Shown here piece by piece: positions 1-55,635 of a DNA stretch of 55,635 nucleotides. Numbering within the stretch: position 1 is the stretch's first letter; each line of letters starts with the position of its first letter. The notes beneath the pieces were generated by a model, which was given only the letters and a program-made list of their open reading frames with translations, ran no database searches and was not told the DNA's origin. The position numbers and the translations under genes were made by a program. This DNA comes from a virus: positions 1 to 55,635 of IMG/VR virus record IMGVR_UViG_3300026268_000003; one strand, given 5' to 3'.

Positions 1-2949
1 TGTAATTCCTGTAGACGCTATTGTAAACCCAGCAATTTTACCACCACTAAATAATACATCCGAGCCTGTAACTTGTCCATCAGATTTTACATTAAAAACT
101 CCACTACCACTTTCTGCTAATGAATCAGCTCCAGCAAAAAATCTTGTATCACCAGTTGAAGATACTCCTGTATACTTTCCACCAGTTAACTTCCATAATG
201 AATCAGAACCTATATTCCAATTACCTATCAACCCAGTTGACGCAGTCAATTGACCCTCTATTACCGCTCCACTTGCTATCAATACTCCACTTGATGATAC
301 TGCGAAATTTGAACCAAATCTAACATAATAATCACCAGGCGTAAAATCTACATAGTAACCACTCAATGGATTATCATCGGGCCCATCACCTGTTTTAAAT
401 AATGCCGCGCCTGTAGCATCTAATGTAGCATTAGAACCACTTAACTTACCATCTATAATTTGCCAATTACCAATTTGACCAGAATCGGCAGTTACAGTAC
501 CAGTAATCTTAGCCGCGGAAGCTGTTATATCTCCACTAGCCTTAACATTAAAATTAGAAGACGAAATAAAATATTCATTACTTGTTGCTGACCCACTTAA
601 AAGAAAACTATCAGAATAAATTGCATCACTACTAATATTAAATCCACCTATATCACCAGCTGTAGCTGTAATAGTACCACTCATGTTTACATCACCACTC
701 GCAGATAAATGAAAGTTACTTGAACTAATTTCTATATTACCATCTGCACCACTAACAAATTGATTAGTAGACCCTAAAAAGAAAGATGGTGTCTTTACTT
801 CAAAGACTCCCAAGTCGGTTCTGAACCTCATAGAACCACTTACACCATCGTGCAATTCTAAACCGACACCATCATAACTATCGCCACTACCAGGTAAAAC
901 AGAACCACTATAAATTAGAAATCCAGCTTGACCTGTACCATCTTCGGCTTTAGCGAAACCTTCATACCCAATTGACCTTATGAAACCAGAACTAACACCG
1001 GCCATTTCTATACCAGTATTTATTTCACTTCCCATAAACATAGAACCAGATAATAAATTATCAGTACCACTTAAAAATAGATTACCACCTGCAAAAGATA
1101 TACCTTCTTTAATAACAATAGTTTCTGCTATGTTATTATTTATATCATAAAACTCGGCTAAGAAATCAAACTCTTGTGGTCTTTCCGAAAATATACCAGG
1201 CATTGGCAACTTTAATTTCATAAAATCTGGACTAAAACCAGTTTCGGCTGTAGCTGTTATCGAGACATCCGATAAATAAAAAATACCACTTCTAATCAAA
1301 AATATTAACTTACCAGTACTTGTAATATCTGCTACAAATGGATGAACTACTTTACCAAAATTAAAATTATTTTCATCAGTTTTTAGTGTACCAAGTTTAT
1401 GACCAAGTTGTTGAACATTTTTAAAGTTTTTTTGTGTAGTATCACCAAACGCAGAACCAGAAACATATATATCCATTACTGGTGGAAGTCCACTTTGACC
1501 ACTAGCATACGCATCAAAAGTCAAAGTATAATATGTATCTTGTATAAAATCAAATGAACCAGTTGTCTCAAATACTATAGCGTTAGTTTCTGGTGTCATA
1601 GAACCAGAAATTTTTACTGAGTCTATTATTTGGGATGAATCATAATCCAAACTACCTGTTACTGTATGTGCATAATTTGTATGTATTATCCAATTATTAT
1701 CTATCGTATCTTGATTATCAAAATATCCAATTCTATCTTTTGTTGAAATAGAATTTTCATCAACAAGTATTTCTACATTTTCAATAACTTGGTCTGCTAA
1801 AACCTCATAATCGGAAGTAGAACCTTTTGGTCTAACATATGTTTTTACGCGATATATGTCACCAGAAAATGTTCTTAAATTATCTAATGTTAATTCGGCA
1901 TAAGAATTAAAATTAGTAGTACTAATAGATTGAGTTACTGGTGTAGGATAAGATATTTCAAATGTATTATCTTCCGCTAATGGAACTGGTATAAGTTCTT
2001 TTGTCAAAGTATCTAATACCGTAACTAACTCAAGTGGAACAATAGCGTCCTCATTAACAACTTTAATAATGTCTGAAGCGTAGGGTTGAACTTCATGATG
2101 TGGTTTTAATTCAAATTTAGTTTCATCTATTAATGGAGTATCTATTTTTAATTCACCACCAACAAAATCTGATAGTGCTTTTGTATCTGAACCAAACTTT
2201 TGTTTTAACGAAAATATAAATTTATCAATTTCTGGCGAACTTCTTCGTACAGCTCTTCCTCTTCTTTTATAATTACCAACTCCTCTCTTTCTACTCTCCT
2301 TTGAATTAATTTTCATTAATAAAATATCTTTTATTTTATCTCTTATTAATTCTTCTTCTTTAAAAGGCTTACCAAGATACGCATCATGTGGTTTACTTTC
2401 GGAGCTTAAACTACCAGTAAGTACTGTTGAGCCTGTTACAACAGTTTGTACTATATATGGCTTTACTATTTCATTAACACTAAGTGTTGGTTGTTTATAA
2501 AAGAAAATTGGTTCTGAATTTGGTGCTACTGAATCAATAAAAATTGGTCGAGTCCAACGAACATTATATGCATCTTCCCACTCCAATGGAACGTCAACAT
2601 CAGAAGTTAATGGGTCTAACTGACTTAAAATATATAATGTAGCATCACCAGGTGCGGAATCACTATAAACTTCTACAGATACTCTACTAAAAATACCTTC
2701 TGTATAATTTAAAACTGGTTCTGTATATATAGGATTACCTTGAGCATCAAGAATTTCAAGTCTAAGTTCAACATTAGATTTTAAAAATTCAGAACCACCC
2801 ATTAGGAAAGATGATTTACCCTGTGGTATTACTTCTGGGAGCTCAACGACATTAAAATATTTAGATAAAAATGTAGACTCATCTACAAGAACATCAAAAT
2901 CTTTTAGACCTTGATACAAATTTTGGCGTTTTATTATATTGGTTTCCAT
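1..2949 (-). CDS. Large tail fibre / receptor-binding protein (3' part only)
   Basis: An uninterrupted minus-strand frame of 983 codons starts with ATG at 2949 and runs off the left edge, so the C-terminus is missing. The N-terminal half looks like a virion attachment and beta-sandwich region. From about residue 620 the chain is rich in Ser-Gly and repeats the pattern G-x-I-(G/A)-x-(W/F)-x-I followed by short strands (for example around 640, 100-260 and 470), typical of trimeric beta-structured phage fibres. No enzyme motif is visible. A GATATTTAT box lies just upstream, back to back with a plus-strand copy. Most likely a tail fibre or fibre-like appendage; the exact T4 counterpart cannot be named. 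Confidence 0.72.
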   Translation of the reverse strand, partial: METNIIKRQNLYQGLKDFDVLVDESTFLSKYFNVVELPEVIPQGKSSFLMGGSEFLKSNVELRLEILDAQGNPIYTEPVLNYTEGIFSRVSVEVYSDSAPGDATLYILSQLDPLTSDVDVPLEWEDAYNVRWTRPIFIDSVAPNSEPIFFYKQPTLSVNEIVKPYIVQTVVTGSTVLTGSLSSESKPHDAYLGKPFKEEELIRDKIKDILLMKINSKESRKRGVGNYKRRGRAVRRSSPEIDKFIFSLKQKFGSDTKALSDFVGGELKIDTPLIDETKFELKPHHEVQPYASDIIKVVNEDAIVPLELVTVLDTLTKELIPVPLAEDNTFEISYPTPVTQSISTTNFNSYAELTLDNLRTFSGDIYRVKTYVRPKGSTSDYEVLADQVIENVEILVDENSISTKDRIGYFDNQDTIDNNWIIHTNYAHTVTGSLDYDSSQIIDSVKISGSMTPETNAIVFETTGSFDFIQDTYYTLTFDAYASGQSGLPPVMDIYVSGSAFGDTTQKNFKNVQQLGHKLGTLKTDENNFNFGKVVHPFVADITSTGKLIFLIRSGIFYLSDVSITATAETGFSPDFMKLKLPMPGIFSERPQEFDFLAEFYDINNNIAETIVIKEGISFAGGNLFLSGTDNLLSGSMFMGSEINTGIEMAGVSSGFIRSIGYEGFAKAEDGTGQAGFLIYSGSVLPGSGDSYDGVGLELHDGVSGSMRFRTDLGVFEVKTPSFFLGSTNQFVSGADGNIEISSSNFHLSASGDVNMSGTITATAGDIGGFNISSDAIYSDSFLLSGSATSNEYFISSSNFNVKASGDITASAAKITGTVTADSGQIGNWQIIDGKLSGSNATLDATGAALFKTGDGPDDNPLSGYYVDFTPGDYYVRFGSNFAVSSSGVLIASGAVIEGQLTASTGLIGNWNIGSDSLWKLTGGKYTGVSSTGDTRFFAGADSLAESGSGVFNVKSDGQVTGSDVLFSGGKIAGFTIASTGIT

Positions 2950-2955
2950 ATAACA

Positions 2956-2964
2956 ATAAATATC
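2956..2964 (-). promoter_or_regulatory. GATATTTAT box upstream of tail fibre gene
   Basis: GATATTTAT reads in the sense direction 7 bp upstream of the fibre ATG. The same box recurs before many genes on both strands here. The very short distance would leave almost no leader, so this copy is less certain than those 30-50 bp upstream. Confidence 0.4.
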
Positions 2965-2982
2965 TAATTATAAAAATTTGAT

Positions 2983-2990
2983 ATATTTAT
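2983..2990 (+). promoter_or_regulatory. ATATTTAT box upstream of plus-strand RHH gene
   Basis: The plus strand reads ATATTTATATATGGA, almost identical to the two copies at 15863 and 15915 (ATATTTATATATGAA). It lies 13 bp before the ATG at 3004 and is divergent from the 2956 box, as at 34587/34624. On the opposite strand the same bases include a TATAAATA. Confidence 0.4.
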
Positions 2991-3003
2991 ATATGGATAA
3001 AAG

Positions 3004-3189
3004 ATGGAGATTATCGGTATGAAGTGTAAATACTCATTTACAATAGAAGATAGACTAATGGATTGGTTTAGATTATACGTTAGAGAAGAAAGTACAACTA
3101 TGAGTGCTGTACTTAATCAACATATATTAACTTTGAAAAGAAATAAAGAAGGATATACTAAAACTAATAATAAATTAAAAGTTAGTTAA
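3004..3189 (+). CDS. Small ribbon-helix-helix-like DNA-binding protein
   Basis: A 61-residue plus-strand gene between two minus-strand genes. Residues 8-45 follow the ribbon-helix-helix pattern: a short strand (KYSFTIE), a helix (DRLMDWFRLYVREES), a turn and a second helix (MSAVLNQHILTL), ending in a lysine-rich tail. RHH proteins bind DNA as dimers and often repress transcription. It overlaps the 3' end of the convergent Mre11-Rad50 gene by 8 bp and has its own candidate promoter. No strong Shine-Dalgarno is seen. The fold call is by pattern only. Confidence 0.55.
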   Translation: MEIIGMKCKYSFTIEDRLMDWFRLYVREESTTMSAVLNQHILTLKRNKEGYTKTNNKLKVS

Positions 3190-6100
3190 AAGTTATCTTA
3201 CTAAAACCTTCTTCTTTTTTAAGTTCTAATAAAGTATCAACGGCATCTCTCATGCCCTCAATGTGTGATACAATCATAGTAAATTGAAATTGTGATTTCA
3301 AATATTGAAATAAATTATAAACAGAATTTAAATTATCGGAATCCATATTACCAAATCCCTCGTCAATAGCAAGAAAATTAGTACTTGGTAAATTACAAAC
3401 ATTAATCAAACCAACACGTATAGCTAAAGAAGAAATGAATTTTTCCATTCCACTTGTCAATTCAAGAGGCCAAATTCTATTATCATCATATACAATATAA
3501 CAATTAATATTCTTACCATCCATTTCCAACATTACAGAAAATTCTACTATTTGAGCTAATATCTCATTTACAGCTCCTTCTACAGTAGGAATAGCTTTTG
3601 ATATTAATTCATATGGAACACCATCACGTTTAACAGCGTTCAAATAAAACTCATAAGCTTTATATTTAATTTCTAACTCTTCTACTTCTTTAATTGTTGA
3701 TAATATATTTTTCTTATTATTTTCAGCTACCTTAACATTACCATGTACAATTTTAATATCATTTTCTATATTATCAATTAGACCAGATAAATTAACCATA
3801 GAATCTTTAAGTTCTACTATATCTTCTTCTAATTCTTTATTAAAAATAACATCTTCTTCTTGTTTATAATAATTTGTAATGTCTTGTTCAACAGAACTTA
3901 TTCTTTCAATAATATTTTCTTTTTTCTCTGTTAATAATATTAATTGACTATCTATTTTATTTTTTAATACCTCAACATCATTTAATTTTTGTCTGATATC
4001 ATCATATTGTATTTTATCATCTTTAACATATACAAGTGATTTTATAATACCAACAATTCTATCATATTCTTTAACATGATTGTTAGCTATTTCTTTATCT
4101 TTTTCTAATAACTCTTTTGTATTTATAGCATCAAGTGTAAATGGATTACTCATACAAAAATCACAATCTTCATCCCATTCCAATCCACCCAATTTTTGTA
4201 TCTTATCAAGTTTATTTTGTACTTGAATTTTTAACTTATCAAGTTCAATTTTCAAGGTATTTTTCTTCTCTTCATATTTCTCTAATTCATCATATTTAGA
4301 ATCAATATCTACATCATTATATTTATTATGTTTTTCTAACAAATTATTCTCTTTTAAAGAAACATCCTTTTCGTGTGATTGACAAAAACCTAATTTTTCA
4401 TCTATATCTGCTAATGTTGAGTTTAAATTATCTTTTTTAGTTTGTATTGAATCTAAATCTGTTATAGATTCGTCAACATTCTTTAATTTCTTTGTAGTTT
4501 CTATAACATCTGTATTTAATTGTTGATATTCATCCAACCATTCTTCTTTTTGTTTTGTTAACTTATCATATTCTATAACATATGAATTTAAATTATTTTG
4601 TGTATCTGTTAATTCAAAATCATAATCTCTTTGTTGAAACCTTCTTAGTATTGCAGAAACATCTGATATCTCTTCATTGGCTTTTTTCCACAATTCATCA
4701 AAAATACCTATACCAATAAACTTAGATAATAAATCCTTTCGTTCTCTTTGAGTCTTGTCTATAAAAACAGTATTATTATTTTGTAAAGATAGTGCTGTTA
4801 AAACAAAATCTTCATAAGAACCTATAACACTTCTAATATTTACATTAGTTGTTCTACGTTGGTCACCATTTAATGAAATTGTTTCACCAGTTTCATCAAT
4901 CATCCAAAAATTAACATCTACTTTAACATGACCATTACTTAACTTCTTAGCTTTTCTTTCTATATAATAATCTATATCACTTATTTCAAAATTAACCTTA
5001 CAATAAAAATTATTTTTCCTATTGTTTAGAATATTTTCAGCTTTAAACGCTCTCGATGATGTATCATATAAACAAAACGATAAAACATCCAATAAAGCTG
5101 ACTTACCACTTGCGTTCGGTGAAAAGAGTCCAACTATTCCATCAAGTTTTGTGAAATCTACCACATTATCTTCACCATAAGAAAACATATTATCAAAAGT
5201 CATTGATTTTAATTTCCATAAAATATTTCTTGGATATTCATTATGAAAAAACGTTGAATTTAATTCTTCATTTATTTTTTTAATTTCAAGTAAAGTATCT
5301 TCATCTATTGCATAGTTTTTTTCAAGATGTTCACTAATCAATTTATATTGATGATTAGAATCAGTAATATCACCTATCTCTATCTTTGAACCATCAATGT
5401 CTTTTCTATCAAAACCATCTGTTTTAGTTACTATTACTTCTTTTATCCCATATTTACTTCGTATTACTGCTAAAACTTTCTTTAACTGTGATGGTTTAGT
5501 GTTTGTTATTCTAACCCTTAATCGAGATTTAGAAGGCATATCACTAACAACTGGTACTACACCATTATTTACATCCAAAGTATAATAACCATAATCATTC
5601 TGAATAGGTACATATGTAGATTTACGACTTGGTACATCCCACCTCAAGTAGCCGTGGTCTAATCCCTCGCCATGATTCTGTTGGACTAATGAACCACAAT
5701 AAGAAATAGTTTCTTCTTCATTAAGATGTTGTCTCTTATGTATATCACCCAATAATCCAAGGTCATATCCATCAAACTTATCTATATGTACATCAGAAGG
5801 TAACTTAAATCCCAAATCTGTTTCTGACTTGTCAACAGTACCATGAAATAGTACTATTTTAGTATCACCATCTACTTGGTCGGATGTTATAAAACTATCC
5901 TCTTTATCCCAAACATCCCATACTACAAACGATACATCAGCAAACTTATAAATCCCACTATCTTTAAAATAAAACAATCGTGGATGATTTAAATTTTCTA
6001 CAATAGGTGTTAAAACATCTAACCTTGAACGATTATTTAAGTTACAATCGTGATTTCCAGCTATTATTATCGTTGGAACTATATCTGCTAAATTTTTAAA

Positions 6101-6328
6101 TAACCTTGATAGTTGGTCAACCAATTCAGGTGACATTTCTGTTTTAGAATGAGCTATATCACCACCAATATATGCTACTGCATTATCTGGGTATTTCCTT
6201 ACTTCTTCATAAGTACGTTCAAATACCTCTTCGTATTCCTTATGTCTCTTCAGATTACGTATTTGTATATCTGAAATGTGGTGTATGTATTTTAACTTGT
6301 CAAATAATTGAATATCTTGTTTTATCAT
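3182..6328 (-). CDS. Single-chain Mre11-Rad50 (gp47-gp46 / SbcD-SbcC) fusion nuclease-ATPase
   Basis: 1048 residues in one frame. Residues 15-260 are an Mre11/SbcD metallophosphoesterase: GGD at 55-57, GNHD at 91-94, FHG at 161-163 and GDIHKRQ at 194-200. Motif I reads DIQ (20-22) where DxH is usual. From about residue 370 a Rad50/SbcC ATPase begins, with Walker A GLFSPNASGKS at 400-410, a long coiled coil split by a CDFC zinc hook, a TSGMEKF signature and Walker B FLAIDEGFGNMD near the C-terminus. In T4 these are separate proteins, gp47 and gp46, that process ends for recombination-dependent replication. The primase start overlaps its start region by 4 bp. The fusion is direct from sequence; activity is inferred. 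Confidence 0.93.
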   Translation of the reverse strand: MIKQDIQLFDKLKYIHHISDIQIRNLKRHKEYEEVFERTYEEVRKYPDNAVAYIGGDIAHSKTEMSPELVDQLSRLFKNLADIVPTIIIAGNHDCNLNNRSRLDVLTPIVENLNHPRLFYFKDSGIYKFADVSFVVWDVWDKEDSFITSDQVDGDTKIVLFHGTVDKSETDLGFKLPSDVHIDKFDGYDLGLLGDIHKRQHLNEEETISYCGSLVQQNHGEGLDHGYLRWDVPSRKSTYVPIQNDYGYYTLDVNNGVVPVVSDMPSKSRLRVRITNTKPSQLKKVLAVIRSKYGIKEVIVTKTDGFDRKDIDGSKIEIGDITDSNHQYKLISEHLEKNYAIDEDTLLEIKKINEELNSTFFHNEYPRNILWKLKSMTFDNMFSYGEDNVVDFTKLDGIVGLFSPNASGKSALLDVLSFCLYDTSSRAFKAENILNNRKNNFYCKVNFEISDIDYYIERKAKKLSNGHVKVDVNFWMIDETGETISLNGDQRRTTNVNIRSVIGSYEDFVLTALSLQNNNTVFIDKTQRERKDLLSKFIGIGIFDELWKKANEEISDVSAILRRFQQRDYDFELTDTQNNLNSYVIEYDKLTKQKEEWLDEYQQLNTDVIETTKKLKNVDESITDLDSIQTKKDNLNSTLADIDEKLGFCQSHEKDVSLKENNLLEKHNKYNDVDIDSKYDELEKYEEKKNTLKIELDKLKIQVQNKLDKIQKLGGLEWDEDCDFCMSNPFTLDAINTKELLEKDKEIANNHVKEYDRIVGIIKSLVYVKDDKIQYDDIRQKLNDVEVLKNKIDSQLILLTEKKENIIERISSVEQDITNYYKQEEDVIFNKELEEDIVELKDSMVNLSGLIDNIENDIKIVHGNVKVAENNKKNILSTIKEVEELEIKYKAYEFYLNAVKRDGVPYELISKAIPTVEGAVNEILAQIVEFSVMLEMDGKNINCYIVYDDNRIWPLELTSGMEKFISSLAIRVGLINVCNLPSTNFLAIDEGFGNMDSDNLNSVYNLFQYLKSQFQFTMIVSHIEGMRDAVDTLLELKKEEGFSKITFN

Positions 6329-7272
6329 ATATCTATAAACTTACTTTGTTTTGTGGCTAACTTACTTTGTAAAAAAGTCTTTAAATTCATCCTTTTAGTG
6401 TTTTTAATTTTACCAATCATGTGTGCAAACCCAACATCAGATGGGTCTTTATCGTGCATACCTACATAATAAACTTCAACACCATTCTTCATTAACTTAG
6501 CTGATAGTTTTAACGCGTCAATTTTAGCGTCTTCATCTAACACGATGTAAATTTTCTTAACACTTTGTCTATATAACTCAGTTTTTAACTTATATTGTAT
6601 AGTCTTACCAAATAATGGTATAGCATTACGTTTTATAGCTATGGCATCAAATACACCCTCACATAATACTAATGGTTCATCCCAATTAATGAATAATTCA
6701 AACCCAATTACATCTTTAGATATTGGTGGATTCTTATATTTCAACTTACTATTGTATATGTCTCTACCAACAAAGTAATTTAACGACCCATTTTTATCAT
6801 AAGATGGTATTATAACTCTATTTGTGTATGGGCCACTCTCACAATACCCCATATTATACCTTAATATATCATCTCCAGTAATACCCCTTGATAACAAATA
6901 ACTTGTAGCTTGTTTATATACTGGTGATGGATGTTTTATAGCAAGAGAAAGAAACTCTTTCGGTAAATTAACGACTTGTTTTTTAGTTTCACTATCATCA
7001 TTTTTGTAACTAACCGAATTTGTACCTACAATATCACGTAATTCAGAAAATTGATTATTTGTAGCATTTACTTTCTTAAACAATTGATATAAATTATGAC
7101 CACCCTCATTACTTACCCAACAATGCCATTTACCTGTTTGTACATTTATTTGTAATTTCTGTTTATGGTGTGCTACAAAAGGCGACCAAAACATATACTC
7201 ATTGGCTTTTTTTAATTGTCTACCACTCGTCTTTAAGACTCTATTAAGTAGATTAACTATTTTTTGATTCAC
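6325..7272 (-). CDS. DNA primase (gp61-like, TOPRIM)
   Basis: A 315-residue protein. The C-terminal half has a TOPRIM domain: PLVLCEGVFDAIAI supplies the catalytic Glu, followed by YIVLDEDAKIDALKL with the DxD-like acidic pair. The N-terminus keeps the frame of a CHC2-type zinc domain (HHKQKLQINVQTGKWHCW), but the CPxC and CxxC partners have become Ser or Asn (FWSPF, HCWVSNEGG), so normal zinc binding looks lost. It lies between the recombination nuclease and a small nuclease, in keeping with replication. Family DnaG/gp61; makes RNA primers with the replicative helicase, which is not in this window. Confidence 0.85.
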   Translation of the reverse strand: MNQKIVNLLNRVLKTSGRQLKKANEYMFWSPFVAHHKQKLQINVQTGKWHCWVSNEGGHNLYQLFKKVNATNNQFSELRDIVGTNSVSYKNDDSETKKQVVNLPKEFLSLAIKHPSPVYKQATSYLLSRGITGDDILRYNMGYCESGPYTNRVIIPSYDKNGSLNYFVGRDIYNSKLKYKNPPISKDVIGFELFINWDEPLVLCEGVFDAIAIKRNAIPLFGKTIQYKLKTELYRQSVKKIYIVLDEDAKIDALKLSAKLMKNGVEVYYVGMHDKDPSDVGFAHMIGKIKNTKRMNLKTFLQSKLATKQSKFIDI

Positions 7273-7603
7273 ATAATAACCTTAGAAATTCCTTTATGTC
7301 CATAGTGACATAAGTTTTACTTCTGTTTCTTTTAAATATCAATAATGGTTCATAACCATTTGAATTATTTTCAGCTTGTTCTAATGCTTTCCATATAGAC
7401 AAAGCTTCTTGATTTTTACACTCAATAGCGTAAGGAATAAATTTTCTAGCGGCAGGTGATAATTGAATATCTTCTCCAGATTCTCCCATAGTAGTAGATT
7501 TTATGTCATCTGGTTCTAATTCGTTTTGAAACGTTTCGAGTAATAAATCTCGTATTTTGTTTTGTAATCGTTTGCCTTTATTTTTACGGGAACGTGTGTT
7601 CAT
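7253..7603 (-). CDS. PD-(D/E)XK nuclease-like protein
   Basis: A basic 116-residue protein. It has an N-terminal helix with a conserved-looking Glu, then MGESGEDIQLS (candidate active-site Asp) and YAIECKNQE (the E-x-K half of a PD-(D/E)XK centre), like Hjc-type resolvases and small phage endonucleases. It overlaps the primase start by 20 bp, and a GATATATATTAATA variant of the phage promoter box lies just upstream. Probably acts on branched DNA in recombination; the exact substrate is unknown. Confidence 0.6.
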   Translation of the reverse strand: MNTRSRKNKGKRLQNKIRDLLLETFQNELEPDDIKSTTMGESGEDIQLSPAARKFIPYAIECKNQEALSIWKALEQAENNSNGYEPLLIFKRNRSKTYVTMDIKEFLRLLCESKNS

Positions 7604-7640
7604 AACCTATTAATATATATCTACTTTTAAACCAAAAGAC

Positions 7641-8426
7641 TCATGCTTTTTTAAACTTACTATACCACGTTTTAAAATTTCGTTTAGCAAAATTCTCAGC
7701 CTTCTCTTCCCACTTATTATCATCGTGTGGGTCAAATCCATGATGAGCTGCCATAGTACCAGCTTGGTTATACATCTTCAAAAACTTCTTTTTACCATAT
7801 TTTTTAGCCATTTGAGCATGATGAATTTCATGTAATACAGTCATTATAAAATCTTTTAAATCTGAAGTAGGTTCGAGTGTTATAGTATCAGTTTCAACAA
7901 CATAATCAGCTTTTACTTTACCTTTCTTATTAAGAAATCTAACTTTTGAATTTAATTTATGTAATTTAACTATAGCTTGAGCTATATGTAAAAAATCAAT
8001 TCTTTCTAAAATTAAATTTTCATTAAGTGTTTTTGTTTGTTTTCCATGTAAATCTACAGATTGTTGAACAAAATCTTGTCCTTTTGTACCAACACCAGAT
8101 GTTATAAAATCATCACTTTCAATTGGTTCTTGTGGTAAGTCTGGATTAAAGATAATATCTTGTCTCTCTCTTATTTGTGTATCATCACCAAATGGATTAT
8201 CACCCTTTGGAAATTCTAATTGTGTCCAACCACCTCTTGTAAACCACTCATCACTATTTTGACTACCTCTAATTCTACCAAGTCTACGTGCTACACCAGG
8301 TTTTACATACCCAGATTCTGGTTCACCAGAGTCTACTATTGAACCAGCGTTCGATACTTCTACCAATTGTTTATATAAACTTTTATTTTCCAAAATATTC
8401 TCCACTTTCATCTGATACAGTATCAT
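7641..8426 (-). CDS. HExxH zinc metallopeptidase-like protein
   Basis: 261 residues. The C-terminal third carries VLHEIHHAQM, an HExxH zinc site, with a downstream Glu in WEEKAENFA as a possible third ligand, like SprT/minimal gluzincin folds. The N-terminal ~130 residues are polar and rich in Gly, Pro and Asp, with no recognised domain. It overlaps the Nudix gene upstream by 44 bp. A second Met at position 6 (start 8411) is an alternative, and neither start has a strong Shine-Dalgarno. Role unknown: processing of a virion or host protein is possible. Confidence 0.6.
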   Translation of the reverse strand: MILYQMKVENILENKSLYKQLVEVSNAGSIVDSGEPESGYVKPGVARRLGRIRGSQNSDEWFTRGGWTQLEFPKGDNPFGDDTQIRERQDIIFNPDLPQEPIESDDFITSGVGTKGQDFVQQSVDLHGKQTKTLNENLILERIDFLHIAQAIVKLHKLNSKVRFLNKKGKVKADYVVETDTITLEPTSDLKDFIMTVLHEIHHAQMAKKYGKKKFLKMYNQAGTMAAHHGFDPHDDNKWEEKAENFAKRNFKTWYSKFKKA

Positions 8427-8979
8427 TATGTGGTCTTACAAATTTATCGGAATAAAAACTTTTTAAATGTTTTAAAACTTTAAAATCAAATTTTTCTGGT
8501 AAATCATAAAATTTATAATATTTCCAGTCTTCGTGTTCTTCATCTAATGTTGGAGTTTGTAAATTCGTACTATGTATAACATAAAGATAGAAACTACCAC
8601 CATTTTCTTTTTCAGTAGTTAAAATTAATTTTGGAATTGTATCTAAAACTATTTGTGTTTCTTCGGCTAACTCTCTATTCAATGCTTCAATAGGAGCTTC
8701 ACCAATTTTTATATGACCCTTTGGTATTGACCAATAAGAACCAGTTCTTTTTAAACATAATAATTGTTTATCATGTAATAATAAAAGACCAACTGACGAA
8801 TCAGTATCATCTTGTGATTCTATAAGTAAATTTTTTAATTTAATATTTCCTTCGGTCATTTTTTTACGTTCCTTTAAAACAGATTCTACTTGTTGTTTAA
8901 AAAACATCTTATCATTTCTTGATACTCTTTGTTTTTTCTTACCAATTTCATTCGGTTCATCTATATGAAATATTTTCAT
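8383..8979 (-). CDS. Nudix hydrolase
   Basis: 198 residues with a textbook Nudix box, GHIKIGEAPIEALNRE then LAEET, fitting Gx5Ex7REUxEE, preceded by the strand YWSIPKG. Nudix enzymes hydrolyse nucleoside diphosphates linked to X, such as nucleotide-sugars, dinucleoside polyphosphates, oxidised dNTPs or RNA caps; the substrate cannot be told from the motif. About 65 residues before the Nudix fold are basic and helical. T4-like phages often encode such housekeeping enzymes (T4 NudE). Confidence 0.88.
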   Translation of the reverse strand: MKIFHIDEPNEIGKKKQRVSRNDKMFFKQQVESVLKERKKMTEGNIKLKNLLIESQDDTDSSVGLLLLHDKQLLCLKRTGSYWSIPKGHIKIGEAPIEALNRELAEETQIVLDTIPKLILTTEKENGGSFYLYVIHSTNLQTPTLDEEHEDWKYYKFYDLPEKFDFKVLKHLKSFYSDKFVRPHNDTVSDESGEYFGK

Positions 8980-9050
8980 ATTCCCAATACCCTTTTTATT
9001 TGAATTACTATCTCTTCCATATCCTTTACAGCTTTCTTTGCTTTACCCAT
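8976..9050 (-). CDS. Possible 24-aa micro-gene
   Basis: A 24-codon frame (MGKAKKAVKDME...) fills the gap between the genes at 9053 and 8979. It begins 2 bp after the upstream stop and ends with a TGA that overlaps the Nudix ATG (ATGA), the coupling used all over this genome. A Lys-rich amphipathic helix is likely. No strong ribosome site, so it may only be spacer. Confidence 0.3.
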   Translation of the reverse strand: MGKAKKAVKDMEEIVIQIKRVLGI

Positions 9051-9052
9051 TA

Positions 9053-9376
9053 TTATCTTGGTGGATTAGAATCCCACGGCCCCCAATGTTGGTTCTTTAA
9101 CATTTTAATACCAGCTTCTTCTCCAGTATATTTATAAATTTTATGTCCTTTAACAGGAATTCCTCCAACTTTATAGTATAATTTTTTAGACATATGAATT
9201 TCTCTTCCATTACTATAGTCAAATACTACGGAGCCTAATTCAACCCACGCATGACCAAATGGTTTACCATCAGTTTTTAAAATACCTACTCCGTGGCATA
9301 AAGTCCATCTTTCATCGTCCATATGACTAATAGCAAGTCTACCAGCCGCTCTATAACAATCTCCACTGGCCGCCAT
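9053..9376 (-). CDS. Small Cys-His-Asp protein, papain/transglutaminase-like pattern
   Basis: 107 residues. Three spaced motifs look like a cysteine-peptidase or transglutaminase-like triad: GDCYRAAG (Cys7), GHAWVE (His42) and VFDYSNG (Asp53). Order and spacing fit a minimal NlpC/P60 or transglutaminase core, though the chain is short. It directly follows the holin gene (1 bp apart), so a cell-wall or protein-crosslink role in exit is conceivable. No signal peptide. Assignment is by motif geometry only. Confidence 0.45.
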   Translation of the reverse strand: MAASGDCYRAAGRLAISHMDDERWTLCHGVGILKTDGKPFGHAWVELGSVVFDYSNGREIHMSKKLYYKVGGIPVKGHKIYKYTGEEAGIKMLKNQHWGPWDSNPPR

Positions 9377-9377
9377 T

Positions 9378-9782
9378 TTATTTTGTTACCCTCTTTACCT
9401 TTTCAATTGAACGACCAGCAAAATAAGCCGCATAAACAGTCATCAATAATGTCTGATAAACTGGAACATACGCCGCTCCTATTGTAAAGTCACCCAAATT
9501 TCCATCAAATACACTTAATATAACAAATACGGCTGTAAGAAAAATCAAAGTTAATGGTCTGATATTTTTACTCAACCAACTTCCATGTTTCATATCGGCT
9601 TCCCAACGAGCAGACACTTGAGCTTGTGCCGCTTGTTCAGCTGTTGCTAATATTTGTGTTATCTTTTGTTCTGCTTCGGCTCTTTCTTCACCTGATGTGT
9701 GTAAATTATCTAATACTCCACCAATATCTTTTATTACATCACCACCACTTAAAAACCCTGTAATTGCACTCATAACTCCCAT
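9378..9782 (-). CDS. Holin, 3-TM type
   Basis: 134 residues. A helical acidic/Ala-rich N-terminus (EERAEAEQKITQILATAEQ) precedes WLSKNIRPLTLIFLTAVFVI and a second hydrophobic stretch (YQTLLMTVYAAYFAGRSIEK). This is the layout of the holin_3TMs family, whose hallmark is the SWxxRxxRP-like entry to the first helix and the AxxxGRSxEK exit. Holins open the inner membrane at lysis. The ATG follows a GGAGATAAGTT ribosome site. Neighbours are an exported thioredoxin-like protein and the Cys-His-Asp protein. Confidence 0.75.
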   Translation of the reverse strand: MGVMSAITGFLSGGDVIKDIGGVLDNLHTSGEERAEAEQKITQILATAEQAAQAQVSARWEADMKHGSWLSKNIRPLTLIFLTAVFVILSVFDGNLGDFTIGAAYVPVYQTLLMTVYAAYFAGRSIEKVKRVTK

Positions 9783-9792
9783 AACTTATCTC

Positions 9793-10233
9793 CTAAAAAA
9801 CATCTTCGGCTAATACACCATCTATAGCAGATTTTATATCGCCATTATCTATATCCAACTCACCATCCATATCGCCTTTCCACACTTCAACCTTCTTACC
9901 ATTGTGGAATAACGCAACAGATGGATAGTTTCGTATTCGAAGTTTCTTGATTGCTTTCTTAACATTTGAATGATTAACTTCATAGATAATACACCCCTCA
10001 AAGCCTTTTATACCATCAAATAATTTAGAGTCAAGATTTTTCTTTTGATACGCCGCTGTAAATTTAATTAATACAAACCCCTTAGCTGTTTTTTTCTTAA
10101 AAGTATCATCTGTGATTTCTGGTTTCGTTGTAGGTGTTCGTTGTGCACTAACAAAATCTGTACATAATACAAACATAAGTCCTATTGCACATAAAACTTT
10201 AAATCCACGCCTAATTAATTGTATTCTATTCAT
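9793..10233 (-). CDS. Exported thioredoxin-fold protein lacking CxxC
   Basis: 146 residues. An N-terminal RRGFKVLCAIGLMFVLCTDFVSAQ signal or anchor ends in a likely cleavage at SAQ. The rest follows the thioredoxin fold: FVLIKFTAAYQKKNL where WCGPC would sit, then IRNYPSVALFHNGKKVEVWKG with the cis-proline. The redox Cys pair is absent, so it is probably a periplasmic binding or scaffold version rather than an oxidoreductase. It lies between the MshEN-like protein (2 bp) and the holin (10 bp), apparently co-translated. Confidence 0.7.
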   Translation of the reverse strand: MNRIQLIRRGFKVLCAIGLMFVLCTDFVSAQRTPTTKPEITDDTFKKKTAKGFVLIKFTAAYQKKNLDSKLFDGIKGFEGCIIYEVNHSNVKKAIKKLRIRNYPSVALFHNGKKVEVWKGDMDGELDIDNGDIKSAIDGVLAEDVF

Positions 10234-10235
10234 AA

Positions 10236-10886
10236 CTATTTATCCCGTTTTCTCCGTTCAAGTGATTTTATATCATTTTGTAATTCTTTGATAACATCTT
10301 GAAGTTCTTCTATTTTTCCATAAGCCTCGTCCATTTCGTCCTGTAGACCTTCGACATTATCCTTATACTGTTCATAAGAACGAGGCCAGTTATATCCCTC
10401 TGGTCTTGATGGATACTCTCCTTCATATAATGATTTTAATGATGGGAGCTCTTTAGCTTCTTGTATGTCTGCCTGTAACATATACCACATACCAACCAAT
10501 GATGCAATTCCTGTGGCCGCACCAATCATTGTTTGTACTGATAAAGTGAACTTAGTACTTAGTACTGCTTCTTCACTTAATTCTTTTGGTTTGGACACTT
10601 TTTTCTCCTGTATAACTGGTTTCGGTTTACTCTTTGATTTTGAAATTTGTTTTTGTAATATTCTATCTCGTTTACTCTTTTCTACTTCGTCTGAAGCTTT
10701 ATTAGCTTGTTCCATCATAACTTCTGTTAAGTCTTCAACCGTAACATAACCCAATTCAACAAAGATTTCACCTAATTTTCTTTTATCACCTTGTGTTTGT
10801 ATCTGTACAGCTTTTGCAAGTTGTCGTTTTGTTATGATATCGGCGTCCATTAAAAGGTTGCCTAATCTTTCTCCATTCCGTGCCAT
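10236..10886 (-). CDS. MshEN-like (c-di-GMP-binding type) membrane protein with coiled coil
   Basis: 216 residues. Residues 7-30 and 37-60 are two 24-residue repeats matching the MshEN pattern RLGxxLxxxxxxxxxxLxxxLxxQ: RLG...LAKAVQIQ and KLG...LTEVMMEQ, six residues apart. MshEN domains of T2SS/T4P ATPases bind cyclic-di-GMP through this motif. No ATPase follows. Instead come a Lys/Ser linker, one TM segment (about 113-137) and a C-terminal coiled coil (about 165-213), so the MshEN part and the coiled coil should face opposite sides. Overlaps the H-NOX stop by one base, which implies tight coupling. Ligand binding is untested. Confidence 0.7.
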   Translation of the reverse strand: MARNGERLGNLLMDADIITKRQLAKAVQIQTQGDKRKLGEIFVELGYVTVEDLTEVMMEQANKASDEVEKSKRDRILQKQISKSKSKPKPVIQEKKVSKPKELSEEAVLSTKFTLSVQTMIGAATGIASLVGMWYMLQADIQEAKELPSLKSLYEGEYPSRPEGYNWPRSYEQYKDNVEGLQDEMDEAYGKIEELQDVIKELQNDIKSLERRKRDK

Positions 10887-11437
10887 TATTCGCTCTCTTT
10901 AAATCGTACCTCGAACACATCGTGGTCATCAGTACCTTTATATTCTATTTGTGTTATGTCTGCCTCACCACCAAAGTGTTGAGCCACTCCCTTTAACATT
11001 CCAACTGCTAACGGAGCTAATCCATCTCTTTGTGATACATAGTGAACTTTAAAATGATTCTCACCGAGTTCTTCTATTTCAAATGCAGGTGGAACTAAAC
11101 TTGGTAACATTTGAGAAATTCTTACATGCATCTCATCTAATCCTGCCACAAAACTTTGAAAATCATTACCAAACGCTTCAAAGTACTCACCATACCCTTT
11201 TGGTGCAACATCGGTTGCCCAATAAACACCGAACATTTCTAATACATCTCCTGCAGGAATATCTAATGTTTCTGAAACTGCTCCTACTAATGAGAATGTT
11301 ACACTATCATCATAAGATTCTAAATCTCCATAAACATCTTTGTCTATACCAGATGCTACAAGAACTTGTTCCCAAACTTCTTCACCTGCTTCTCGTGTAA
11401 CTAAAGTTCTTATTGCTTTATTTATCATTCCATACAT
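10886..11437 (-). CDS. H-NOX (heme nitric oxide/oxygen-binding) sensor protein
   Basis: 183 residues, the full length of stand-alone bacterial H-NOX proteins. It opens MYGMINKAIRTLV and contains YDDSVTFSLVGAVSETL, the heme-ligand His104 in LDEMH, Pro-Pro at 116-117 and the heme-propionate motif Y133-x-S135-x-R137, followed by GLAPLAVGML. The position of the oxygen-stabilising distal Tyr of Thermoanaerobacter H-NOX is a Pro, so NO-selective binding is expected. In bacteria H-NOX controls kinases or c-di-GMP enzymes. None is here; the next gene is the MshEN-like membrane protein. The start follows a 48-aa gene by 2 bp. Confidence 0.9.
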   Translation of the reverse strand: MYGMINKAIRTLVTREAGEEVWEQVLVASGIDKDVYGDLESYDDSVTFSLVGAVSETLDIPAGDVLEMFGVYWATDVAPKGYGEYFEAFGNDFQSFVAGLDEMHVRISQMLPSLVPPAFEIEELGENHFKVHYVSQRDGLAPLAVGMLKGVAQHFGGEADITQIEYKGTDDHDVFEVRFKESE

Positions 11438-11439
11438 TA

Positions 11440-11586
11440 TTATCTACCATATATATTTTTAATTGGATTATTTTTATTTTTCTCTAACCATTTTTTATGT
11501 TGACTAGCGGTTCGACCTTCCGTTGCCCACTTTTTATTTAACATCCGTCTTTTTCGTTTTCTATCTTTAGCTTTACTATTCGGCAT
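11440..11586 (-). CDS. Small basic protein (48 aa)
   Basis: A 48-residue, strongly basic protein starting MPNSKAKDRKRKRRM, with a W-x-E-G-R-T stretch and a Lys/Asn-rich tail. It overlaps the beta-barrel gene end by 11 bp and stops 2 bp before the H-NOX ATG, so it fits the operon exactly. Short Lys/Arg-rich proteins of this form are common in marine T4-like phages and may bind nucleic acid. No recognised domain. Confidence 0.55.
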   Translation of the reverse strand: MPNSKAKDRKRKRRMLNKKWATEGRTASQHKKWLEKNKNNPIKNIYGR

Positions 11587-12871
11587 TACTAAATCCTACA
11601 AATTGATAATTCAAACCAACTTTAAAATCATACGCTGGTCGTTCCCAGTAATATAAATAACGGCCTTCCGCAAAAAGTCCTAAATTTTCCTGTACTTTAA
11701 TTCCAAAAATTGCACCAAAATCATAATCATTCCAACTCATCCACATTGACTCCATATACATAAAATCAGAAGGTTCTTTACCTTCATCTACATGGTCTAT
11801 ATAAGAAGAGGCGTTGTGATATGAATATTTATCATGTCCATAATGATAAGGTAACCAATTACCCCACGCATGTATCCACCACCTATCTCCATAATGATAA
11901 TAATCAGTACCTATTACTAAAGATGTTTCTTTTTGATATCCTAAACCCTTTTTTATTCCATTCATGTATGATTCTAACAATCCTGGAAAATGATAAACAA
12001 AAAATTCTCTATCCGTCCATGCAATAATTTCTCCATCGGAAGTTTCCCACATATAATCATACCCAATAAATTCACCATCTCCATTAAAGAATGGGCCATC
12101 ACCAGGTACATCAATCCAAGTATCTGACTCTGCGTCGTAATATACTAAGTGACCTTCATGATATACATTATCTTCATCAACTATATACCATCTTTTATCA
12201 TCCATACCAAAAGCATCTTCGGCAAAATCCCACCAAGAACCTCTATACCAAGTTGTATCTAATATCATAGCATCAAATCCATATACAGGATGTTGTCTAT
12301 GTTTTGCACCAACACTAAATGTTATCTGATTACCTAAAAATTCTGGTGACCACTTTAATCTTAAATCACCTTGACCATAAGTTATTTCTTCTAAACCAAG
12401 TTCCGTCCAACCTAATTTAGCCATGAACCAATTACCAGTATATCTCAACCAATATTCTTGATTAAGATATTCATTTCCCCATTGACGACCTTCAGTCCAT
12501 TTTATTAAATATTCCCAACCTTTAACTGAACCAAATGTTGCATTTTCATTCGCGTTTTTTTCTGAACCATCGTACCAAGTTCCACCATTACCAGCATTCT
12601 TAACACCTCGTTTTGGTTCATAATTGAAACGACCAATTTTTCTCAATCCGAATGATTTTTGAAAATCAGCTTTTAATTCTCTTTCTTCCCTTTCAACTTC
12701 CAAGTCACCAGTATCCAATCCACCAACAATACTAAACCTATCCTCTTGATGTCGTGGTGCATTTAAACTAAAACTTGCATACGCAGTCGAGTACTTAAAA
12801 AAGTTTAGTATAATATCTTGACTAAACAAAGAAGTAGACAATAATAGTCCTATGAAAATGTTTTTTAACAT
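11576..12871 (-). CDS. Outer-membrane beta-barrel protein
   Basis: 431 residues. A signal peptide (MLKNIFIGLLLSTSLFSQ) leads into a chain full of Tyr, Trp and Gly in alternating strands separated by acidic loops (for example YWLRYTGNWFMAKLGW, GRYLYYWERPAYDFKVGLNY), the signature of a Gram-negative outer-membrane barrel. It ends in an aromatic strand NYQFVGF plus SNAE. Strong GGGAGA ribosome site; a GATATTTAT box lies 39 bp upstream. It heads the transcript that includes H-NOX. A phage could use such a protein to change the host surface, for instance superinfection exclusion or uptake, or carry it in the virion. Function unknown. Confidence 0.65.
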   Translation of the reverse strand: MLKNIFIGLLLSTSLFSQDIILNFFKYSTAYASFSLNAPRHQEDRFSIVGGLDTGDLEVEREERELKADFQKSFGLRKIGRFNYEPKRGVKNAGNGGTWYDGSEKNANENATFGSVKGWEYLIKWTEGRQWGNEYLNQEYWLRYTGNWFMAKLGWTELGLEEITYGQGDLRLKWSPEFLGNQITFSVGAKHRQHPVYGFDAMILDTTWYRGSWWDFAEDAFGMDDKRWYIVDEDNVYHEGHLVYYDAESDTWIDVPGDGPFFNGDGEFIGYDYMWETSDGEIIAWTDREFFVYHFPGLLESYMNGIKKGLGYQKETSLVIGTDYYHYGDRWWIHAWGNWLPYHYGHDKYSYHNASSYIDHVDEGKEPSDFMYMESMWMSWNDYDFGAIFGIKVQENLGLFAEGRYLYYWERPAYDFKVGLNYQFVGFSNAE

Positions 12872-12909
12872 TTAATTTCTCCCAATATTTTTATTCTATC
12901 TATACAACT

Positions 12910-12918
12910 ATAAATATC
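12910..12918 (-). promoter_or_regulatory. GATATTTAT box, promoter candidate for beta-barrel/H-NOX operon
   Basis: GATATTTATAG reads in the sense direction 39 bp upstream of the beta-barrel ATG, in a 62-bp gap. It probably drives the beta-barrel, basic protein, H-NOX, MshEN-like, thioredoxin-like and holin genes. Confidence 0.5.
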
Positions 12919-12933
12919 ATACTTTAGAATATT

Positions 12934-13968
12934 TTATACATCAAACCTAACGACAATTGAAAATGCTTCATCTTTATCACGTTTAATAGGTCTACCTAAC
13001 TTACCAATTGCTAAAAGGTCGTTGTGGTCATTATATAAACCAACTGTAGTTACATATGGCGAGAAATCTGAATGTGTTGTATGATTAATAGCGAATTCGG
13101 TAGCATTATAACTTGTTTTTACAGAACCACTTCCACCATCTGGATTATCACCAGGTGCAAATACCCTCCACGTGTCTGGTGAATTTGGAGCAACAGTTAT
13201 ACTACCACTTCTACCAGAAGTAGCACTAATATTAGTTGTTGTATTGAATTCTGTTTTACCAATATTACACATATACTCATGTTCATATATGGTATGACTA
13301 GCTTTAAAATCCAATTCCCAACCATCTGTACCATTTCCAAGTCCTACCTGACTATAAGAACCAGTATCTGTAATTGTAATGACCCCATGTTCATAAAAAA
13401 TATTACCTATTGCACTACCACTACCTTCTGCAGTTAAATTTGAACCATCCCAACTACTACTTTTAAATGCCGCGAAACTAGCAGAATAAGTATTGTCATA
13501 TAAATTCCCTTGACCATCATCATATATTGTATAAGTTACATCAGTGCTATCGTCTGTTAACTTAACACTCTTAGGTTTTATACCTTCACTATAAAATTTC
13601 TGGGGTATTGATATAACATTTACTCTATTATGTAAGTCTCTATAACATTTATTGGTATCTGTATTACCAAAACTATGAAATGGTTTATTACCATCTCTAT
13701 AATATAAGTGTCTCATAGACCAATAAGTTGGAATCTTATACCAAGTACCAAGACTCCAAGGGTCTTTACCTAAACTAGCAGAAATAGTGGAATAATCTCC
13801 AAATGAATGTGATTCCGCAGTTGATGTGTTGAAGTTGTGCCAACTTCCAGATAACCCTTCTATCGCGTAAACACCACTACCGCTATCAACATTTGTGAAT
13901 GTGAAATCTTTAAATGTTTTAAAGGGTGATATTAACGCGTCTTGTGGGTCGAGATTTTTAAATATCAT
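12934..13968 (-). CDS. Virion appendage protein A (paralog pair)
   Basis: 344 residues, rich in Ser, Thr, Gly and Tyr, with no enzyme motif and the look of a beta-structured virion protein. Its last ~45 residues (YVTTVGLYNDHNDLLAIGKLGRP) match the C-terminus of the next gene upstream (YITTVGMYNDENELLAVAKLSKP), so the two share a C-terminal module. It sits 20 bp downstream of its paralog in the structural operon. Probably a baseplate or fibre component; not matched to a T4 gene. Confidence 0.6.
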   Translation of the reverse strand: MIFKNLDPQDALISPFKTFKDFTFTNVDSGSGVYAIEGLSGSWHNFNTSTAESHSFGDYSTISASLGKDPWSLGTWYKIPTYWSMRHLYYRDGNKPFHSFGNTDTNKCYRDLHNRVNVISIPQKFYSEGIKPKSVKLTDDSTDVTYTIYDDGQGNLYDNTYSASFAAFKSSSWDGSNLTAEGSGSAIGNIFYEHGVITITDTGSYSQVGLGNGTDGWELDFKASHTIYEHEYMCNIGKTEFNTTTNISATSGRSGSITVAPNSPDTWRVFAPGDNPDGGSGSVKTSYNATEFAINHTTHSDFSPYVTTVGLYNDHNDLLAIGKLGRPIKRDKDEAFSIVVRFDV

Positions 13969-13988
13969 AGATGACCCTCTCCTTTAGA

Positions 13989-15164
13989 CTAAAAGTCTAA
14001 TTTGACTTTGATAATAGCTTCCCTAGCGTAAGATTTCAATAAAGGTTTACTTAGTTTAGCAACAGCTAATAGTTCATTTTCATCGTTGTACATCCCAACA
14101 GTAGTAATATACGTCTTTGGGTCTTTATGAAACGATGGATTATTAAACGAACCATCAGATTGTGTAAAGAATGTAGGATTATTACTAAAATTATATCTCT
14201 TATTCCTTACTCTACAAAAATAATGTGTGGAAGAAATGTTTTCCTCTCTACGAGCTTGAAATTTACCACCACCAACAAATGCGTTATAGAACTTCTGGAT
14301 GTTTTCTTCAGCACCTGTGATTCCTCTATCAGTACCAAATGAACCAGAACCATCAGCTTGAGCGGCACTTATAATCCAAATACCTAAATCTGGATAAAAC
14401 AACCCAAGTCCACCATTTGGTTGACTTGTTGCCACTATTGATGTTTCCGCTACACCATTAGTTAATGAACCAGAAACAATGTTGAATACTCTTCCACCCT
14501 TATTTACTGATGGGTCAACTGTTGCACCACTATCATCAATTAGTTTCCAATAGGTTTGGCCAGTTGTATCTACACCACTACTACCACTTAACCAAAGTTC
14601 CCAATTACCTGGGTCAACTTTTTCTCTAATTCGTGCTCTATTAGCAGAAATTATATAAACATCATCTGAATCAACACTACCAGCCATTGTAAATTTAGTA
14701 TCATTTGGTGTCAATAAAATATTTCTAAATTGTGAATACATAGCTTTTGAAGCGGCATTATCACCACCGGTAGCCTTTGAACCACTACCAGCATAATGAC
14801 CATACGCAATACCAAATTGAACTTGAGCTGTATCATCACTTGGGTCTACTGCATAAATATCATTATAATACTCACCACTTGACGCACTTTGTGCCGAAGA
14901 AGTGAAATATGTAGCTAAACTACCAGTATTTCCAGACCACAATGGAGACGAAACCACCGCCTTCATATTTTCAAGTATATCATTATCTGGGTCAAAGACC
15001 GTATAGATACTTGGTTTTGTTATTGGGGCGGGTCTACCAATACTCTTACCAAGAAGTTTAGATGCAACTGATAAACCACCAATTCCTTTACCAGACTTTA
15101 CAGCATCTTCTATCTGTATAATTTCTTGTGTGGATAATCCCTTTTTCTTTTTTCCTTTAGCCAT
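13989..15164 (-). CDS. Virion appendage protein B (paralog pair)
   Basis: 391 residues. Begins with a Lys-rich segment (MAKGKKKKGLSTQEIIQIEDAVKSGKG) and a Gly-rich hinge, then a long beta-rich region, ending in the C-terminal module shared with the next gene (TTVGMYNDENELLAVAKL). Cys residues sit in HYFCRVRNKRY. RBS GGAGATAAATC before ATG. Predicted virion protein; the C-terminal module may be the common attachment or oligomerisation site. Confidence 0.6.
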   Translation of the reverse strand: MAKGKKKKGLSTQEIIQIEDAVKSGKGIGGLSVASKLLGKSIGRPAPITKPSIYTVFDPDNDILENMKAVVSSPLWSGNTGSLATYFTSSAQSASSGEYYNDIYAVDPSDDTAQVQFGIAYGHYAGSGSKATGGDNAASKAMYSQFRNILLTPNDTKFTMAGSVDSDDVYIISANRARIREKVDPGNWELWLSGSSGVDTTGQTYWKLIDDSGATVDPSVNKGGRVFNIVSGSLTNGVAETSIVATSQPNGGLGLFYPDLGIWIISAAQADGSGSFGTDRGITGAEENIQKFYNAFVGGGKFQARREENISSTHYFCRVRNKRYNFSNNPTFFTQSDGSFNNPSFHKDPKTYITTVGMYNDENELLAVAKLSKPLLKSYAREAIIKVKLDF

Positions 15165-15174
15165 GATTTATCTC

Positions 15175-15828
15175 CTACTCAGCAGTTACATTTACTGGAA
15201 CATCAGCACTAATAGTTATTGGAATAGTATATGTCGCACCAGTTTCATTACCAACGATAGTAAGTTGTGTATTAATATCAGACGATAATGTTCTTGCAAT
15301 TAAATCAACTGCTTTAGCTACAACAGTAATTGAATTCTTTCTATCATCATCACCAATAAAAGTTGGTATTGTAGCTCCTTGAGCCGATACTTCACCACCA
15401 GCAGATACCATCATTCTACATGCATCCGAATTATGTAAAACAAATGTATATCCAAGAGTAGCATCTGACGCATTTCTTGTATTTGGTGTAATTGTTTGTT
15501 TAACACCAGCTTTCTTAAATTCAAGAGAAGTTGAAGTAAGTTCAAGAATAGGCATTTTAGCCGTATTCTTAGGTAATGTAGTTAGCTTATATCTCATTAC
15601 TTGATTTTCGTCTGGTACTGCTTCTATCAATGGCATATTTTCAATAACTGCACCATAATAGTTCGAACCAAGTGAATTTGTTACATCCCATAACGTATAA
15701 TCTATCTCATCATCTGCTAATGCAAATTTACTAATTTTGAATTCATTTCTACCGCGAGCTAATAACTCTCGACCTTTCTTAGTTAAGATGGCATCTACGG
15801 TTGTTGAAGAATTATCTAAAAATCCCAT
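15175..15828 (-). CDS. Conserved virion structural protein
   Basis: 217 residues. The N-terminus MGFLDNSSTTVDAILTKKGR followed by ELLARGRNEFKISKFALADDEIDYTLWD is a conserved opening of a structural protein seen in marine T4-like phages. The C-terminal half resembles a beta-sandwich (SITVVAKAVDL...TLTIVGNETGATYTIPITI). GGAGATAAAAC ribosome site. Two tandem ATATTTATATATGAA boxes upstream suggest strong late expression. Exact location in the particle is unknown. Confidence 0.65.
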   Translation of the reverse strand: MGFLDNSSTTVDAILTKKGRELLARGRNEFKISKFALADDEIDYTLWDVTNSLGSNYYGAVIENMPLIEAVPDENQVMRYKLTTLPKNTAKMPILELTSTSLEFKKAGVKQTITPNTRNASDATLGYTFVLHNSDACRMMVSAGGEVSAQGATIPTFIGDDDRKNSITVVAKAVDLIARTLSSDINTQLTIVGNETGATYTIPITISADVPVNVTAE

Positions 15829-15862
15829 GTTTTATCTCCAGTGATTAATTTTGTATTCATAT

Positions 15863-15870
15863 ATAAATAT
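15863..15870 (-). promoter_or_regulatory. ATATTTAT box, proximal of tandem pair
   Basis: Sense-strand GAATATTTATATATGAA 35 bp before the ATG at 15828. Shares a 15-base identical core with the copy 52 bp further upstream. Confidence 0.5.
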
Positions 15871-15914
15871 TCGTCACCAAAATTTTTGGTATAAAATAAC
15901 TTTTTCGTTCATAT

Positions 15915-15923
15915 ATAAATATC
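15915..15923 (-). promoter_or_regulatory. GATATTTAT box, distal of tandem pair
   Basis: Sense-strand GATATTTATATATGAACG. With the 15863 copy it forms the only tandem pair seen, in the 117-bp gap ahead of the 217-aa structural gene. Confidence 0.5.
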
Positions 15924-15945
15924 ATTGTTTTAGTTTTTTGTGTTT

Positions 15946-18900
15946 TTATTCTACACTTAATTTAGAATCGCCTGATTCTTTTGTTGTTAAAATAGTTGGT
16001 GAAGTTATAATTACTTCTACTGATTCTTTACCATCTGGCGTTGTATCATCCGTCTGTTTACAACCATCAAATAATAAATTTCTTAAAGCTGTAGTACTCT
16101 CATAAAGTGGTGTTACTTCGGCAGGACTTAATGAAGAAGAATTTGAATGATATCTTTGATGTTCTTTAATATTCATATTACCTGCTCTATAAAAACTTTC
16201 TTTAGAATTATAAAAATATTCTTCTATTTTATGATATTCTGATAGTCTCGAACTGCTAATCATAGGTATAGTTACTTCTTCAAAAATACCCTTACCATCT
16301 TGTCCACCAGAATATCCACCATTGTGACCTGCTATATAAGAACCACTATATATGTTATCACCTCTTGTATTATTAGTAAAACTATATAATGATGGCATAA
16401 GGAATGTATCATAAGTATCTATTGTAGTAGAAGAATTGGGGCCATATAAAGATAATGTTGAAAAATCTTCATAAGTGCCACTCCACGAGAATATATCTGA
16501 AAAAATATTTATACTACTTGTGTAGTCATTGTGTTCACCAGTAAAACTTGGATACATAGATTCACTAATGAATCCATCGGTATCAAGATATTGACCAAAA
16601 AAAGATGGTATTACAGACTCACTAACAAATGTTTGATAATAATCTTGTGTACCAACAAAACTTGGATACATAGATTCACTAATGAATGTTTGATAGTAAT
16701 CTTGTGTACCAGTAAAACTTGGGTACATGGATTCGCTAATAAATGTTTGATAGTAATCTTCTGTACCAGTAAAACTTGGATACATAGATTCACTAATGAA
16801 TCCATCAGTATCAAGATATTGACCACTAGCAGATTCGGCATAATTTAAATCAATAAAATCTTCATAATATGTATTTTCAATTTCTGGTGGTTGACCAATA
16901 ATAGCTTTAGAACGTTCAAATATATTTGACTCAATTAAAGTACCTAACGCGGCATTAGCTCGAGCTGGAATTAAACTTTTTATTTGGTCAAATATAGCTT
17001 TATCGTAGAATTTTAAAATTCTCATATAATCCCAAAAACTATTAGGTGAAGTATATTTCTGCCAATATAAATCTTTTATTTTTCTTAATCCACGATAATA
17101 AGTTTTAAATTGGTCTCTTGGGTCACCAATATAATCTGAAAAATCCAAGTTACCCATCGAAAACATAATATCTTCATTTATAACATCAGTTGGTGCAAAG
17201 AAAACACCAAGTTTATTTGAATCTGTACTTGTCAAATCATATGCACTAACTTCATTTCTACTATCTATTGATAATTTACTTCCATATATCAATCTATTTT
17301 CTTCAATTCTTATTTTCGTAGCTCGCCTCATTTGTGGGCCAAAATTTGGAAGTACAAATTGTTCTACGTCTTCAGTATAACCGTAACTATCCCTATCTGG
17401 ATAATTTCTAGCACTACCACTTTGTATATAACTTTGGTCTGCACTTGTATCAAGTATATCAATAGAACCAGTTCCATGATTAGCTTCTTTATTAAACGAA
17501 TATCTTAAAACTAAATCAGTATAAGACGCTGACGGATGATTACCATTATAAGTTTTTGGAGCTCTAACATGATTATCAAAATGAGATTGTGATAAAGGTG
17601 AATTCCAATAACGAAATTCCATCATTGAACCAGTAAATTGATTACCAAATGTTCTTGTAGTATCACCACCAATGTATGCATCGGCATCTTGTTGGAATCT
17701 ATTATTCATTCCTTGTGGAGCACCACCACCACGACCATCTACATTCAAACTTGCAGAAGATTGATAGTAAATTCTATTTCTTGTAGCGTCATATTTTTTA
17801 AGAAATAACTCATAGTCAATATTACGACTATTACCATCGTCTACCATTGGTGCCTGACTTGCACTTTTCCTCGTTAACATTACAGACCAGAACTCGTTGT
17901 CGAAAACTGGTAACAATGAAGATGATATTTCTGCGTTAGAAGAACTACCAGTTATAGCAAATGTTAAGTAACCATTGTTGTCTTCTGAACCATCGTCCTT
18001 TAATGTAATTGCCCAATCAGTACCCTTCTGATAAAGTACTTGTTTAAATTCTCCACTACCAGATTGTACTGCTCTAAATCTAAACTCTACCGTATCAGGT
18101 ACTCTACCAGTATTTGTATCATCAGTCCAAGTTGTTTCTACGTGTTGACTACCATAGAAATTTAAAGACCTTCTATATTTACGAGTTACTTCATATGCAG
18201 TATTTTGTTCTGGTAAAACAGGTCCACCATATTCTCTTACACGTAATATTGTTGTTGGTAAACCATAACAACTAATCAATCCTTTTAATGCTCGAGAAGT
18301 ACCCTTTGTTTTTAAGAAATATGGCATATTAACTAATATTCTATTCCAAACTTCTCGTGTAATATCTCTTTCAGACTCGGCTGATGTTTGTACTGCTACA
18401 TTATCAGAACCAGATACTTCTATACCAAGTTGATGTTTTGGTAAACTAATTAAATTTTTACCATCGTAAACTTTCCAACCAAATCCTTTAGCTACTTCAT
18501 GTACTAAATCTCTTGATAATCCTTCATCAACTTTATTAGTACGATGATTTATATCAGTTAAAGCTTTTGTATATAACCATATATCATCAAAATGATGTCC
18601 AATCATATCTACAAATCTAAAAAATTGTTCATTTCTATCATCATCTCTAACATGCAATGGTAAATTGTTTACCAACCTATCTAAATTTTGTCTATCATGT
18701 AAAGATGCACTATCATCGTTTCCAGCTTTCCAACTTAAATATTGACTTGATGTAGTTGGAGCTAAAACATATGGATTAAGTAAAGTTCCTGTACCACTTA
18801 CTTTTGGCCAAGAAGTATCATGTAATTCTCCAAGTGAACTTGTTGTATAAGATGAAGATTGAAAATACATATACTTTTCAAATCCATCAAAACTATTTTT

Positions 18901-21900
18901 AACTTCACGTACACTTCTTTCTGCACTTCTTATATCAGATGTTGAACCACTTATAGGTATAAGTGAAGAACTTAAATTATTATAATGTTCTATACGTTTA
19001 ATTTTATATTCAAAATTATCATATCTTTTTTGTATAGAACTAAATTTTACAAAGTTTTCGTAATTAGTATAATCGTGATTCAATTCTACACTCAAATCAC
19101 TTTGACTAATAAATTTATCTTCTAACTCGCTAGCAACATCAGAATTACTTGATACAATATTTTGTCTATTTTTCCAATCAGTTCTTGTACTTTCAAATGG
19201 AAGTTCTGTAGACCAATAATCTGGTTGTCTCAATACTATACCATCTATTTTTTCATCAACAAAATCTATTAAATTAATAACTTTGGCAAGTGGTGGTAAC
19301 ATTTCTCTTGAAACCCACACAAAATCCTTTTCATTAACACTTTTGGGTAATGGTCTATATAATTTAAAAACTACAGAATTTGGCCAATTTTTAAAACTTA
19401 AATTATCACTTCTAAAATTTGTTACTAATGAAACTCTATCACTACCTAAATTTATAAGTGTTCTCAAATCTCTTTTTTCTTTTAATCTCCAATTAGATTG
19501 TGCTCTTTTAAATGGATATTCCCATTCTTTTCCATGGGCCCACTCACCATCTTCGGCTTCATTTGGAGCTGGTGTACCAGGATTACCCCACACGTGTTTA
19601 ACAAATTGAGCTTCTTCTGCCCAACTCCTATCAACTTCTATAATTGTTGGTGATATAACATCAGTAATTTGTGCAACATATGGTTCATATGTTGGAATAT
19701 ATTTTACATCATCAACATAAATAATTTTATGTGTAGTACTAATATTCCCACTATTATCTCTTACACTAGCTTTAGCTACATAAGCACCTGGTCGTCTATA
19801 TCGTTTACGTTCAGTAAAAGTTTCTGTATCATGATATATTTTATCTTCTAACTCAACATCCTTTTCTATAACATCAGAACCATCTCCAAAATCAAATTCA
19901 TACTTTACAATTTGACCATCCACATCTTTAGCACTGATAATAAATGTCATTTCATTTTCTATATCAGAACTATTTTCTTCTTTACCATACGCGAACATAG
20001 TAATAGTAGCCGCTTCATTTGGAAATATTGTTACTTCACGTGAAGTTGTTTTAGTGTATGTATCTATACCATCACTATATAAAGTAGTTAATGTGACTTG
20101 ATATGACCCAGGCGATTTATATATATGACTTGGTGGTATATCTTCACCTTCCGTTTCATCAAACTCACCATCACCCCATTCCCATAAATTCTTAACTGGA
20201 GTTGGTTCAGTTTTTACAGCAATTTTTGTTTGAAATGCGTCAACATCACCATCAATATATCGTAAAAACATATTTACTGTATAAATACCTGGCTGACTAT
20301 AAATATGATTATATGGTTCTATATTACCTGGTTCACATAATTGTTCATCGTATGTACCATCACCCCATTGCCATAATACACTATCAGCTATATGTGGAAT
20401 ATACATACAAGACCCATCATCAACGGCCGCCCATGGAATCCAATTCATAGCTCTATCATCAACACACCCATTTAAATTTAATTCTGGTAATTCACTAACA
20501 AATGGTGGTGGTGGATATTGTGCAATAGAAAATGGTGAAATTGTTCTACTACTTGTTAACCAAGCTTGATAATCATTTAATTGGTCTTGTGAAATTTGTC
20601 CTAATGAAATAGCGGTAGTAAACCAATCATATAAAGGATGAGCTGGCTGAAATTCATTAGGTAACATTTGACCATAAGTACCACTATCTGGGTCACTATC
20701 GTATAATGGAATTAAATCTGGCCCATAAATTTCTGTCCACGTAATTATTTCTTCTTCAAATTGAGTTACTGTTGCATTAAATTCATTTATTTGTGCTAAT
20801 AAATTTTGGTGTATCTCTATAACTGCTTGTACACCAATCCCATTTTCAGTAGCTATATCACCATAATTTATACCACCGGCTCCAGCGTAACCAGAGTCTT
20901 GTTGTTCCATTAATGTAAATAACCCTATACCACTACCATTTTGACCATATAAAAGACCATCAGATATACCTTGTATATCAAGGTCTTCTGGGTCAGGTGG
21001 CCCATAAGAACCAACTTGAAATACAAATGGTTTTATTGCAACTTGTGGTATTGGAGCAATTTTAAAATCACTAGCTACCCATTCATTATACGCATCTATG
21101 TCGGCCGGTGTTAATGAACCAAGATTTAATTCAGTTTGTATCCACCAATTTTCTAATGGAGTTTGAGCGGGCGAAATAGTTTGTCCATTACTAAATGTAA
21201 ATTGAGTTAAACCTAATGCCGCAAAATAATCATCACCTATTGCTACTTCTCTAATATCATGAATGGGAACAAAAAATGCACCCAACCAATTAGGAGTCAT
21301 AGTTGAGGCTGGTGGACTAAATTTTACATCAACCCTATCACCAGGTACTATATCATAAAAAGTTCCATCTTGACCTTGTAATGTATTTTCTTGTAAATTT
21401 ATTGGTGATTCACCAGTACTTGTTATTTCATAAAAATCAACTTGATTATCAGTATATGTTTCTACAACTGGGTCTAATACAACTTCTTCTGTAGTTATAT
21501 CTATTTCAAAATTTGTCGCTTGAATTCCATTAATCTCGTCTTGTACATTAGCCGAAAATCCCATATTATCAATAGTATCTACAAAATATTCTTCACCATT
21601 GTCAAGTCTAAACGTATCACCTATTTGAATATTATATGTTGCAGGCAAAGGTACATATGGTTCTGGTACACCAGCATTAAGTGCCGCTGTATTTGCAATT
21701 TGAAAAGAATTACCAACACCAACTAATGTAAATTCACCATCACTAAAACTAAGTGTTGATGGAACTTCTACTGTAGACGTACCATCATCACCAAAAAAAT
21801 CTGACGCGGCTGATGTATAAGAAGTATCAAGTCTAATTAACCTTGTTTGATTCCTTTCAATAATAGTACCTCTGACCCACGTATCAGAGTCACCAGGAAA

Positions 21901-22182
21901 TACACCTGCAGGTAAAGGTGGTGGGTCAATTGGTTCTGGTTCATATTCTACAACTTCTGGTAAATCTGCGGATACTGGTGGTTCTTCTGAATCTGGAACT
22001 GGATTACTTTCTACTGGAACATCATCGAATGTATCGTCTTGTGTTGGTGGTGGATTTGTATTTGTAAAGTCAAATGGGTCTTTTTGTATATTATAAGGCC
22101 AGTTTGGCCCAAAGTCTCCCTCGTCTTGTGGCTCAAGCATCCGTAATATTAATGTATCTTTTTTTCCACCCCATCTAATCAT
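15946..22182 (-). CDS. Giant tail/baseplate protein with PKD domains and tandem repeats
   Basis: 2078 residues. It opens with MIRWGGKKDTLILRMLEPQ, an N-terminal motif shared with the two smaller proteins at 23186 and 24222. Residues ~580-600 hold a GCVDDRAMN...DDGSC repeat like those in marine Bacteroidetes secreted proteins. Three PKD domains follow (WQWGDGTYDE, WEWGDGEFDE, EFDFGDGSD). About residues 1370-1560 look like a laminin-G/concanavalin sandwich, and residues ~1780-1890 hold five 19-residue repeats (FISESMYPSF). Most likely a large baseplate-linked adhesin or fibre; PKD and LamG-type folds suggest glycan binding. No T4 homologue named. Confidence 0.75.
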   Translation of the reverse strand: MIRWGGKKDTLILRMLEPQDEGDFGPNWPYNIQKDPFDFTNTNPPPTQDDTFDDVPVESNPVPDSEEPPVSADLPEVVEYEPEPIDPPPLPAGVFPGDSDTWVRGTIIERNQTRLIRLDTSYTSAASDFFGDDGTSTVEVPSTLSFSDGEFTLVGVGNSFQIANTAALNAGVPEPYVPLPATYNIQIGDTFRLDNGEEYFVDTIDNMGFSANVQDEINGIQATNFEIDITTEEVVLDPVVETYTDNQVDFYEITSTGESPINLQENTLQGQDGTFYDIVPGDRVDVKFSPPASTMTPNWLGAFFVPIHDIREVAIGDDYFAALGLTQFTFSNGQTISPAQTPLENWWIQTELNLGSLTPADIDAYNEWVASDFKIAPIPQVAIKPFVFQVGSYGPPDPEDLDIQGISDGLLYGQNGSGIGLFTLMEQQDSGYAGAGGINYGDIATENGIGVQAVIEIHQNLLAQINEFNATVTQFEEEIITWTEIYGPDLIPLYDSDPDSGTYGQMLPNEFQPAHPLYDWFTTAISLGQISQDQLNDYQAWLTSSRTISPFSIAQYPPPPFVSELPELNLNGCVDDRAMNWIPWAAVDDGSCMYIPHIADSVLWQWGDGTYDEQLCEPGNIEPYNHIYSQPGIYTVNMFLRYIDGDVDAFQTKIAVKTEPTPVKNLWEWGDGEFDETEGEDIPPSHIYKSPGSYQVTLTTLYSDGIDTYTKTTSREVTIFPNEAATITMFAYGKEENSSDIENEMTFIISAKDVDGQIVKYEFDFGDGSDVIEKDVELEDKIYHDTETFTERKRYRRPGAYVAKASVRDNSGNISTTHKIIYVDDVKYIPTYEPYVAQITDVISPTIIEVDRSWAEEAQFVKHVWGNPGTPAPNEAEDGEWAHGKEWEYPFKRAQSNWRLKEKRDLRTLINLGSDRVSLVTNFRSDNLSFKNWPNSVVFKLYRPLPKSVNEKDFVWVSREMLPPLAKVINLIDFVDEKIDGIVLRQPDYWSTELPFESTRTDWKNRQNIVSSNSDVASELEDKFISQSDLSVELNHDYTNYENFVKFSSIQKRYDNFEYKIKRIEHYNNLSSSLIPISGSTSDIRSAERSVREVKNSFDGFEKYMYFQSSSYTTSSLGELHDTSWPKVSGTGTLLNPYVLAPTTSSQYLSWKAGNDDSASLHDRQNLDRLVNNLPLHVRDDDRNEQFFRFVDMIGHHFDDIWLYTKALTDINHRTNKVDEGLSRDLVHEVAKGFGWKVYDGKNLISLPKHQLGIEVSGSDNVAVQTSAESERDITREVWNRILVNMPYFLKTKGTSRALKGLISCYGLPTTILRVREYGGPVLPEQNTAYEVTRKYRRSLNFYGSQHVETTWTDDTNTGRVPDTVEFRFRAVQSGSGEFKQVLYQKGTDWAITLKDDGSEDNNGYLTFAITGSSSNAEISSSLLPVFDNEFWSVMLTRKSASQAPMVDDGNSRNIDYELFLKKYDATRNRIYYQSSASLNVDGRGGGAPQGMNNRFQQDADAYIGGDTTRTFGNQFTGSMMEFRYWNSPLSQSHFDNHVRAPKTYNGNHPSASYTDLVLRYSFNKEANHGTGSIDILDTSADQSYIQSGSARNYPDRDSYGYTEDVEQFVLPNFGPQMRRATKIRIEENRLIYGSKLSIDSRNEVSAYDLTSTDSNKLGVFFAPTDVINEDIMFSMGNLDFSDYIGDPRDQFKTYYRGLRKIKDLYWQKYTSPNSFWDYMRILKFYDKAIFDQIKSLIPARANAALGTLIESNIFERSKAIIGQPPEIENTYYEDFIDLNYAESASGQYLDTDGFISESMYPSFTGTEDYYQTFISESMYPSFTGTQDYYQTFISESMYPSFVGTQDYYQTFVSESVIPSFFGQYLDTDGFISESMYPSFTGEHNDYTSSINIFSDIFSWSGTYEDFSTLSLYGPNSSTTIDTYDTFLMPSLYSFTNNTRGDNIYSGSYIAGHNGGYSGGQDGKGIFEEVTIPMISSSRLSEYHKIEEYFYNSKESFYRAGNMNIKEHQRYHSNSSSLSPAEVTPLYESTTALRNLLFDGCKQTDDTTPDGKESVEVIITSPTILTTKESGDSKLSVE
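16537..16830 (-). repeat. Tandem 57-bp coding repeats
   Basis: Five imperfect 57-bp units encode 19-residue repeats with the core F(I/V)SESMYPSF, spaced by GTxDYYQT or GQYLDTDG. The SGQYLDTDG spacer occurs at both ends of the array. Near-identical DNA suggests recent duplication and possible copy-number change. Confidence 0.85.
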
Positions 22183-22184
22183 AA

Positions 22185-23144
22185 TTAGTCTCCACTACCA
22201 ATCATAGAAGTAACAAAATCATATTCATCTGGACCTGTACTTGATGGTTGATATTTGGGTACTGCTTTATTAATTGTGGGAATAACTTGTCTTTCATATG
22301 GAATTAAAGGCTCAGTAGGTTGTGGAATCTCATCTGAAATAGCCGAAGGTATATCTTTTGTAAGAATTAATCTTGGTTCTTCATAAACTCTTCGTTCAAT
22401 ATGTGTTATATAACCTCTATCGAAAATAAATTCACCACCAACAGATTTTTTTGTAAATTGTTTACTTCGTGGTAATCCTTGTAATCTAATTGTTTTACCA
22501 CCAGGGCCATCTGGAAAAGTCATATCTACATTTAAATTTTTAGTACCCCAATGTTTTATTGTATGTCTTAAATTATTAAAAGATTCTTTAAATCTATCAC
22601 TATCAATATTATTTGGTACTAACCTAATTTCTTTTCTATCTTCTGAAATTTTATGTATCCAAGCAGAATTATTTTTTATTAACAATTCTTTTCTACGTTC
22701 AACTTCTTCGCCCTTAACTCCACTATAAATTAAATTATCATCATCAATATACCAAGGTAAGTCGGCGTTGTCTGGATATAATCTTTTTGGACCAGTATAA
22801 ACTTCGTTGTTGTGTGCATAAACTAATATAGTTTCATCAGTACCAAACTCTTCTCTTAAAAAATTATAACTAACTTGATATTTACCTCTCACATAACCTT
22901 TACTTCGTAAATCATTGCCTGGTTTTACTATTACATTATTACTTTCTATTGTATAATCTTTTGTAATAAAACTTTCAATTAAATTTTTTCCAGTAGCGTC
23001 ATAAATGTGACATTCAATATAATCATGAACTCCACCTTGACCAGATAAAAATGGAGGCCAATCATAACCAGGCATACCTACTTGTCTATTGCCACCAACT
23101 TCTAAAAGTTGTTTATCTTTTGGTTTTAATCTATGAACTGCCAT
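22185..23144 (-). CDS. Virion structural protein, unknown
   Basis: 319 residues. The N-terminal half has beta-strand segments and the motif PGYDWPPFLSGQGGVHDYIECHIYD; the C-terminus is Pro-rich and flexible (PQPTEPLIPYERQVIPTI). It lies 2 bp from the start of the giant repeat protein, between tail genes, so it is probably a tail or baseplate component that helps assemble the giant protein. No recognised domain or active site. Confidence 0.55.
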   Translation of the reverse strand: MAVHRLKPKDKQLLEVGGNRQVGMPGYDWPPFLSGQGGVHDYIECHIYDATGKNLIESFITKDYTIESNNVIVKPGNDLRSKGYVRGKYQVSYNFLREEFGTDETILVYAHNNEVYTGPKRLYPDNADLPWYIDDDNLIYSGVKGEEVERRKELLIKNNSAWIHKISEDRKEIRLVPNNIDSDRFKESFNNLRHTIKHWGTKNLNVDMTFPDGPGGKTIRLQGLPRSKQFTKKSVGGEFIFDRGYITHIERRVYEEPRLILTKDIPSAISDEIPQPTEPLIPYERQVIPTINKAVPKYQPSSTGPDEYDFVTSMIGSGD

Positions 23145-23185
23145 TTTAAGCTTCCAATAATATTATTTCCATACTGCCAAATCAT

Positions 23186-24208
23186 TCAAAAATCGAAGGG
23201 GTCAGATGTTTGGCTGTATGTAGTACCAACATCTTCTGCAAAATCAAAGGGGTCGGCATGTCGTGTACTTACATTATATGTAAATGTTCCATTTCCAACA
23301 TCTAATGTTACAGTTATACCTGCGTTACTCTGTAACTTAGTATTGAATTGTCCCATACCTTGATGAATATTATTCGTTTGAAGTCTAACTTGTACAACAT
23401 CACCATCATTAACAGATAAAGATTGTGCTCCCCATTCACCATCATTTACTTTAAATTGTGTATTAACACCTGTTGAACCTTGTCTAACATTAGCTTGTAC
23501 TTCTTGATTAATACCAGATATAGTTCGTGGTGCACTTTCAGCCCAATTTGGACGAGACCATACATCAAGTTCTTCTGACGGGAATGTAAATGGGTCTGGT
23601 GTTAAAATTGGATTTTCTGTAGCAACTGGTGTTGGTGTTGGAGCTGGTATTGTATATCCTCCAGTAATTGTTTGTTGTCCACCTATAGGATTACCAGGTG
23701 GAGCAATATTAAATACTGAATAATCTACACCAAACATAACAGGAACATCAACTTTACCATTATCATTAGCAACAATTTGTGTAACAAGTGTTTCTACAAT
23801 TTCTCTTGTAGGTTCAAGTTTATAATGAGCTGCATTTACAGTTCCTTCTGGTAATGGTTGTGGTTGTATTTGAATATTAATTGAAAAATCATTACTCATT
23901 ACACCATCAACTGACGCTCTAAAATTACCATTACCAAGTTCCACAACTTCTGCCGCGGATACTATATATAATCCAGTACTCGAATCTACTACATCTGAAA
24001 ATACTAATTCAAGATTGGCATCTGTTCCACCAGTTATTTTAAAAATCTTTAAATCTACAGCTGTAGCTGGTACAGTAACTTCTGTTGTCCCAGTAGGAAT
24101 TACAGTACTTTGTGTTTGTTGTTGAATATTATCATTTAAAGTATCTTGTTCCGAAATCATTCTTAATACTTTTGTATTATTTTTTCCACCCCATAATAAC
24201 TTTGACAT
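23186..24208 (-). CDS. Tail protein with shared WGGKxNT N-terminal motif
   Basis: 340 residues from the ATG at 24208, which has an AAGGAG site 10 bp upstream; longer readings (to 24292) start inside the upstream gene without a better site. The N-terminus MSKLLWGGKNNTKVLRMISE repeats the motif of the genes at 24222 and 15946. The rest is Thr/Pro/Gln-rich beta structure and the C-terminus carries two DPFDF sequences, also present near the N-terminus of the giant protein. Probably a virion decoration or fibre-attachment protein. Confidence 0.6.
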   Translation of the reverse strand: MSKLLWGGKNNTKVLRMISEQDTLNDNIQQQTQSTVIPTGTTEVTVPATAVDLKIFKITGGTDANLELVFSDVVDSSTGLYIVSAAEVVELGNGNFRASVDGVMSNDFSINIQIQPQPLPEGTVNAAHYKLEPTREIVETLVTQIVANDNGKVDVPVMFGVDYSVFNIAPPGNPIGGQQTITGGYTIPAPTPTPVATENPILTPDPFTFPSEELDVWSRPNWAESAPRTISGINQEVQANVRQGSTGVNTQFKVNDGEWGAQSLSVNDGDVVQVRLQTNNIHQGMGQFNTKLQSNAGITVTLDVGNGTFTYNVSTRHADPFDFAEDVGTTYSQTSDPFDF

Positions 24209-24221
24209 TTTCAATTTCTCC

Positions 24222-24521
24222 TTAGATATAATCCGCATCTGATTGTTCATTATATTTTTGGTCTTGTTCTTCAGCCCAATTTTGAGTAGCATCTACTTCA
24301 TGAGTTTGTTCTTGAATTGGATTATTAAGCCAATTTATAGTTAAACTACCCCACGCGGTTAAATTACCAGGCGTAACTAACACTTGATTAATTGGATAAC
24401 TTTGTGTTTCTCCCGTAGGTTCAATATATGTTGTAGTTGTTGTTCCACCAGTATCGGCTTGTAACATCCTTAATACTTTTGTATTCTTTTTTCCACCCCA
24501 TATTAATTTATAATTTTTCAT
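24222..24521 (-). CDS. Small tail protein with shared WGGKxNT N-terminal motif
   Basis: 99 residues starting MKNYKLIWGGKKNTKVLRML, clearly related at its N-terminus to the 23186 and 15946 products. The remainder is acidic and Gln/Asn-rich with no fold recognised (ends EQDQKYNEQSDADYI). It may be a shortened duplicate of the neighbouring gene. A ribosome site (TAAGGAG) precedes the ATG. Confidence 0.55.
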   Translation of the reverse strand: MKNYKLIWGGKKNTKVLRMLQADTGGTTTTTYIEPTGETQSYPINQVLVTPGNLTAWGSLTINWLNNPIQEQTHEVDATQNWAEEQDQKYNEQSDADYI

Positions 24522-24530
24522 ATTAACTCC

Positions 24531-25478
24531 TTAATATCCTATTTTATTTTGTGAGTTAAAAGACTTACCACCAGATTTTCGTACTGGAGCTGGTCTTGAA
24601 CTATTACCCGTTACTCCTCTAACATCATCTACTCCAACCGCGTTTCTTCGGTTTTGAACCGCGGTATCTCTAGCTAAAGCACCTTCACTTTTTATTTCTT
24701 TATTAACTTCTTTTTCATATTCAACTCTTTGTTCTTCATTCTTAATATCACCAGGTCTTGCTAACATTGGTTCACCAACTAATTGATTAGCTAATAATCT
24801 AACTTGATGAACTGATTTAGCTACTTGGCCAGTAATTTGATATAAAGTTTCCATAACTGGTTTACCATCTTCTAATCTTTCTCTAATTTGTTGTAATTTA
24901 TCTTCATCTAATCTATCCATCGTTGGAACAAAAAAATCATTATCCCTATGAGTACCAAGTAATGCTTCGGCGTTACGCATTCTTGTATTAGTAATTGCTG
25001 GCCCTTGTTTTATACTATCATATAATGCTGGGTTCAACGTTACAACATCTTTACTTTTAAACCCCATCATATAAACTAAATCCATATTTTGGATTGGATA
25101 TTTTACATCATCTTGAAATAAACATAATGTTTTACTACCAGGTTTAGTTATTAATCTTCCATCCTTTATAGTTATAAATGGTTTATCATCTAACGTAAAA
25201 TCTCTATCAATAACTTCTTCAAGAATTTCATTTTTCATTTCATGATTTCTATAAACCATGTTATTATAAACATATTGATGTGGTGCTTCTAATCCCATTC
25301 CAGTTCTAACATCTTCATATGATTGTAATTCACCATCAATTTCATATGGTTGTGCTGAACCTGTAATTTTAGCTTTTGTCAACGCCGAATCAAGTTTTAA
25401 TTCATACTCTTTCTCATCTGCGTTAGCAAGTGATTTAAAATATTCATTATTATATAATTCTTTTGCTGTATATGGCAC
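24531..25478 (-). CDS. Structural protein, unknown
   Basis: 315 residues, mostly charged and helical, with segments such as MDRLDEDKLQQIRERLEDG and a basic Gly/Ser/Asn tail (APVRKSGGKSFNSQNKIGY). The ATG overlaps the stop of the DNRLRE-like gene by one base. No enzyme motif. The tail-gene context suggests a baseplate or tail-assembly role. Confidence 0.5.
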   Translation of the reverse strand: MPYTAKELYNNEYFKSLANADEKEYELKLDSALTKAKITGSAQPYEIDGELQSYEDVRTGMGLEAPHQYVYNNMVYRNHEMKNEILEEVIDRDFTLDDKPFITIKDGRLITKPGSKTLCLFQDDVKYPIQNMDLVYMMGFKSKDVVTLNPALYDSIKQGPAITNTRMRNAEALLGTHRDNDFFVPTMDRLDEDKLQQIRERLEDGKPVMETLYQITGQVAKSVHQVRLLANQLVGEPMLARPGDIKNEEQRVEYEKEVNKEIKSEGALARDTAVQNRRNAVGVDDVRGVTGNSSRPAPVRKSGGKSFNSQNKIGY

Positions 25479-26608
25479 TATCTTATCACCCTAAATTCAA
25501 AATCATTATCTACAATTTGCACTACTTCACCAATTCCACTACCACTTACTATTTTATAATTAATCCTATAATTTCTTTCTGGTTGAAACCCTTGTAACCA
25601 AACATCAAAGAAATTTCCAGTTGAATCACAACCAATAATTGAACCACTACCAAAAGGAATAATCACATCTTCTGTATACGCATCTTTTATTTCAAAATAC
25701 GAACTACCACTTGGTAAATATTTTGGTGTTACTTGATTTGTAGTGGTTGACGACCAAGTTTTTGCAGGAAATCTTTCTCTACCAACAACTCTAAATCTAA
25801 CTTTAGAATCCTCTTGATACTCTGGTCTAAGTTCTTTCATATACACTTCTAAACTATGTAAGTCACTACCAGTTAATGGACTCAACGAACCAGTATTCCA
25901 CGCAGTATCATTCCAAACTACCTCAAGTTTTGGTGGATATATAGTATGAGTTTCACGTGAAAAAAATCTAAAATGACCTAACTTAGTAGTACTACCTTCT
26001 GCTAAAGTAGAATCTGAATTACCAACGCTACCACTTCTTTTCAATATAAATCCGTCATTCGGATAAGAAGACCCACTACTAATCCAGTTGTTTACAATAC
26101 CAGTTACATCCATTCTAACATCACTAGCTTCATTAGTAAATGATTGAGAAGCTTCTAAGGTATATGCACCAGAAGTTCCATTAAACCATGTTCCACCAGT
26201 ATCATTAGTACCATCAACCCATTGGTCATTCGCTGTCGGGCCCGTTCTAAACCTCCAAGACGCACCATCGGTAATTGGTGGCCAATCAAGGTATCTTCCC
26301 TCTCCATTTTCCCAAGATTGACTAACGGGATATGCATATAACACATCACTTGAACCCAATTCTTGTGAATTAGCATCATACAAATTCAAATAGTATTCAG
26401 CATCAGATGGTATCAATCCACTATTAATTGACTCTGATATGTACGTTAAATCAAACTGAATTAAAGCTCTGGAAACATTTATTTGTGTACCAGAATCATT
26501 CATATCTTTACGTACTTCTAATATTTCATCAAGACCAGTATTCTGACTTGATGTTGCATTTCCTTCATATAAAGTTGTATCTTTTGTAGCAAATTCAAAA
26601 TAATGCAT
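25478..26608 (-). CDS. DNRLRE-like beta-sandwich virion protein
   Basis: 376 residues. Residues ~1-240 follow the pattern of DNRLRE-type surface domains: DTTLYEG, SRALIQFDLTYI, AEYYLNLYDANSQELGSSDVLYAYPVSQSW, DVTGIVNNWIS, then FILKRSG and HFRFFSRET. Such domains occur in extracellular adhesins and some phage tail proteins. The second half is a different beta-rich module. Start and stop overlap neighbours by a single base. Likely a receptor- or glycan-binding part of the baseplate. Confidence 0.6.
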   Translation of the reverse strand: MHYFEFATKDTTLYEGNATSSQNTGLDEILEVRKDMNDSGTQINVSRALIQFDLTYISESINSGLIPSDAEYYLNLYDANSQELGSSDVLYAYPVSQSWENGEGRYLDWPPITDGASWRFRTGPTANDQWVDGTNDTGGTWFNGTSGAYTLEASQSFTNEASDVRMDVTGIVNNWISSGSSYPNDGFILKRSGSVGNSDSTLAEGSTTKLGHFRFFSRETHTIYPPKLEVVWNDTAWNTGSLSPLTGSDLHSLEVYMKELRPEYQEDSKVRFRVVGRERFPAKTWSSTTTNQVTPKYLPSGSSYFEIKDAYTEDVIIPFGSGSIIGCDSTGNFFDVWLQGFQPERNYRINYKIVSGSGIGEVVQIVDNDFEFRVIR

Positions 26609-28644
26609 TATATTACACTCCCTACTACTTGACCTTTTATATCACTATCTGGGTATTTTAATTCAAAAATACAAGGGTCTAATGATGGATATATTACACC
26701 ATTTTTATAAGCCGCTCCCATATCATATATGTGACCAGAGTAACCATTTGAAGTTCTCCACTTGTTTATTATACGAACTGGTAATTGTACTGGGTCACCA
26801 GGGCCATCACCATCTAAATCAATTGAGAATGGTATTAATTGAGCTACTCCATCAACCAATGATATCTGATATGATATGTCTGCTACCATTATTGGTTGGT
26901 TAATTTCCCATCTATCAACATCAAAAAAGTCTTTAATCTTCTGAATACACTTTAACAATACTTCTTCTTTATTGTATCCAGATTTAGTCATAATTTTAAA
27001 ATCAACACCTATATTAACAATCCACGCATCTTTTAAATTTATAGCATCAGTTACCATTCTATACTGACCAAGGTAATTTTTTAAGTTTTCCTTTACGGCT
27101 ACATTAGTAGTAGCTAAATTTTTATTATTATCATAACCAAGTAAATACATATTTAATGCTAATGGATTGGGTATTCTTGTAGGAACTTTTGGAGCTCCAG
27201 TTTCTGGTGAGTCATCTTGTCCATATAGACTTTTATCAATACTCCAAATACCAGTACCATCATTTGCTTCCTTTTGGAATTGGAATTGAGCTCCTTCTAA
27301 TTGTTCGTCAGGAACTATGTACGCTTTAGCTATAGCACCATATTTAGCAGGCATAGAATACGCTCTAATTATATAATCATATTTAGTAACAGTCCTTCCT
27401 TGAGCTTGAAAATGAGCTAATGCGTTTTGTTTTATCTCTACAACACTTTCTTTACCTTTACCACCACGTGCTGGATTTGGATTGATAACTCCAAGTGAAT
27501 TTCTTGTTTGGGTTACAGTAGCACTATTAAGACCAGTAGAAGTTAAACTAATATTCTTTTCTTTTATTTCAAGAATAGAACCCTCGGCTACATTATGACC
27601 CACGCCGCCTCCATGAGCATATTTTATAGTTAATATTGTATTACTTGGAGCTAATCCATACGCTTTTGTTTTTAAAAAGTTAGCCGGGTCAAATGTTCTA
27701 TCTAACATAGAAACACCTTCTGGTAAAGAAGAACCTACATTATCTGGATTTGGTATGATTTCCTCGTCGGCTCCCGATGAAATACCAGCTCCAAATCGTA
27801 ATTCCATTCTACCATCGGTTCTTACATACTTTGTAAATCTCCTTGGTGTTTTAATTAATTTAATTAAATAAGGAACATCATCTGAATATTGTGATAACTC
27901 TGGGTCTGCACTATCTGCATTAGATACATCATCAAATACAATATCTTTTGCTAAAAAATCTACTTCATACCAATTATTACCATCATTATCGGTAACAGAC
28001 ATAATATCAGTAACATTGGGTTTAGCTAACGCAATTCTATCATATTTTTTAGCTGTACCAAAGGTAAATGTTTCAGTTGTTATATCACCACTATATACAG
28101 ATGCAGTCTTTTTTAAAAGATATTTACTTGGGTCTGTACCAGAAGTTTCATATATAGTAGTTGAACGTGGTGCTACAGAACTTGAATTTGCAAAATCAAT
28201 ATCTTCTTGCATTCTAAATATAATACCACTTGTTGATTTCATTTGAGTACCATTTAATACTTTCATAGCGTATCTATAATCTGGTCTAATAGTATCACCA
28301 CTACCTATAGCTGGAACAGTTTGAAATAAATCTACTTTTGTTGAAGATGGTGTAGCTAACTTTGGTTTATACCCCAATGATTGAGCTATTTCAAAAACAT
28401 TTTCTATTTCTTCTGCATAAGATAACAAAGATTCTTTGAATCTATCATCAATATAATAAGACAATACATCCCCAACATAGGCTGCCATTTCAATAAACAT
28501 CATACCTGGGTCTGACTCATTAAAATCATTAAATGTGTTAGGAAAGTATGTTTTAGAAAAATCTATTAAACTATCTTTAAAGTTTGAAAAATCTTTACTA
28601 AGATATTTTACTTCTTTTTTTTCTGATTTTGCCGGTGTAGCCAT
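26608..28644 (-). CDS. 6: Baseplate wedge protein gp6
   Basis: 678 residues, close to T4 gp6 (660). The N-terminal region with DFSNFKDSLIDFSKTYFPNT and NESDPGMMFIEMAAYVGDVLSYYIDDR is the hallmark of gp6 in T4-like phages, and the C-terminal half has the gpJ-like fold (INVGVDFKIMTKSGYNKEEVLLKCIQKI). gp6 forms the ring that joins neighbouring wedges. RBS AGGAGATTTAA. It is followed by the DNRLRE-like protein and preceded by gp25, the usual gp25-gp6 neighbourhood. Confidence 0.9.
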   Translation of the reverse strand: MATPAKSEKKEVKYLSKDFSNFKDSLIDFSKTYFPNTFNDFNESDPGMMFIEMAAYVGDVLSYYIDDRFKESLLSYAEEIENVFEIAQSLGYKPKLATPSSTKVDLFQTVPAIGSGDTIRPDYRYAMKVLNGTQMKSTSGIIFRMQEDIDFANSSSVAPRSTTIYETSGTDPSKYLLKKTASVYSGDITTETFTFGTAKKYDRIALAKPNVTDIMSVTDNDGNNWYEVDFLAKDIVFDDVSNADSADPELSQYSDDVPYLIKLIKTPRRFTKYVRTDGRMELRFGAGISSGADEEIIPNPDNVGSSLPEGVSMLDRTFDPANFLKTKAYGLAPSNTILTIKYAHGGGVGHNVAEGSILEIKEKNISLTSTGLNSATVTQTRNSLGVINPNPARGGKGKESVVEIKQNALAHFQAQGRTVTKYDYIIRAYSMPAKYGAIAKAYIVPDEQLEGAQFQFQKEANDGTGIWSIDKSLYGQDDSPETGAPKVPTRIPNPLALNMYLLGYDNNKNLATTNVAVKENLKNYLGQYRMVTDAINLKDAWIVNIGVDFKIMTKSGYNKEEVLLKCIQKIKDFFDVDRWEINQPIMVADISYQISLVDGVAQLIPFSIDLDGDGPGDPVQLPVRIINKWRTSNGYSGHIYDMGAAYKNGVIYPSLDPCIFELKYPDSDIKGQVVGSVI

Positions 28645-28653
28645 TTAAATCTC

Positions 28654-29067
28654 CTAAAAATTGGAAAAGAAAGTTAATTGTAAAGAATCAAATACGCCTG
28701 GTTCTATAGTAACACCAAACTCTAATGAAACATCAATTTGATTTGGATTCTGTTCATCTACGATAACATCAATTCTATTAACAACTACGTGTGGTAACCA
28801 CATTTTTATAGCATCTTTAATAGCTTCTTCCACTTTCATTGTTGTATCACTTTGAATTGGGTCAAACAAAATAGAATATAAATCAGAACCAAACTCTGGC
28901 AAAAATGGTCGTTCACCTTTCATTGTCAATAATAAATTTTTTATATTATGTGACGTTTGTTCTAACGTTGTTTGTGTTTGTTGAAAAAATCCAGACGTAG
29001 ACCTACCAAGTGGAAATGATAATCCAATCCAAGTATCTGGGTTTAAATCATTTTCTAATGCACCCAT
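28654..29067 (-). CDS. 25: Baseplate wedge protein gp25
   Basis: 137 residues (T4 gp25 is 132). Contains GLSFPLGRSTSGFFQQTQTT and the family signature GERPFLPEFGSDLYSILFDP, then an amphipathic C-terminal strand region. gp25 is the wedge component tied to sheath initiation and is homologous to T6SS TssE. It sits 9 bp upstream of gp6. Despite the historic lysozyme label of this family, no lysozyme site is present. Confidence 0.92.
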   Translation of the reverse strand: MGALENDLNPDTWIGLSFPLGRSTSGFFQQTQTTLEQTSHNIKNLLLTMKGERPFLPEFGSDLYSILFDPIQSDTTMKVEEAIKDAIKMWLPHVVVNRIDVIVDEQNPNQIDVSLEFGVTIEPGVFDSLQLTFFSNF

Positions 29068-29070
29068 TTA

Positions 29071-29553
29071 CTATTTTCCTTTTTTATTATCTATAGCTTT
29101 CATTACTTCACTATAATCTCTTGTTAAAGCATTTTGAACATGGTCAGGAACATCTTCAACATTAACACCCGCTTTTCTTATAGTATCAACTGCTCCCATT
29201 TCTCTTTTACCTTCGTCTGATTTACCATATCCCATTAATTCACCAACGCGATTACTATCAAATGTATCACCAGTCATAGTTGGATATTCTTCATAACCAG
29301 ATTTATTTGATACAATTCCGCCTTTAGTTTCATTAAGAATTTTATTTATAGTCTCATTGTTTGAATAAGTGACTTCTTCTTTAATTTCACTATCATCTGG
29401 TGGAATAAATTCTTTTGATAAAGATTTTAAATCTACCGTTTCATCTTTAAAGTCCTCTTTAATAAATATCTCTTTTAATTGTTTTGGTAGTTCTTCTTTA
29501 ACTTTCTTTTCTACTATTTTTTCAATAATGTTTATAAATCGTTTTTTATTCAT
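29071..29553 (-). CDS. Conserved structural-cluster protein
   Basis: 160 residues. A basic/acidic amphipathic N-terminus (MNKKRFINIIEKIVEKKVKE) is followed by a disordered middle and a conserved-looking tail with GELMGYGKSDEG and VPDHVQNALTRDYSEVMKAI. Its first 16 residues recur in the 25-aa gene at 30272. Adjacent to gp25 (3 bp). Function unknown; possibly a small tail chaperone or virion protein. Confidence 0.5.
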   Translation of the reverse strand: MNKKRFINIIEKIVEKKVKEELPKQLKEIFIKEDFKDETVDLKSLSKEFIPPDDSEIKEEVTYSNNETINKILNETKGGIVSNKSGYEEYPTMTGDTFDSNRVGELMGYGKSDEGKREMGAVDTIRKAGVNVEDVPDHVQNALTRDYSEVMKAIDNKKGK

Positions 29554-29565
29554 AACAATCTCCTA

Positions 29566-29913
29566 TTAACCTTTAACTCCAGCTACACCCGTTGGAACTT
29601 GTAATACAAATCCACGAGCTTCAGCTTCTTTATTACTTCTTTTAGCGGTGGCTATTAATTGACTGCCTGGAGCCCTTCCACCATATTTCTCATCAGCCTC
29701 TGCTCTCATTTCTTCATTAGTCATATCTGTAAATGTCCATGTTTGATTTTCTCTCATTTTTCGTTGAGTTTTATCATCAGTATAAATCCAAGCGGTAAAA
29801 CTTTCAGGGCCAGTTTTAACAACATCACCATCATTTAAAAATTTTCCAGCTTTTACATTCTTTCCATTTACAGTTACAATACCTGATGTTTTCATTATAA
29901 TAGCTTTGGCCAT
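29566..29913 (-). CDS. FecR-like domain protein (structural cluster)
   Basis: 115 residues from the ATG at 29913, chosen because GAGGAT lies 5 bp upstream and the longer reading to 29997 only covers the 3' end of the previous gene in another frame. IIMKTSGIVTVNGKNVKAGK followed by FLNDGDVVKTGPESF is a compact FecR-type beta domain (G-x-V ... G-x-x-L-x-x-G-D-x-V-x-T-G). The tail is charged and ends GVAGVKG. It is the third of a tandem set of related small proteins. Role unknown, presumably virion-associated. Confidence 0.55.
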   Translation of the reverse strand: MAKAIIMKTSGIVTVNGKNVKAGKFLNDGDVVKTGPESFTAWIYTDDKTQRKMRENQTWTFTDMTNEEMRAEADEKYGGRAPGSQLIATAKRSNKEAEARGFVLQVPTGVAGVKG

Positions 29914-29915
29914 AA

Positions 29916-30269
29916 CTATCCTCTTACTCCTGCTGTTGCTGTTAAATTTTCTACTTCTTGTGTATCCAAATCTGCTATATCTGTAATTTCTTCCCACACA
30001 ACATTATCCCACATCGCCTCTAAATCCAAATCTTGTTCTATTACACATTCAAAATCATTATTACCTGTAAGTTTAGTTGGTGTACATGATACATCACCAT
30101 CTTCTTCTATAATAGATAAACTCTTTCCACTAATAATTATCATGTCACCTTGAATTCCAATAATATCTTCACCTTCATATACTTCTTGACCCATTTTAGC
30201 TACCTCGCCCATTATAAGTGGATTTCCTTTAATATCAATAACACTTCCTAATTTTAATTTTTCGCCCAT
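29916..30269 (-). CDS. FecR-like small protein, tandem copy 2
   Basis: 117 residues, paralogous to the 30378 product: both have a G-x-V-x-D-x-K-G-x-P opening, a CTPTK core and an acidic AMWDNVVWEEI / AMFDNMVWNEI stretch. Ends ENLTATAGVRG, the same C-terminal signature as the 25-aa and 585-aa proteins. The terminal GVRG codons supply the GAGGAT ribosome site for the next gene. Confidence 0.5.
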   Translation of the reverse strand: MGEKLKLGSVIDIKGNPLIMGEVAKMGQEVYEGEDIIGIQGDMIIISGKSLSIIEEDGDVSCTPTKLTGNNDFECVIEQDLDLEAMWDNVVWEEITDIADLDTQEVENLTATAGVRG

Positions 30270-30311
30270 AATTATCCTCTAACTCCAGACGCGGCTGTTA
30301 TATTTTCTACT
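30266..30311. repeat. 46-bp direct repeat, copy 1
   Basis: Identical to 30929-30974. On the minus strand each copy encodes VENITAASGVRG, stop, ribosome site and the following ATG, so one repeat carries gene end, SD and next start. Confidence 0.85.
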
Positions 30312-30349
30312 ATTCTTTCAATAATATTAATAAATTGTTTCTTCTTCAT
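30272..30349 (-). CDS. 25-aa chimeric mini-gene
   Basis: An ATG with a perfect AGGAG site opens a 25-codon frame (MKKKQFINIIERIVENITAA, then SGVRG). Its first half copies the N-terminus of the 29071 product (MNKKRFINIIEKIVE) and its second half copies the C-terminus of the 30935 product. It lies inside the tandem FecR-like set. It looks like a deletion remnant of a larger paralog that still keeps start, stop and ribosome sites; expression is plausible but function is not evident. Confidence 0.5.
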   Translation of the reverse strand: MKKKQFINIIERIVENITAASGVRG

Positions 30350-30377
30350 TATTAACTCCTTTTTTTAATCTAAAACC

Positions 30378-30932
30378 TTAACCCAATTCATAATTAATAC
30401 CCATATTAAATGCATTTTTTAGCTCTGAATTATATTCATCATAATCGGTATGTGCCGATACATCATATCCCCCATCATACATACCACTTTGTACCCATTC
30501 CCGACCCGCAAATGCAGCTGCTCTTTCTTCTTCTGTCATAGATTGAATTATTGTATACCAATCATCTTCAACAGCTTGTTGTAATGCCAACTCTGCCATT
30601 TCTTCTTCATACCCTTCGGCATCAACAATATCTGGTATCTCATTCCAGACCATATTATCAAACATAGCATCTATATCTTCATCCACCACTATATCACAAG
30701 TAAAATTACCTTTACATACTATTTTTGTTGGTGTACATAATACATCACCTGTTACATCTAAAGTCCACATCTTTTTACCAGCTATAATTAACTCGTCATT
30801 ATCAGTTCCACTTAATAAATCCAACTCATAAATATATTGACCCAGTTTGATTAATTCATCATTAACACGTGGATATCCTTTCATATCAGTAACCTTCCCC
30901 GTTGGAATTCTTGTATCTATTTCTACTGCCAT
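30378..30932 (-). CDS. FecR-like small protein, tandem copy 1
   Basis: 184 residues. The N-terminal ~100 residues match the 29916 product (GKVTDMKGYPRVNDELIKLG, DELIIAGKKMWTL, CTPTKIVCKG). The C-terminal ~70 residues are acidic and Tyr-rich (EEERAAAFAGREWVQSGMYDGGYD) and unique. Probably arose by duplication with C-terminal replacement. Its ATG is preceded by GAGGAT from the upstream gene's GVRG codons. Confidence 0.5.
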   Translation of the reverse strand: MAVEIDTRIPTGKVTDMKGYPRVNDELIKLGQYIYELDLLSGTDNDELIIAGKKMWTLDVTGDVLCTPTKIVCKGNFTCDIVVDEDIDAMFDNMVWNEIPDIVDAEGYEEEMAELALQQAVEDDWYTIIQSMTEEERAAAFAGREWVQSGMYDGGYDVSAHTDYDEYNSELKNAFNMGINYELG

Positions 30933-30974
30933 AATTATCCTCTAACTCCAGACGCGGCTGTTATATTTTCTACT
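30929..30974. repeat. 46-bp direct repeat, copy 2
   Basis: Second copy of the 46-bp element, spanning the end of the 585-aa gene and the start of the 30378 gene. Confidence 0.85.
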
Positions 30975-32692
30975 TCATATTGTAAAGTAGTTACATTTCC
31001 AATCTCTTTGAAAACAGTTTCTTTCCACATTTCATCTAACTCTGGTAGTTGAATTGTCCAATCTTCATCTACAGAATATCCACCATCTGCTCCATCAAAT
31101 ACCCCATGACCAACATCCCCAATTGATGATAGTGGAACAATTGGCCAAGGAATTAATGTAGCTCCAACATATCCAGGAACTGGAGTAACACCTGTAGCCG
31201 ATGGTGTCAATACGGTATCACTTGTTGTAGTACCAGGCATAAATACTAATAGTGGTATTATATGTTCACCTTGTACCAAACAAGTTACTATATAACTATG
31301 AATAGAATCTACAAATCCATATGATTCGTAAGAACAAATTTGGTCTATAGTTCCAGTTACCCCAACTTCAGGCCCGAAATGTCTACCATATAATGTTAAA
31401 TTATTAATTAAAGTTTCTTTTGGTGTTTCTCGTTCAACTACTTTACCCTTACCAATACCCATTGTAGTCATAGACATTGGAATACCTTCGCTCGTTGTTT
31501 TACCAGTTGTTACAATAGGGCCAACACTTGGTATATTTTTATCAATTCTTATATCTGGTGTATCTGTAAGCATAATTACATCACCACTTTCTACAAAATT
31601 ATCTATTGCAGTCGCCGTCAATTCGGCTACTTTTCTAATATTTTCTTCATGTGAAAGAGAATCATCTGGTTTCAACTTATAAACCTCAAATAATTCTTCT
31701 TTTAACTGAATTCGAGCTAAACTACCAGCATCTGCTTCCCAATTTAACTCAATAGCCCCTGCTTCAATCAAAGAACCTTCAACAACTCCTGGTATTAACT
31801 TAAAATAAATATAATCACCCATTGGAATCTTTTCTTCTATTATATACATCCCAGTAGAACTATCTTTTTTTATTTCAACTTTAGTAGCAAGTGGAATTCT
31901 TTCAAGTTCTAATTCTGTTCCACTATTATCATTAACTTGTAAATAAATACCAGTTATATTTCCCATTGTTCGGTCAGGTTCTGACGGAGCATCTACTTCA
32001 ATATTCAAAATTTCGGGATTCTCAGCATCATAGTCATTAAACTTTTTTATAGCAGAGTTCCACTCCACCAGACTAGCATCCATTGCCGCTTCCAGTTTAG
32101 CTTGATTATCTACTATATCAGTTTTACCATTCTCCCATTTCTTTACTGCAGAGTCATATTCTTTTTCCTTAGTGTTCATATCATCATAATATCCATCCCA
32201 CGTTGGTTTATCAAACTCTGGATTATCAAGAGTTATTGGTTCTGGTTGTTCAACTGGAGGCGGTAAATTTGTTTCTATAAAGTATTCTCCTTGATTTTTT
32301 ATCTCTCCAAAATTTTGTTTTATTATTCCATACTTAGAAGTAATACCAGGTAAAAATACTAAATGTAATAAAGTTCCTTCAAACTTACCTCTATCAGAAT
32401 CGGTTACCACAGGACCTGGTGCCATTGTAAATGCTCCATAAGTGTCTGGAACACCAGGATTTAATTGAGTATCTGGTGCAGTAGTATCACCAACTATCTC
32501 TACTTTTTCAATATAATCTTGTATATATCTTGACATAGCATCGGCAAGTTTCATTAACCACTCATCCATACTTTCTGTTTCAACTTGTTTTAAAGGCCCG
32601 TCTATTTGTCCAGATATTTGTAAATGAAAATCTTTTACTTTATTGTAAAACTCTTCTGTATTTAATTTTGGTATTTTTTCTGTTAAAGGCAT
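30935..32692 (-). CDS. Large structural-cluster protein (585 aa)
   Basis: 585 residues. The N-terminal ~100 residues are helical and resemble a small-protein assembly domain (EEFYNKVKDFHLQISGQI). Residues ~185-225 form a coiled coil, and the remainder is beta-rich with a collagen-like Pro/Gly stretch. It ends WKETVFKEIGNVTTLQYEVE then NITAASGVRG; the WKETVFKEI part is similar to WDNVVWEEI in the FecR-like proteins, so the C-terminal module is shared across four genes. Likely a baseplate or hub component. No catalytic motif. Confidence 0.5.
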   Translation of the reverse strand: MPLTEKIPKLNTEEFYNKVKDFHLQISGQIDGPLKQVETESMDEWLMKLADAMSRYIQDYIEKVEIVGDTTAPDTQLNPGVPDTYGAFTMAPGPVVTDSDRGKFEGTLLHLVFLPGITSKYGIIKQNFGEIKNQGEYFIETNLPPPVEQPEPITLDNPEFDKPTWDGYYDDMNTKEKEYDSAVKKWENGKTDIVDNQAKLEAAMDASLVEWNSAIKKFNDYDAENPEILNIEVDAPSEPDRTMGNITGIYLQVNDNSGTELELERIPLATKVEIKKDSSTGMYIIEEKIPMGDYIYFKLIPGVVEGSLIEAGAIELNWEADAGSLARIQLKEELFEVYKLKPDDSLSHEENIRKVAELTATAIDNFVESGDVIMLTDTPDIRIDKNIPSVGPIVTTGKTTSEGIPMSMTTMGIGKGKVVERETPKETLINNLTLYGRHFGPEVGVTGTIDQICSYESYGFVDSIHSYIVTCLVQGEHIIPLLVFMPGTTTSDTVLTPSATGVTPVPGYVGATLIPWPIVPLSSIGDVGHGVFDGADGGYSVDEDWTIQLPELDEMWKETVFKEIGNVTTLQYEVENITAASGVRG

Positions 32693-32694
32693 TA

Positions 32695-34149
32695 TTATTG
32701 TGTCTTATTTCTTACACTTAAAAACCCAAATGTATTTGTTTCAAGGTCTTGTTTAAATTTTTTTAGTATTTCTTGGTTAGGTTTTGCTATAATACCAGGT
32801 GTACCAGGATATTTTAATGCCATAATAATATCAGTTAATTCTTTTAAAGCATCTACAAGAGCATCACCCTTAACAACTGGTTCCAATTCACCTTTTTGGT
32901 CATCTTTAGGAGAAGTTCCAAGATAAAGTTTAGAATCTCCAGTATCTATTACAACATCCTTTTCACCTCTAATATGAACTTGTCCTTCTGTGTGCATACC
33001 AATAAGACCTGGAGAATTTAAACTAATAGCACGTTCCGCGTCAACAACAAACGCCGTATTGGTAGCAAAATAAGTACTCAAGTTAGTATAACTATATAAT
33101 CCACCTTGTTTAGTATTAAAAACAATCTTATCTGAATTTAATATTATTTGTTTACCATCAAACGTTGGTGGATATTCTAAATGAGCATGATGTACACGTG
33201 CACCCATAGTGTTAGTAACAGGATTTAGTGGTACAGTTTCATTAGTAGTTAAGTATATTGATGATGCATCAGCATTTATATCTTCTACTACATACGCATC
33301 CAATCCATGTCCTAATTCAAAAAACTTTTCTTCAAACGTTTCTATATTAGGACTATCTTCTTCATCAAATTGTCCATCCATTCCAGCTTCTGAACTATAA
33401 TAATCTGTTAATTGACCAGCTCTAATTTTAATACTTGGAGATGGCCCATATTCATTTTCTGGTAAACCAGTTGTACCTAAATCATCATCATCTGATATAT
33501 TACTACCAAGTCTTATAGTATTACCAAACCTACCTTGTATAGTAATATCACCTTCATATGGTTTTAATTGTCTAATTAACCTATTTCTTGTAAAGAACTC
33601 TCCAATAGTAAATGTATCTTCTTTTTCTTCTCTTGGTGGTTCTTCTCCCGCGTCCATCAACGCATACATTTTAGAAAAAATTCCTGGGTCTGGTTTATCA
33701 ATCACATCACTCAATCCAGGCACAGAATTTGTATTGATATGTGAAATAAAATTTAAAGTTTGTGTATAAAATTTCATACCAATATAATTTACGCAAACAA
33801 CATATTCACCTTTTAACGGATATTGTCTTATATTTGATTCTAATGGATAATACCAACTACACGAACTCTCTTCAAGACCATTTTGACTTTTTATCAATCT
33901 AATCTTGGCCATTCCTATATCTTTAAATTCAGTTTCTTGTCCACTTATTGATGCCGAAGATAGAACTGGTTTTTTTTCTTTTAAATCGTTGTAAGTTAAA
34001 AGAGTATCTAATACTTCTCCAACTTCTAATTCATAAAATTCATCCTCAGATTTTAAATTTTTTATTAAATTAGAAACAGAACCAAAACTTGTTAATCCGC
34101 CAAGTAATGTTGGTAAACTTTTTTTCTTTTCTCGGTTGTGATATGCCAT
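32695..34149 (-). CDS. gp5-like baseplate hub/spike protein without lysozyme domain
   Basis: 484 residues. Residues ~45-145 look like an OB-fold (GMAKIRLIKSQNGLEESS, YPLKGEYVVCVNYIG), and the middle and C-terminal parts have spaced GDITIQGRFGNTIRLGS and QIILNSDKIVFNTKQGG repeats of the type forming the triple-stranded beta-helix of gp5/VgrG/gpV spikes. Ends in a helical tail. No lysozyme segment is present between them. It probably forms the membrane-piercing spike base. The call rests on fold pattern and position in the baseplate cluster. Confidence 0.55.
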   Translation of the reverse strand: MAYHNREKKKSLPTLLGGLTSFGSVSNLIKNLKSEDEFYELEVGEVLDTLLTYNDLKEKKPVLSSASISGQETEFKDIGMAKIRLIKSQNGLEESSCSWYYPLESNIRQYPLKGEYVVCVNYIGMKFYTQTLNFISHINTNSVPGLSDVIDKPDPGIFSKMYALMDAGEEPPREEKEDTFTIGEFFTRNRLIRQLKPYEGDITIQGRFGNTIRLGSNISDDDDLGTTGLPENEYGPSPSIKIRAGQLTDYYSSEAGMDGQFDEEDSPNIETFEEKFFELGHGLDAYVVEDINADASSIYLTTNETVPLNPVTNTMGARVHHAHLEYPPTFDGKQIILNSDKIVFNTKQGGLYSYTNLSTYFATNTAFVVDAERAISLNSPGLIGMHTEGQVHIRGEKDVVIDTGDSKLYLGTSPKDDQKGELEPVVKGDALVDALKELTDIIMALKYPGTPGIIAKPNQEILKKFKQDLETNTFGFLSVRNKTQ

Positions 34150-34150
34150 A

Positions 34151-34537
34151 TTAATCTAAAATTCCTATTTGTTTTTGTATTTCATCTGATTCTTTTTGTA
34201 TTTCATCAACAGTATCATGCAAACCACTCATAAGTTGTTCTTTTTCTTTTTCAGATAAACCAAATTCATTTTCACTACCAGCTTTAGTCTCTGCCGCTAT
34301 TAATCTTTGAATAACTGCCGCTAATTTTACAAGCTGGTCATCATTTTTAACATTTATTTCCAAATATTCTTTAATCATTGGAACTATTTGTAGTGCAGTA
34401 TCACCATCTTTGATAAATTGTACTATTTCTCGTGTTAATACATCAAGCTGCTTACGATTTGTCTCTGTATTCTTGTAAATATCTTCAAATAAATCTGAAA
34501 GAGTTTTTCCCTCAAATATTTCATAATCTTTGGACAT
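34151..34537 (-). CDS. Small helical protein heading the structural operon
   Basis: 128 residues, almost entirely helical and acidic, with heptad-like segments (LDVLTREIVQFIKDGD, TVDEIQKESDEIQKQIGILD). It lies 1 bp upstream of the spike gene and first after the divergent promoter region, with a GATATTTAT box 50 bp upstream. Size and helicity resemble small tail-assembly or recombination-mediator proteins, but no family can be named. Confidence 0.5.
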   Translation of the reverse strand: MSKDYEIFEGKTLSDLFEDIYKNTETNRKQLDVLTREIVQFIKDGDTALQIVPMIKEYLEINVKNDDQLVKLAAVIQRLIAAETKAGSENEFGLSEKEKEQLMSGLHDTVDEIQKESDEIQKQIGILD

Positions 34538-34586
34538 GATTTTTTCCTATTTTATTTTTAATGATTTATAGTGTTATAACCCAATA

Positions 34587-34595
34587 ATAAATATC
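34587..34595 (-). promoter_or_regulatory. GATATTTAT box, start of structural operon
   Basis: Sense-strand GATATTTATTA 50 bp upstream of the 34537 ATG, divergent from the plus-strand copy at 34624. The two boxes lie 28 bp apart, which fixes the reading direction of the motif. Confidence 0.55.
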
Positions 34596-34623
34596 TTTTT
34601 CTTGAAAATTGATTAATATATAT

Positions 34624-34632
34624 GATATTTAT
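34624..34632 (+). promoter_or_regulatory. GATATTTAT box for plus-strand island
   Basis: Plus-strand GATATTTATTAATAAC 34 bp before the GTG at 34666. Together with 34587 it shows that the box is oriented with the gene it precedes. Confidence 0.55.
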
Positions 34633-34665
34633 TAATAACAAAACTAACCAACAAAGGATGAACTC

Positions 34666-35010
34666 GTGGATAACACATTAATAGAGAACCTTATCGGTGA
34701 GTATGGTTGGTTATTTCTTACGGGTATTATAGCCCTTCTATTTCAAAGTACTATACAAGAAGCCGTTGATGGTTTAATGATATTTTTAGGAAACGACTAC
34801 AACGAAGATGATGTCGTTGAAGTTGATGGCTCACCAGGCCGTATAGTAAGAGTCAGTATGTGGAAAACTGTATTTTTTATCTATCATATTGTAGATGGTA
34901 AAATAGTCGGTGGTTCTAAATTAGTAGTAGCTAATTCTAAATTAAAAGATTTGAAAATAGAAAAACCACTACCTAACTTAGATTTATCAAAATACAGCAA
35001 CCATGATTAA
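34666..35010 (+). CDS. Mini MscS-like membrane protein
   Basis: 114 residues from a GTG with AAGGA 8 bp upstream; the ATG at 34658 would give only a 7-codon frame. One TM helix (WLFLTGIIALLFQSTI) is followed by a segment resembling the MscS beta domain: GNDYNEDDVVEVDGSPGRIV (compare FxVGDxVEIDGxxGxV) and GSKLVVANSKLKDLKIE (compare LVxIPNSKL). Full MscS has three TM helices and a large cytoplasmic cage, so this is a strongly reduced version. One of only three plus-strand genes. May modulate osmotic behaviour or a host channel. Confidence 0.55.
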   Translation: MDNTLIENLIGEYGWLFLTGIIALLFQSTIQEAVDGLMIFLGNDYNEDDVVEVDGSPGRIVRVSMWKTVFFIYHIVDGKIVGGSKLVVANSKLKDLKIEKPLPNLDLSKYSNHD

Positions 35011-35050
35011 TACATATATATAGCATGATTAAATCCAATATATATAATAG

Positions 35051-35058
35051 TTATTTAT
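35051..35058 (+). promoter_or_regulatory. TTATTTAT box before the 73-aa membrane gene
   Basis: AGTTATTTATAAGG on the plus strand 39 bp upstream of ATG 35097, a near match to the GATATTTAT box at the usual distance. Confidence 0.35.
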
Positions 35059-35096
35059 AAGGTATTCTATAACAACTTGTCGAAAGGAGAGACATT

Positions 35097-35318
35097 ATGA
35101 AAGAGATTATGGCAACCGTAAACGAATGGATAACAGGTCTAACTACAACTTTACTAAACTTTATTGCTGTTGGAGCAATTGTTGAAGTACTGTTTGGGTC
35201 TGGAGTGTTCGGTGTTAGTGTGATAGGAAACTTGACCGCTATCATTAATGGTTTTGGTAACAGCGGATTCGCTGGATTACTAGCCTTACTATTTTTAGTA
35301 GGACTATATAAGAAGTAG
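35097..35318 (+). CDS. Small two-TM hydrophobic protein
   Basis: 73 residues with an excellent GAAAGGAGA ribosome site. Two hydrophobic Gly-rich helices (about residues 17-36 and 44-70) separated by a turn, with a short positive end LYKK. No recognised family. It resembles small holin-like or membrane-stress proteins. Followed directly by a strong terminator. Forms a plus-strand pair with the MscS-like gene. Confidence 0.6.
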   Translation: MKEIMATVNEWITGLTTTLLNFIAVGAIVEVLFGSGVFGVSVIGNLTAIINGFGNSGFAGLLALLFLVGLYKK

Positions 35319-35326
35319 TCACACAA

Positions 35327-35353
35327 AAAAAGGGGAACTATGTTCCCCTTTTT
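35327..35353. terminator. Bidirectional intrinsic terminator
   Basis: A 12-bp stem of A5GGGGAAC and GTTCCCCT5 around a 3-base loop. A and T runs flank it on both sides, so it can stop the plus-strand island and the gp55 transcript that converges from the right. Confidence 0.9.
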
Positions 35354-35377
35354 ACTTTGTGGCGTGTTATATTATAA

Positions 35378-36151
35378 TTAAAAACTAAAGTTATATGGTT
35401 CACCACTATTAAAATGCATATCTGAATTTATCATTGACCCAGTATAATCAACATTTATTTGACCAAAATTATTATATTCATATGCAAGTCGTTTATGATA
35501 CTTTTTTAAAGTATTAACAACTCGTGTAATATGTTGTGTATTAGAACCAGTCATTTCTCTAATTAAAATATAAAGAGCTTTCTTATTAAAGTTTTCAATA
35601 AACATTCTCCTTCTAAATAATTCTAAAATAGCATCAACAATCATTATATCGCGATGTCGTTTAAAAACTTTATTTAAATTTATATCCCAGAATCTTAAAG
35701 TTTCCTCTAAAAATAGTGAAGTTTCATCTACGAAATCATCCATTTGTACTTTTTTATCAGCTCCAGTTTTACCACCATAATCTAATACAGACATATCTGA
35801 TTTTTGTTTATATGATTTATAATTTTTATTGTTGTGTAAAATTAAATAATTTTTAGCTACAATACTAAAGTAAGAAAAAGCTTTTCCCTTACCTTCTTTA
35901 AACTTATGCATATTCATAACTAAAAAAGATACTACTTCATGTTTTACATCTTCACTTGATACATCAAAATAATAAAATTTAAATGTATGAATTATATTTT
36001 CACATAATTTATCAAATGCTTTAGCAATATGTTCATTATAAATTTTATTTCTTAACCGCGGGTCTTCCGATTTATTATATCTAATTATAGCATTTTCTGT
36101 TATTTGTGTAAAGTAATAACGACTACTTCCTTTTTTTAATTTTCTACCCAT
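35378..36151 (-). CDS. 55: Late transcription sigma factor gp55
   Basis: 257 residues from the ATG at 36151, which has GGAG 9 bp upstream (a longer start at 36166 lies inside the upstream gene). KIYNEHIAKAFDKLCENIIH with TFKFYYFDVSSEDVKHEV and KFKEGKGKAFSYFSIVAKNY is the sigma region-2-like core conserved in gp55 of T4-like phages, followed by helical region-4-like sequence. gp55 replaces host sigma to read late promoters. It ends at a bidirectional terminator. Its target here may be the GATATTTAT box. Confidence 0.88.
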   Translation of the reverse strand: MGRKLKKGSSRYYFTQITENAIIRYNKSEDPRLRNKIYNEHIAKAFDKLCENIIHTFKFYYFDVSSEDVKHEVVSFLVMNMHKFKEGKGKAFSYFSIVAKNYLILHNNKNYKSYKQKSDMSVLDYGGKTGADKKVQMDDFVDETSLFLEETLRFWDINLNKVFKRHRDIMIVDAILELFRRRMFIENFNKKALYILIREMTGSNTQHITRVVNTLKKYHKRLAYEYNNFGQINVDYTGSMINSDMHFNSGEPYNFSF

Positions 36152-36413
36152 TAATGTTTTCTCCATTTACATAATCATTTAAATTTTCAATTGTTAATTT
36201 TATTCCTTCAAAAACTGAACCAATTTCATCATCAGATTCAAAATGTCCAGTAGAATCTATCTTTTGTAATTCAATATATGTATTCTGAACCATATCTGAT
36301 GTTTCTTCCATCCAAGTTTCAAGTAATTCTGTCTTCTTTAGTAAATTCCAATTTATGTACAAAGAAGATAACAATAAAATACTACATGCTCCAAGAGCTA
36401 TTTCAAAAACCAT
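36144..36413 (-). CDS. Small membrane-anchored protein next to gp55
   Basis: 89 residues: an N-terminal TM helix (FEIALGACSILLLSSLYIN) and an acidic helical tail with LLETWMEETSDMVQNTYIEL and FESDDEIGSVFEGI. Proteins of this arrangement lie beside gp55 in marine T4-like phages. Overlaps the HD-hydrolase stop by one base. Function unknown. Confidence 0.55.
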   Translation of the reverse strand: MVFEIALGACSILLLSSLYINWNLLKKTELLETWMEETSDMVQNTYIELQKIDSTGHFESDDEIGSVFEGIKLTIENLNDYVNGENING

Positions 36414-37198
36414 TATTTTTCTCCAAATAATTCATTAAACAAATCTTCGTGTTTTTTAGAAAGACCATTTTCTTTTACTGATTCTTCCATTTTACCATTT
36501 ACGGCTTGTTTAATATTGTTAACAGATTTATTTACAACCTTTTCTTGTTCTTGTTCAGTTCTTTTCCATTGGTCACCTTCAATGAATGTAGCCATAGTAT
36601 CGGCTGCATGACAAATACGAGAAATATTAGAACGTAACGAGAATTCTGGTTGATATGTAACCAAATAACCCTTATTTGCTTCTTCATACATACCATCAGT
36701 TAATCTTAAACCAAGATATTCTGTTTGATTCATTGGTATATTAAAGTGCTGTAATAACCAAATAGCTCTATCAGTAACAGTCATGTATTGTAACTTGGGA
36801 TTATGAACAAAAATCTTACCTTGATTCTTACGATGCCACTCAGACTCATTTAGAATATAATAATCGTGGTCTAAATCACCAACTTTACCTAAATCATGGT
36901 GTAGAGTTGCAAAGATTAATTCTTCATCGGTAAAATCTATGGTAGCACCATTCTTCTCCCATAATTCTTTTAACTCTAATGCAAATTTAGTTACGTGTAA
37001 TACGTGTTCTACATAACCACCTACCATAGCGTTGTGATAGTGTTCTTTACCACTAGCTGGTGCCATACACATTCTATCTTCAAAGTAATCATACATCTTG
37101 TTTAGATTTACAAGACGTTCGCCGTCAAATGTATCACTAATTATTTGACGTAAATTATTCCAATTAGATTGGATTTGTTCTGGATTTAGTTGTTTCAT
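36413..37198 (-). CDS. HD-domain phosphohydrolase
   Basis: 261 residues. The HD set is visible: His in YVEHVLHV, the paired LHHDLGK (HD) and a later Asp in ICHAADTMATF. HD enzymes hydrolyse phosphate esters, commonly nucleotides or cyclic nucleotides; the substrate is not given by the motif. Such genes accompany gp55 in marine T4-like phages. The C-terminus is a charged helix. Its stop overlaps the 36413 start by one base. Confidence 0.82.
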   Translation of the reverse strand: MKQLNPEQIQSNWNNLRQIISDTFDGERLVNLNKMYDYFEDRMCMAPASGKEHYHNAMVGGYVEHVLHVTKFALELKELWEKNGATIDFTDEELIFATLHHDLGKVGDLDHDYYILNESEWHRKNQGKIFVHNPKLQYMTVTDRAIWLLQHFNIPMNQTEYLGLRLTDGMYEEANKGYLVTYQPEFSLRSNISRICHAADTMATFIEGDQWKRTEQEQEKVVNKSVNNIKQAVNGKMEESVKENGLSKKHEDLFNELFGEK

Positions 37199-37389
37199 AT
37201 TTCTAATCCTGGTTTATGTTTTACGACATAAAAGTTTCCACCATCACAATGTGGTACTCTTCCACCTTCTGAAACCCCATGTAAATGTTCATGGTTTCCA
37301 AACGGACACTCCACTACTAATTGTCTACCTTCGATTCTTGTTCCCCAAGCTATTGGGTCGTTGTTTTGATTTTTGTTTTGATTTTTCAT
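37195..37389 (-). CDS. Small Cys/His protein (64 aa)
   Basis: 64 residues with an Asn/Gln/Lys-rich start and CPFGNHEHLHG...PHCDGG, Cys and His spaced like a single metal site. Overlaps the HD gene start by 4 bp, preceded by a GATATTTAT box 16 bp upstream. No family recognised. Confidence 0.5.
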   Translation of the reverse strand: MKNQNKNQNNDPIAWGTRIEGRQLVVECPFGNHEHLHGVSEGGRVPHCDGGNFYVVKHKPGLEI

Positions 37390-37404
37390 TATAACCTCTT
37401 ATTA

Positions 37405-37413
37405 ATAAATATC
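37405..37413 (-). promoter_or_regulatory. GATATTTAT box upstream of 64-aa/HD/gp55 genes
   Basis: Sense-strand GATATTTATTAATAAGAGG, 16 bp before ATG 37389. It would drive the 64-aa, HD, membrane and gp55 genes. Confidence 0.45.
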
Positions 37414-37441
37414 TTTTAATATTCCTAAATTCCAATTTATT

Positions 37442-37975
37442 TTAACTATTCGATACTAATTTTATCCTATCTGTATCTGGCCAATTCATTGGATAAATTT
37501 GTACATTTTCATACTTGTATGGTTGTACGTGTTTAGATTCTAATATATCTACTACATTTACCCATTTTGAATTCATAGTATCTCTAACATTATACACACC
37601 ATCTTTATCCTTTGTTCCTTTAATTAAAATAAAATCTCCATAGTCAAATGGGCCACCCCATCGTTTCAATAAATTCCTCGAAAGAGCTACAAACTTGTAT
37701 TCTGACGCTTTACTAATACGTATCCTTGTTCCATCTGCCGTTATATCTGGTGATTTATCTGTTTGTGGATAAACTGGTTGATACATAGTGACAACAACTT
37801 CTACACCATGTTCATAGAAATATTTTAACTCGTCATGTAAGTATTCATTTTCATCCTTTAAGATATCAATATAACCTTTATATGTTTCTCTATTCTTCTT
37901 CATTATGTTAACAGAGAAAAATCCTTGTATTAGAGTCACTACTATTAGTGACGCTATCCACTTATGTGTATTCAC
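37442..37975 (-). CDS. 3D-domain (double-psi beta-barrel) protein, membrane anchored
   Basis: 177 residues. TM or signal anchor at 8-24 (IASLIVVTLIQGFFSVNI), then a short coiled coil and a 3D domain: VTMYQPV...ITADGT, FVALSRNLLKRWGGPFDYGD and GVYNVRDTMNSKWVNVVDIL, with the three spaced Asp of this MltA-C/RlpA-like fold. 3D domains sit in peptidoglycan-active proteins. It may act on or bind murein at lysis or entry. Lies immediately downstream of tmRNA. Confidence 0.7.
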   Translation of the reverse strand: MNTHKWIASLIVVTLIQGFFSVNIMKKNRETYKGYIDILKDENEYLHDELKYFYEHGVEVVVTMYQPVYPQTDKSPDITADGTRIRISKASEYKFVALSRNLLKRWGGPFDYGDFILIKGTKDKDGVYNVRDTMNSKWVNVVDILESKHVQPYKYENVQIYPMNWPDTDRIKLVSNS

Positions 37976-37996
37976 AATATACTCCTTTCATATTTG

Positions 37997-38405
37997 TGGA
38001 GCCGGGGAGATTCGAACTCCCGTCCAGTCTGTTTTTTTCAATGAGTCATTCACAACTTAGTTAGGTTACTACCCTCCGAGAAGTTACCTACAAACCACCG
38101 ACTATTTTATTGGATAGTTCCGTACATCTTTATACTCATATGTAAGAGTTGGTGTTCAACTTATTTTATGCTCGGGTGTTAAACAACCCAAGGACTTACG
38201 CGTAAGCGTATGTCGGTTGATAATCCGAAACAGGTTCGTCAACATAGTTGTCAAACATCCGTTCAGAATTGGCGAATTGCCAATCAATTACCAACCCGTC
38301 TAGCGATTTATCGCCAATTAGGTTTGTGAGTCTTTTTTAGCGAGTCTTACTCAAACTCCGTTGCACTCAATTGTCAAATAACACCTGTCGAAACCTTTCG
38401 GCCCC
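37997..38405 (-). ncRNA. ssrA: tmRNA (ssrA), one-piece, phage-encoded
   Basis: The 5' end GGGGCCGAAAGGTTTCGACAG and the 3' end GGACGGGAGTTCGAATCTCC pair as the tRNA-like domain. The acceptor stem GGGGCCG/CGGCTCC keeps the G3-U70 pair that alanyl-tRNA synthetase reads, with discriminator A and no encoded CCA. The conserved GTGCAACGGAG follows. A single open frame with no stop runs through the mRNA-like part to TAA at about 38197, ending ...DYQPTYAYA. A likely resume codon is GCC near 38272 (tag ANSERMFDNYVDEPVSDYQP then TYAYA), but earlier codons are possible. Pseudoknots fill the 3' half. About 409 nt. tmRNA rescues stalled ribosomes; neighbours are phage genes on the same strand. Confidence 0.92.
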
Positions 38406-38408
38406 ATA

Positions 38409-38762
38409 TTATCTTCCACGACTAGCAAGAAGTGCACCAACATTAACACGAGCACCTTTTTTCCGTTTTATTCTCTTTGTTGGTTTTGGTAAAGAAACTC
38501 CACCAGCACTCAAATCAGAAGTTTTGGAAGTTTTTGTTTTTTTAATAATTTTTTGTAATTCTTTTTCTTCTTGTCTTTTGGCAAATTCAATATCTTGTTC
38601 AAAATCATCTATTTCTGATGGGCGTTCAGTAAGTTGTTGAATATCTTCGGCGTCTCTTCTTTCATTTTCTGTAATAATCTCATATGCTACTTGTAAGTCT
38701 GATATATCACTATTTTCTAACGCACGATGAACGTATTTCATTATCGCTTCTACATTTTTCAT
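38409..38762 (-). CDS. Unknown protein, paralog of the next upstream gene
   Basis: 117 residues. The helical N-terminus (MKNVEAIMKYVHRALENSD then LQVAYEIITENERRDAEDIQ) resembles that of the 38762 product; a Gln/Glu-rich coiled segment and a strongly basic tail (KPTKRIKRKKGARVNVGALL) follow. No domain named. Its stop lies 3 bp upstream of tmRNA, so the two may be co-transcribed. Confidence 0.5.
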   Translation of the reverse strand: MKNVEAIMKYVHRALENSDISDLQVAYEIITENERRDAEDIQQLTERPSEIDDFEQDIEFAKRQEEKELQKIIKKTKTSKTSDLSAGGVSLPKPTKRIKRKKGARVNVGALLASRGR

Positions 38763-39244
38763 TAACGTCTTCTCCTACGTTTTTTCGTTGTCTTAGGTTT
38801 ACCAACTTCTTTTTCTAATCTCTCTACTTCAACAGCAATTTCTTTAACTACTTCCATACCCTTATCTGTAGTCAATAATTTAGCAGAAACTTCTTTTAAA
38901 TCCTTCAATTTTTCTTCCTTGTCAACCAATTCATTTTCTGGTGTTTCTATAATAGTATCTAAATCAACAAGTCCTTTTTCTACTGTATAATTAATTGTAT
39001 TTTTATTATAATCACTTACCATTTCAACTACTTCTGGGTCTTTAACTATATTTTCGACTACAGGTGGAAGTGGTTTTCTTGGAGTTTCTATTACTTCTTC
39101 TGCAGTTTGAATTAATTCTTCAGCTTCTTCCATTTGTTCTTCATGTACCTGTTTTAAAAGATGTAACGCTACCCTAGCATCATCTACCGAAGCTTCAAAT
39201 ATAGCAGTATGTATTTTTTCCAATATTAATTGATTTACTTCCAT
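38762..39244 (-). CDS. Unknown helical protein with Arg-rich tail
   Basis: 160 residues, mainly acidic helices with a final KTTKKRRRRR. The first 40 residues align with the 38409 product (MEVNQLILEKIHTAIFEASV versus MKNVEAIMKYVHRALENSDI), suggesting duplication. One-base overlap between the two genes. Ribosome site GGGAGAA, and a GATATTTAT box 17 bp upstream. Function unknown. Confidence 0.5.
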   Translation of the reverse strand: MEVNQLILEKIHTAIFEASVDDARVALHLLKQVHEEQMEEAEELIQTAEEVIETPRKPLPPVVENIVKDPEVVEMVSDYNKNTINYTVEKGLVDLDTIIETPENELVDKEEKLKDLKEVSAKLLTTDKGMEVVKEIAVEVERLEKEVGKPKTTKKRRRRR

Positions 39245-39260
39245 ATAAATTCTCCCAACT

Positions 39261-39269
39261 ATAAATATC
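39261..39269 (-). promoter_or_regulatory. GATATTTAT box upstream of 160-aa/117-aa/tmRNA genes
   Basis: Sense-strand GATATTTATAGTTGGGAGAA, 17 bp from ATG 39244. It would lead a transcript that also covers tmRNA. Confidence 0.45.
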
Positions 39270-40467
39270 AGTTCTTTAATAAATGTGGACTAGCTTCTAT
39301 TTGTCCAGCTCTTGACACTTCCACAAATTCTACTTTAGAATGATACTCACTAATATTGCTAGCACCGACATAGCTACATGAACTATTGATGCCATCTCGA
39401 ATATCATGTAAGATTCTTTTGACTTTCCCTTTGTATGGAATAATTTTGTGATTTCCTTCGACATTTTTATCGTTTCCTTTGAAATCCCTTGACGCGGAAC
39501 CCCTATACTTTTTAAATAATTGTTCGTTTGGCCATTCACCTACTTTTTCAATTTCGCCTGGACTTTCTTTCGTACCAGATAAAAGGGAGCCCAACATAAT
39601 CGTATCAGCCCCGCAACCAAGTCCTTTACAGACATCACCAATAGTACGAACACCACCATCAGCAATAACGGGAGTATTATAATTATCAGCAACGGCGACA
39701 GCATCAAGGAGAGCACTAACTTGAGGCACACCCACGCCTGTTCTAATTCTTGTTTCACATAATGAACCATTTCCCACTCCAATTCTAACCGAGTCCGCTC
39801 CTTGTTCACATAAAAATCGTACTCCTTCTGCCGTGGCCACTGACCCCGCGACGACTTCAACATTATTTTCTCCTTTAAGTTTACTTATAGCGTTACTCAT
39901 TAATTTATGATGACCATGTGCTATATCAATAAATAGTACATTACATCCATTATTTACTAATTCTTTTGCGCGTTCTAAATAATCACCTTTAACTCCAACA
40001 GCCGCACACAATGGTCGTTTAGACCAAATTTTTTCATCATGAATCATAGAATCTGCGAAATAAAATCTTTCTTTTAAATCTTTCCAATCTGATTTAGTAG
40101 GTGGACTATTCCAATGTCTTATACTACTATCCCATTCTTTCCATTCCTTTTCAATAGTTCTTTCTTCACCATCTGTAATGCCTGGTACTCCATCAAAATA
40201 TCTATCCCATTCATAATGTAATGATTTCATCATACGAGCGTGTTTCTCAATACTCTGAAATCTATGTATAACACCAACTCCACCCCAATCCATCATTTCT
40301 TTTGCCATATCTAATTCAGTTACGGTATCCATTGGTGAAGCAACTATTGGAATGGTTAATATAGTATTCTTGGTAAACCTTGTAGTCAAATCTACATCAT
40401 CACGAGATTCTAATTCAGAATACTTAGGAACTATATTTACATCATCATATGTTAATGTTTTTCTCAT
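39268..40467 (-). CDS. guaB: IMP dehydrogenase without CBS domains
   Basis: 399 residues. [19 protein letters not shown], the catalytic loop [18 protein letters not shown] (Cys237) and the flap KKYRGSAS are specific for IMP dehydrogenase/GMP reductase; the C-loop context fits IMPDH best. Normal IMPDH (~490 residues) has a CBS pair inserted after the first ~90 residues; here a ~60-residue charged segment ([14 protein letters not shown]...) replaces it, so allosteric nucleotide control is probably lost. It makes XMP from IMP, the first step to GMP, and would raise guanine supply. Phage copies are unusual. Confidence 0.88.
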
Positions 40468-40475
40468 ATATCTTT

Positions 40476-40706
40476 TTACGCTTCTCCTTGTGTAGTGTCA
40501 TACATTATTGTTTCATAATATTTTTTTTCTGCTACTTCTACTATTTCGTCAAAATCTTTACCCGTTAAAATCAATTTCAGACCTTCTAATGATTGTATAT
40601 TGTAATGTGTTAAAATCATATCTATTATAACTGAATCTATTGGTGAACTAATTTTCTTATTCCACGGGCCTGGCCTTTTTTTACTTAAATCAAGTGGTTC
40701 ATCCAT
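40476..40706 (-). CDS. Small unknown protein (76 aa)
   Basis: Starts at ATG 40706 (MDEPLDLSKKRPGPWNKKI), overlapping the upstream stop by 8 bp in ATGGATGA; a longer reading to 40757 lies within the previous gene. Ends EKKYYETIMYDTTQGEA. No domain recognised; it lies 8 bp before the IMPDH gene. Confidence 0.5.
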   Translation of the reverse strand: MDEPLDLSKKRPGPWNKKISSPIDSVIIDMILTHYNIQSLEGLKLILTGKDFDEIVEVAEKKYYETIMYDTTQGEA

Positions 40707-41130
40707 TATATTTTTTATCCATTTTGTTTTTATACCATTCTTTATTAGGTTTATCATCAGTAGTATTCCACATTGACTTTTTAATTAACTCATCAATTGG
40801 TTTATTCTCTTCACCAAATCTTCCATCACTTTCCCATAATACATATAATGTAGTATCGAGAGCATCTGCAATACTTTTTAATAACATATAATCTTGTGTA
40901 AGATTTAAATCACCATACCACACTTTACCATAATCAAGTATCATTACATTTGCATTCCATACAATCAAATCCTCAGGATGTTCTTCTTGATATCCCCATT
41001 TAGTACCAGATAACATTCTGGCCATATAAAGACCATGAGACTCAAAATATTGCTGTATTCCTTCTACAATCATATCTGGTTTAAAGTCACTCGGATATTC
41101 ACCAGTTAATTTTATTGTTTTATCAATCAT
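40699..41130 (-). CDS. Unknown protein (143 aa)
   Basis: Start at ATG 41130 overlaps the deformylase stop as ATGA. 143 residues with mixed alpha/beta pattern, Trp-rich (GTKWGYQEEHPEDLIVWNAN, KVWYGDLNLTQDYMLLKSIA). The DLNLT...LYVLWESDGR layout is reminiscent of small phage-conserved proteins, but no family can be assigned. Confidence 0.55.
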   Translation of the reverse strand: MIDKTIKLTGEYPSDFKPDMIVEGIQQYFESHGLYMARMLSGTKWGYQEEHPEDLIVWNANVMILDYGKVWYGDLNLTQDYMLLKSIADALDTTLYVLWESDGRFGEENKPIDELIKKSMWNTTDDKPNKEWYKNKMDKKYNG

Positions 41131-41777
41131 GTTATCGGGCCTCCTATATAAATTTCCCAATCACCACTATCTATAAGTGGTTTAGCTTTTTTGTATTTAA
41201 TTTCTTTATAATCCTTACCATCTGTAATACCAACGATTTCGTTTCTTCCCCACTTCTTTGATACTCTACGTGGTTTTCGTTTTTGTTCTCTATCCATAAT
41301 GGTTAGTCCATTCAAATGGTCTATCTCGTGTTGGACACATACAGCCTCTAACAATCTTAGTTCTTGGTCTTCGTCTTTTCCTTTTTGTTCCCAACTACCT
41401 TTTACATCTTGAATAGTTTCTACTCCACTAAAATACCAACCAGCTTCTTCTTGTTCGCTTTGTATTATTACATTTCTGTATCGTTTTGTGTGAACGCCTT
41501 TCTTTGGAAATGATAAACAACCTTCATAATAACCTATTTCATCCCATTGTTTTGTAATAACGGGATTGATTAAGATAAGGGGCTCCCTAACATTAACCAC
41601 AGCAACAGCGGCGTCAATACCCACTTGGTTAGCCGCAAGACCAATACCATCCTTCCGTTCTGCGAGAATGTTGAGTAAATCTTTTGCAATAGATAATCCT
41701 TCATCTACTGATACCTTTCTTAGTTTTTTATTTATAACTGGATTATTTTCTTTAAAACAATCTATTACTTTATGCAT
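41127..41777 (-). CDS. def: Peptide deformylase
   Basis: 216 residues. All three metal/active-site motifs are intact: GIGLAANQ (45-51), EGCLS (85-89, Cys87 ligand) and QHEIDH (149-154). Removes the N-formyl group from nascent proteins. A ~35-residue insertion rich in Glu, Gln and Gly separates motifs 2 and 3. Marine T4-like phages often carry def, thought to speed maturation of phage or host proteins. Overlaps a small lipoprotein gene upstream and the 143-aa gene downstream. Confidence 0.93.
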   Translation of the reverse strand: MHKVIDCFKENNPVINKKLRKVSVDEGLSIAKDLLNILAERKDGIGLAANQVGIDAAVAVVNVREPLILINPVITKQWDEIGYYEGCLSFPKKGVHTKRYRNVIIQSEQEEAGWYFSGVETIQDVKGSWEQKGKDEDQELRLLEAVCVQHEIDHLNGLTIMDREQKRKPRRVSKKWGRNEIVGITDGKDYKEIKYKKAKPLIDSGDWEIYIGGPIT

Positions 41778-41934
41778 AAGTTTCCATTTTTACTTCATCA
41801 ATGTATTCTAATTCAATTGGTGGTGGTGGTACATCATAACAAACACATCCATTTAACTGTAATACCAACACACAAATTATTAAAAATAATATAACACCTA
41901 AAACCTTACAGCTTGTTTCTTCAAACGTTGTCAT
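41770..41934 (-). CDS. Small lipoprotein (spanin-like pattern)
   Basis: 54 residues. A hydrophobic signal VILFLIICVLVLQ is followed by the lipobox LNGC, then CYDVPPPP and an acidic tail. That is the layout of a tiny lipoprotein such as an o-spanin. Start is coupled to the upstream stop (TAATG); its stop overlaps the deformylase ATG by 8 bp. No i-spanin partner is proven. Too short for most gene callers. Confidence 0.5.
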   Translation of the reverse strand: MTTFEETSCKVLGVILFLIICVLVLQLNGCVCYDVPPPPIELEYIDEVKMETYA

Positions 41935-42014
41935 TAAGGAAACCTAAACCAATCACCATCAGCTACATGATACGCTATATATAGTAATATAACTATAACC
42001 ATAAATTCAAACAT
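41934..42014 (-). CDS. 26-aa membrane micropeptide
   Basis: MFEFMVIVILLYIAYHVADG then DWFRFP: one hydrophobic helix with an aromatic end. TAATG couplings join it to both neighbours, and AAGGAG lies upstream. Position before the small lipoprotein suggests a membrane role in the same unit. Tiny size limits confidence. Confidence 0.4.
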   Translation of the reverse strand: MFEFMVIVILLYIAYHVADGDWFRFP

Positions 42015-42184
42015 TACTTCTCCTTTTGTTCTTTGAGAGAGCCAACTGCCCAACTCATATGTTCACAATACAACTTAGCATCTTCCTCATCTCTTGCCCA
42101 AAACTTATATCCTTCAGTAGAATCCCATTGTTTATAGTTATGAGCTATATGAAGAGGAATATCTTTTCTTTTTTTCTTAGCCAT
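42014..42184 (-). CDS. Small unknown protein (56 aa)
   Basis: MAKKKRKDIPLHIAHNYKQW, then DSTEGYKFWARDEEDAKLYCEH. A polar, Trp/Tyr-containing protein with a basic start, coupled by TAATG to the next gene and 1 bp from the upstream one. No family recognised, but coding character and packing are good. Confidence 0.5.
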   Translation of the reverse strand: MAKKKRKDIPLHIAHNYKQWDSTEGYKFWARDEEDAKLYCEHMSWAVGSLKEQKEK

Positions 42185-42185
42185 T

Positions 42186-42365
42186 TTAATCGGCTCCTTT
42201 TACAAATTTACAATCACATTCATCTACCCAACATGGTGAATCATCTTCCCAACGTCTTTGATGAGTTGCTTGCCAATCAAGACCAAACACCCTTAAATGA
42301 TACATCCGCTTTTTATGCGTTTCAATCATTTCTTTTTGTCTTTTAGTTAATTTATCAACACCCAT
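42186..42365 (-). CDS. Small unknown protein (59 aa)
   Basis: MGVDKLTKRQKEMIETHKKR, then a Trp/Cys-rich end (DDSPCWVDECDCKFVKGAD) with three Cys that could bind metal. Overlaps the upstream stop by 11 bp. Unknown. Confidence 0.45.
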   Translation of the reverse strand: MGVDKLTKRQKEMIETHKKRMYHLRVFGLDWQATHQRRWEDDSPCWVDECDCKFVKGAD

Positions 42366-42543
42366 CAATTATTATTGTGTTCTGGTCTTTATGATAAAGT
42401 CTATCTATTTCTGTTTTACCATAACCACGTTTTTTCAAAACTGTAGCTCTTGTCATATATGTCATTGGAACGTCTGATAAGTTAGGTGGTCTACCAAACT
42501 CATCTACAAATAACATTTCCGATAACCATTTCTTTTTAGACAT
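42355..42543 (-). CDS. Small helix-turn-helix-like protein (62 aa)
   Basis: 62 residues. MTRATVLKKRGYGKTEIDRL has a short turn between two helices in the manner of small DNA-binding proteins, but the match is weak. Ribosome site AAAGGATAG. Overlaps the downstream gene. Unknown. Confidence 0.45.
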   Translation of the reverse strand: MSKKKWLSEMLFVDEFGRPPNLSDVPMTYMTRATVLKKRGYGKTEIDRLYHKDQNTIIIDGC

Positions 42544-42577
42544 AACTATCCTTTATTTATTGTTAAAATTTTATTTA

Positions 42578-42784
42578 CTAATCAAGTGTTTTAACATTCT
42601 TAGCAACAGCACCTTTTGTACTTTCTCCAATTTCAAATGTAATTTTTTGACCTTCTTCTAAAGTCTTAAAACTATCACTTTGAATTTCGGAAAAATGTAC
42701 AAAATAATCTTTATCGTCTGATATATTAGATATGAAACCATATCCTTTTTTACTATCAAACCATTTTACTTTACCTTCGTTCAT
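42578..42784 (-). CDS. Cold-shock protein (CspA family)
   Basis: 68 residues, a complete [18 protein letters not shown] holds RNP1 and DYFVHFSEI holds RNP2. Binds single-stranded RNA/DNA and melts RNA structure. Start 4 bp from the upstream gene's stop with AAGGATAAT. Useful for translation or transcription antitermination during infection. Confidence 0.93.
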
Positions 42785-42788
42785 TATA

Positions 42789-43217
42789 TTATCCTTTATC
42801 TATTTTATGATTTAAAAAATCTTTTTGTTTCTTTACAGCCTTTTTCAAAGCCGCTTTCTTTTCTTTGTTTCGGGCTAAAAGAATTTGTTCTCTTGTCCGA
42901 CGCTTAGTTTTCTTTGGTGGTCTAACCTTTGTAGGTTTTAACTTGCCCTTCAGTTTAGGTTGTTCTTTACCCTTGTGAAATACATTACCATCTTTATCAA
43001 CAAACTCGTTCATCCAATGCCATCCCGCGGGACGACCAGTTGGTTTATATGATTTAGGTTCTTCTGGGAAATCACAAGTAGCTAAAACACATATAGAACA
43101 AGTTACTGATACGGCTTCATCACCGACACCTCTAACTTCTCTACCACATTTATGACAACACATATAAAGTATACCATCTACTCTATAAGAATTTGATTTA
43201 TTTATTGCAGATTTCAT
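42789..43217 (-). CDS. Zinc-ribbon protein with basic tail
   Basis: 142 residues. [11 protein letters not shown]...[11 protein letters not shown] gives a CxxC...CxxC zinc ribbon in the first 50 residues; a Pro/Lys-rich, very basic tail follows ([35 protein letters not shown]). Looks like a nucleic-acid-binding protein. The layout (ribbon, [14 protein letters not shown], basic tail) is one I associate with marine phages, but I cannot name it. Confidence 0.6.
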
Positions 43218-43234
43218 AACCTTCCTTTTTTTAT

Positions 43235-43471
43235 TTAAGCTTCTCCAACAATATCTCCACTAGCTCTTTGGGCTCTATATAACTCATGGTCATTTTTATG
43301 TACCTTTTTTAGCATCTCGTGGATTTGTCTGAAGTCATCTTCATGAGCCATTTCAAATTCAATAATATCATCTATTAAATAGCCAATTATATCTGTAGCC
43401 TTTTCCAAGTCTTCCTTATTAATAGAATCTTCAACTTGTTCTAATAGATTTACTAACTTTGTTATGTTCAT
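43235..43471 (-). CDS. Small helical acidic protein (78 aa)
   Basis: 78 residues, nearly all helix (LLEQVEDSINKEDLEKATDI, FRQIHEMLKKVHKNDHELYR). A good frame with an AGGAGTAA site. No family known. Directly follows tRNA-Cys. Confidence 0.5.
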   Translation of the reverse strand: MNITKLVNLLEQVEDSINKEDLEKATDIIGYLIDDIIEFEMAHEDDFRQIHEMLKKVHKNDHELYRAQRASGDIVGEA

Positions 43472-43484
43472 TTATTACTCCTTG

Positions 43485-43552
43485 AGTGCCGGGTGAGATT
43501 CGAACTCACGTACAATGGATTTGCAATCCACCCCATTAGACCACTCTGGCAC
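43485..43552 (-). tRNA. tRNA-Cys (GCA)
   Basis: Acceptor stem GTGCCAG/CCGGCAC (one A-C mismatch), anticodon loop TTGCAAA giving GCA, T-arm GTGAG-TTCGAAT-CTCAC and discriminator U, a Cys identity base. The D-arm is short (total 68 nt). CCA is not encoded. The 3' end of the SWIM gene overlaps its 5' end. Confidence 0.85.
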
Positions 43553-43799
43553 CGACACGGCCCCTCTGTCGATGCGAAAACTTTTTATTTTGTATTTCAT
43601 TGATGTGTTTACAAAACTTTCTACCCCAACGATGTCTGAATGTAAAAGCTTTACATTCACAAGACCATTCAACTCGATTCGAGTCAAACCTAATATCATA
43701 TGGTTTACCATCTATCGTGTAATGATAAATATCATAGTCATCTACTAAAACACCATCAAATTTTTCGATTAAATAGTTAATCAATTCTTTATTTTTCAT
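43536..43799 (-). CDS. SWIM zinc-finger protein overlapping tRNA-Cys
   Basis: 87 residues. WSCECKAFTFRHRWGRKFCK then HI fits the SWIM pattern CxC...CxH, a zinc motif in DNA-associated proteins. The last nine residues are encoded by the first bases of tRNA-Cys, so gene end and tRNA start share DNA. ATG coupled to the HAD gene stop. Confidence 0.6.
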   Translation of the reverse strand: MKNKELINYLIEKFDGVLVDDYDIYHYTIDGKPYDIRFDSNRVEWSCECKAFTFRHRWGRKFCKHINEIQNKKFSHRQRGRVGARVV

Positions 43800-44279
43800 T
43801 TAAAAATCCCCGTCAGCTACTTGAAACACATTAAGTCCAAGAGACCGCCACATTTTAACAACCTTATCCCTGTCATCAACAACAAGAAATACATCATTGA
43901 TATCAACGTGTTTATCTAACATATCTTTTTTAAGAATATCATCTGGTGTAAAATGATTGGTTTTAGAATCTCTCATAACTAATTTTTTAAATGGAATTCT
44001 ATTGTGAGTCAACCAAGACAACGTTGCTGTTGCTGTTTTATCTGACCTACCAGAAAAAATGATGATAGTGAAACCATCATCGGCTAACAATTGAGCCAAC
44101 TTAACAACGGATGGATTAGGTACATCCAACCTAATATTAGACGGGTCAAAAAACTTATCCCAATCCAACTTACCATTTGATTTAGTAGAAACATCCCGTC
44201 TCTTATCAATAAGAGCGAGTGTACCATCAAGGTCAAAAATGACCTTATTCTTTTTAAAATTGTGACCTGATTTAATCAT
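43800..44279 (-). CDS. HAD-family phosphatase (PNK 3'-phosphatase-like)
   Basis: 159 residues. VIFDLDGTLALIDKRR (DxDGT nucleophile), IIIFSGRSDKTATATLSWL (motif II Ser) and VFLVVDDRDKVVKMWRSLGL (DD motif) are in the arrangement of the C-terminal phosphatase of T4 polynucleotide kinase. No kinase part is present. Probably removes 3'-phosphate or nucleotide phosphate. Transcribed from the sigma-70-type promoter whose -10 ends 5 bp before its ATG. Confidence 0.78.
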   Translation of the reverse strand: MIKSGHNFKKNKVIFDLDGTLALIDKRRDVSTKSNGKLDWDKFFDPSNIRLDVPNPSVVKLAQLLADDGFTIIIFSGRSDKTATATLSWLTHNRIPFKKLVMRDSKTNHFTPDDILKKDMLDKHVDINDVFLVVDDRDKVVKMWRSLGLNVFQVADGDF

Positions 44280-44284
44280 AACCT

Positions 44285-44313
44285 AATATACAAATAATGC
44301 AAACAAAAGTCAA
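44285..44313 (-). promoter_or_regulatory. Sigma-70-type early promoter, leaderless arrangement
   Basis: -35 TTGACT (44308-44313), 17-bp spacer, -10 TATATT (44285-44290), then AGGTT and ATG. The start site would fall at or next to the A of ATG, so the HAD mRNA may be leaderless. Upstream CTC and the spacer TTTGTTTGCATTAT are shared with the 50496 promoter. Confidence 0.85.
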
Positions 44314-44336
44314 GAGCTTTTTTTAATTATTTTTAG

Positions 44337-44381
44337 TGGGCGGGTAAGTTTTGACACTCACGACCTATAGCCTCCCGCCCC
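44337..44381 (-). other. tRNA-like remnant or hairpin
   Basis: GGGCGGG (44374-44380) pairs with CCCGCCC (44338-44344). The interior contains GTGAG-TGTCAAAA-CTTAC, an imperfect T-arm with an 8-base loop, next to the 3' acceptor strand as in a tRNA, but the anticodon arm is missing. It may be a decayed tRNA, or serve as a terminator for the porin transcript. Confidence 0.35.
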
Positions 44382-44392
44382 ATTATCCTTAC

Positions 44393-45187
44393 TTAAAAGG
44401 TATAACTTACTCGTACTGAAACGTCTCCATCTGCGGATAACTCTGAACGAATGTTAGAATTACCGTAGTGATAACCAACACCATACATGGTTTTGGTGTC
44501 ATCACCCATAGATGAATATCCTACAAGAGCAGTGATACCTTTAGTAAAAGACGGCGAGATTACAGCTCTATACCATAAATCCCCACTCGTTTCTTCACTA
44601 AGGTCATACTCAAAATAAGATGCGATTGAACCAAGTGATTCATATGAAAATGTTCCACTTGCATCCAATAGACGTGCTTCATCACTATTGATAGAAACCC
44701 CAGCAGTGTGACCAAGTAATTCGTAAGATGTTCTTACAGAATATGACTGGTCATTGCCGTAAAATCCAGCAATACCTACACCCGCGTATTCGGTAGATGC
44801 TCCAAGTCCAACGGCATAAGCCTGAGAACTTGGTTCACTAACGAATGGATTTCCTGAAGGTCTATGCCAATGATTGGAAAGACCAAAAGGAACTCTTTGT
44901 TGTCCAAGTGTAACGGAAGTAACTTTAGCATCTACATTGTAATATGCTTCTTCTACGTTCACGCCACCCTCTGACAATTGCGATGTAAGTTTCCATCCTT
45001 CTCCACTATAAGAAATTCCTGTATATGGTGTGGTAAAAGATACTGTATCACCTATAGTAATATCAGTACTAAACTCACCACTCCAAGAATTTACCGATTC
45101 AACGGCTTCTTCTTGTACTTCTTCTTGTGCGAAAATAATTCCGCCGAAAAAGACAATAGTAGATAGGATTGTTTTTAGTGTATTCAT
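44393..45187 (-). CDS. Outer-membrane porin
   Basis: 264 residues from ATG 45187 (AGGAG site; longer readings run through tRNA-Ala). Signal peptide MNTLKTILSTIVFFGGIIFA cleaved before Q, an acidic linker, then an antiparallel beta-barrel with alternating strands: TLGQQRVPFGLSNHWHRPSG (a porin hallmark), AVGLGASTEYAGVGIAGFYG, and a C-terminal strand VSVRVSYTF ending in Phe, the BamA-recognised beta-signal. Similar in style to FCB-group porins. May alter host permeability or block other phages. Lies 109 bp downstream of tRNA-Ala. Confidence 0.8.
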   Translation of the reverse strand: MNTLKTILSTIVFFGGIIFAQEEVQEEAVESVNSWSGEFSTDITIGDTVSFTTPYTGISYSGEGWKLTSQLSEGGVNVEEAYYNVDAKVTSVTLGQQRVPFGLSNHWHRPSGNPFVSEPSSQAYAVGLGASTEYAGVGIAGFYGNDQSYSVRTSYELLGHTAGVSINSDEARLLDASGTFSYESLGSIASYFEYDLSEETSGDLWYRAVISPSFTKGITALVGYSSMGDDTKTMYGVGYHYGNSNIRSELSADGDVSVRVSYTF

Positions 45188-45296
45188 CGCGTCACTCCTA
45201 TTTGTTATGTTGGATTCATTTATAATAGGTTGAACCCTTTGACCTATTGTGAGATATATTACAGAATATGTAATGGTCTGATATCTCCTTTCATTG

Positions 45297-45369
45297 TGGA
45301 GCTGACAGGACTCGAACCTGCGACTTCCTCCGTGCAAGGGAGGCACTCTCCCAACTGAGTTACAGCCCC
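45297..45369 (-). tRNA. tRNA-Ala (UGC)
   Basis: 73 nt. Acceptor GGGGCTG/CAGCTCC with the G3-U70 Ala identity pair, D-arm ACTC..GAGT, anticodon loop CTTGCAC (UGC), T-arm GCAGG-TTCGAGT-CCTGT. Discriminator A, CCA not encoded. Standard cloverleaf. Confidence 0.95.
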
Positions 45370-45385
45370 AGCTCTCGAACTGTAA

Positions 45386-45673
45386 CTACGTTTTTTCCAA
45401 TTCTTTTAAATCTTCCAATGTTGGTTGTACATATAAATAATACGCTTCTTCCTTTTGAGAATTATCATATATCTCTTCTTGGTCAACCAACTTATTTAAT
45501 TCTCCTACATCTTGGTCATACATATGATTGTTAAACCATTCTTCTAAATCTTCTTTTGTAAAATTTTCACCAAGTTCTTCTACTATCATAGGATACTCAT
45601 CAGTATCAAATTCTATTTGGTCTCTAAATATATATTGTGTAATTGTTTTTAATCTACCTATCCGATATTTCAT
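45386..45673 (-). CDS. Unknown acidic protein (95 aa)
   Basis: 95 residues, very acidic (LVDQEEIYDNSQKEEAYYLY). Begins MKYRIGRLKTITQYIF. The ATG has AAAGG upstream. No domain recognised. Lies upstream of tRNA-Ala and porin. Confidence 0.45.
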   Translation of the reverse strand: MKYRIGRLKTITQYIFRDQIEFDTDEYPMIVEELGENFTKEDLEEWFNNHMYDQDVGELNKLVDQEEIYDNSQKEEAYYLYVQPTLEDLKELEKT

Positions 45674-45691
45674 GTTAACCTTTATTTTAAA

Positions 45692-45753
45692 AGTACGGCC
45701 ACCAATTATAAAGAAGGTTCAAGTTATAAGATAACAAACTTGATGACCGTACT
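45692..45753 (-). terminator. Nested hairpin downstream of membrane gene
   Basis: Outer stem AGTACGG/CCGTACT (7 bp) encloses an inner 7-bp stem TCAAGTT/AACTTGA with an 11-base loop, followed on the minus strand by TTTTAAAAT. It overlaps the stop codon of the 45753 gene. A terminator or RNA-processing site. Confidence 0.45.
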
Positions 45754-46682
45754 CATTTCTTTTGTGGTGAAATTCTTGCTTGTTTACTTTCCATATTAAT
45801 ATCTGTATTATCATCTATTGGTATACTCATATTATGTAACGCTTCCATTGATGGATTTTCTTCCTCAATATTAAATATCTCCTTAGCTTTGGAAACCAAT
45901 GGTTTTTTTTCACCATATATTTTCCACCATTTTCGCTTATTTTTATTTTTTATCGCAGCGGGTTGGTTACCATTTTTTTCTTTAGCTTCTAACGCTACAT
46001 TATATCCTATAACTAACACAACAGCTAATGGGTCAAACACAAAGATAAGAATAAAGATAAAGAACTTAACTACTGTATCTACATCAGTTCCAAATGTTCT
46101 GGCTAAATAAATGGCTGGCCCCACATCAACTCCAGTTTCTATCAACGCTGTTTTTAAATCACCAATCTCTGCCTTAACTTCTAATATTTCATCATTTACT
46201 TTTAATACCTTTGGATTATAATCTGAACGAAGTTGCCTTTTCGCAGTAATATAATTGTCAGGCAATTCTTCAATAGCAAATTCTAATTCATCTTTAAGAT
46301 ATTGTTTATCTTCTTGTAACTGACTTAATCTATCTTCTTTATATAATAAAACCGTAGATTCTTTTTCAAATTCAATTGTTGCACCTTGATAGGCATTAGA
46401 TAGGAATCCAAATATACCAGCCGATGTTATACCAACTAATGTAATCACACCAACTAACATATAAGTTTTCATCCAAAGATTTATCTTTGTCCAATACCGA
46501 TATAAAAATGTTGCTGTTACTAATTTAGCAAATTCTAAACTACCTGCCATAATAATTACAGCTAAAGTAGCACCAGAAAATAATTTAGATAATCCAAATA
46601 CAGAATAAAATGCGGCACTACCAGCAACAGCTAAGGCCGAAATACCTACAAGGTATGGGAATATTTTACTTCGTTCAAACAT
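45753..46682 (-). CDS. Multi-pass membrane protein with cytoplasmic coiled coil
   Basis: 309 residues. TM helices near 8-32, 36-58, 72-95 and 205-230 (FFIFILIFVFDPLAVVLVIG). A coiled coil lies between TM3 and TM4 (DRLSQLQEDKQYLKDELEFA...LKVNDEILEVKAEIGDLKTA), and the tail is charged and disordered. This architecture recurs in marine T4-like phages. Function unknown; the FDPLAVVL motif in the last helix is characteristic. A GGAG ribosome site and an ATATTTAT box precede it. Confidence 0.6.
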   Translation of the reverse strand: MFERSKIFPYLVGISALAVAGSAAFYSVFGLSKLFSGATLAVIIMAGSLEFAKLVTATFLYRYWTKINLWMKTYMLVGVITLVGITSAGIFGFLSNAYQGATIEFEKESTVLLYKEDRLSQLQEDKQYLKDELEFAIEELPDNYITAKRQLRSDYNPKVLKVNDEILEVKAEIGDLKTALIETGVDVGPAIYLARTFGTDVDTVVKFFIFILIFVFDPLAVVLVIGYNVALEAKEKNGNQPAAIKNKNKRKWWKIYGEKKPLVSKAKEIFNIEEENPSMEALHNMSIPIDDNTDINMESKQARISPQKK

Positions 46683-46700
46683 ATAAGGTTCTCCTTTTAT

Positions 46701-46708
46701 ATAAATAT
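46701..46708 (-). promoter_or_regulatory. ATATTTAT box upstream of multi-pass membrane protein
   Basis: Sense-strand ATATATTTATATAAAAGGAG, 19 bp from the ATG at 46682, merging into the ribosome site. Confidence 0.4.
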
Positions 46709-46716
46709 ATAAAACC

Positions 46717-46905
46717 TTACTTTATATCTTCAAATTCTGCTTCTATTATGTCCATGCAAAAATAAAAATCTTTACCACTTCTAAGAACTGTATCGGCTCC
46801 CCAACATTTTTTCCAGTACTCTGTACCTTTTTTGTTGGTTACCTCTACACCCATTCTACCCAATATCCAATATAAGGTATCATTAACATTTATATATTTA
46901 CGCAT
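46717..46905 (-). CDS. Small unknown protein (62 aa)
   Basis: 62 residues with several Trp and Cys (YWKKCWGADTVLRSGKDFYF). One Cys pair is spaced widely. Good coding character; no family. Confidence 0.45.
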   Translation of the reverse strand: MRKYINVNDTLYWILGRMGVEVTNKKGTEYWKKCWGADTVLRSGKDFYFCMDIIEAEFEDIK

Positions 46906-46913
46906 TATAAAAA

Positions 46914-46951
46914 CAAAGCCACCCTAAACGCTACACAACACCTCTTTGTTC
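46914..46951 (-). terminator. Possible terminator after Hsp20
   Basis: On the minus strand AACAAAG pairs with CTTTGTT and is followed by TTT. It lies between the Hsp20 stop and the 62-aa gene, so it could end the Hsp20 message. Long loop, moderate support. Confidence 0.35.
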
Positions 46952-46965
46952 ATGCGTAACCTTTA

Positions 46966-47445
46966 TTAAGATATCTTTACAAATGTCTTTTTAGGTTGTT
47001 CTGGCTCTATTTTTGGAACGTCAATCATTAGTATCCCGTTTTCAAATTTAGCGTTGATGTTATCACCATCAAGACTATCACCTAAAGTGAAACTACGTTT
47101 GAAAGATGAACCTTTAAGTTCTCTACGAAGAACTTTTGCTTTATCATCTGCAGAACCTATTGAATGTTTCTTGCCTGAAATAGTCAAGACACCTTCTTCA
47201 ACTTCAACTTCAAGGTCTTTCTTGTCTAAACCTGGAATTTCAGCAACGATACCAACTTTGTCATCGTATTCATAGACATTTACCTTTGGATAAGCTGAAC
47301 CTTGAAAAGGCGTAACTCCAACAGTATTTACAAACTCTGGAAAGTTTGTTTCAAACATACTATCAAATAGTTTATCAAACGGGGTTAAAAAAGAATCCCT
47401 ATCAAAGAATGTAGGGAGATTGCGGATTGTTGTGACTTTAGTCAT
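46966..47445 (-). CDS. Small heat-shock protein Hsp20
   Basis: 159 residues. The alpha-crystallin domain includes YPKVNVYEYDDKVGIVAEIP, LEVEVEEGVLTISGKK, RREL...FKRSFTL and AKFENGILMIDVPK (the GxLxxxxP signature). A 12-mer-type chaperone that holds unfolding proteins. Marine T4-like phages often carry it, thought to aid scaffold or capsid folding. An ATATTTAT box lies 78 bp upstream; AGGAGAAAAACC ribosome site. Confidence 0.94.
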   Translation of the reverse strand: MTKVTTIRNLPTFFDRDSFLTPFDKLFDSMFETNFPEFVNTVGVTPFQGSAYPKVNVYEYDDKVGIVAEIPGLDKKDLEVEVEEGVLTISGKKHSIGSADDKAKVLRRELKGSSFKRSFTLGDSLDGDNINAKFENGILMIDVPKIEPEQPKKTFVKIS

Positions 47446-47522
47446 GGTTTTTCTCCTGTTTTGTTTACTTTTTAGTCAAACATTAACGTCCTCAATTGAG
47501 CGACATTAATTCTTATTCATTA

Positions 47523-47530
47523 ATAAATAT
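47523..47530 (-). promoter_or_regulatory. ATATTTAT box upstream of hsp20
   Basis: Sense-strand ACATATTTATTAATG, 78 bp from the hsp20 ATG. The only other interpretation is chance AT-richness. Confidence 0.4.
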
Positions 47531-47550
47531 GTAGAGATTTATTAAAACGT

Positions 47551-47718
47551 TCAAGCTTTTTTCAAATAATCTTCTGGTATAAACCATATCCTGCCCATAG
47601 TATCTCGCACTCTGACATGATTTTGTAAAGTTTGATTACCATCTCGTTTTACTATCTCATTTATATAAAGTGTACCATCTGTTGATGTGTACGTTTTTAT
47701 AACCTTATACTTTTGCAT
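47551..47718 (-). CDS. Small unknown protein (55 aa)
   Basis: 55 residues, MQKYKVIKTYTSTDGTLYIN, then VRVRDTMGRIWFIPEDYLKK. A compact beta-rich, SH3-like alternating pattern. GGAG ribosome site upstream. Good coding character and exact fit in a gap that otherwise would be empty. Function unknown. Confidence 0.5.
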   Translation of the reverse strand: MQKYKVIKTYTSTDGTLYINEIVKRDGNQTLQNHVRVRDTMGRIWFIPEDYLKKA

Positions 47719-47719
47719 T

Positions 47720-47797
47720 TTAGTTACTCCATTTCATGCTTGTATAACTTTGTGTTGTTGTTTCTGTAGCGTAAGAAACTATAATTACATATGTCAT
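47720..47797 (-). CDS. 25-aa micro-gene
   Basis: MTYVIIVSYATETTTQSYTS, then MKWSN. ATGA overlap with the upstream stop and 1 bp from the next ATG. It carries the ribosome site (GGAG) of the next gene. Weak evidence for function. Confidence 0.3.
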   Translation of the reverse strand: MTYVIIVSYATETTTQSYTSMKWSN

Positions 47798-47898
47798 AAT
47801 CTCTTAGCTATTTTTTCGGCTAACCAATCCATTATTTCTATTGAGTGTGTACAATACAAACAAATAAATATTAACCAATAATCTTCTAAAAATTGCAT
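47794..47898 (-). CDS. 34-aa micro-gene
   Basis: MQFLEDYWLIFICLYCTHSI then EIMDWLAEKIAKRL: one short hydrophobic stretch and an amphipathic end. Starts with GGAGCTTAA immediately before ATG, whose ribosome site overlaps the thermonuclease stop. Plausible membrane-associated peptide. Confidence 0.4.
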   Translation of the reverse strand: MQFLEDYWLIFICLYCTHSIEIMDWLAEKIAKRL

Positions 47899-48285
47899 TT
47901 AAGCTCCAAATACTTTTTTCTTTTCACCATGATACTCATACGCGTGTCCTTCATCTTTCAGTAATTCATTTACGGACTTCTCGTGTCCTTTAACAAATAA
48001 CTCTCCAAGAACTCTACCATACTTTCCTCTACCATGTGATATGATTGAAAACTTACCTTCATCAGAATTTTCTAAAAGGTCTTTTACATAAGCTTTTGCT
48101 TCTAAACCTTTTTTCTTTTCTTCTAAATCCCGTGTTCTACTTTCCCAAGTATCAACACCATAAAATCTTATTCTACTCTTCACCCACACGTTAAACCCCA
48201 AATCAATCATTGCGTCAGCGGTATCCCCATCAACAACTCTAACCAATTTACAACTATATCCATGCTTCTTAACTTGTGCTCCCAT
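47899..48285 (-). CDS. Thermonuclease (SNase family)
   Basis: 128 residues. RVVDGDTADAMID, RIRFYGVDTWESR and GRGKYGRVLGELFV are the SNase active-site strands (Asp, Arg, Glu in VDGD, the R before FYGVDTWE, and KYGR). The GLEAKAY helix fits. No signal peptide, so it is cytoplasmic, unlike most SNases. May degrade host DNA or RNA. RBS GGAGATAAAT. Confidence 0.9.
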   Translation of the reverse strand: MGAQVKKHGYSCKLVRVVDGDTADAMIDLGFNVWVKSRIRFYGVDTWESRTRDLEEKKKGLEAKAYVKDLLENSDEGKFSIISHGRGKYGRVLGELFVKGHEKSVNELLKDEGHAYEYHGEKKKVFGA

Positions 48286-48317
48286 AATATTTATCTCCGT
48301 ATTTTTATGTTACGTAT

Positions 48318-48325
48318 ATAAATAT
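48318..48325 (-). promoter_or_regulatory. ATATTTAT box upstream of thermonuclease
   Basis: Sense-strand ATATATTTATATACG, 33 bp from the ATG at 48285, at the typical distance. Confidence 0.45.
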
Positions 48326-48337
48326 ATATGAAAAAAA

Positions 48338-48598
48338 TTAATATCTACTTATAGATAATACCTTACTAAAATTTTTATCGTATTTTCCTTTTTCTAGCCT
48401 CTCTAATACTTTTTGTGCTTCTTGCTGTTTCAAGGGTTTCAATATTGTTTCTCCCTTATGCTTAAACGTAGAATTAGAAGTAGAAGCTAATTGCTGAATA
48501 ACACTCAAACCACTTTTGTATTGAAGATATGCTTCATAAGTACATCTCAAATTATTATTACTCGCTAAAATAATATATTTATCATAGTTCAGTTCCAT
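48338..48598 (-). CDS. Unknown protein (86 aa)
   Basis: 86 residues. MELNYDKYIILASNNNLRCT, then a helical part LKQQEAQKVLERLEKGKYDK. Start overlaps the 48582 gene. Helical; pattern could be a small DNA-binding or anti-host protein, but no family is named. Confidence 0.45.
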   Translation of the reverse strand: MELNYDKYIILASNNNLRCTYEAYLQYKSGLSVIQQLASTSNSTFKHKGETILKPLKQQEAQKVLERLEKGKYDKNFSKVLSISRY

Positions 48599-48755
48599 CA
48601 ATCATAGTTCCTTTCAAATATTCTTTAACTAAAATGTTCTCTACCCGTTGTCGTTCTTTATAATCTACATAAGATTCTTTTTCCAAACGTTTAGGGCCAT
48701 GTAACATACTGCTTATCTTAAACCGTTCCTTTTTTTCTTTATTGGGTTTCGGCAT
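48582..48755 (-). CDS. Small basic/acidic helical protein (57 aa)
   Basis: Start at ATG 48755 (MPKPNKEKKERFKISSMLHG), with AAGGA 7 bp upstream; the longer reading to 48788 lies in the 3' end of another gene. Continues LEKESYVDYKERQRVENILV. Charged helix, no family. Confidence 0.45.
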   Translation of the reverse strand: MPKPNKEKKERFKISSMLHGPKRLEKESYVDYKERQRVENILVKEYLKGTMIDGTEL

Positions 48756-48900
48756 CTTTTGTCCTTTTTCTTTTTGGTGAATTTTCATATCTACGTTGAG
48801 CTCGCAAAATATTTATACTTCTCCGAGTAGCTTTCAATCTACGCAATTTTTTTAATCGCTTTCTTTTGGTAATCTGATTAGTATTATTTCGTTTTCTCAT
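48739..48900 (-). CDS. Arg/Lys-rich small protein (53 aa)
   Basis: 53 residues, MRKRNNTNQITKRKRLKKLR then RLKATRRSINILRAQRRYEN. Extremely basic and helical, in the manner of a nucleic-acid-compacting or ribosomal-type peptide. ATG is 2 bp after the upstream stop. Resembles the 48-aa basic protein at 11440 in size and charge. Confidence 0.5.
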   Translation of the reverse strand: MRKRNNTNQITKRKRLKKLRRLKATRRSINILRAQRRYENSPKRKRTKDAETQ

Positions 48901-48902
48901 GC

Positions 48903-49187
48903 TTATTTATTTCCCATTTCAATTTTTAACTCACAGCCTAAATGATTAGTGCCTGAACCTATATAATCCCAATCCACATCATAAGTATTTTTACCACATA
49001 TATCACATACCCATGATTCTTTTGCTCGTTGACCATTAAGAGTTTGTTCATCAAACTCAATCCACCTACCTCTATCATTAAGTGTAGCAGATATAAGTCC
49101 GGCAATGGTTTTCCTTGCCGCTTCAGACGATAAATTTATCTGACTCTCGGACATATCATCTAATACATCCATTATTATTTGTTTCAT
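48903..49187 (-). CDS. Unknown protein with C-terminal zinc-type Cys (94 aa)
   Basis: 94 residues. N-terminal helices, then SWVCDICGKNTYD and HLGCELKI: a CxxC with a later Cys, perhaps one zinc site. Start follows a GGAG site in the gap after the AAA gene. No family. Confidence 0.5.
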   Translation of the reverse strand: MKQIIMDVLDDMSESQINLSSEAARKTIAGLISATLNDRGRWIEFDEQTLNGQRAKESWVCDICGKNTYDVDWDYIGSGTNHLGCELKIEMGNK

Positions 49188-49211
49188 ATTTTTTCTCCTT
49201 ATAGTTAAATA

Positions 49212-49250
49212 ACGGGGTCAGGAAAAAAATGAGTGAAAACCTAACCCCGT
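49212..49250. terminator. Strong 11-bp hairpin after the AAA gene
   Basis: ACGGGGTTAGG pairs with CCTGACCCCGT across a 17-base loop. On the minus strand the tail is TATTTAAC rather than a U-tract, so it is at best a partial terminator. It could also be an mRNA-stability stem between the AAA gene and the 94-aa gene. Confidence 0.5.
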
Positions 49251-49266
49251 CTTTTGTGAGAAAAAC

Positions 49267-50448
49267 TTAACTCATAGAGTTAGCGTTTTCAATTTCATCT
49301 TCATTAAACAAATCATCAGAAGAACCATCAGTAATATATTTCTGAACTAATTGTTTAACATAAGTTCTTTCAGACTCAAGTCCACCATCATCCGAAAACT
49401 GAGGATAGATACTAACTTCAGCCGCCTCATCAAGTCCAAAACCATCATAAAGTAAACCGGCTACTTCAACCGATGTACGAGTAGAAACTCCATTAGTAAT
49501 TCTACCTGTTTCAGATTTAGACTCTGAACGAGTAGTGGTAGTAATAGAAGCAACAGACTCAAGTAATGATTCATCAACGTGAGGAAACATATACTTTAAA
49601 AGACCATACTCTTCATCAGAAGTTAAGACATCCATCTCAACAACAATGAATCTATCCATAAGGGCTTTATCCATAACCCTTGTAGAAGTATACTCATTAC
49701 CAACGTTAGCAGTAGCAACGAAAGTTACACCTTCTGCAACACTAACAGTTTCAGCACCATCAGCCTCATCCAACCGAAGATATCTTTGACCTGTATCTAA
49801 TACAGTCATCAAGATATTCCACGCATCAGGATGAGCTCTTGATAATTCATCAAGAAGAATCACAGCGTTAGGTGTACGAATAGCTTTAACAAAAAGAGAT
49901 TCAGAAAAATAAGTTCCATCCTTTTTATCAAAGTGAGTATTACCAATTAAGGTAGACCGAGGGTCTTGAGTAGCACCCAAGTTAAAGTAGAAATCAGGTC
50001 TATCCATCGCATTAACAAGTGACTTAGCAGCCATTGTCTTACCACAACCAGCAGGACCAGTCATCAACATATTCTTACCACGAACAGCTGACCTAACTAA
50101 GAACTTCCATTTAAGTTCTGACATAACCAAACCTTTAGGTTTAAGTTTATAAGAACTATGTATAAAGTTAAGTACTTCAGCGTGGTCACTTGGTACATCA
50201 ACACTTGACGTATCAATTACTGGGGCTGAAGTTGATTCAAAAACAGACATAGGAACTGACCACCAGTAAGGTTTACCAGATTTGTTAATCCTACGTTCAA
50301 GGGCCATACCCTTAGCATAAGCTTTCTTTCGAGTACCAGTTCCAATCTCAGATGTTAATTTGTTACCATCAACATCCCAAGCATTGAATCGGTTACCCGA
50401 CTTTTCGATTTTTACAACAACAGAATTGTTATTGTCAATATTAGTCAT
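49267..50448 (-). CDS. MoxR/CobS-like AAA+ ATPase
   Basis: 393 residues. Walker A GPAGCGKTMA (131-140), Walker B NAVILLDELSRAH (194-206), sensor region EGVTFVATANVGNEYTS and an Arg-finger-like RVMDKALMDRF: the MoxR/CobS class. The N-terminal ~70 residues form a small separate domain. MoxR proteins pair with VWA proteins to remodel complexes; such a VWA protein is encoded at 51125. A sigma-70-type promoter and a GGAG site precede it. Marine T4-like phages are often annotated cobS for such genes. Confidence 0.85.
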   Translation of the reverse strand: MTNIDNNNSVVVKIEKSGNRFNAWDVDGNKLTSEIGTGTRKKAYAKGMALERRINKSGKPYWWSVPMSVFESTSAPVIDTSSVDVPSDHAEVLNFIHSSYKLKPKGLVMSELKWKFLVRSAVRGKNMLMTGPAGCGKTMAAKSLVNAMDRPDFYFNLGATQDPRSTLIGNTHFDKKDGTYFSESLFVKAIRTPNAVILLDELSRAHPDAWNILMTVLDTGQRYLRLDEADGAETVSVAEGVTFVATANVGNEYTSTRVMDKALMDRFIVVEMDVLTSDEEYGLLKYMFPHVDESLLESVASITTTTRSESKSETGRITNGVSTRTSVEVAGLLYDGFGLDEAAEVSIYPQFSDDGGLESERTYVKQLVQKYITDGSSDDLFNEDEIENANSMS

Positions 50449-50478
50449 TAAATTTGACTCCTTTTTTTTTGTGTTTCA

Positions 50479-50536
50479 TTTCTCATTTCGTTATTAATAT
50501 ACGTATAATGCAAACAAAAGTCAAGAGCTTTTTTCA
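50479..50536. repeat. 58-bp promoter repeat, copy 1
   Basis: Matches 53286-53343 with one mismatch. It contains leader, -10, -35 and the last codons of the preceding gene (EKSS). Confidence 0.85.
50496..50524 (-). promoter_or_regulatory. Sigma-70-type early promoter for AAA gene
   Basis: TTGACT (50519-50524), 17-bp spacer, TATATT (50496-50501). About 40 bp to the ATG with a GGAG site. The TGA inside TTGACT is the stop of the 53-aa gene at 50521. Confidence 0.88.
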
Positions 50537-50682
50537 CTTTTCTCAAGCTTTTTTTTGTCTTTTTTTAAATTAGTATAAATCATATCATCCATCTTGTCTT
50601 CATTGAGCCAATCAAGAGTTGAAAAACCACCTTGTGTAAACTCATCTAATTCAATCTTTAATTTTTTATTACGATATTTCAT
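50521..50682 (-). CDS. Small charged protein (53 aa)
   Basis: 53 residues, MKYRNKKLKIELDEFTQGGF, STLDWLNEDKMDDMIYTNLK, ends KLEKSEKSS. ATG lies directly after the stop of the 60-aa zinc gene. Its stop codon is the TGA within the -35 box of the AAA promoter. Charged, probably helical. Too short for most callers. Confidence 0.5.
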   Translation of the reverse strand: MKYRNKKLKIELDEFTQGGFSTLDWLNEDKMDDMIYTNLKKDKKKLEKSEKSS

Positions 50683-50865
50683 TTATTTTTTCCTTTTGAA
50701 CCAATGTAATTTACCATTTCCATTATCAAATGTTTCCAAACCACATTTTTTCCATATACATTTCCATTGGTATCTATCAGTATATTTTTCAAATGGTTTC
50801 ATAACCCAACCACAATTACAAGTTGGACTATGTTTATAATATTTTTTTAATAACCACTTAAACAT
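50683..50865 (-). CDS. Small zinc-ribbon-like protein (60 aa)
   Basis: 60 residues: HSPTCNCGWVMKPFEKYTDR, then WKCIWKKCGLETF. CxC and CxxxxC spacings make a likely single zinc site. Basic and Trp-rich. Overlaps the upstream gene. No family named. Confidence 0.5.
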   Translation of the reverse strand: MFKWLLKKYYKHSPTCNCGWVMKPFEKYTDRYQWKCIWKKCGLETFDNGNGKLHWFKRKK

Positions 50866-51124
50866 ATTGACTTACCCACTCTGCGTTTTCTCTCATGTAT
50901 GTATCAATACAACTATCTAAATACTTATCACTTGTGGATTCTACCCAACTAAAATTCCCATCTTCATCTTCATATCCAATACACATAACTTCACATTCAG
51001 CTTCATTAGGAAAATACAACCACTTATATTCTATGAGATAAGGTTTATCATAATACTCATCAAACTCCTCTGAATAAGTGTGGTGGTAATATGTTAGTTC
51101 TAAAGGTTTACTTACTGGTATCAT
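50858..51124 (-). CDS. Unknown acidic protein (88 aa)
   Basis: 88 residues, Tyr/Glu-rich (TYYHHTYSEEFDEYYDKPYL, IGYEDEDGNFSWVESTSDKY). Starts directly after the VWA stop. No domain. Confidence 0.45.
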   Translation of the reverse strand: MIPVSKPLELTYYHHTYSEEFDEYYDKPYLIEYKWLYFPNEAECEVMCIGYEDEDGNFSWVESTSDKYLDSCIDTYMRENAEWVSQYV

Positions 51125-53275
51125 TTACTTCTCCAAGAATTTTTTATTCATTGTTTTAGCAACAGAAAGAACAGAAGTTACATCAATAAATTCAGCATCA
51201 GCACCATACATTCTTTTAAAAGTACCAGTGGCGTGACTTCTATCATATGAATCTCCAATGAAATAACTCATAACATGAACACCCATATAACGAATTTCAT
51301 CAACCATTTTTCTGGTGTGATTGATTGCAGTATCATGATGATAATCAATATCATTATTACCAAACATTGGCATCCCATCAGAAAAGTTTAAGAAGTAAGA
51401 ATCTTTATCTTTAGAAGTAGGAACAATATCACTAAGAATAGCTTCGAAACATAATCCTTCAGGAGTAGTTCCACTAGCTCTAAGATAAGGAAAAAGACTT
51501 CTAACTTTACGAAAGTTATCAATACGAGAATCATAAGCAATCAAAACAATAGGATATTCTGTAATAGAACCGCGTCTAGCATACCGACTACCACTTGTTT
51601 GTGTACTTCTGAAACTTACAACAACATCAACGTTAGAAATCATATCAACAGCTTTACAAAGAGCTACAACAGAAGTCATAGTGTTAGTCCACTTTGAACC
51701 ACCCATCGAACCACTAGCGTCAACTGAAATGTGAAGAAACGCATCAGAGTAAGATTCTACAAATGTATTTTGAAAAACTCTTTCATTACCAAAACCAAGT
51801 TCAGCAACTAATCTTTTATCAATACGACCAGAATCTAATCTCGTCCACTTAGTTTCACGACTCTCACCACGAACTTGAAGTTTTCTTCCAAGTATAGTTC
51901 CAAGTCTAATACCATCTTCAACATAACCTTCTTCATTTTCTTCATCACGATTATAGTAGTAACGAGAATACTTTGAAGTGGACAACATATTAATAGTATC
52001 ACTATCAATTAATTCTTTAGTTAATTTCTTAACCATAACAACTTTAGTAGGAGTTTTCTTTCCATAGTATCTATCTTCAATACCTTTAGCAACTTCAACA
52101 TAACTCATACCAGAAGATTCAACTGTATCTAAATCTCTTTTTTCTTTTTTGGTAACTTTCTTCTTAGAAATTTCACCATCCATAAATTTATTTTGTTTCT
52201 TGATAGCATTCTCAAGTTGTTTTTTCTGATTATCAGTAAGAGTAACTTCTTCACTTTTATCTGAAGAAGAAGAAGAACCACTATCCATTTCAGAGTTATC
52301 CAACATCTCTTTAAACTCTTCATCAGTAAGTTCTTTAGGTGATTTTTTATCTCCATCAGAACCTTCACCATTACCACTAGCAGATTGAGAATCAGAATCA
52401 TCACCTTCATCAGCTGGGGAATAAGAAACTTCACCAGTATCTGGGTCAACATTTTCAATACCATCTTTAAGATTATTCATTATAATTGAATAAACTTCAA
52501 GTGATACAATAAAAGCATCTTCAGTAGAATTTAACCTACTAATATTTTTTAAACCAATTTCATTCCAAATGTCACGAAGACCATTCAAAGAATTTAAATT
52601 AGTATTTTTATTAGCAAGATTAATAAGTCTAAACATATAAGAATCTAAATTCTCATTAGTATATTCATTTGAAATAAGAGCTTTATCAAGAATCTTTGAG
52701 TAAAAATACTTGTCATACATTGAATGGTAATAACCTTTATAACCAGGTGATGTAGTAAAAATATAATTATCAATTCGTCTATCTTCTACATAATTAAGGA
52801 TATTTTTTACAATCTCCATACCCTTATTTTTAGAATAACCTTTTTTCTCACCAAGAAGAAAATACTCTTCTGGAATACTATTTTCAAGATTCTTTAAAAA
52901 ATCAAAATCAGAAAGTTTAATATGTGAACCTTCATGAAGGGCGAGACCAACAGTAGAATCAAAAAGTTTATCATCTAACTTAGCAGAAATAGTAACGTTT
53001 TTACCATCAGTAAAACTATCACCATGTGAATTAAAAGTAACTTTAATATCTGGGTCACCAGTAACGATACCAACAAAGTTACCAACAGCTCTCCTATATG
53101 AAGAGAGGGCGATTAAATCAGTTTTTGGTTTTACATCTTCGTCATCAAATACCGAACCAGTATTATCCCAACCTTCATCTAACCAGAATGAACTGAAATT
53201 ATTAGTTTTATTAAGACTCCCAACAGAATACTTCTCACGAAGAGCCATGGGATTGAATTTTTTTGTTTCTGACAT
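51125..53275 (-). CDS. Metallopeptidase-like/VWA protein, partner of AAA (CobT-like)
   Basis: 716 residues from ATG 53275 (AAGGA site; the longer reading starts upstream of the promoter). N-terminal part: LALHEGSHIK (HEGSH, 114-118) and NYVEDRRID (~161-169), together the HExxH...ED(x)R(x)D pattern of a VWA-linked metallopeptidase domain. Then an acidic Ser/Asp-rich linker (CobT-like), and a C-terminal VWA domain with MIDAS DASGSMGGSKW and an Asp-rich TPEGL loop. Forms a MoxR-VWA pair with 49267 and is transcribed from its own early promoter. Target unknown. Confidence 0.8.
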   Translation of the reverse strand: MSETKKFNPMALREKYSVGSLNKTNNFSSFWLDEGWDNTGSVFDDEDVKPKTDLIALSSYRRAVGNFVGIVTGDPDIKVTFNSHGDSFTDGKNVTISAKLDDKLFDSTVGLALHEGSHIKLSDFDFLKNLENSIPEEYFLLGEKKGYSKNKGMEIVKNILNYVEDRRIDNYIFTTSPGYKGYYHSMYDKYFYSKILDKALISNEYTNENLDSYMFRLINLANKNTNLNSLNGLRDIWNEIGLKNISRLNSTEDAFIVSLEVYSIIMNNLKDGIENVDPDTGEVSYSPADEGDDSDSQSASGNGEGSDGDKKSPKELTDEEFKEMLDNSEMDSGSSSSSDKSEEVTLTDNQKKQLENAIKKQNKFMDGEISKKKVTKKEKRDLDTVESSGMSYVEVAKGIEDRYYGKKTPTKVVMVKKLTKELIDSDTINMLSTSKYSRYYYNRDEENEEGYVEDGIRLGTILGRKLQVRGESRETKWTRLDSGRIDKRLVAELGFGNERVFQNTFVESYSDAFLHISVDASGSMGGSKWTNTMTSVVALCKAVDMISNVDVVVSFRSTQTSGSRYARRGSITEYPIVLIAYDSRIDNFRKVRSLFPYLRASGTTPEGLCFEAILSDIVPTSKDKDSYFLNFSDGMPMFGNNDIDYHHDTAINHTRKMVDEIRYMGVHVMSYFIGDSYDRSHATGTFKRMYGADAEFIDVTSVLSVAKTMNKKFLEK

Positions 53276-53285
53276 TTTTTCCTTG

Positions 53286-53343
53286 TTTCTCATTTCGTTA
53301 TTAATATACGTATAATGCAAACAACAGTCAAGAGCTTTTTTCA
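53286..53343. repeat. 58-bp promoter repeat, copy 2
   Basis: See copy 1. The differing base is position 53325. Confidence 0.85.
53303..53331 (-). promoter_or_regulatory. Sigma-70-type early promoter for VWA gene
   Basis: TTGACT (53326-53331), 17-bp spacer, TATATT (53303-53308). The stop of the 150-aa gene lies in the -35 box, as at 50521. Confidence 0.88.
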
Positions 53344-53780
53344 ATATTTTTAATTATTTTTTTATAAACTTTATTCACTGCATCCATTTGTTTTGTGGAA
53401 AGTGACATTCTACCTTTAGCTTGTTTTGAAATATCTTTTAGAAAATTTGTCGTATTACGTTTGTAACCACTTGTCCAACTGGTTTTTTCAACGGAATCTA
53501 TTACCAAATTAATTTTTGGTACAACAGATTCTAACCATTTATACCTTTCGGCTTTATATTTTGGATTATCTCGTTCTATTATACCATCTATACAAGCTAC
53601 CATCTTATCAGTAATCCTACGACCACTAATTAAAGCAAGTAACATATCTGAAGTAAATTGGTCTGAAGACCCAGACTTCTCAATCTGTCTATTTGCGATT
53701 TCTTTTAGAGATTTTATTTTATCTCCATATAACTTTGAATTGTGTTCAATCCATTTTTGACGATTAGTCATTCGTTTCAT
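53328..53780 (-). CDS. Unknown early protein (150 aa)
   Basis: 150 residues, basic and helical, starting MKRMTNRQKWIEHNSKLYGD and ending NKVYKKIIKNIEKSS. Its ATG follows the -10 element by 5 bp, so the mRNA may be leaderless; a second Met at position 4 is an alternative. Likely an early host-takeover protein. No family. Confidence 0.55.
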   Translation of the reverse strand: MKRMTNRQKWIEHNSKLYGDKIKSLKEIANRQIEKSGSSDQFTSDMLLALISGRRITDKMVACIDGIIERDNPKYKAERYKWLESVVPKINLVIDSVEKTSWTSGYKRNTTNFLKDISKQAKGRMSLSTKQMDAVNKVYKKIIKNIEKSS

Positions 53781-53785
53781 AGTTT

Positions 53786-53815
53786 AGTATACGAAAAAAG
53801 CAGTATACGAGTCAA
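53786..53815 (-). promoter_or_regulatory. Sigma-70-type early promoter, leaderless arrangement
   Basis: TTGACT (53810-53815), 18-bp spacer, TATACT (53786-53791), then AAACT and ATG. Second case of an ATG placed 5 bp after the -10. Confidence 0.82.
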
Positions 53816-53832
53816 GAGCTATTTTAGCTTTT

Positions 53833-54015
53833 TTATGATTTGCTTTCCTCAACTGAAACTTTCCTATATTCGGTAACTAACTTCTTAACTTCACCAATAG
53901 CTTTCCGAGCTCTTGTTCCAGCAGATTTGTTTCCCTTATCCGCAAACTTTCTATGATTTTCTTGAAACTCTTCCCATAGGTCGTTAAGGGATTCGTATAA
54001 TTCTGCACTTGTCAT
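53833..54015 (-). CDS. Histone H1-like protein (Bacteroidetes type)
   Basis: 60 residues: helix ELYESLNDLWEEFQENHRKF, then the hallmark KGNKSAGTRARKAIGEVKKL and a short tail. This layout (helix, DKGNK.AGTRxRK, helix) is that of the small histone H1-like proteins of Bacteroidetes. These bind DNA and may influence nucleoid structure. Unusual in a phage. Early region, with an AGGAGAATAAA site. Confidence 0.78.
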   Translation of the reverse strand: MTSAELYESLNDLWEEFQENHRKFADKGNKSAGTRARKAIGEVKKLVTEYRKVSVEESKS

Positions 54016-54024
54016 TTTATTCTC

Positions 54025-54252
54025 CTAATTTAAATCAGTAACTTCTGAATTTTGAAACGTGACAATGAATTTTTTATCTCTACCTTCATCCCACTCTTCA
54101 TATTCAATAAATATATGATTGTTACACATTCTGTCAATAACATCGTCCAGTTGTTTTTCTGAATTACATATTATTACAGTTTTATCTCCATTTGTTTTTA
54201 TATACACTTCATTATCAGCTTGATTGTAAATTACATTATCTTTCATCATCAT
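54025..54252 (-). CDS. Unknown small protein (75 aa)
   Basis: 75 residues, beta/alpha pattern (DNEVYIKTNGDKTVIICNSE, KKFIVTFQNSEVTDL). ATG triplet at the start; the first ATG overlaps the glycosyltransferase stop (ATGA). No family. Confidence 0.45.
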   Translation of the reverse strand: MMMKDNVIYNQADNEVYIKTNGDKTVIICNSEKQLDDVIDRMCNNHIFIEYEEWDEGRDKKFIVTFQNSEVTDLN

Positions 54253-55352
54253 ACTGCAGCTAATGACGCTGGCTCATCATGAGACCACCAAGGTAATTGA
54301 TTATTATTATCAAGTGTAACAATATCTTCTTTAGTATAATTCTTTTCTAAAAAAATATGTCCTTTATTTTTAAATTTAACTTCATATGAACCATTACCTA
54401 TTGGTAGTTCTTTAAAAAATACTTGATTGGGTAATAAACTATATGTTTCGTATAAAATTTCTTTACCACTACTCTCTACTAATACTTCGTATTCTTGTCC
54501 TTCTTTAGTTTTATTTGCAGATATAATAGCTGGTTTGTAATTTTCTTTCTTAAAAAATATATTATTACCAAGTTCAACATCATCATTCCATTGATTATTT
54601 AAATTCATTTTTAAATTTGGAAATAAATTTGATTCATAATTAAATGAAGTACTATGTTCTAAAAGAGAAAATTCTACTGGTGGTTTTCTTGCAACAGAAT
54701 TTTTTTCTGATAAATAATCATAATAATAACATTCCATTGCAGTACTTAACGTTTCACCATCCGAATCTGATATATTTCTTTCTCTTATATTTTTAAAATA
54801 ATCTTTTGAATTATCAACCCAACCTAATGTTCTCAATAAAAAATCTGGGTTTCCAACAAATATTTCTAATTTACAATTGAATGTATTTGGCCATCTATAA
54901 TTTCTCTCAACTTCAAAATATGCTTTTTTATTATGTTGTTCTAAAAAATCTTTTATATAGTCGAATTTATGTAGGTCACTATCATCAAAAAGGGAATCCC
55001 CTTCAATGTAATAAACTAAATCTTTACCAAGAGATTTAGCTAAACTTAAACCATTTCTATGATTAGTTATATTTGCTATCTGGTGGTCACCTACATTTAT
55101 TATATAAGCAAAATATAAACCAGTTTGTTTGTACCAATACCAAGTACTAAACTCTTCCCAATCAGTTATCAGATAATTATCAGAATCATAAACAAAATAA
55201 TCTACCATCTTCTGCAATTCTAAAGATATAGGACAATGTGTAGCTAATATTATTTCTTTATCTGCACATTTCAAAGATTCAACACACTCCATAACTTGTT
55301 GTTCTTTTTCTGGTGTGTTGGGATACGCACCTATTAATATTATATCACTCAT
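54249..55352 (-). CDS. Glycosyltransferase-like protein (GT-A type)
   Basis: 367 residues. IILIGAYPNTPEKEQQVMEC, then EIILATHCPIS and LGKDLVYYIEGDSLFDDSDL: a Rossmann-like N-terminal half with an acidic EGDSLFD in place of DxD, as in GT-A transferases. The second half is beta-rich. Probably modifies sugars on DNA, a virion protein or the host surface. Substrate unknown. 4-bp overlap with the next gene. Confidence 0.55.
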   Translation of the reverse strand: MSDIILIGAYPNTPEKEQQVMECVESLKCADKEIILATHCPISLELQKMVDYFVYDSDNYLITDWEEFSTWYWYKQTGLYFAYIINVGDHQIANITNHRNGLSLAKSLGKDLVYYIEGDSLFDDSDLHKFDYIKDFLEQHNKKAYFEVERNYRWPNTFNCKLEIFVGNPDFLLRTLGWVDNSKDYFKNIRERNISDSDGETLSTAMECYYYDYLSEKNSVARKPPVEFSLLEHSTSFNYESNLFPNLKMNLNNQWNDDVELGNNIFFKKENYKPAIISANKTKEGQEYEVLVESSGKEILYETYSLLPNQVFFKELPIGNGSYEVKFKNKGHIFLEKNYTKEDIVTLDNNNQLPWWSHDEPASLAAV

Positions 55353-55635
55353 TGTTTTTGTATCACAATCATACTACGACTGCCGTCTATTGGATTTGTA
55401 CTAATAAATTTCCAAGGACAATCTATAGCAGTGTCTACCCACGCATAAATATTACTTCCCTTACCTATAACAGGGTATGGTAAAGTTATTCTTTCTATAG
55501 ACCCATCTACGTTCTTACAATCCACCCAAGTTGGATTATGGAAATCGGAAAAGTAATTATCATCTATAATAATAATAGAACCTACTGGCATTTTATCTTC
55601 CATGGCTAAAAATTCTCTTAACGTATGTACGGCAC
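55349..55635 (-). CDS. Methyltransferase-like C-terminus (truncated at window edge)
   Basis: The frame stays open to the right edge (AVHTLREFLAMEDKMPVGSI, then IIIDDNYFSDF). The strand with GSIIIIDD resembles the end of SAM-dependent class I methyltransferases (Methyltransf_24-like), where a DD follows the 5th strand. The ATG at 55603 would give 84 residues, but an upstream start outside the window is more likely. Overlaps the glycosyltransferase start by 4 bp; the two may form a sugar-modification unit. Confidence 0.5.
   Translation of the reverse strand, partial: AVHTLREFLAMEDKMPVGSIIIIDDNYFSDFHNPTWVDCKNVDGSIERITLPYPVIGKGSNIYAWVDTAIDCPWKFISTNPIDGSRSMIVIQKQ

Follow-up and report, generated by a model that had tools for sequence, protein, structure and literature searches.

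The window analysed here, a 55,635-nucleotide stretch of viral DNA (IMG/VR record IMGVR_UViG_3300026268_000003), encodes a genuine N-terminal Mre11/SbcD nuclease and a complete Rad50/SbcC ATPase in one frame (Table 1). With a probability of about 0.88, we consider the product a true single-chain Mre11-Rad50 (SbcD-SbcC) enzyme that serves DNA-end processing and replication dependent on recombination, most likely the only such enzyme of its phage; the window is a fragment, and the sole-copy counts come from relatives. The fusion is common to many aquatic phages, and it is real and well conserved.

A single open frame encodes both the nuclease and the ATPase

The frame runs from an ATG to a stop codon through 1,048 uninterrupted codons. 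Pfam Metallophos (calcineurin-like phosphoesterase) matched residues 15-191 (6e-8) and AAA_23 (SbcC-type ATPase) matched residues 376-616 (4e-9), both above cut-off, and SMC_N matched residues 373-1041 at 1e-8, slightly under its own cut-off. The protein also matched PHROG 77 (SbcC) at 5e-42. These matches and the ORF itself bear out an earlier note on this DNA, made from the letters alone, which had described one uninterrupted 1048-residue frame with both active regions. The motifs that the note had listed, namely DIQ as motif I, GDIH, Walker A/B and a CDFC hook, were all found (SDIQ, GDIH, FLAIDE, CDFC); the note had omitted that Walker A has a serine in place of its first glycine, a position that is mostly alanine in relatives.

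Next, the same fusion was looked for in viral databases, as the note had suggested. The fetched set comprised 30 loci from an IMG/VR protein scan, 80 more from an alignment scan, two MAG contigs and Microcystis phage Mel-JY01, with some contigs represented twice. At least 464 relatives were confirmed by the alignment scan. The fusion was present at full length in a single ORF in 107 fetched loci, corresponding to 91 distinct proteins from many metagenomes and one isolate genome, so that an open frame of this kind greatly exceeds what chance would produce. Seven shorter ORFs were also found, at six loci; five of these loci were incomplete copies located at or close to contig ends, and at the sixth, LR756508, the gene was split by an insert (see below). 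The note had named a stop at the junction in relatives, or a sequencing error joining two genes, as what would refute the fusion; no fetched relative of the window fusion had such a stop, and there was no sign of a sequencing join. Purifying selection acts on every part of the fused frame, junction included. In a comparison with the closest relative among the matches listed (83% identity), pN/pS was 0.19 for the whole frame, 0.12 for the nuclease, 0.15 for the junction (residues 320-420), 0.10 and 0.07 for the two ATPase lobes, and 0.33 for the coiled coil. An assembly or sequencing artefact joining two genes would have a precedent in Listeria phage LMTA-57, which appears fused only through a one-base deletion. 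For the window, this explanation was rejected and is refuted for practical purposes because the relatives, including the isolate genome, are intact and the junction is conserved under purifying selection.

Two contigs placed in Chloroflexi and Gammaproteobacteria MAGs (L115 and L116) also carried DIQ fusion genes with a primase gene alongside. They are probably phage contigs binned with bacteria.

Table 1. Features of the fused gene and its neighbours (window coordinates)
Feature	Position	Strand	Remarks and basis
Fused Mre11-Rad50 (SbcD-SbcC) gene	3182..6328	-	1048 aa, Mre11 part first; ORF, Pfam, PHROG, relatives
Mre11 nuclease domain, residues 13-241	5606..6292	-	Pfam Metallophos; VIA-align to SbcD
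Motif I, D20-I21-Q22	6263..6271	-	DxH in most Mre11; sequence, alignment
Motif V, G194-D-I-H197	5738..5749	-	GHxH in most Mre11; sequence, alignment
Capping domain, residues 246-302	5423..5593	-	AlphaFold model; SbcD nuclease+capping structure 7dog aligned over 13-303
Helix-loop-helix (HLH), helices 324-338 and 343-358	5255..5359	-	Model; position as in Mre11 HLH
Linker, residues 359-369 (11 residues)	5222..5254	-	HLH to first Rad50 strand; model
Rad50 ATPase lobe I, residues 370-540	4709..5221	-	Pfam AAA_23; E. coli SbcC head
Walker A SPNASGKS, residues 403-410	5099..5122	-	Sequence motif
Coiled coil, residues 541-899	3632..4708	-	Helices of model
Zinc-hook CxxC, C722-D-F-C725	4154..4165	-	Invariant in alignment
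Rad50 ATPase lobe II, residues 900-1048	3185..3631	-	Motifs; SbcC head alignment
Primase-like (Toprim) gene	6325..7272	-	4-base overlap with fusion start; Pfam, PHROG
PDDEXK/RusA-like resolvase gene	7253..7603	-	Upstream of primase; Pfam, PHROG

Apparent fusion in LMTA-57 and an insert in LR756508

The deposited sequence of LMTA-57 (L004, KJ591605.1) contains a 1009-aa fused recombination exonuclease gene, and we initially placed it in the tree as an independent second fusion. Phage LMTA-34 has two genes here, and the LMTA-57 DNA differs from it only in that one A is missing where the first gene ends, near base 3887 of the LMTA-57 locus. This deletion, which is also found in RefSeq, is likely a sequencing error or a strain indel. 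A second fusion was ruled out because the single deleted base accounts for the fused frame, and the tree is therefore uninformative on repeated fusion. The deep placement of the fused clade relative to the two-gene versions of T4, Grass and T5-like phages was also set aside, since the branches, at 5–8 changes per column, are too long to interpret.

In the uncultured phage LR756508 (L001, LR756508.1), an insert of about 900 bp (6705-7611) lies right after the active-site motif GDIHKRQ and splits the fusion into two ORFs. An Rfam search of the insert gave no match. The insert has its own reading frame, whose product has CxxC motifs and a C terminus resembling a nuclease, so it is likely a mobile intron that carries a homing endonuclease.

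Domain anatomy of the fused protein

The protein was modelled with AlphaFold using 80 natural relatives (mean pLDDT 82, pTM 0.45); this model superseded an earlier one made with 21 sequences (pLDDT 70). The order along the chain was nuclease, cap, HLH, linker, ATPase and coiled coil, the relative placement of the domains not being established at a pTM of 0.45. VIA-align to the E. coli and S. aureus SbcD structures gave Z scores of 23-24 over residues 13-303, and alignment to the E. coli SbcC head (7yzo) gave a Z score of 28.7. The cap and the HLH are retained, and from its position in the model, the HLH at residues 324-358 would be the Rad50-binding element. The modelled linker of about 11 residues agrees with the 9–12 residues estimated for other fusions (PMC3175470). 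The Rad50/SbcC feature set is complete, with Walker A, Q-loop, signature (SGME, residues 959-962), Walker B (FLAIDE, 985-990), H-loop (SH, 1021-1022) and a coiled coil with a CxxC hook.

In-frame ATG codons occur at residues 376 and 381, at the beginning of the Rad50 domain, and a separate Rad50 chain could in principle be made from one of them besides the fused protein. We regard this as very improbable: a chain beginning at either codon would lack a large part of the first ATPase strand (residues 370-379), and no Shine-Dalgarno-like sequence was found upstream of either ATG near the junction.

Substitutions in the metal site of the nuclease

Calcineurin-like motifs I to V are all present. 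Two ligand positions of the DxH, GD, GNHD, H, GHxH set are substituted, by Q22 and D195, and D20, D57, N92, H162, D195 and H197 are invariant across 80 aligned relatives. Asp at the position of Pfu His206 (GDIH) was found in 91 of 91 close relatives. GDIH also occurs in the 735-kb phage LR756501 and in the jumbo phages PTm1 and MA9V-1, and GHxH in PAU, T4 and Grass. Since a GDxH can likewise be aligned in PR1, a T5-like phage with two genes, and the fused protein of PAU has GHxH, the Asp is not tied to fusion.

DIQ was found in 34 of 92 proteins, that is, in the window protein and 33 of its 91 relatives (32 by motif search, plus L040, whose start was mis-set). These proteins all fall into a single supported group of 36 tree rows, where only two (L058 and L061) truly have DxH, a distribution that would fit one gain and about two reversals. 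The sisters of this clade carry DIH, and DIQ is mostly confined to the clade of the window protein. DxQ is seen again in PTm1, PAU and MA9V-1, whose fusions are distant from this clade.

With two of the usual metal-binding histidines replaced, the nuclease could be weak. If its catalysis was lost or changed, the protein might serve chiefly to tether DNA ends, driven by ATP, with the cutting left to another phage nuclease, such as the PDDEXK/RusA-like protein encoded two genes upstream. We consider this unlikely. The two ligand positions do deviate from canonical Mre11, but 80 proteins share the remaining ligands D20, D57, N92, H162 and H197 without exception, constraint on the nuclease part is strong, the sister proteins retain DIH, and aspartate can itself ligate metal. 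Furthermore, human ADPRibase-Mn is an active enzyme of a family that normally has D[V/I]Q; its Gln27 coordinates metal 1 in a docking model, and the Q27H change lowered efficiency 11–27-fold (PMC4334965). Gln at the motif I position is therefore compatible with catalysis. Altered nuclease chemistry due to DIQ and GDIH is possible, and the inference is weak because DIQ is mainly found in one subclade with DIH sisters, DxQ is normal in ADPRibase-Mn, and GDxH occurs in a two-gene T5-like homologue. It is likewise doubtful, though somewhat less so than the tether, that the metal site of this aquatic phage clade has been remodelled by Gln and Asp so that the nuclease prefers another metal or divides its activity differently between endo- and exonucleolytic cleavage.

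Genomic context and proposed role

Of 116 loci, 99 had a primase homologue directly upstream of the fusion (distance below 400 nt), and most of the others had it farther upstream. Nine long phage records were searched with PF13476 (AAA_23). The fusion was the sole Rad50-like ATPase in 8/9, including the complete Microcystis phage Mel-JY01, and the other phosphoesterases of these records were short separate proteins. A RecA homologue was found in 7/9 and not in the other two, which are possibly fragments. The annotation of T4 gp46/47 states that recombination and the breakdown of host DNA require them. By analogy with them, the sole ATPase, the presence of RecA and the linkage to primase support a role of the single-chain enzyme at DNA ends in recombination-dependent replication.

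We infer that the fusion dimerises and has nuclease and ATPase activity. Two chains would associate through both their nuclease domains and their ATPase heads and so form the usual M2R2 complex out of two copies of one polypeptide, and the short linker would set a 1:1 stoichiometry and hold the nuclease beside an ATPase head. DNA ends would be recognised by the ATP-gated heads and trimmed by the nuclease to a 3' single strand. This strand would then be passed to a phage RecA and used in repair and in replication that depends on recombination, as with T4 gp46/gp47. The fused enzyme may also help to break down host DNA.

Several other features were observed in the window. A large ORF of at least 983 aa with fibre-like repeats runs off the contig end (1-2949, minus strand), and a similar-looking ORF is present in locus L040. 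A phage-encoded tmRNA (37994-38405, minus strand; Rfam RF00023, 87 bits), missed by ARAGORN, was found, together with tRNA-Cys (43484-43558) and tRNA-Ala (45296-45369). Genes for a dehydrogenase (PHROG 9582), a peptide deformylase, a polynucleotide kinase and an Hsp20 protein lie at 39268-47445 (minus strand). A MoxR/CobS-like AAA ATPase is encoded near a CobT_C-like (vWA) protein (49267-53344, minus strand); the two are possibly a chaperone pair, as reported in jumbo phages (PMC7824862), rather than cobalamin genes.

Discussion

The earlier note had contrasted the fused chain with T4 gp47 and gp46, and the contrast is correct. T4 gp47/gp46 and E. coli SbcD/SbcC are encoded by two genes, although their folds and motifs are alike and their role is expected to be so; T4 has DxH and GHxH, unlike the DIQ and GDIH of the window protein. 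The novelty that the note had implied did not hold. Yoshida, Claverie and Ogata described in 2011 the Mimivirus protein R555 and twelve other Mre11/Rad50 fusions from bacteria (some plasmid-borne), eukaryotes and one Bacillus phage (PMC3175470). R555 has Asp242 in place of Pfu His206, and the authors suggested that many abundant R555-like aquatic sequences, some on scaffolds with primase genes, may derive from phages (PMC3175470). The window protein shares with R555 the order Mre11 then Rad50, the junction of HLH plus short linker, and the Asp. It differs in its length (1048 versus 1351 aa), its occurrence in tailed phages and its motif I DIQ. The best full-length structural matches were about 20-24% identical to it, and the top BFVD matches, obtained with the earlier model, were proteins of similar or greater length from the Mimivirus group (Tupanvirus, Harvfovirus, Yasminevirus and Catovirus).

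Full-length phage fusions have also been deposited, several of them annotated for one domain only. The 'AAA domain containing protein' of Mel-JY01 (WWT39521.1) and the LR756508 protein represent the same fusion, with about 37-39% identity over the full length and a primase gene upstream; in Mel-JY01 motif I is DVH, and in LR756508 the gene is broken by the insert. The jumbo phages Tenacibaculum PTm1/pT24, Sphingomonas PAU and Chryseobacterium MA9V-1 encode a one-chain 'metallo-phosphoesterase' with a CxxC hook. In these three, motif I is DxQ in 3/3 and GDIH is present in 2/3. The jumbo-phage proteins are about 1300 aa long and are linked to the window protein through that of the 735-kb phage (23-24% identity), not being among the matches listed for the window protein itself. 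A jumbo-phage survey describes SbcC/SbcD as near-universal, and the passages found in it make no mention of a fusion (PMC7824862). A search mostly covering journals outside subscription found no literature after PMC3175470 on phage Mre11–Rad50 fusions and no paper on Mel-JY01. Fused Mre11–Rad50 has thus been a known kind since 2011; the window protein fits the published description closely, and its novelty is limited.

The complete genes and their neighbourhoods support the 2011 proposal that the R555-like fused Mre11–Rad50 sequences of aquatic metagenomes come from phages, and they indicate that the fusion is the sole Mre11–Rad50 of those phages. A single-chain enzyme with fixed stoichiometry would be convenient for structural study of the joint motion of nuclease and ATPase, and the natural DxH/DxQ variation within one family provides a clean test of the role of the motif I ligand.

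Follow-up and report, generated by a model that had tools for sequence, protein, structure and literature searches.

The 55.6 kb virus record IMGVR_UViG_3300026268_000003 from IMG/VR (positions 1-55,635, hereafter the window) encodes a full-length H-NOX (heme NO/O2-binding) protein, followed by an overlapping gene for a small membrane protein that accompanies H-NOX across otherwise dissimilar phages. We propose, giving it roughly an even chance of being right, that these two genes specify a phage-owned, NO-responsive membrane switch that acts on lysis. If this is true, bacterial viruses sense a gas, and since the phage H-NOX comes with its own partner, the reading of NO by phages becomes testable with two small genes. 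The partner would also represent a compact, kinase-free output for H-NOX with a predicted docking element.

A phage-encoded H-NOX protein

The H-NOX ORF runs from 11437 to 10886 on the minus strand, begins with an ATG and encodes 183 amino acids. The Pfam HNOB profile (PF07700) matches it over positions 1-162 of its 163 with 150.5 bits (E 5e-44), far above the cut-off of 25.5, and a phmmer search of the PDB retrieved the Nostoc H-NOX Alr2278 as the nearest solved structure (E 3e-44, residues 1-182). An AlphaFold2 model built with 45 viral and cellular homologues as input (mean pLDDT 87) adopts the H-NOX fold, and its best match in the PDB is again the Nostoc protein (3tf8; TM 0.92, 1.7 Å rmsd, E 3.5e-18). 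The sequence-only reading of this DNA had recognized a full-length H-NOX protein of phage origin and had suggested a profile search and a structure prediction as checks; both of these, together with the 14 further viral contigs described below, bear the identification out.

The residues H104, P116, P117, Y133, S135 and R137 are all retained as in the solved members of the family, so that the reading of an intact proximal histidine, YxSxR motif and proline pair is upheld by the alignment with Nostoc Alr2278 and other relatives. H104 (the proximal heme ligand; codon at 11126..11128, minus strand) is invariant in 12 viral and 39 cellular homologues, P117, Y133 and R137 likewise do not vary among viral and cellular relatives, and the position of S135 is occupied by threonine in 3 of the 39 cellular proteins. 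The heme-propionate motif Y133-x-S135-x-R137 maps to 11027..11041 on the minus strand. The viral protein thus resembles Alr2278 from Nostoc sp. PCC 7120 (2o09, 3tf8) in being a stand-alone domain with the same fold (38% identity) and the same heme residues, but differs from it in belonging to a separate viral clade, in which about 20 residues are fixed and specific to the viruses, and in having a phage membrane partner.

The distal pocket called for a correction. The same reading had placed a proline at the site of the tyrosine that stabilizes bound oxygen; the absence of such a tyrosine stands, but the assignment was off by one residue. It is Leu143 that aligns with Met144 of Nostoc H-NOX and Ile145 of sGC beta1, which we take to be the equivalent distal-pocket position, whereas Pro142 is a family-wide residue present in 36 of the 39 cellular relatives. 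None of the six viral H-NOX rows shows a hydrogen-bonding distal tyrosine, the site being Pro142/Leu143, and a pocket of this kind makes NO selectivity plausible. We infer that the protein binds heme through His104, and that it binds NO and not O2.

H-NOX of Vibrio cholerae is reported to be able to act as a heme-free redox sensor through cysteines (PMC7108781). On this precedent one could suppose that the viral protein serves as a sensor of redox state or heme supply, or as an NO scavenger, and not in NO signaling. The window H-NOX contains no cysteine in its 183 residues, which excludes the cysteine-based mechanism of the Vibrio type; moreover, the heme residues are invariant, and a scavenger would have no need of a linked membrane partner. 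We accordingly hold such functions to be quite improbable.

Viral provenance and evolution of the gene

Both flanks of the H-NOX gene consist of phage genes, including those for a baseplate wedge protein, RusA, a primase, an SbcC-like exonuclease and a holin. The nearest relatives of the baseplate gene are from the Microcystis phage Mel-JY01 and from Flavobacterium phages, which is consistent with a T4-like myophage. A search of viral metagenomes, as had been recommended by the earlier reading, recovered H-NOX genes in 14 further IMG/VR contigs, several of which carry phage tail-sheath, tape-measure or major-head genes; scans with broader alignments for other types of viral H-NOX returned only the same 14 contigs. 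The viral copies are 75-93% identical to that of the window, and their nearest cellular counterparts only 44-46%, with 46% being the maximum found in a pattern-based scan that covered genomes from 84,980 species of bacteria and archaea. In a phylogenetic tree 12 viral copies form a single clade (support 99) on a long stem branch, and this clade lies outside all sampled host lineages. Within this clade dN ranges from 0.03 to 0.16 and dS from 0.27 to saturation, and the resulting dN/dS of about 0.1 points to a working gene under purifying selection.

A chimeric contig carrying a host gene had been named in advance as the finding that would undo the phage assignment, and the H-NOX family is indeed a cellular one. 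The phage genes on both sides and the 14 other viral contigs rule this out, and when the conserved gene order, the low dN/dS and the distance from cellular H-NOX are also considered, the probability that we are dealing with a misassembled host gene or a decaying passenger is practically nil.

We found no H-NOX in the 50,697 phage records of INPHARED, the PHROGs families or the BFVD models at an E-value of 0.001, and the membrane partner too was not found in the INPHARED records. Thus, no cultured phage points to the host. The lipoprotein style of the neighboring genes is perhaps that of a host from a Bacteroidota-like group, and we tentatively judge the habitat of these phages to be marine. 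A literature search, whose coverage excluded most subscription journals and bioRxiv preprints, returned no paper on phage H-NOX.

Over ~10 kb the contig L014 hardly differs from the window (99.6% identity in one 250-base bin and 100% in the rest), and the match runs into the first 79 bases of the H-NOX gene (window 11358-11437), after which there are 33 mismatches in about 250 bases. This break is likely to be a recombination point inside the gene. Three contigs (L011, L012 and L014) end within the H-NOX gene and two more (L023 and L027) start inside or just after it. The divergence of L014, taken with the ends of L011, L012 and L014, suggests either that the cassette has recombined or that strain variation interrupts the assemblies; perhaps all five breaks arose because near-identical H-NOX genes from several phages tangled the assemblies.

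A membrane partner with an MshEN-type domain

The gene after H-NOX (10236..10886, minus strand) encodes a protein of 216 amino acids, in which an MshEN-type domain is followed by a linker, one transmembrane (TM) helix and a coiled coil. The stop codon of H-NOX and the start codon of this gene share bases (TAATG). The MshEN domain is recognized by NF053729 (52 bits, cut-off 38), and a profile of the family finds PilB (E 1.7e-10) and MshE (E 3.5e-5) in the PDB. The TM helix (10470..10535, minus strand) forms part of the conserved core of the family and is predicted to be oriented N-in/C-out, with a net positive charge before it and a negative charge after it. The tail (10242..10376, minus strand), predicted to be periplasmic, corresponds to a helix spanning residues 171-215 in the structure model and matches coiled coils; the model from which the helices were taken is weak (pLDDT 62). 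The partner yielded no match to a kinase, GGDEF or cyclase domain. In the bacterial H-NOX-associated kinases and diguanylate cyclases, and in sGC, an H-NOX that stands alone or is fused passes the NO state to a separate output module, which is often coded next door. The phage arrangement differs from these in that the neighbor sits in the membrane and is not an enzyme, combining an MshEN-type domain with a coiled coil.

In every viral locus with enough downstream sequence the order is H-NOX followed by the partner. The contigs L005-L010 and L013 share with the window the H-NOX-partner pair and no other detected gene, which indicates that the pair moves between unrelated phages; the contigs that bear it differ in their structural genes, which include a tail sheath, a tape measure or a major head protein of another kind. 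Relatives of the partner also occur in about 50 other phage loci, presumed marine, that lack H-NOX. About 20 loci of the partner family encode the TM/coiled-coil core only, and 26 distinct proteins of the family possess the MshEN domain and have no H-NOX upstream. A partner-type MshEN domain was found beside H-NOX in none of the 80 nearest cellular loci. This link between H-NOX and its partner, comprising the fixed downstream gene, an H-NOX-specific linker and the lysis neighborhood, had escaped the sequence-only reading.

The MshEN-type domain occupies residues 7-60 of the partner (10707..10868, minus strand) and resembles the c-di-GMP-receptor domains of the MshEN/T2SSE_N group (MshE, PilB, PilF) in its two tandem 24-residue motifs and its above-threshold profile match. 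The canonical contacts with c-di-GMP are made by two arginines, two glutamines, leucine clusters and turn glycines (PMC5013675), and on this consensus we examined the motif RLG...G...LxxxLxxQ, present twice with intact ligand residues in the canonical form. In the window, motif I retains R7-L-G and Q30 with the glycine replaced by Asp16, and motif II has Lys37 in place of arginine and retains Q60; the versions from L005, L007 and L010 have lost more ligand residues. Across the viral set the first turn glycine is almost always aspartate, the second arginine is mostly lysine, glutamate, serine or threonine, and the second glutamine is lost in many, which, with their fusion to a TM helix and coiled-coil tail in phage proteins, sets these domains apart from those of MshE, PilB and PilF. 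In a repaired PilF domain, restoring the natural serine at the arginine position of motif II abolished binding (PMC12002112). These residue losses, along with the PilF result, weaken the case for a normal c-di-GMP receptor, and the viral domain is probably a helical adaptor instead; residual nucleotide binding by the window protein is possible.

Bacterial H-NOX usually acts through kinases or cyclases (PMC10746521, PMC8738867). Given such partners, and a phage membrane protein with a domain from a c-di-GMP receptor family, the viral H-NOX might bind host histidine kinases or diguanylate cyclases and feed a true or false NO signal into c-di-GMP or biofilm control. We consider this improbable: a dedicated phage partner with an H-NOX-specific segment follows H-NOX in every locus, the viral H-NOX proteins lie outside the sampled host lineages and the viral MshEN motifs are degenerate.

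A linker helix confined to H-NOX-linked partners

A 13-residue linker helix, EKSKRDRLLQKQI, lies between the MshEN domain and the membrane in 9 of 9 distinct H-NOX-linked partners and in 0 of the 26 others (Fisher p 1.4e-8 before allowing for relatedness). In the window it spans E69-I81 of the partner (EKSKRDRILQKQI; 10644..10682, minus strand) and is helical in the model. The consensus of the nine proteins is E-K-S/G/A-K-R-D-R/F-L/I/V-L-Q-K/Q-Q-I, and with 9 of 13 positions invariant (alignment A2) it is better conserved than even the MshEN domain. We propose that it is the docking site for H-NOX. On the MshEN tree only 2 to 4 evolutionarily independent changes underlie the association, which is therefore strong but not decisive. 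Two of the proteins without H-NOX (L021 and L109) are nested in the clade of H-NOX-linked partners (support 99) and also lack the linker helix, apparently by joint loss of the gene and the helix. Conversely, L023 and L027 possess the linker segment in proteins that begin at the contig end, so that the upstream gene falls outside the contig. No HNOB gene was found anywhere in the MshEN-bearing records without H-NOX (L019, L021 and 25 more, searched whole), these records being fragments.

Lysis neighborhood and proposed mechanism

The gene block in the window holds H-NOX, the overlapping partner, a thioredoxin-fold protein and a holin. The thioredoxin-fold protein (9793..10233, minus strand; PF00085, 26.7 bits) has an apparent signal peptide and lacks a CxxC motif. 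Of 63 loci, 60 have a protein of this exported type next to the partner, in no case with CxxC, and it looks like a binding scaffold. A possible co-evolution of this protein with the coiled-coil tail of the partner was considered but not supported, the correlation being stronger for the MshEN domain than for the tail. The holin (9378..9782, minus strand), a 3-TM protein of the GTA type, is encoded two genes after the partner; it matches phrog_3427 (E 1.2e-26) and falls just below the cut-off for PF11351, and relatives occur in 13 loci. Endolysins are encoded within about 2 kb of the module in L005 and L116 (phrog_465) and in L007 (GH108). The H-NOX-partner module is thus situated between tail genes and lysis genes. 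It recurs in unrelated tailed phages near holin or endolysin genes, and like an antiholin-type lysis regulator it is coded in the lysis region, close to the holin in the window and to the endolysins in L005, L007 and L116.

Two further neighbors deserve mention. The first (window 11576-12871, minus strand) is a protein of 431 aa with a signal peptide that resembles an outer-membrane barrel and has no Pfam or PHROG match; relatives lie beside the module in 35 loci. The second (window 9053-9376, minus strand; 107 aa) has conserved blocks containing Cys and His, and is possibly a small peptidase, although no family match was found for it.

The switch may be envisaged as follows. H-NOX would bind heme via His104, and then NO but not O2. 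Binding of NO would alter the hold of H-NOX on the linked partner's charged helix, EKSKRDR(L/I)LQKQI, and the resulting shift of the cytosolic MshEN/linker part would be conveyed by the single TM helix to the periplasmic coiled coil. In this way the amount of NO inside the infected cell would set the time of the lysis driven by holin and endolysin or change the envelope late in infection, with lysis timing as the most likely output and an envelope change as the next. The connection to lysis is drawn from gene neighborhood, and the proximity may reflect the clustering of late phage genes; on its other side the module is flanked by tail genes. The same NO switch could instead have an output unrelated to lysis, altering the envelope for superinfection exclusion or stabilization of the infected cell, for example. 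The barrel-like protein next to the module in the 35 loci (cluster 1) and the scaffold-like thioredoxin-fold neighbor would suit this role, but holin and endolysin neighbors recur in unrelated phages and homology to exclusion systems was looked for and not found. Hence, we regard an envelope output as unlikely, though the most serious competitor to control of lysis.

Lysis inhibition has been described as the first case of environmental sensing by phages (PMC7182436). The predicted switch acting on lysis is comparable to the T4 RI/T and ICP1 lysis inhibition systems, in that the phage reads the situation of the cell and sets the time of lysis; it differs in that the signal in those systems is superinfection, whereas here a gas-sensor protein has been added.

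Relatives of the MshEN/TM partner may also be associated with a different kind of sensor. In 11 loci without H-NOX (L118, L119, L120, L121-L123, L130, L132, L133, L136, L140) a POPDC protein is encoded near the MshEN/TM protein, and H-NOX and POPDC never occur in one locus of the analyzed set. We tentatively suggest, with less conviction than for the switch itself, that the module is an exchangeable sensory cassette set on a shared lysis-region membrane adaptor, with H-NOX, joined by a dedicated docking helix, serving for NO in some marine phages and a Popeye-type protein taking its place in others. If this were true, it would amount to gas-gated control of infection by viruses. The POPDC (Popeye) representative at L120:5008-5661, a membrane protein, contains a domain that binds cyclic nucleotides (PF04831, 55 bits; PF00027, 53 bits).

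Other genes of the window

Elsewhere the window encodes a small membrane protein like the MscS beta domain (34666-35010, plus strand), which is just below the cut-off for PF00924, and a similar one in L004 (1943-2362) is above it. It also encodes an IMP dehydrogenase/GMP reductase (39268-40467, minus strand; PF00478, 337 bits). A MoxR-type AAA+ ATPase (49267-50448, minus strand) is CobS-like, with a weak C-terminal match to NorQ/CbbQ that is above the cut-off, and is adjoined by the gene for a large CobT-like protein (51125-53344, minus strand). Two tRNA genes, for tRNA-Cys (43484-43558) and tRNA-Ala (45296-45369), are found on the minus strand.

Follow-up and report, generated by a model that had tools for sequence, protein, structure and literature searches.

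Trans-rescue RNAs of the type described here have their closest counterparts in the bacterial one-piece tmRNAs (SsrA, RF00023; E. coli ssrA), with which the present RNA shares a tRNA-like domain bearing G3-U70, the pseudoknot PK1, an A four bases before the resume codon, a hydrophobic tag end and a stop codon in helix 5. In E. coli, the tag frame is set by A86, located four bases 5' of the resume codon (PMC2481249; structure in PMC8363625), and the A86C mutant has been proposed to form a helix around this codon, with a block of function as the suggested consequence (PMC2481249). Reviews give a range of 8-35 residues for natural tags and an alanine, sometimes a glycine, resume codon (PMC3968760, PMC8012679). 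The 2025 tmRNA database, in which 79 of 97,179 sequences derive from phages, lists 10 as the commonest tag length and 2-residue tags at the short end (PMC11915505).

Like the tmRNAs of mycobacteriophages (Bxz1 and others) and of Bacillus phage G, the molecule studied here is phage-borne and one-piece. The tags of Bxz1-type mycobacteriophage and Bacillus phage G tmRNAs are of ordinary length. Both are listed in the tmRNA literature (PMC4131195). The RNA of mycobacteriophage DS6A is a phage-borne molecule with a tmRNA-like acceptor domain but no tag frame (PMC4131195), whereas the tmRNA analyzed here has a very long one. A further resemblance is to the marine phage tmRNAs of Melnitz and Pelagibacter phage Mosig, which are carried by marine myoviruses and are permuted two-piece RNAs (PMC9004378), in contrast to the one-piece RNA with an end-to-end RF00023 match reported below.

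The window, that is the whole stretch of DNA that was analyzed, is the IMG/VR virus record IMGVR_UViG_3300026268_000003 (55,635 bases). The original prediction had placed in it a phage-carried one-piece tmRNA with clear ends and a G3-U70 pair, and had suggested a search with the RF00023 model. This search returned a linear match over the full model length (positions 1-374) at 38405-37994 of the minus strand, with 87.4 bits (E 1.3e-32) against a curated Rfam gathering threshold of 47, and thus bears out the assignment; the features of the gene are collected in Table 1. Both strands of the acceptor stem are present, and G3-U70, the alanine identity element, is unchanged in all 18 aligned relatives. 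The discriminator A73 is followed by CAA and not by an encoded CCA. A permuted two-piece tmRNA is excluded by the linear match without swapped parts, and an anti-tmRNA of the DS6A type, consisting of the tRNA-like domain only, by the 39-codon tag frame under selection, which ends in YAYA(A) and a stop, as a one-piece tmRNA requires. Judged from its sequence, the locus is a tmRNA gene. It was not reported by an ARAGORN run on the window.

Table 1. Features of the phage tmRNA gene, in window coordinates.
Feature	Position	Strand	Basis
One-piece tmRNA gene of 409 nt, from its 5' end to the discriminator A73	37997..38405	-	RF00023, 87.4 bits
Acceptor stem, 5' strand GGGGCCG	38399..38405	-	Rfam alignment; G3-U70
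Pseudoknot PK1, stems GAGU/ACUC and UGAGU/ACUCA	38327..38358	-	Read from sequence where the Rfam alignment places PK1
A at -4 of the resume codon, counterpart of A86 in E. coli	38319	-	A in 96/96 distinct sequences
Predicted resume codon GGC (Gly)	38313..38315	-	A(-4) rule; 11 nt beyond PK1; codon selection farther downstream
Conserved hairpin GGCGA-UAAA-UCGCU, starting at the resume codon	38302..38315	-	Stem counts, randomisation, covariation
Predicted tag reading frame, 39 codons and UAA: GDKSLDGLVIDWQFANSERMFDNYVDEPVSDYQPTYAYA	38196..38315	-	Frame, relatives, codon selection
N-terminal tag module, codons 1-15, GDKSLDGLVIDWQFA in the window	38271..38315	-	Codon columns; dN/dS of codons 9-15
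Possible long-range helix, 5' strand GGUUGG	38291..38296	-	RNAalifold; hardly varies
Possible long-range helix, 3' strand UCAACC	38215..38220	-	RNAalifold; hardly varies
C-terminal tag module QPTYAYA, probable degron	38199..38219	-	dN/dS 0.16-0.19
T arm GGGAGUUCGAAUCUCCC	38005..38021	-	Rfam alignment and relatives; 5 pairs, three changed on both sides
Acceptor stem, 3' strand CGGCUCC, U70 opposite G3	37998..38004	-	Rfam alignment

Relatives were collected by several routes. The neighbouring IMP-dehydrogenase-like gene (39268-40467) served as bait and yielded 24 viral loci, most of which have a tmRNA at the corresponding place. A scan with a pattern derived from the tag returned 101 stretches, a second pattern, built on the 3' half of the tmRNA and independent of the tag, returned 104, and in a tag-alignment scan 113 stretches encode a relative, with 80 of 80 lying inside a tmRNA body among the matches listed. 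Together, tmRNA relatives were found on more than 100 IMG/VR contigs and comprise 96 distinct tag frames, all of them open and 34-43 codons long except for one of 49 (L058). A long tag was recorded for 102 of the 108 3'-pattern loci with enough upstream sequence by a script that used only the first two residues of the tag motif; in the remaining six, the script chose another start, yet the long tag is present in earlier listings.

Several members of the collection deviate in detail. L058 and L093 have lost the stop codon at the usual end of the tag, so that their frames continue to 49 codons, and the tag of L082 terminates in a tandem YAYAYA. The tmRNA 3' of the tag is mosaic (window 37997-38195 compared with L008, L015, L007 and L013): phages with different tags have 3' bodies that hardly differ from that of the window, and the body of L007 is common to L013, which suggests recombination within the tmRNA gene. 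The 131-kb record G033 (L011) encodes an IMPDH-like protein of 71% identity, but contains no tmRNA match in its 131 kb, so that some of these phages may lack the tmRNA.

The genes around the tmRNA and the nearest named relative were also inspected. Just upstream of the tmRNA lie the genes for the IMP-dehydrogenase/GMP-reductase-like protein and for a peptide deformylase (41127-41777). Farther away, the protein encoded at 49267-50448 belongs by its match to a CobS-like AAA ATPase family of phages annotated as 'porphyrin biosynthesis' (phrog_249), and the product of 51125-53344 weakly matches a 'cobalamin biosynthesis protein' family. LR756508.1, a 484-kb uncultured phage, is connected to the window by baseplate and IMPDH-like genes (37-44% identity). 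At about 414804-414915 (L130:2919-3030), this phage encodes a 112-nt RNA with 58.2 bits to RF00023, in which G3-U70 is kept and the whole middle, comprising PK1, the tag and the other pseudoknots, is missing; it thereby resembles the tag-less DS6A RNA with its tRNA-like domain only. In bacterial genomes, the tag pattern gave three matches. Two of them, in Pedobacter, lie outside any tmRNA, and the third is a 7.5-kb phage contig binned in the MAG TMED198, whose own tmRNA tag is short (ADYGYAAAA). TMED198 is at best a weak host clue, because the link rests on the binning of a phage contig.

An open frame of about 46 codons ending in QPTYAYA had been predicted, and the window indeed contains 46 codons without a stop (RNA 70-207), followed by UAA. 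The start of the tag within this frame was assigned by comparison of the relatives. Relative to the position of the GGC codon, which in the window lies 11 nt beyond the last base of PK1, all 96 distinct sequences have an A at -4 and a U at -1; if the start were shifted by one codon, -4 would be a U in the downstream case and mostly a C in the upstream case. On these grounds the encoded tag is 39 residues long, counted from GGC 38315, and the expectation of an unusually long tag with an atypical end was correct. The GCC near 38272, favored by the original prediction as the start of a 25-residue tag, is ruled out by the A(-4) rule, the distance to PK1 and the purifying selection upstream of it. 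Among the relatives, the first residue of the tag is G, S or D (GGC/GGU, AGC, GAC).

Selection at the codon level gives a second view of the same frame. The consensus of the family tag reads [G/S/D][D/E]xSLxGLx[I/V]DWHLA, followed by a variable linker and QP[T/S]YAYA(A). In 95 aligned frames, codons 9-15 show a pN of 0.08 and a pS of 0.61 (dN/dS 0.07), and the effect is gone when the block of codons 9-18 is read in the other two frames. As part of the loci had been picked by the tag pattern, a second calculation used 58 distinct 3'-selected frames, in which codons 9-15 gave a pN of 0.075, a pS of 0.598 and a dN/dS of 0.066; dN/dS in the two alternative reading frames was 0.73 and 3.19. A ratio of about 0.07 confined to this frame argues that codons 9-15 are translated; since they lie upstream of GCC 38272 and of the starts chosen by ARAGORN, those starts are too late.

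These data bear directly on the possibility that translation resumes downstream, at GCC 38272 or at an ARAGORN-type start that would give 11-24 residues, and that the conservation farther upstream is that of an untranslated RNA structure. ARAGORN does propose such starts in relatives and the upstream region is partly conserved as RNA, but the starts disagree between relatives although the sequences align, codons 9-15 vary mainly synonymously (pS about 0.60, pN 0.08) and only in this frame, and the A(-4) rule points to the GGC position throughout. Such a shorter tag is therefore highly improbable, and the ARAGORN-type starts were rejected on the A(-4) rule and the codon-level selection farther upstream.

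Within the 39-residue tag, constraint is unevenly distributed. None of the 95 aligned frames departs from L5, G7, L8, D11 and W12, and the QP[T/S]YAYA end has a dN/dS of 0.16-0.19, whereas the linker reaches 0.62. The pooled dN/dS of 0.85 for hairpin codons 1-5 is uninformative on coding, because RNA pairing holds their synonymous sites. As read from these substitution patterns, the tag consists of an N-terminal and a C-terminal block, both under purifying selection as protein, with a free linker between them. No usable match to the tag was found in Pfam or PDB, and its motif has no further copy in the six frames of the window. A folded domain was considered and rejected, as AlphaFold2 gives no confident fold (pLDDT 60, pTM 0.15).

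The first codons of the tag are at the same time part of an RNA structure. A stem of 4-7 bp, whose 5' strand starts with base 1 or 2 of the resume codon, is present in all 38 distinct 3'-selected sequences (resume codon to GGG), and stems of at least 5 bp occur in 37 of the 38 (97%) as against 34% under codon randomisation that preserves the amino acids. In an alignment of 26 variants, 98.5% of the cells are paired, compared with 25-45% in slid-partner controls, a count to be read with care, since relatedness among the sequences can lift it above the shuffles and five cells are few; the synonymous randomisation provides independent support. Two pairs of the hairpin show compensatory changes, from GC to AU and from CG to UA, and its codons GGC, TCG and AGC are rare in this phage. 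The excess of stems over randomisation and the rare codons argue that RNA pairing, and not protein sequence alone, is selected. By these criteria the resume codon belongs to a conserved hairpin, while the four bases 5' of it remain outside the stem. This arrangement is notable in view of E. coli, where the helix proposed for the A86C mutant has been regarded as a possible block to function; the hairpin might thus hinder loading, which counts against the explanation favored below.

A different pairing had originally been put forward as a control element of the tag, namely the inverted repeat AATTGGCGA/TCGCCAATT. Its two arms are present in the window and perfectly complementary over 9 bp, but both are found in only one of 96 distinct relatives, the window type itself, and the core of the 3' arm, TCGCCAAT, in three. 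The proposal thus did not hold up, and control of the tag by this repeat is extremely improbable. Its 5' arm overlaps the resume-codon hairpin described above, a distinct structure that is shorter and conserved. RNAalifold additionally calls a long-range helix, GGUUGG/CCAACC, which would enclose most of the tag frame; it is plausible, and unproven because its strands show hardly any variation.

The best reading of the locus is a working tmRNA, since the biochemistry of trans-translation is established, the tRNA-like domain is intact and the tag is under selection. It is very likely that this phage one-piece tmRNA takes part in ordinary trans-translation with an exceptionally long, two-module tag. 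The RNA would be charged by the host alanyl-tRNA synthetase and loaded into stalled ribosomes by SmpB of the host, which would have to serve because no smpB was found in the record; none was detected in the 12 larger relatives either, all records being fragments, and no ClpP was found in the window. The frame would be set by the A at -4, the hairpin at the resume codon would be melted by the ribosome, and the stalled protein would gain an alanine and 39 residues, of which the YAYA(A) end is the probable degron for host proteases.

A function as a decoy, for which the tag would be of little importance and the tRNA-like domain would titrate SmpB or the alanyl-tRNA synthetase of the host, has a precedent in the titration proposed for the tag-less RNA of phage DS6A (PMC4131195). 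RNAs reduced to the tRNA-like domain exist in phages, including LR756508, the nearest named relative, but the strong purifying selection on the tag and the retention of the whole pseudoknot and tag region make this function very unlikely for the present family.

Within the preferred reading of a working tmRNA, what the N-terminal module and the hairpin do is a matter of conjecture. The invariant SLxGLx[I/V]DWHL segment probably either docks on a partner, which would be a proteolytic adaptor or the unfoldase, or blocks a host factor, and the hairpin probably shields the resume codon, until SmpB delivers it, from unwanted pairing or initiation. The alternation of hydrophobic and polar residues in L-x-I-D-W-H-L suggests, as a conjecture, a short added beta strand that would dock on the partner; this idea lacks structural support, because the tag has no confident AlphaFold2 fold. 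It was also considered that the tag is a conventional but long degradation tag, in which the N-terminal segment is a mere spacer that aids protease engagement and has no partner of its own. The C-terminal end resembles a normal hydrophobic degron and the absence of a confident fold would suit a spacer; however, a spacer should not keep five residues invariant beside a linker that varies freely in sequence and length, and this alternative appears rather unlikely. Only tentatively, and at somewhat less than even confidence, the N-terminal module is proposed to be a second signal that directs either the rescued proteins or the peptide itself to a particular partner of the host or the phage, with the hairpin as a gate opened only by SmpB-guided loading.

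Unlike bacterial SsrA RNAs, whose tags mostly have 10 residues, the long-tag phage family carries Gly, Ser or Asp resume codons, a conserved hairpin at the resume codon and a conserved N-terminal tag motif. With 39 residues in the window and 34-43 in the relatives, the published span of 8-35 is exceeded, a span that is reported and not defining. No credible match to the long tag was obtained in the phage collection of named phages, in which DNA-similarity matches to the window tmRNA are short and cover mostly the T arm and the acceptor end. In a non-exhaustive search of the open-access literature, no description of the long tag was found, nor of a hairpin-gated resume-codon step in other tmRNAs. 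The family as a whole would be hidden from current annotation because ARAGORN misses or truncates these tags. A resume codon within a conserved hairpin fits oddly with the suggestion made for the E. coli A86C helix and bears on how the tag template is loaded. The family offers a set of over 90 naturally occurring tags that divide sharply into an invariant motif at the N-terminus, a linker free to vary and a degron at the end, which would make the question of tag content beyond a degradation signal directly testable.
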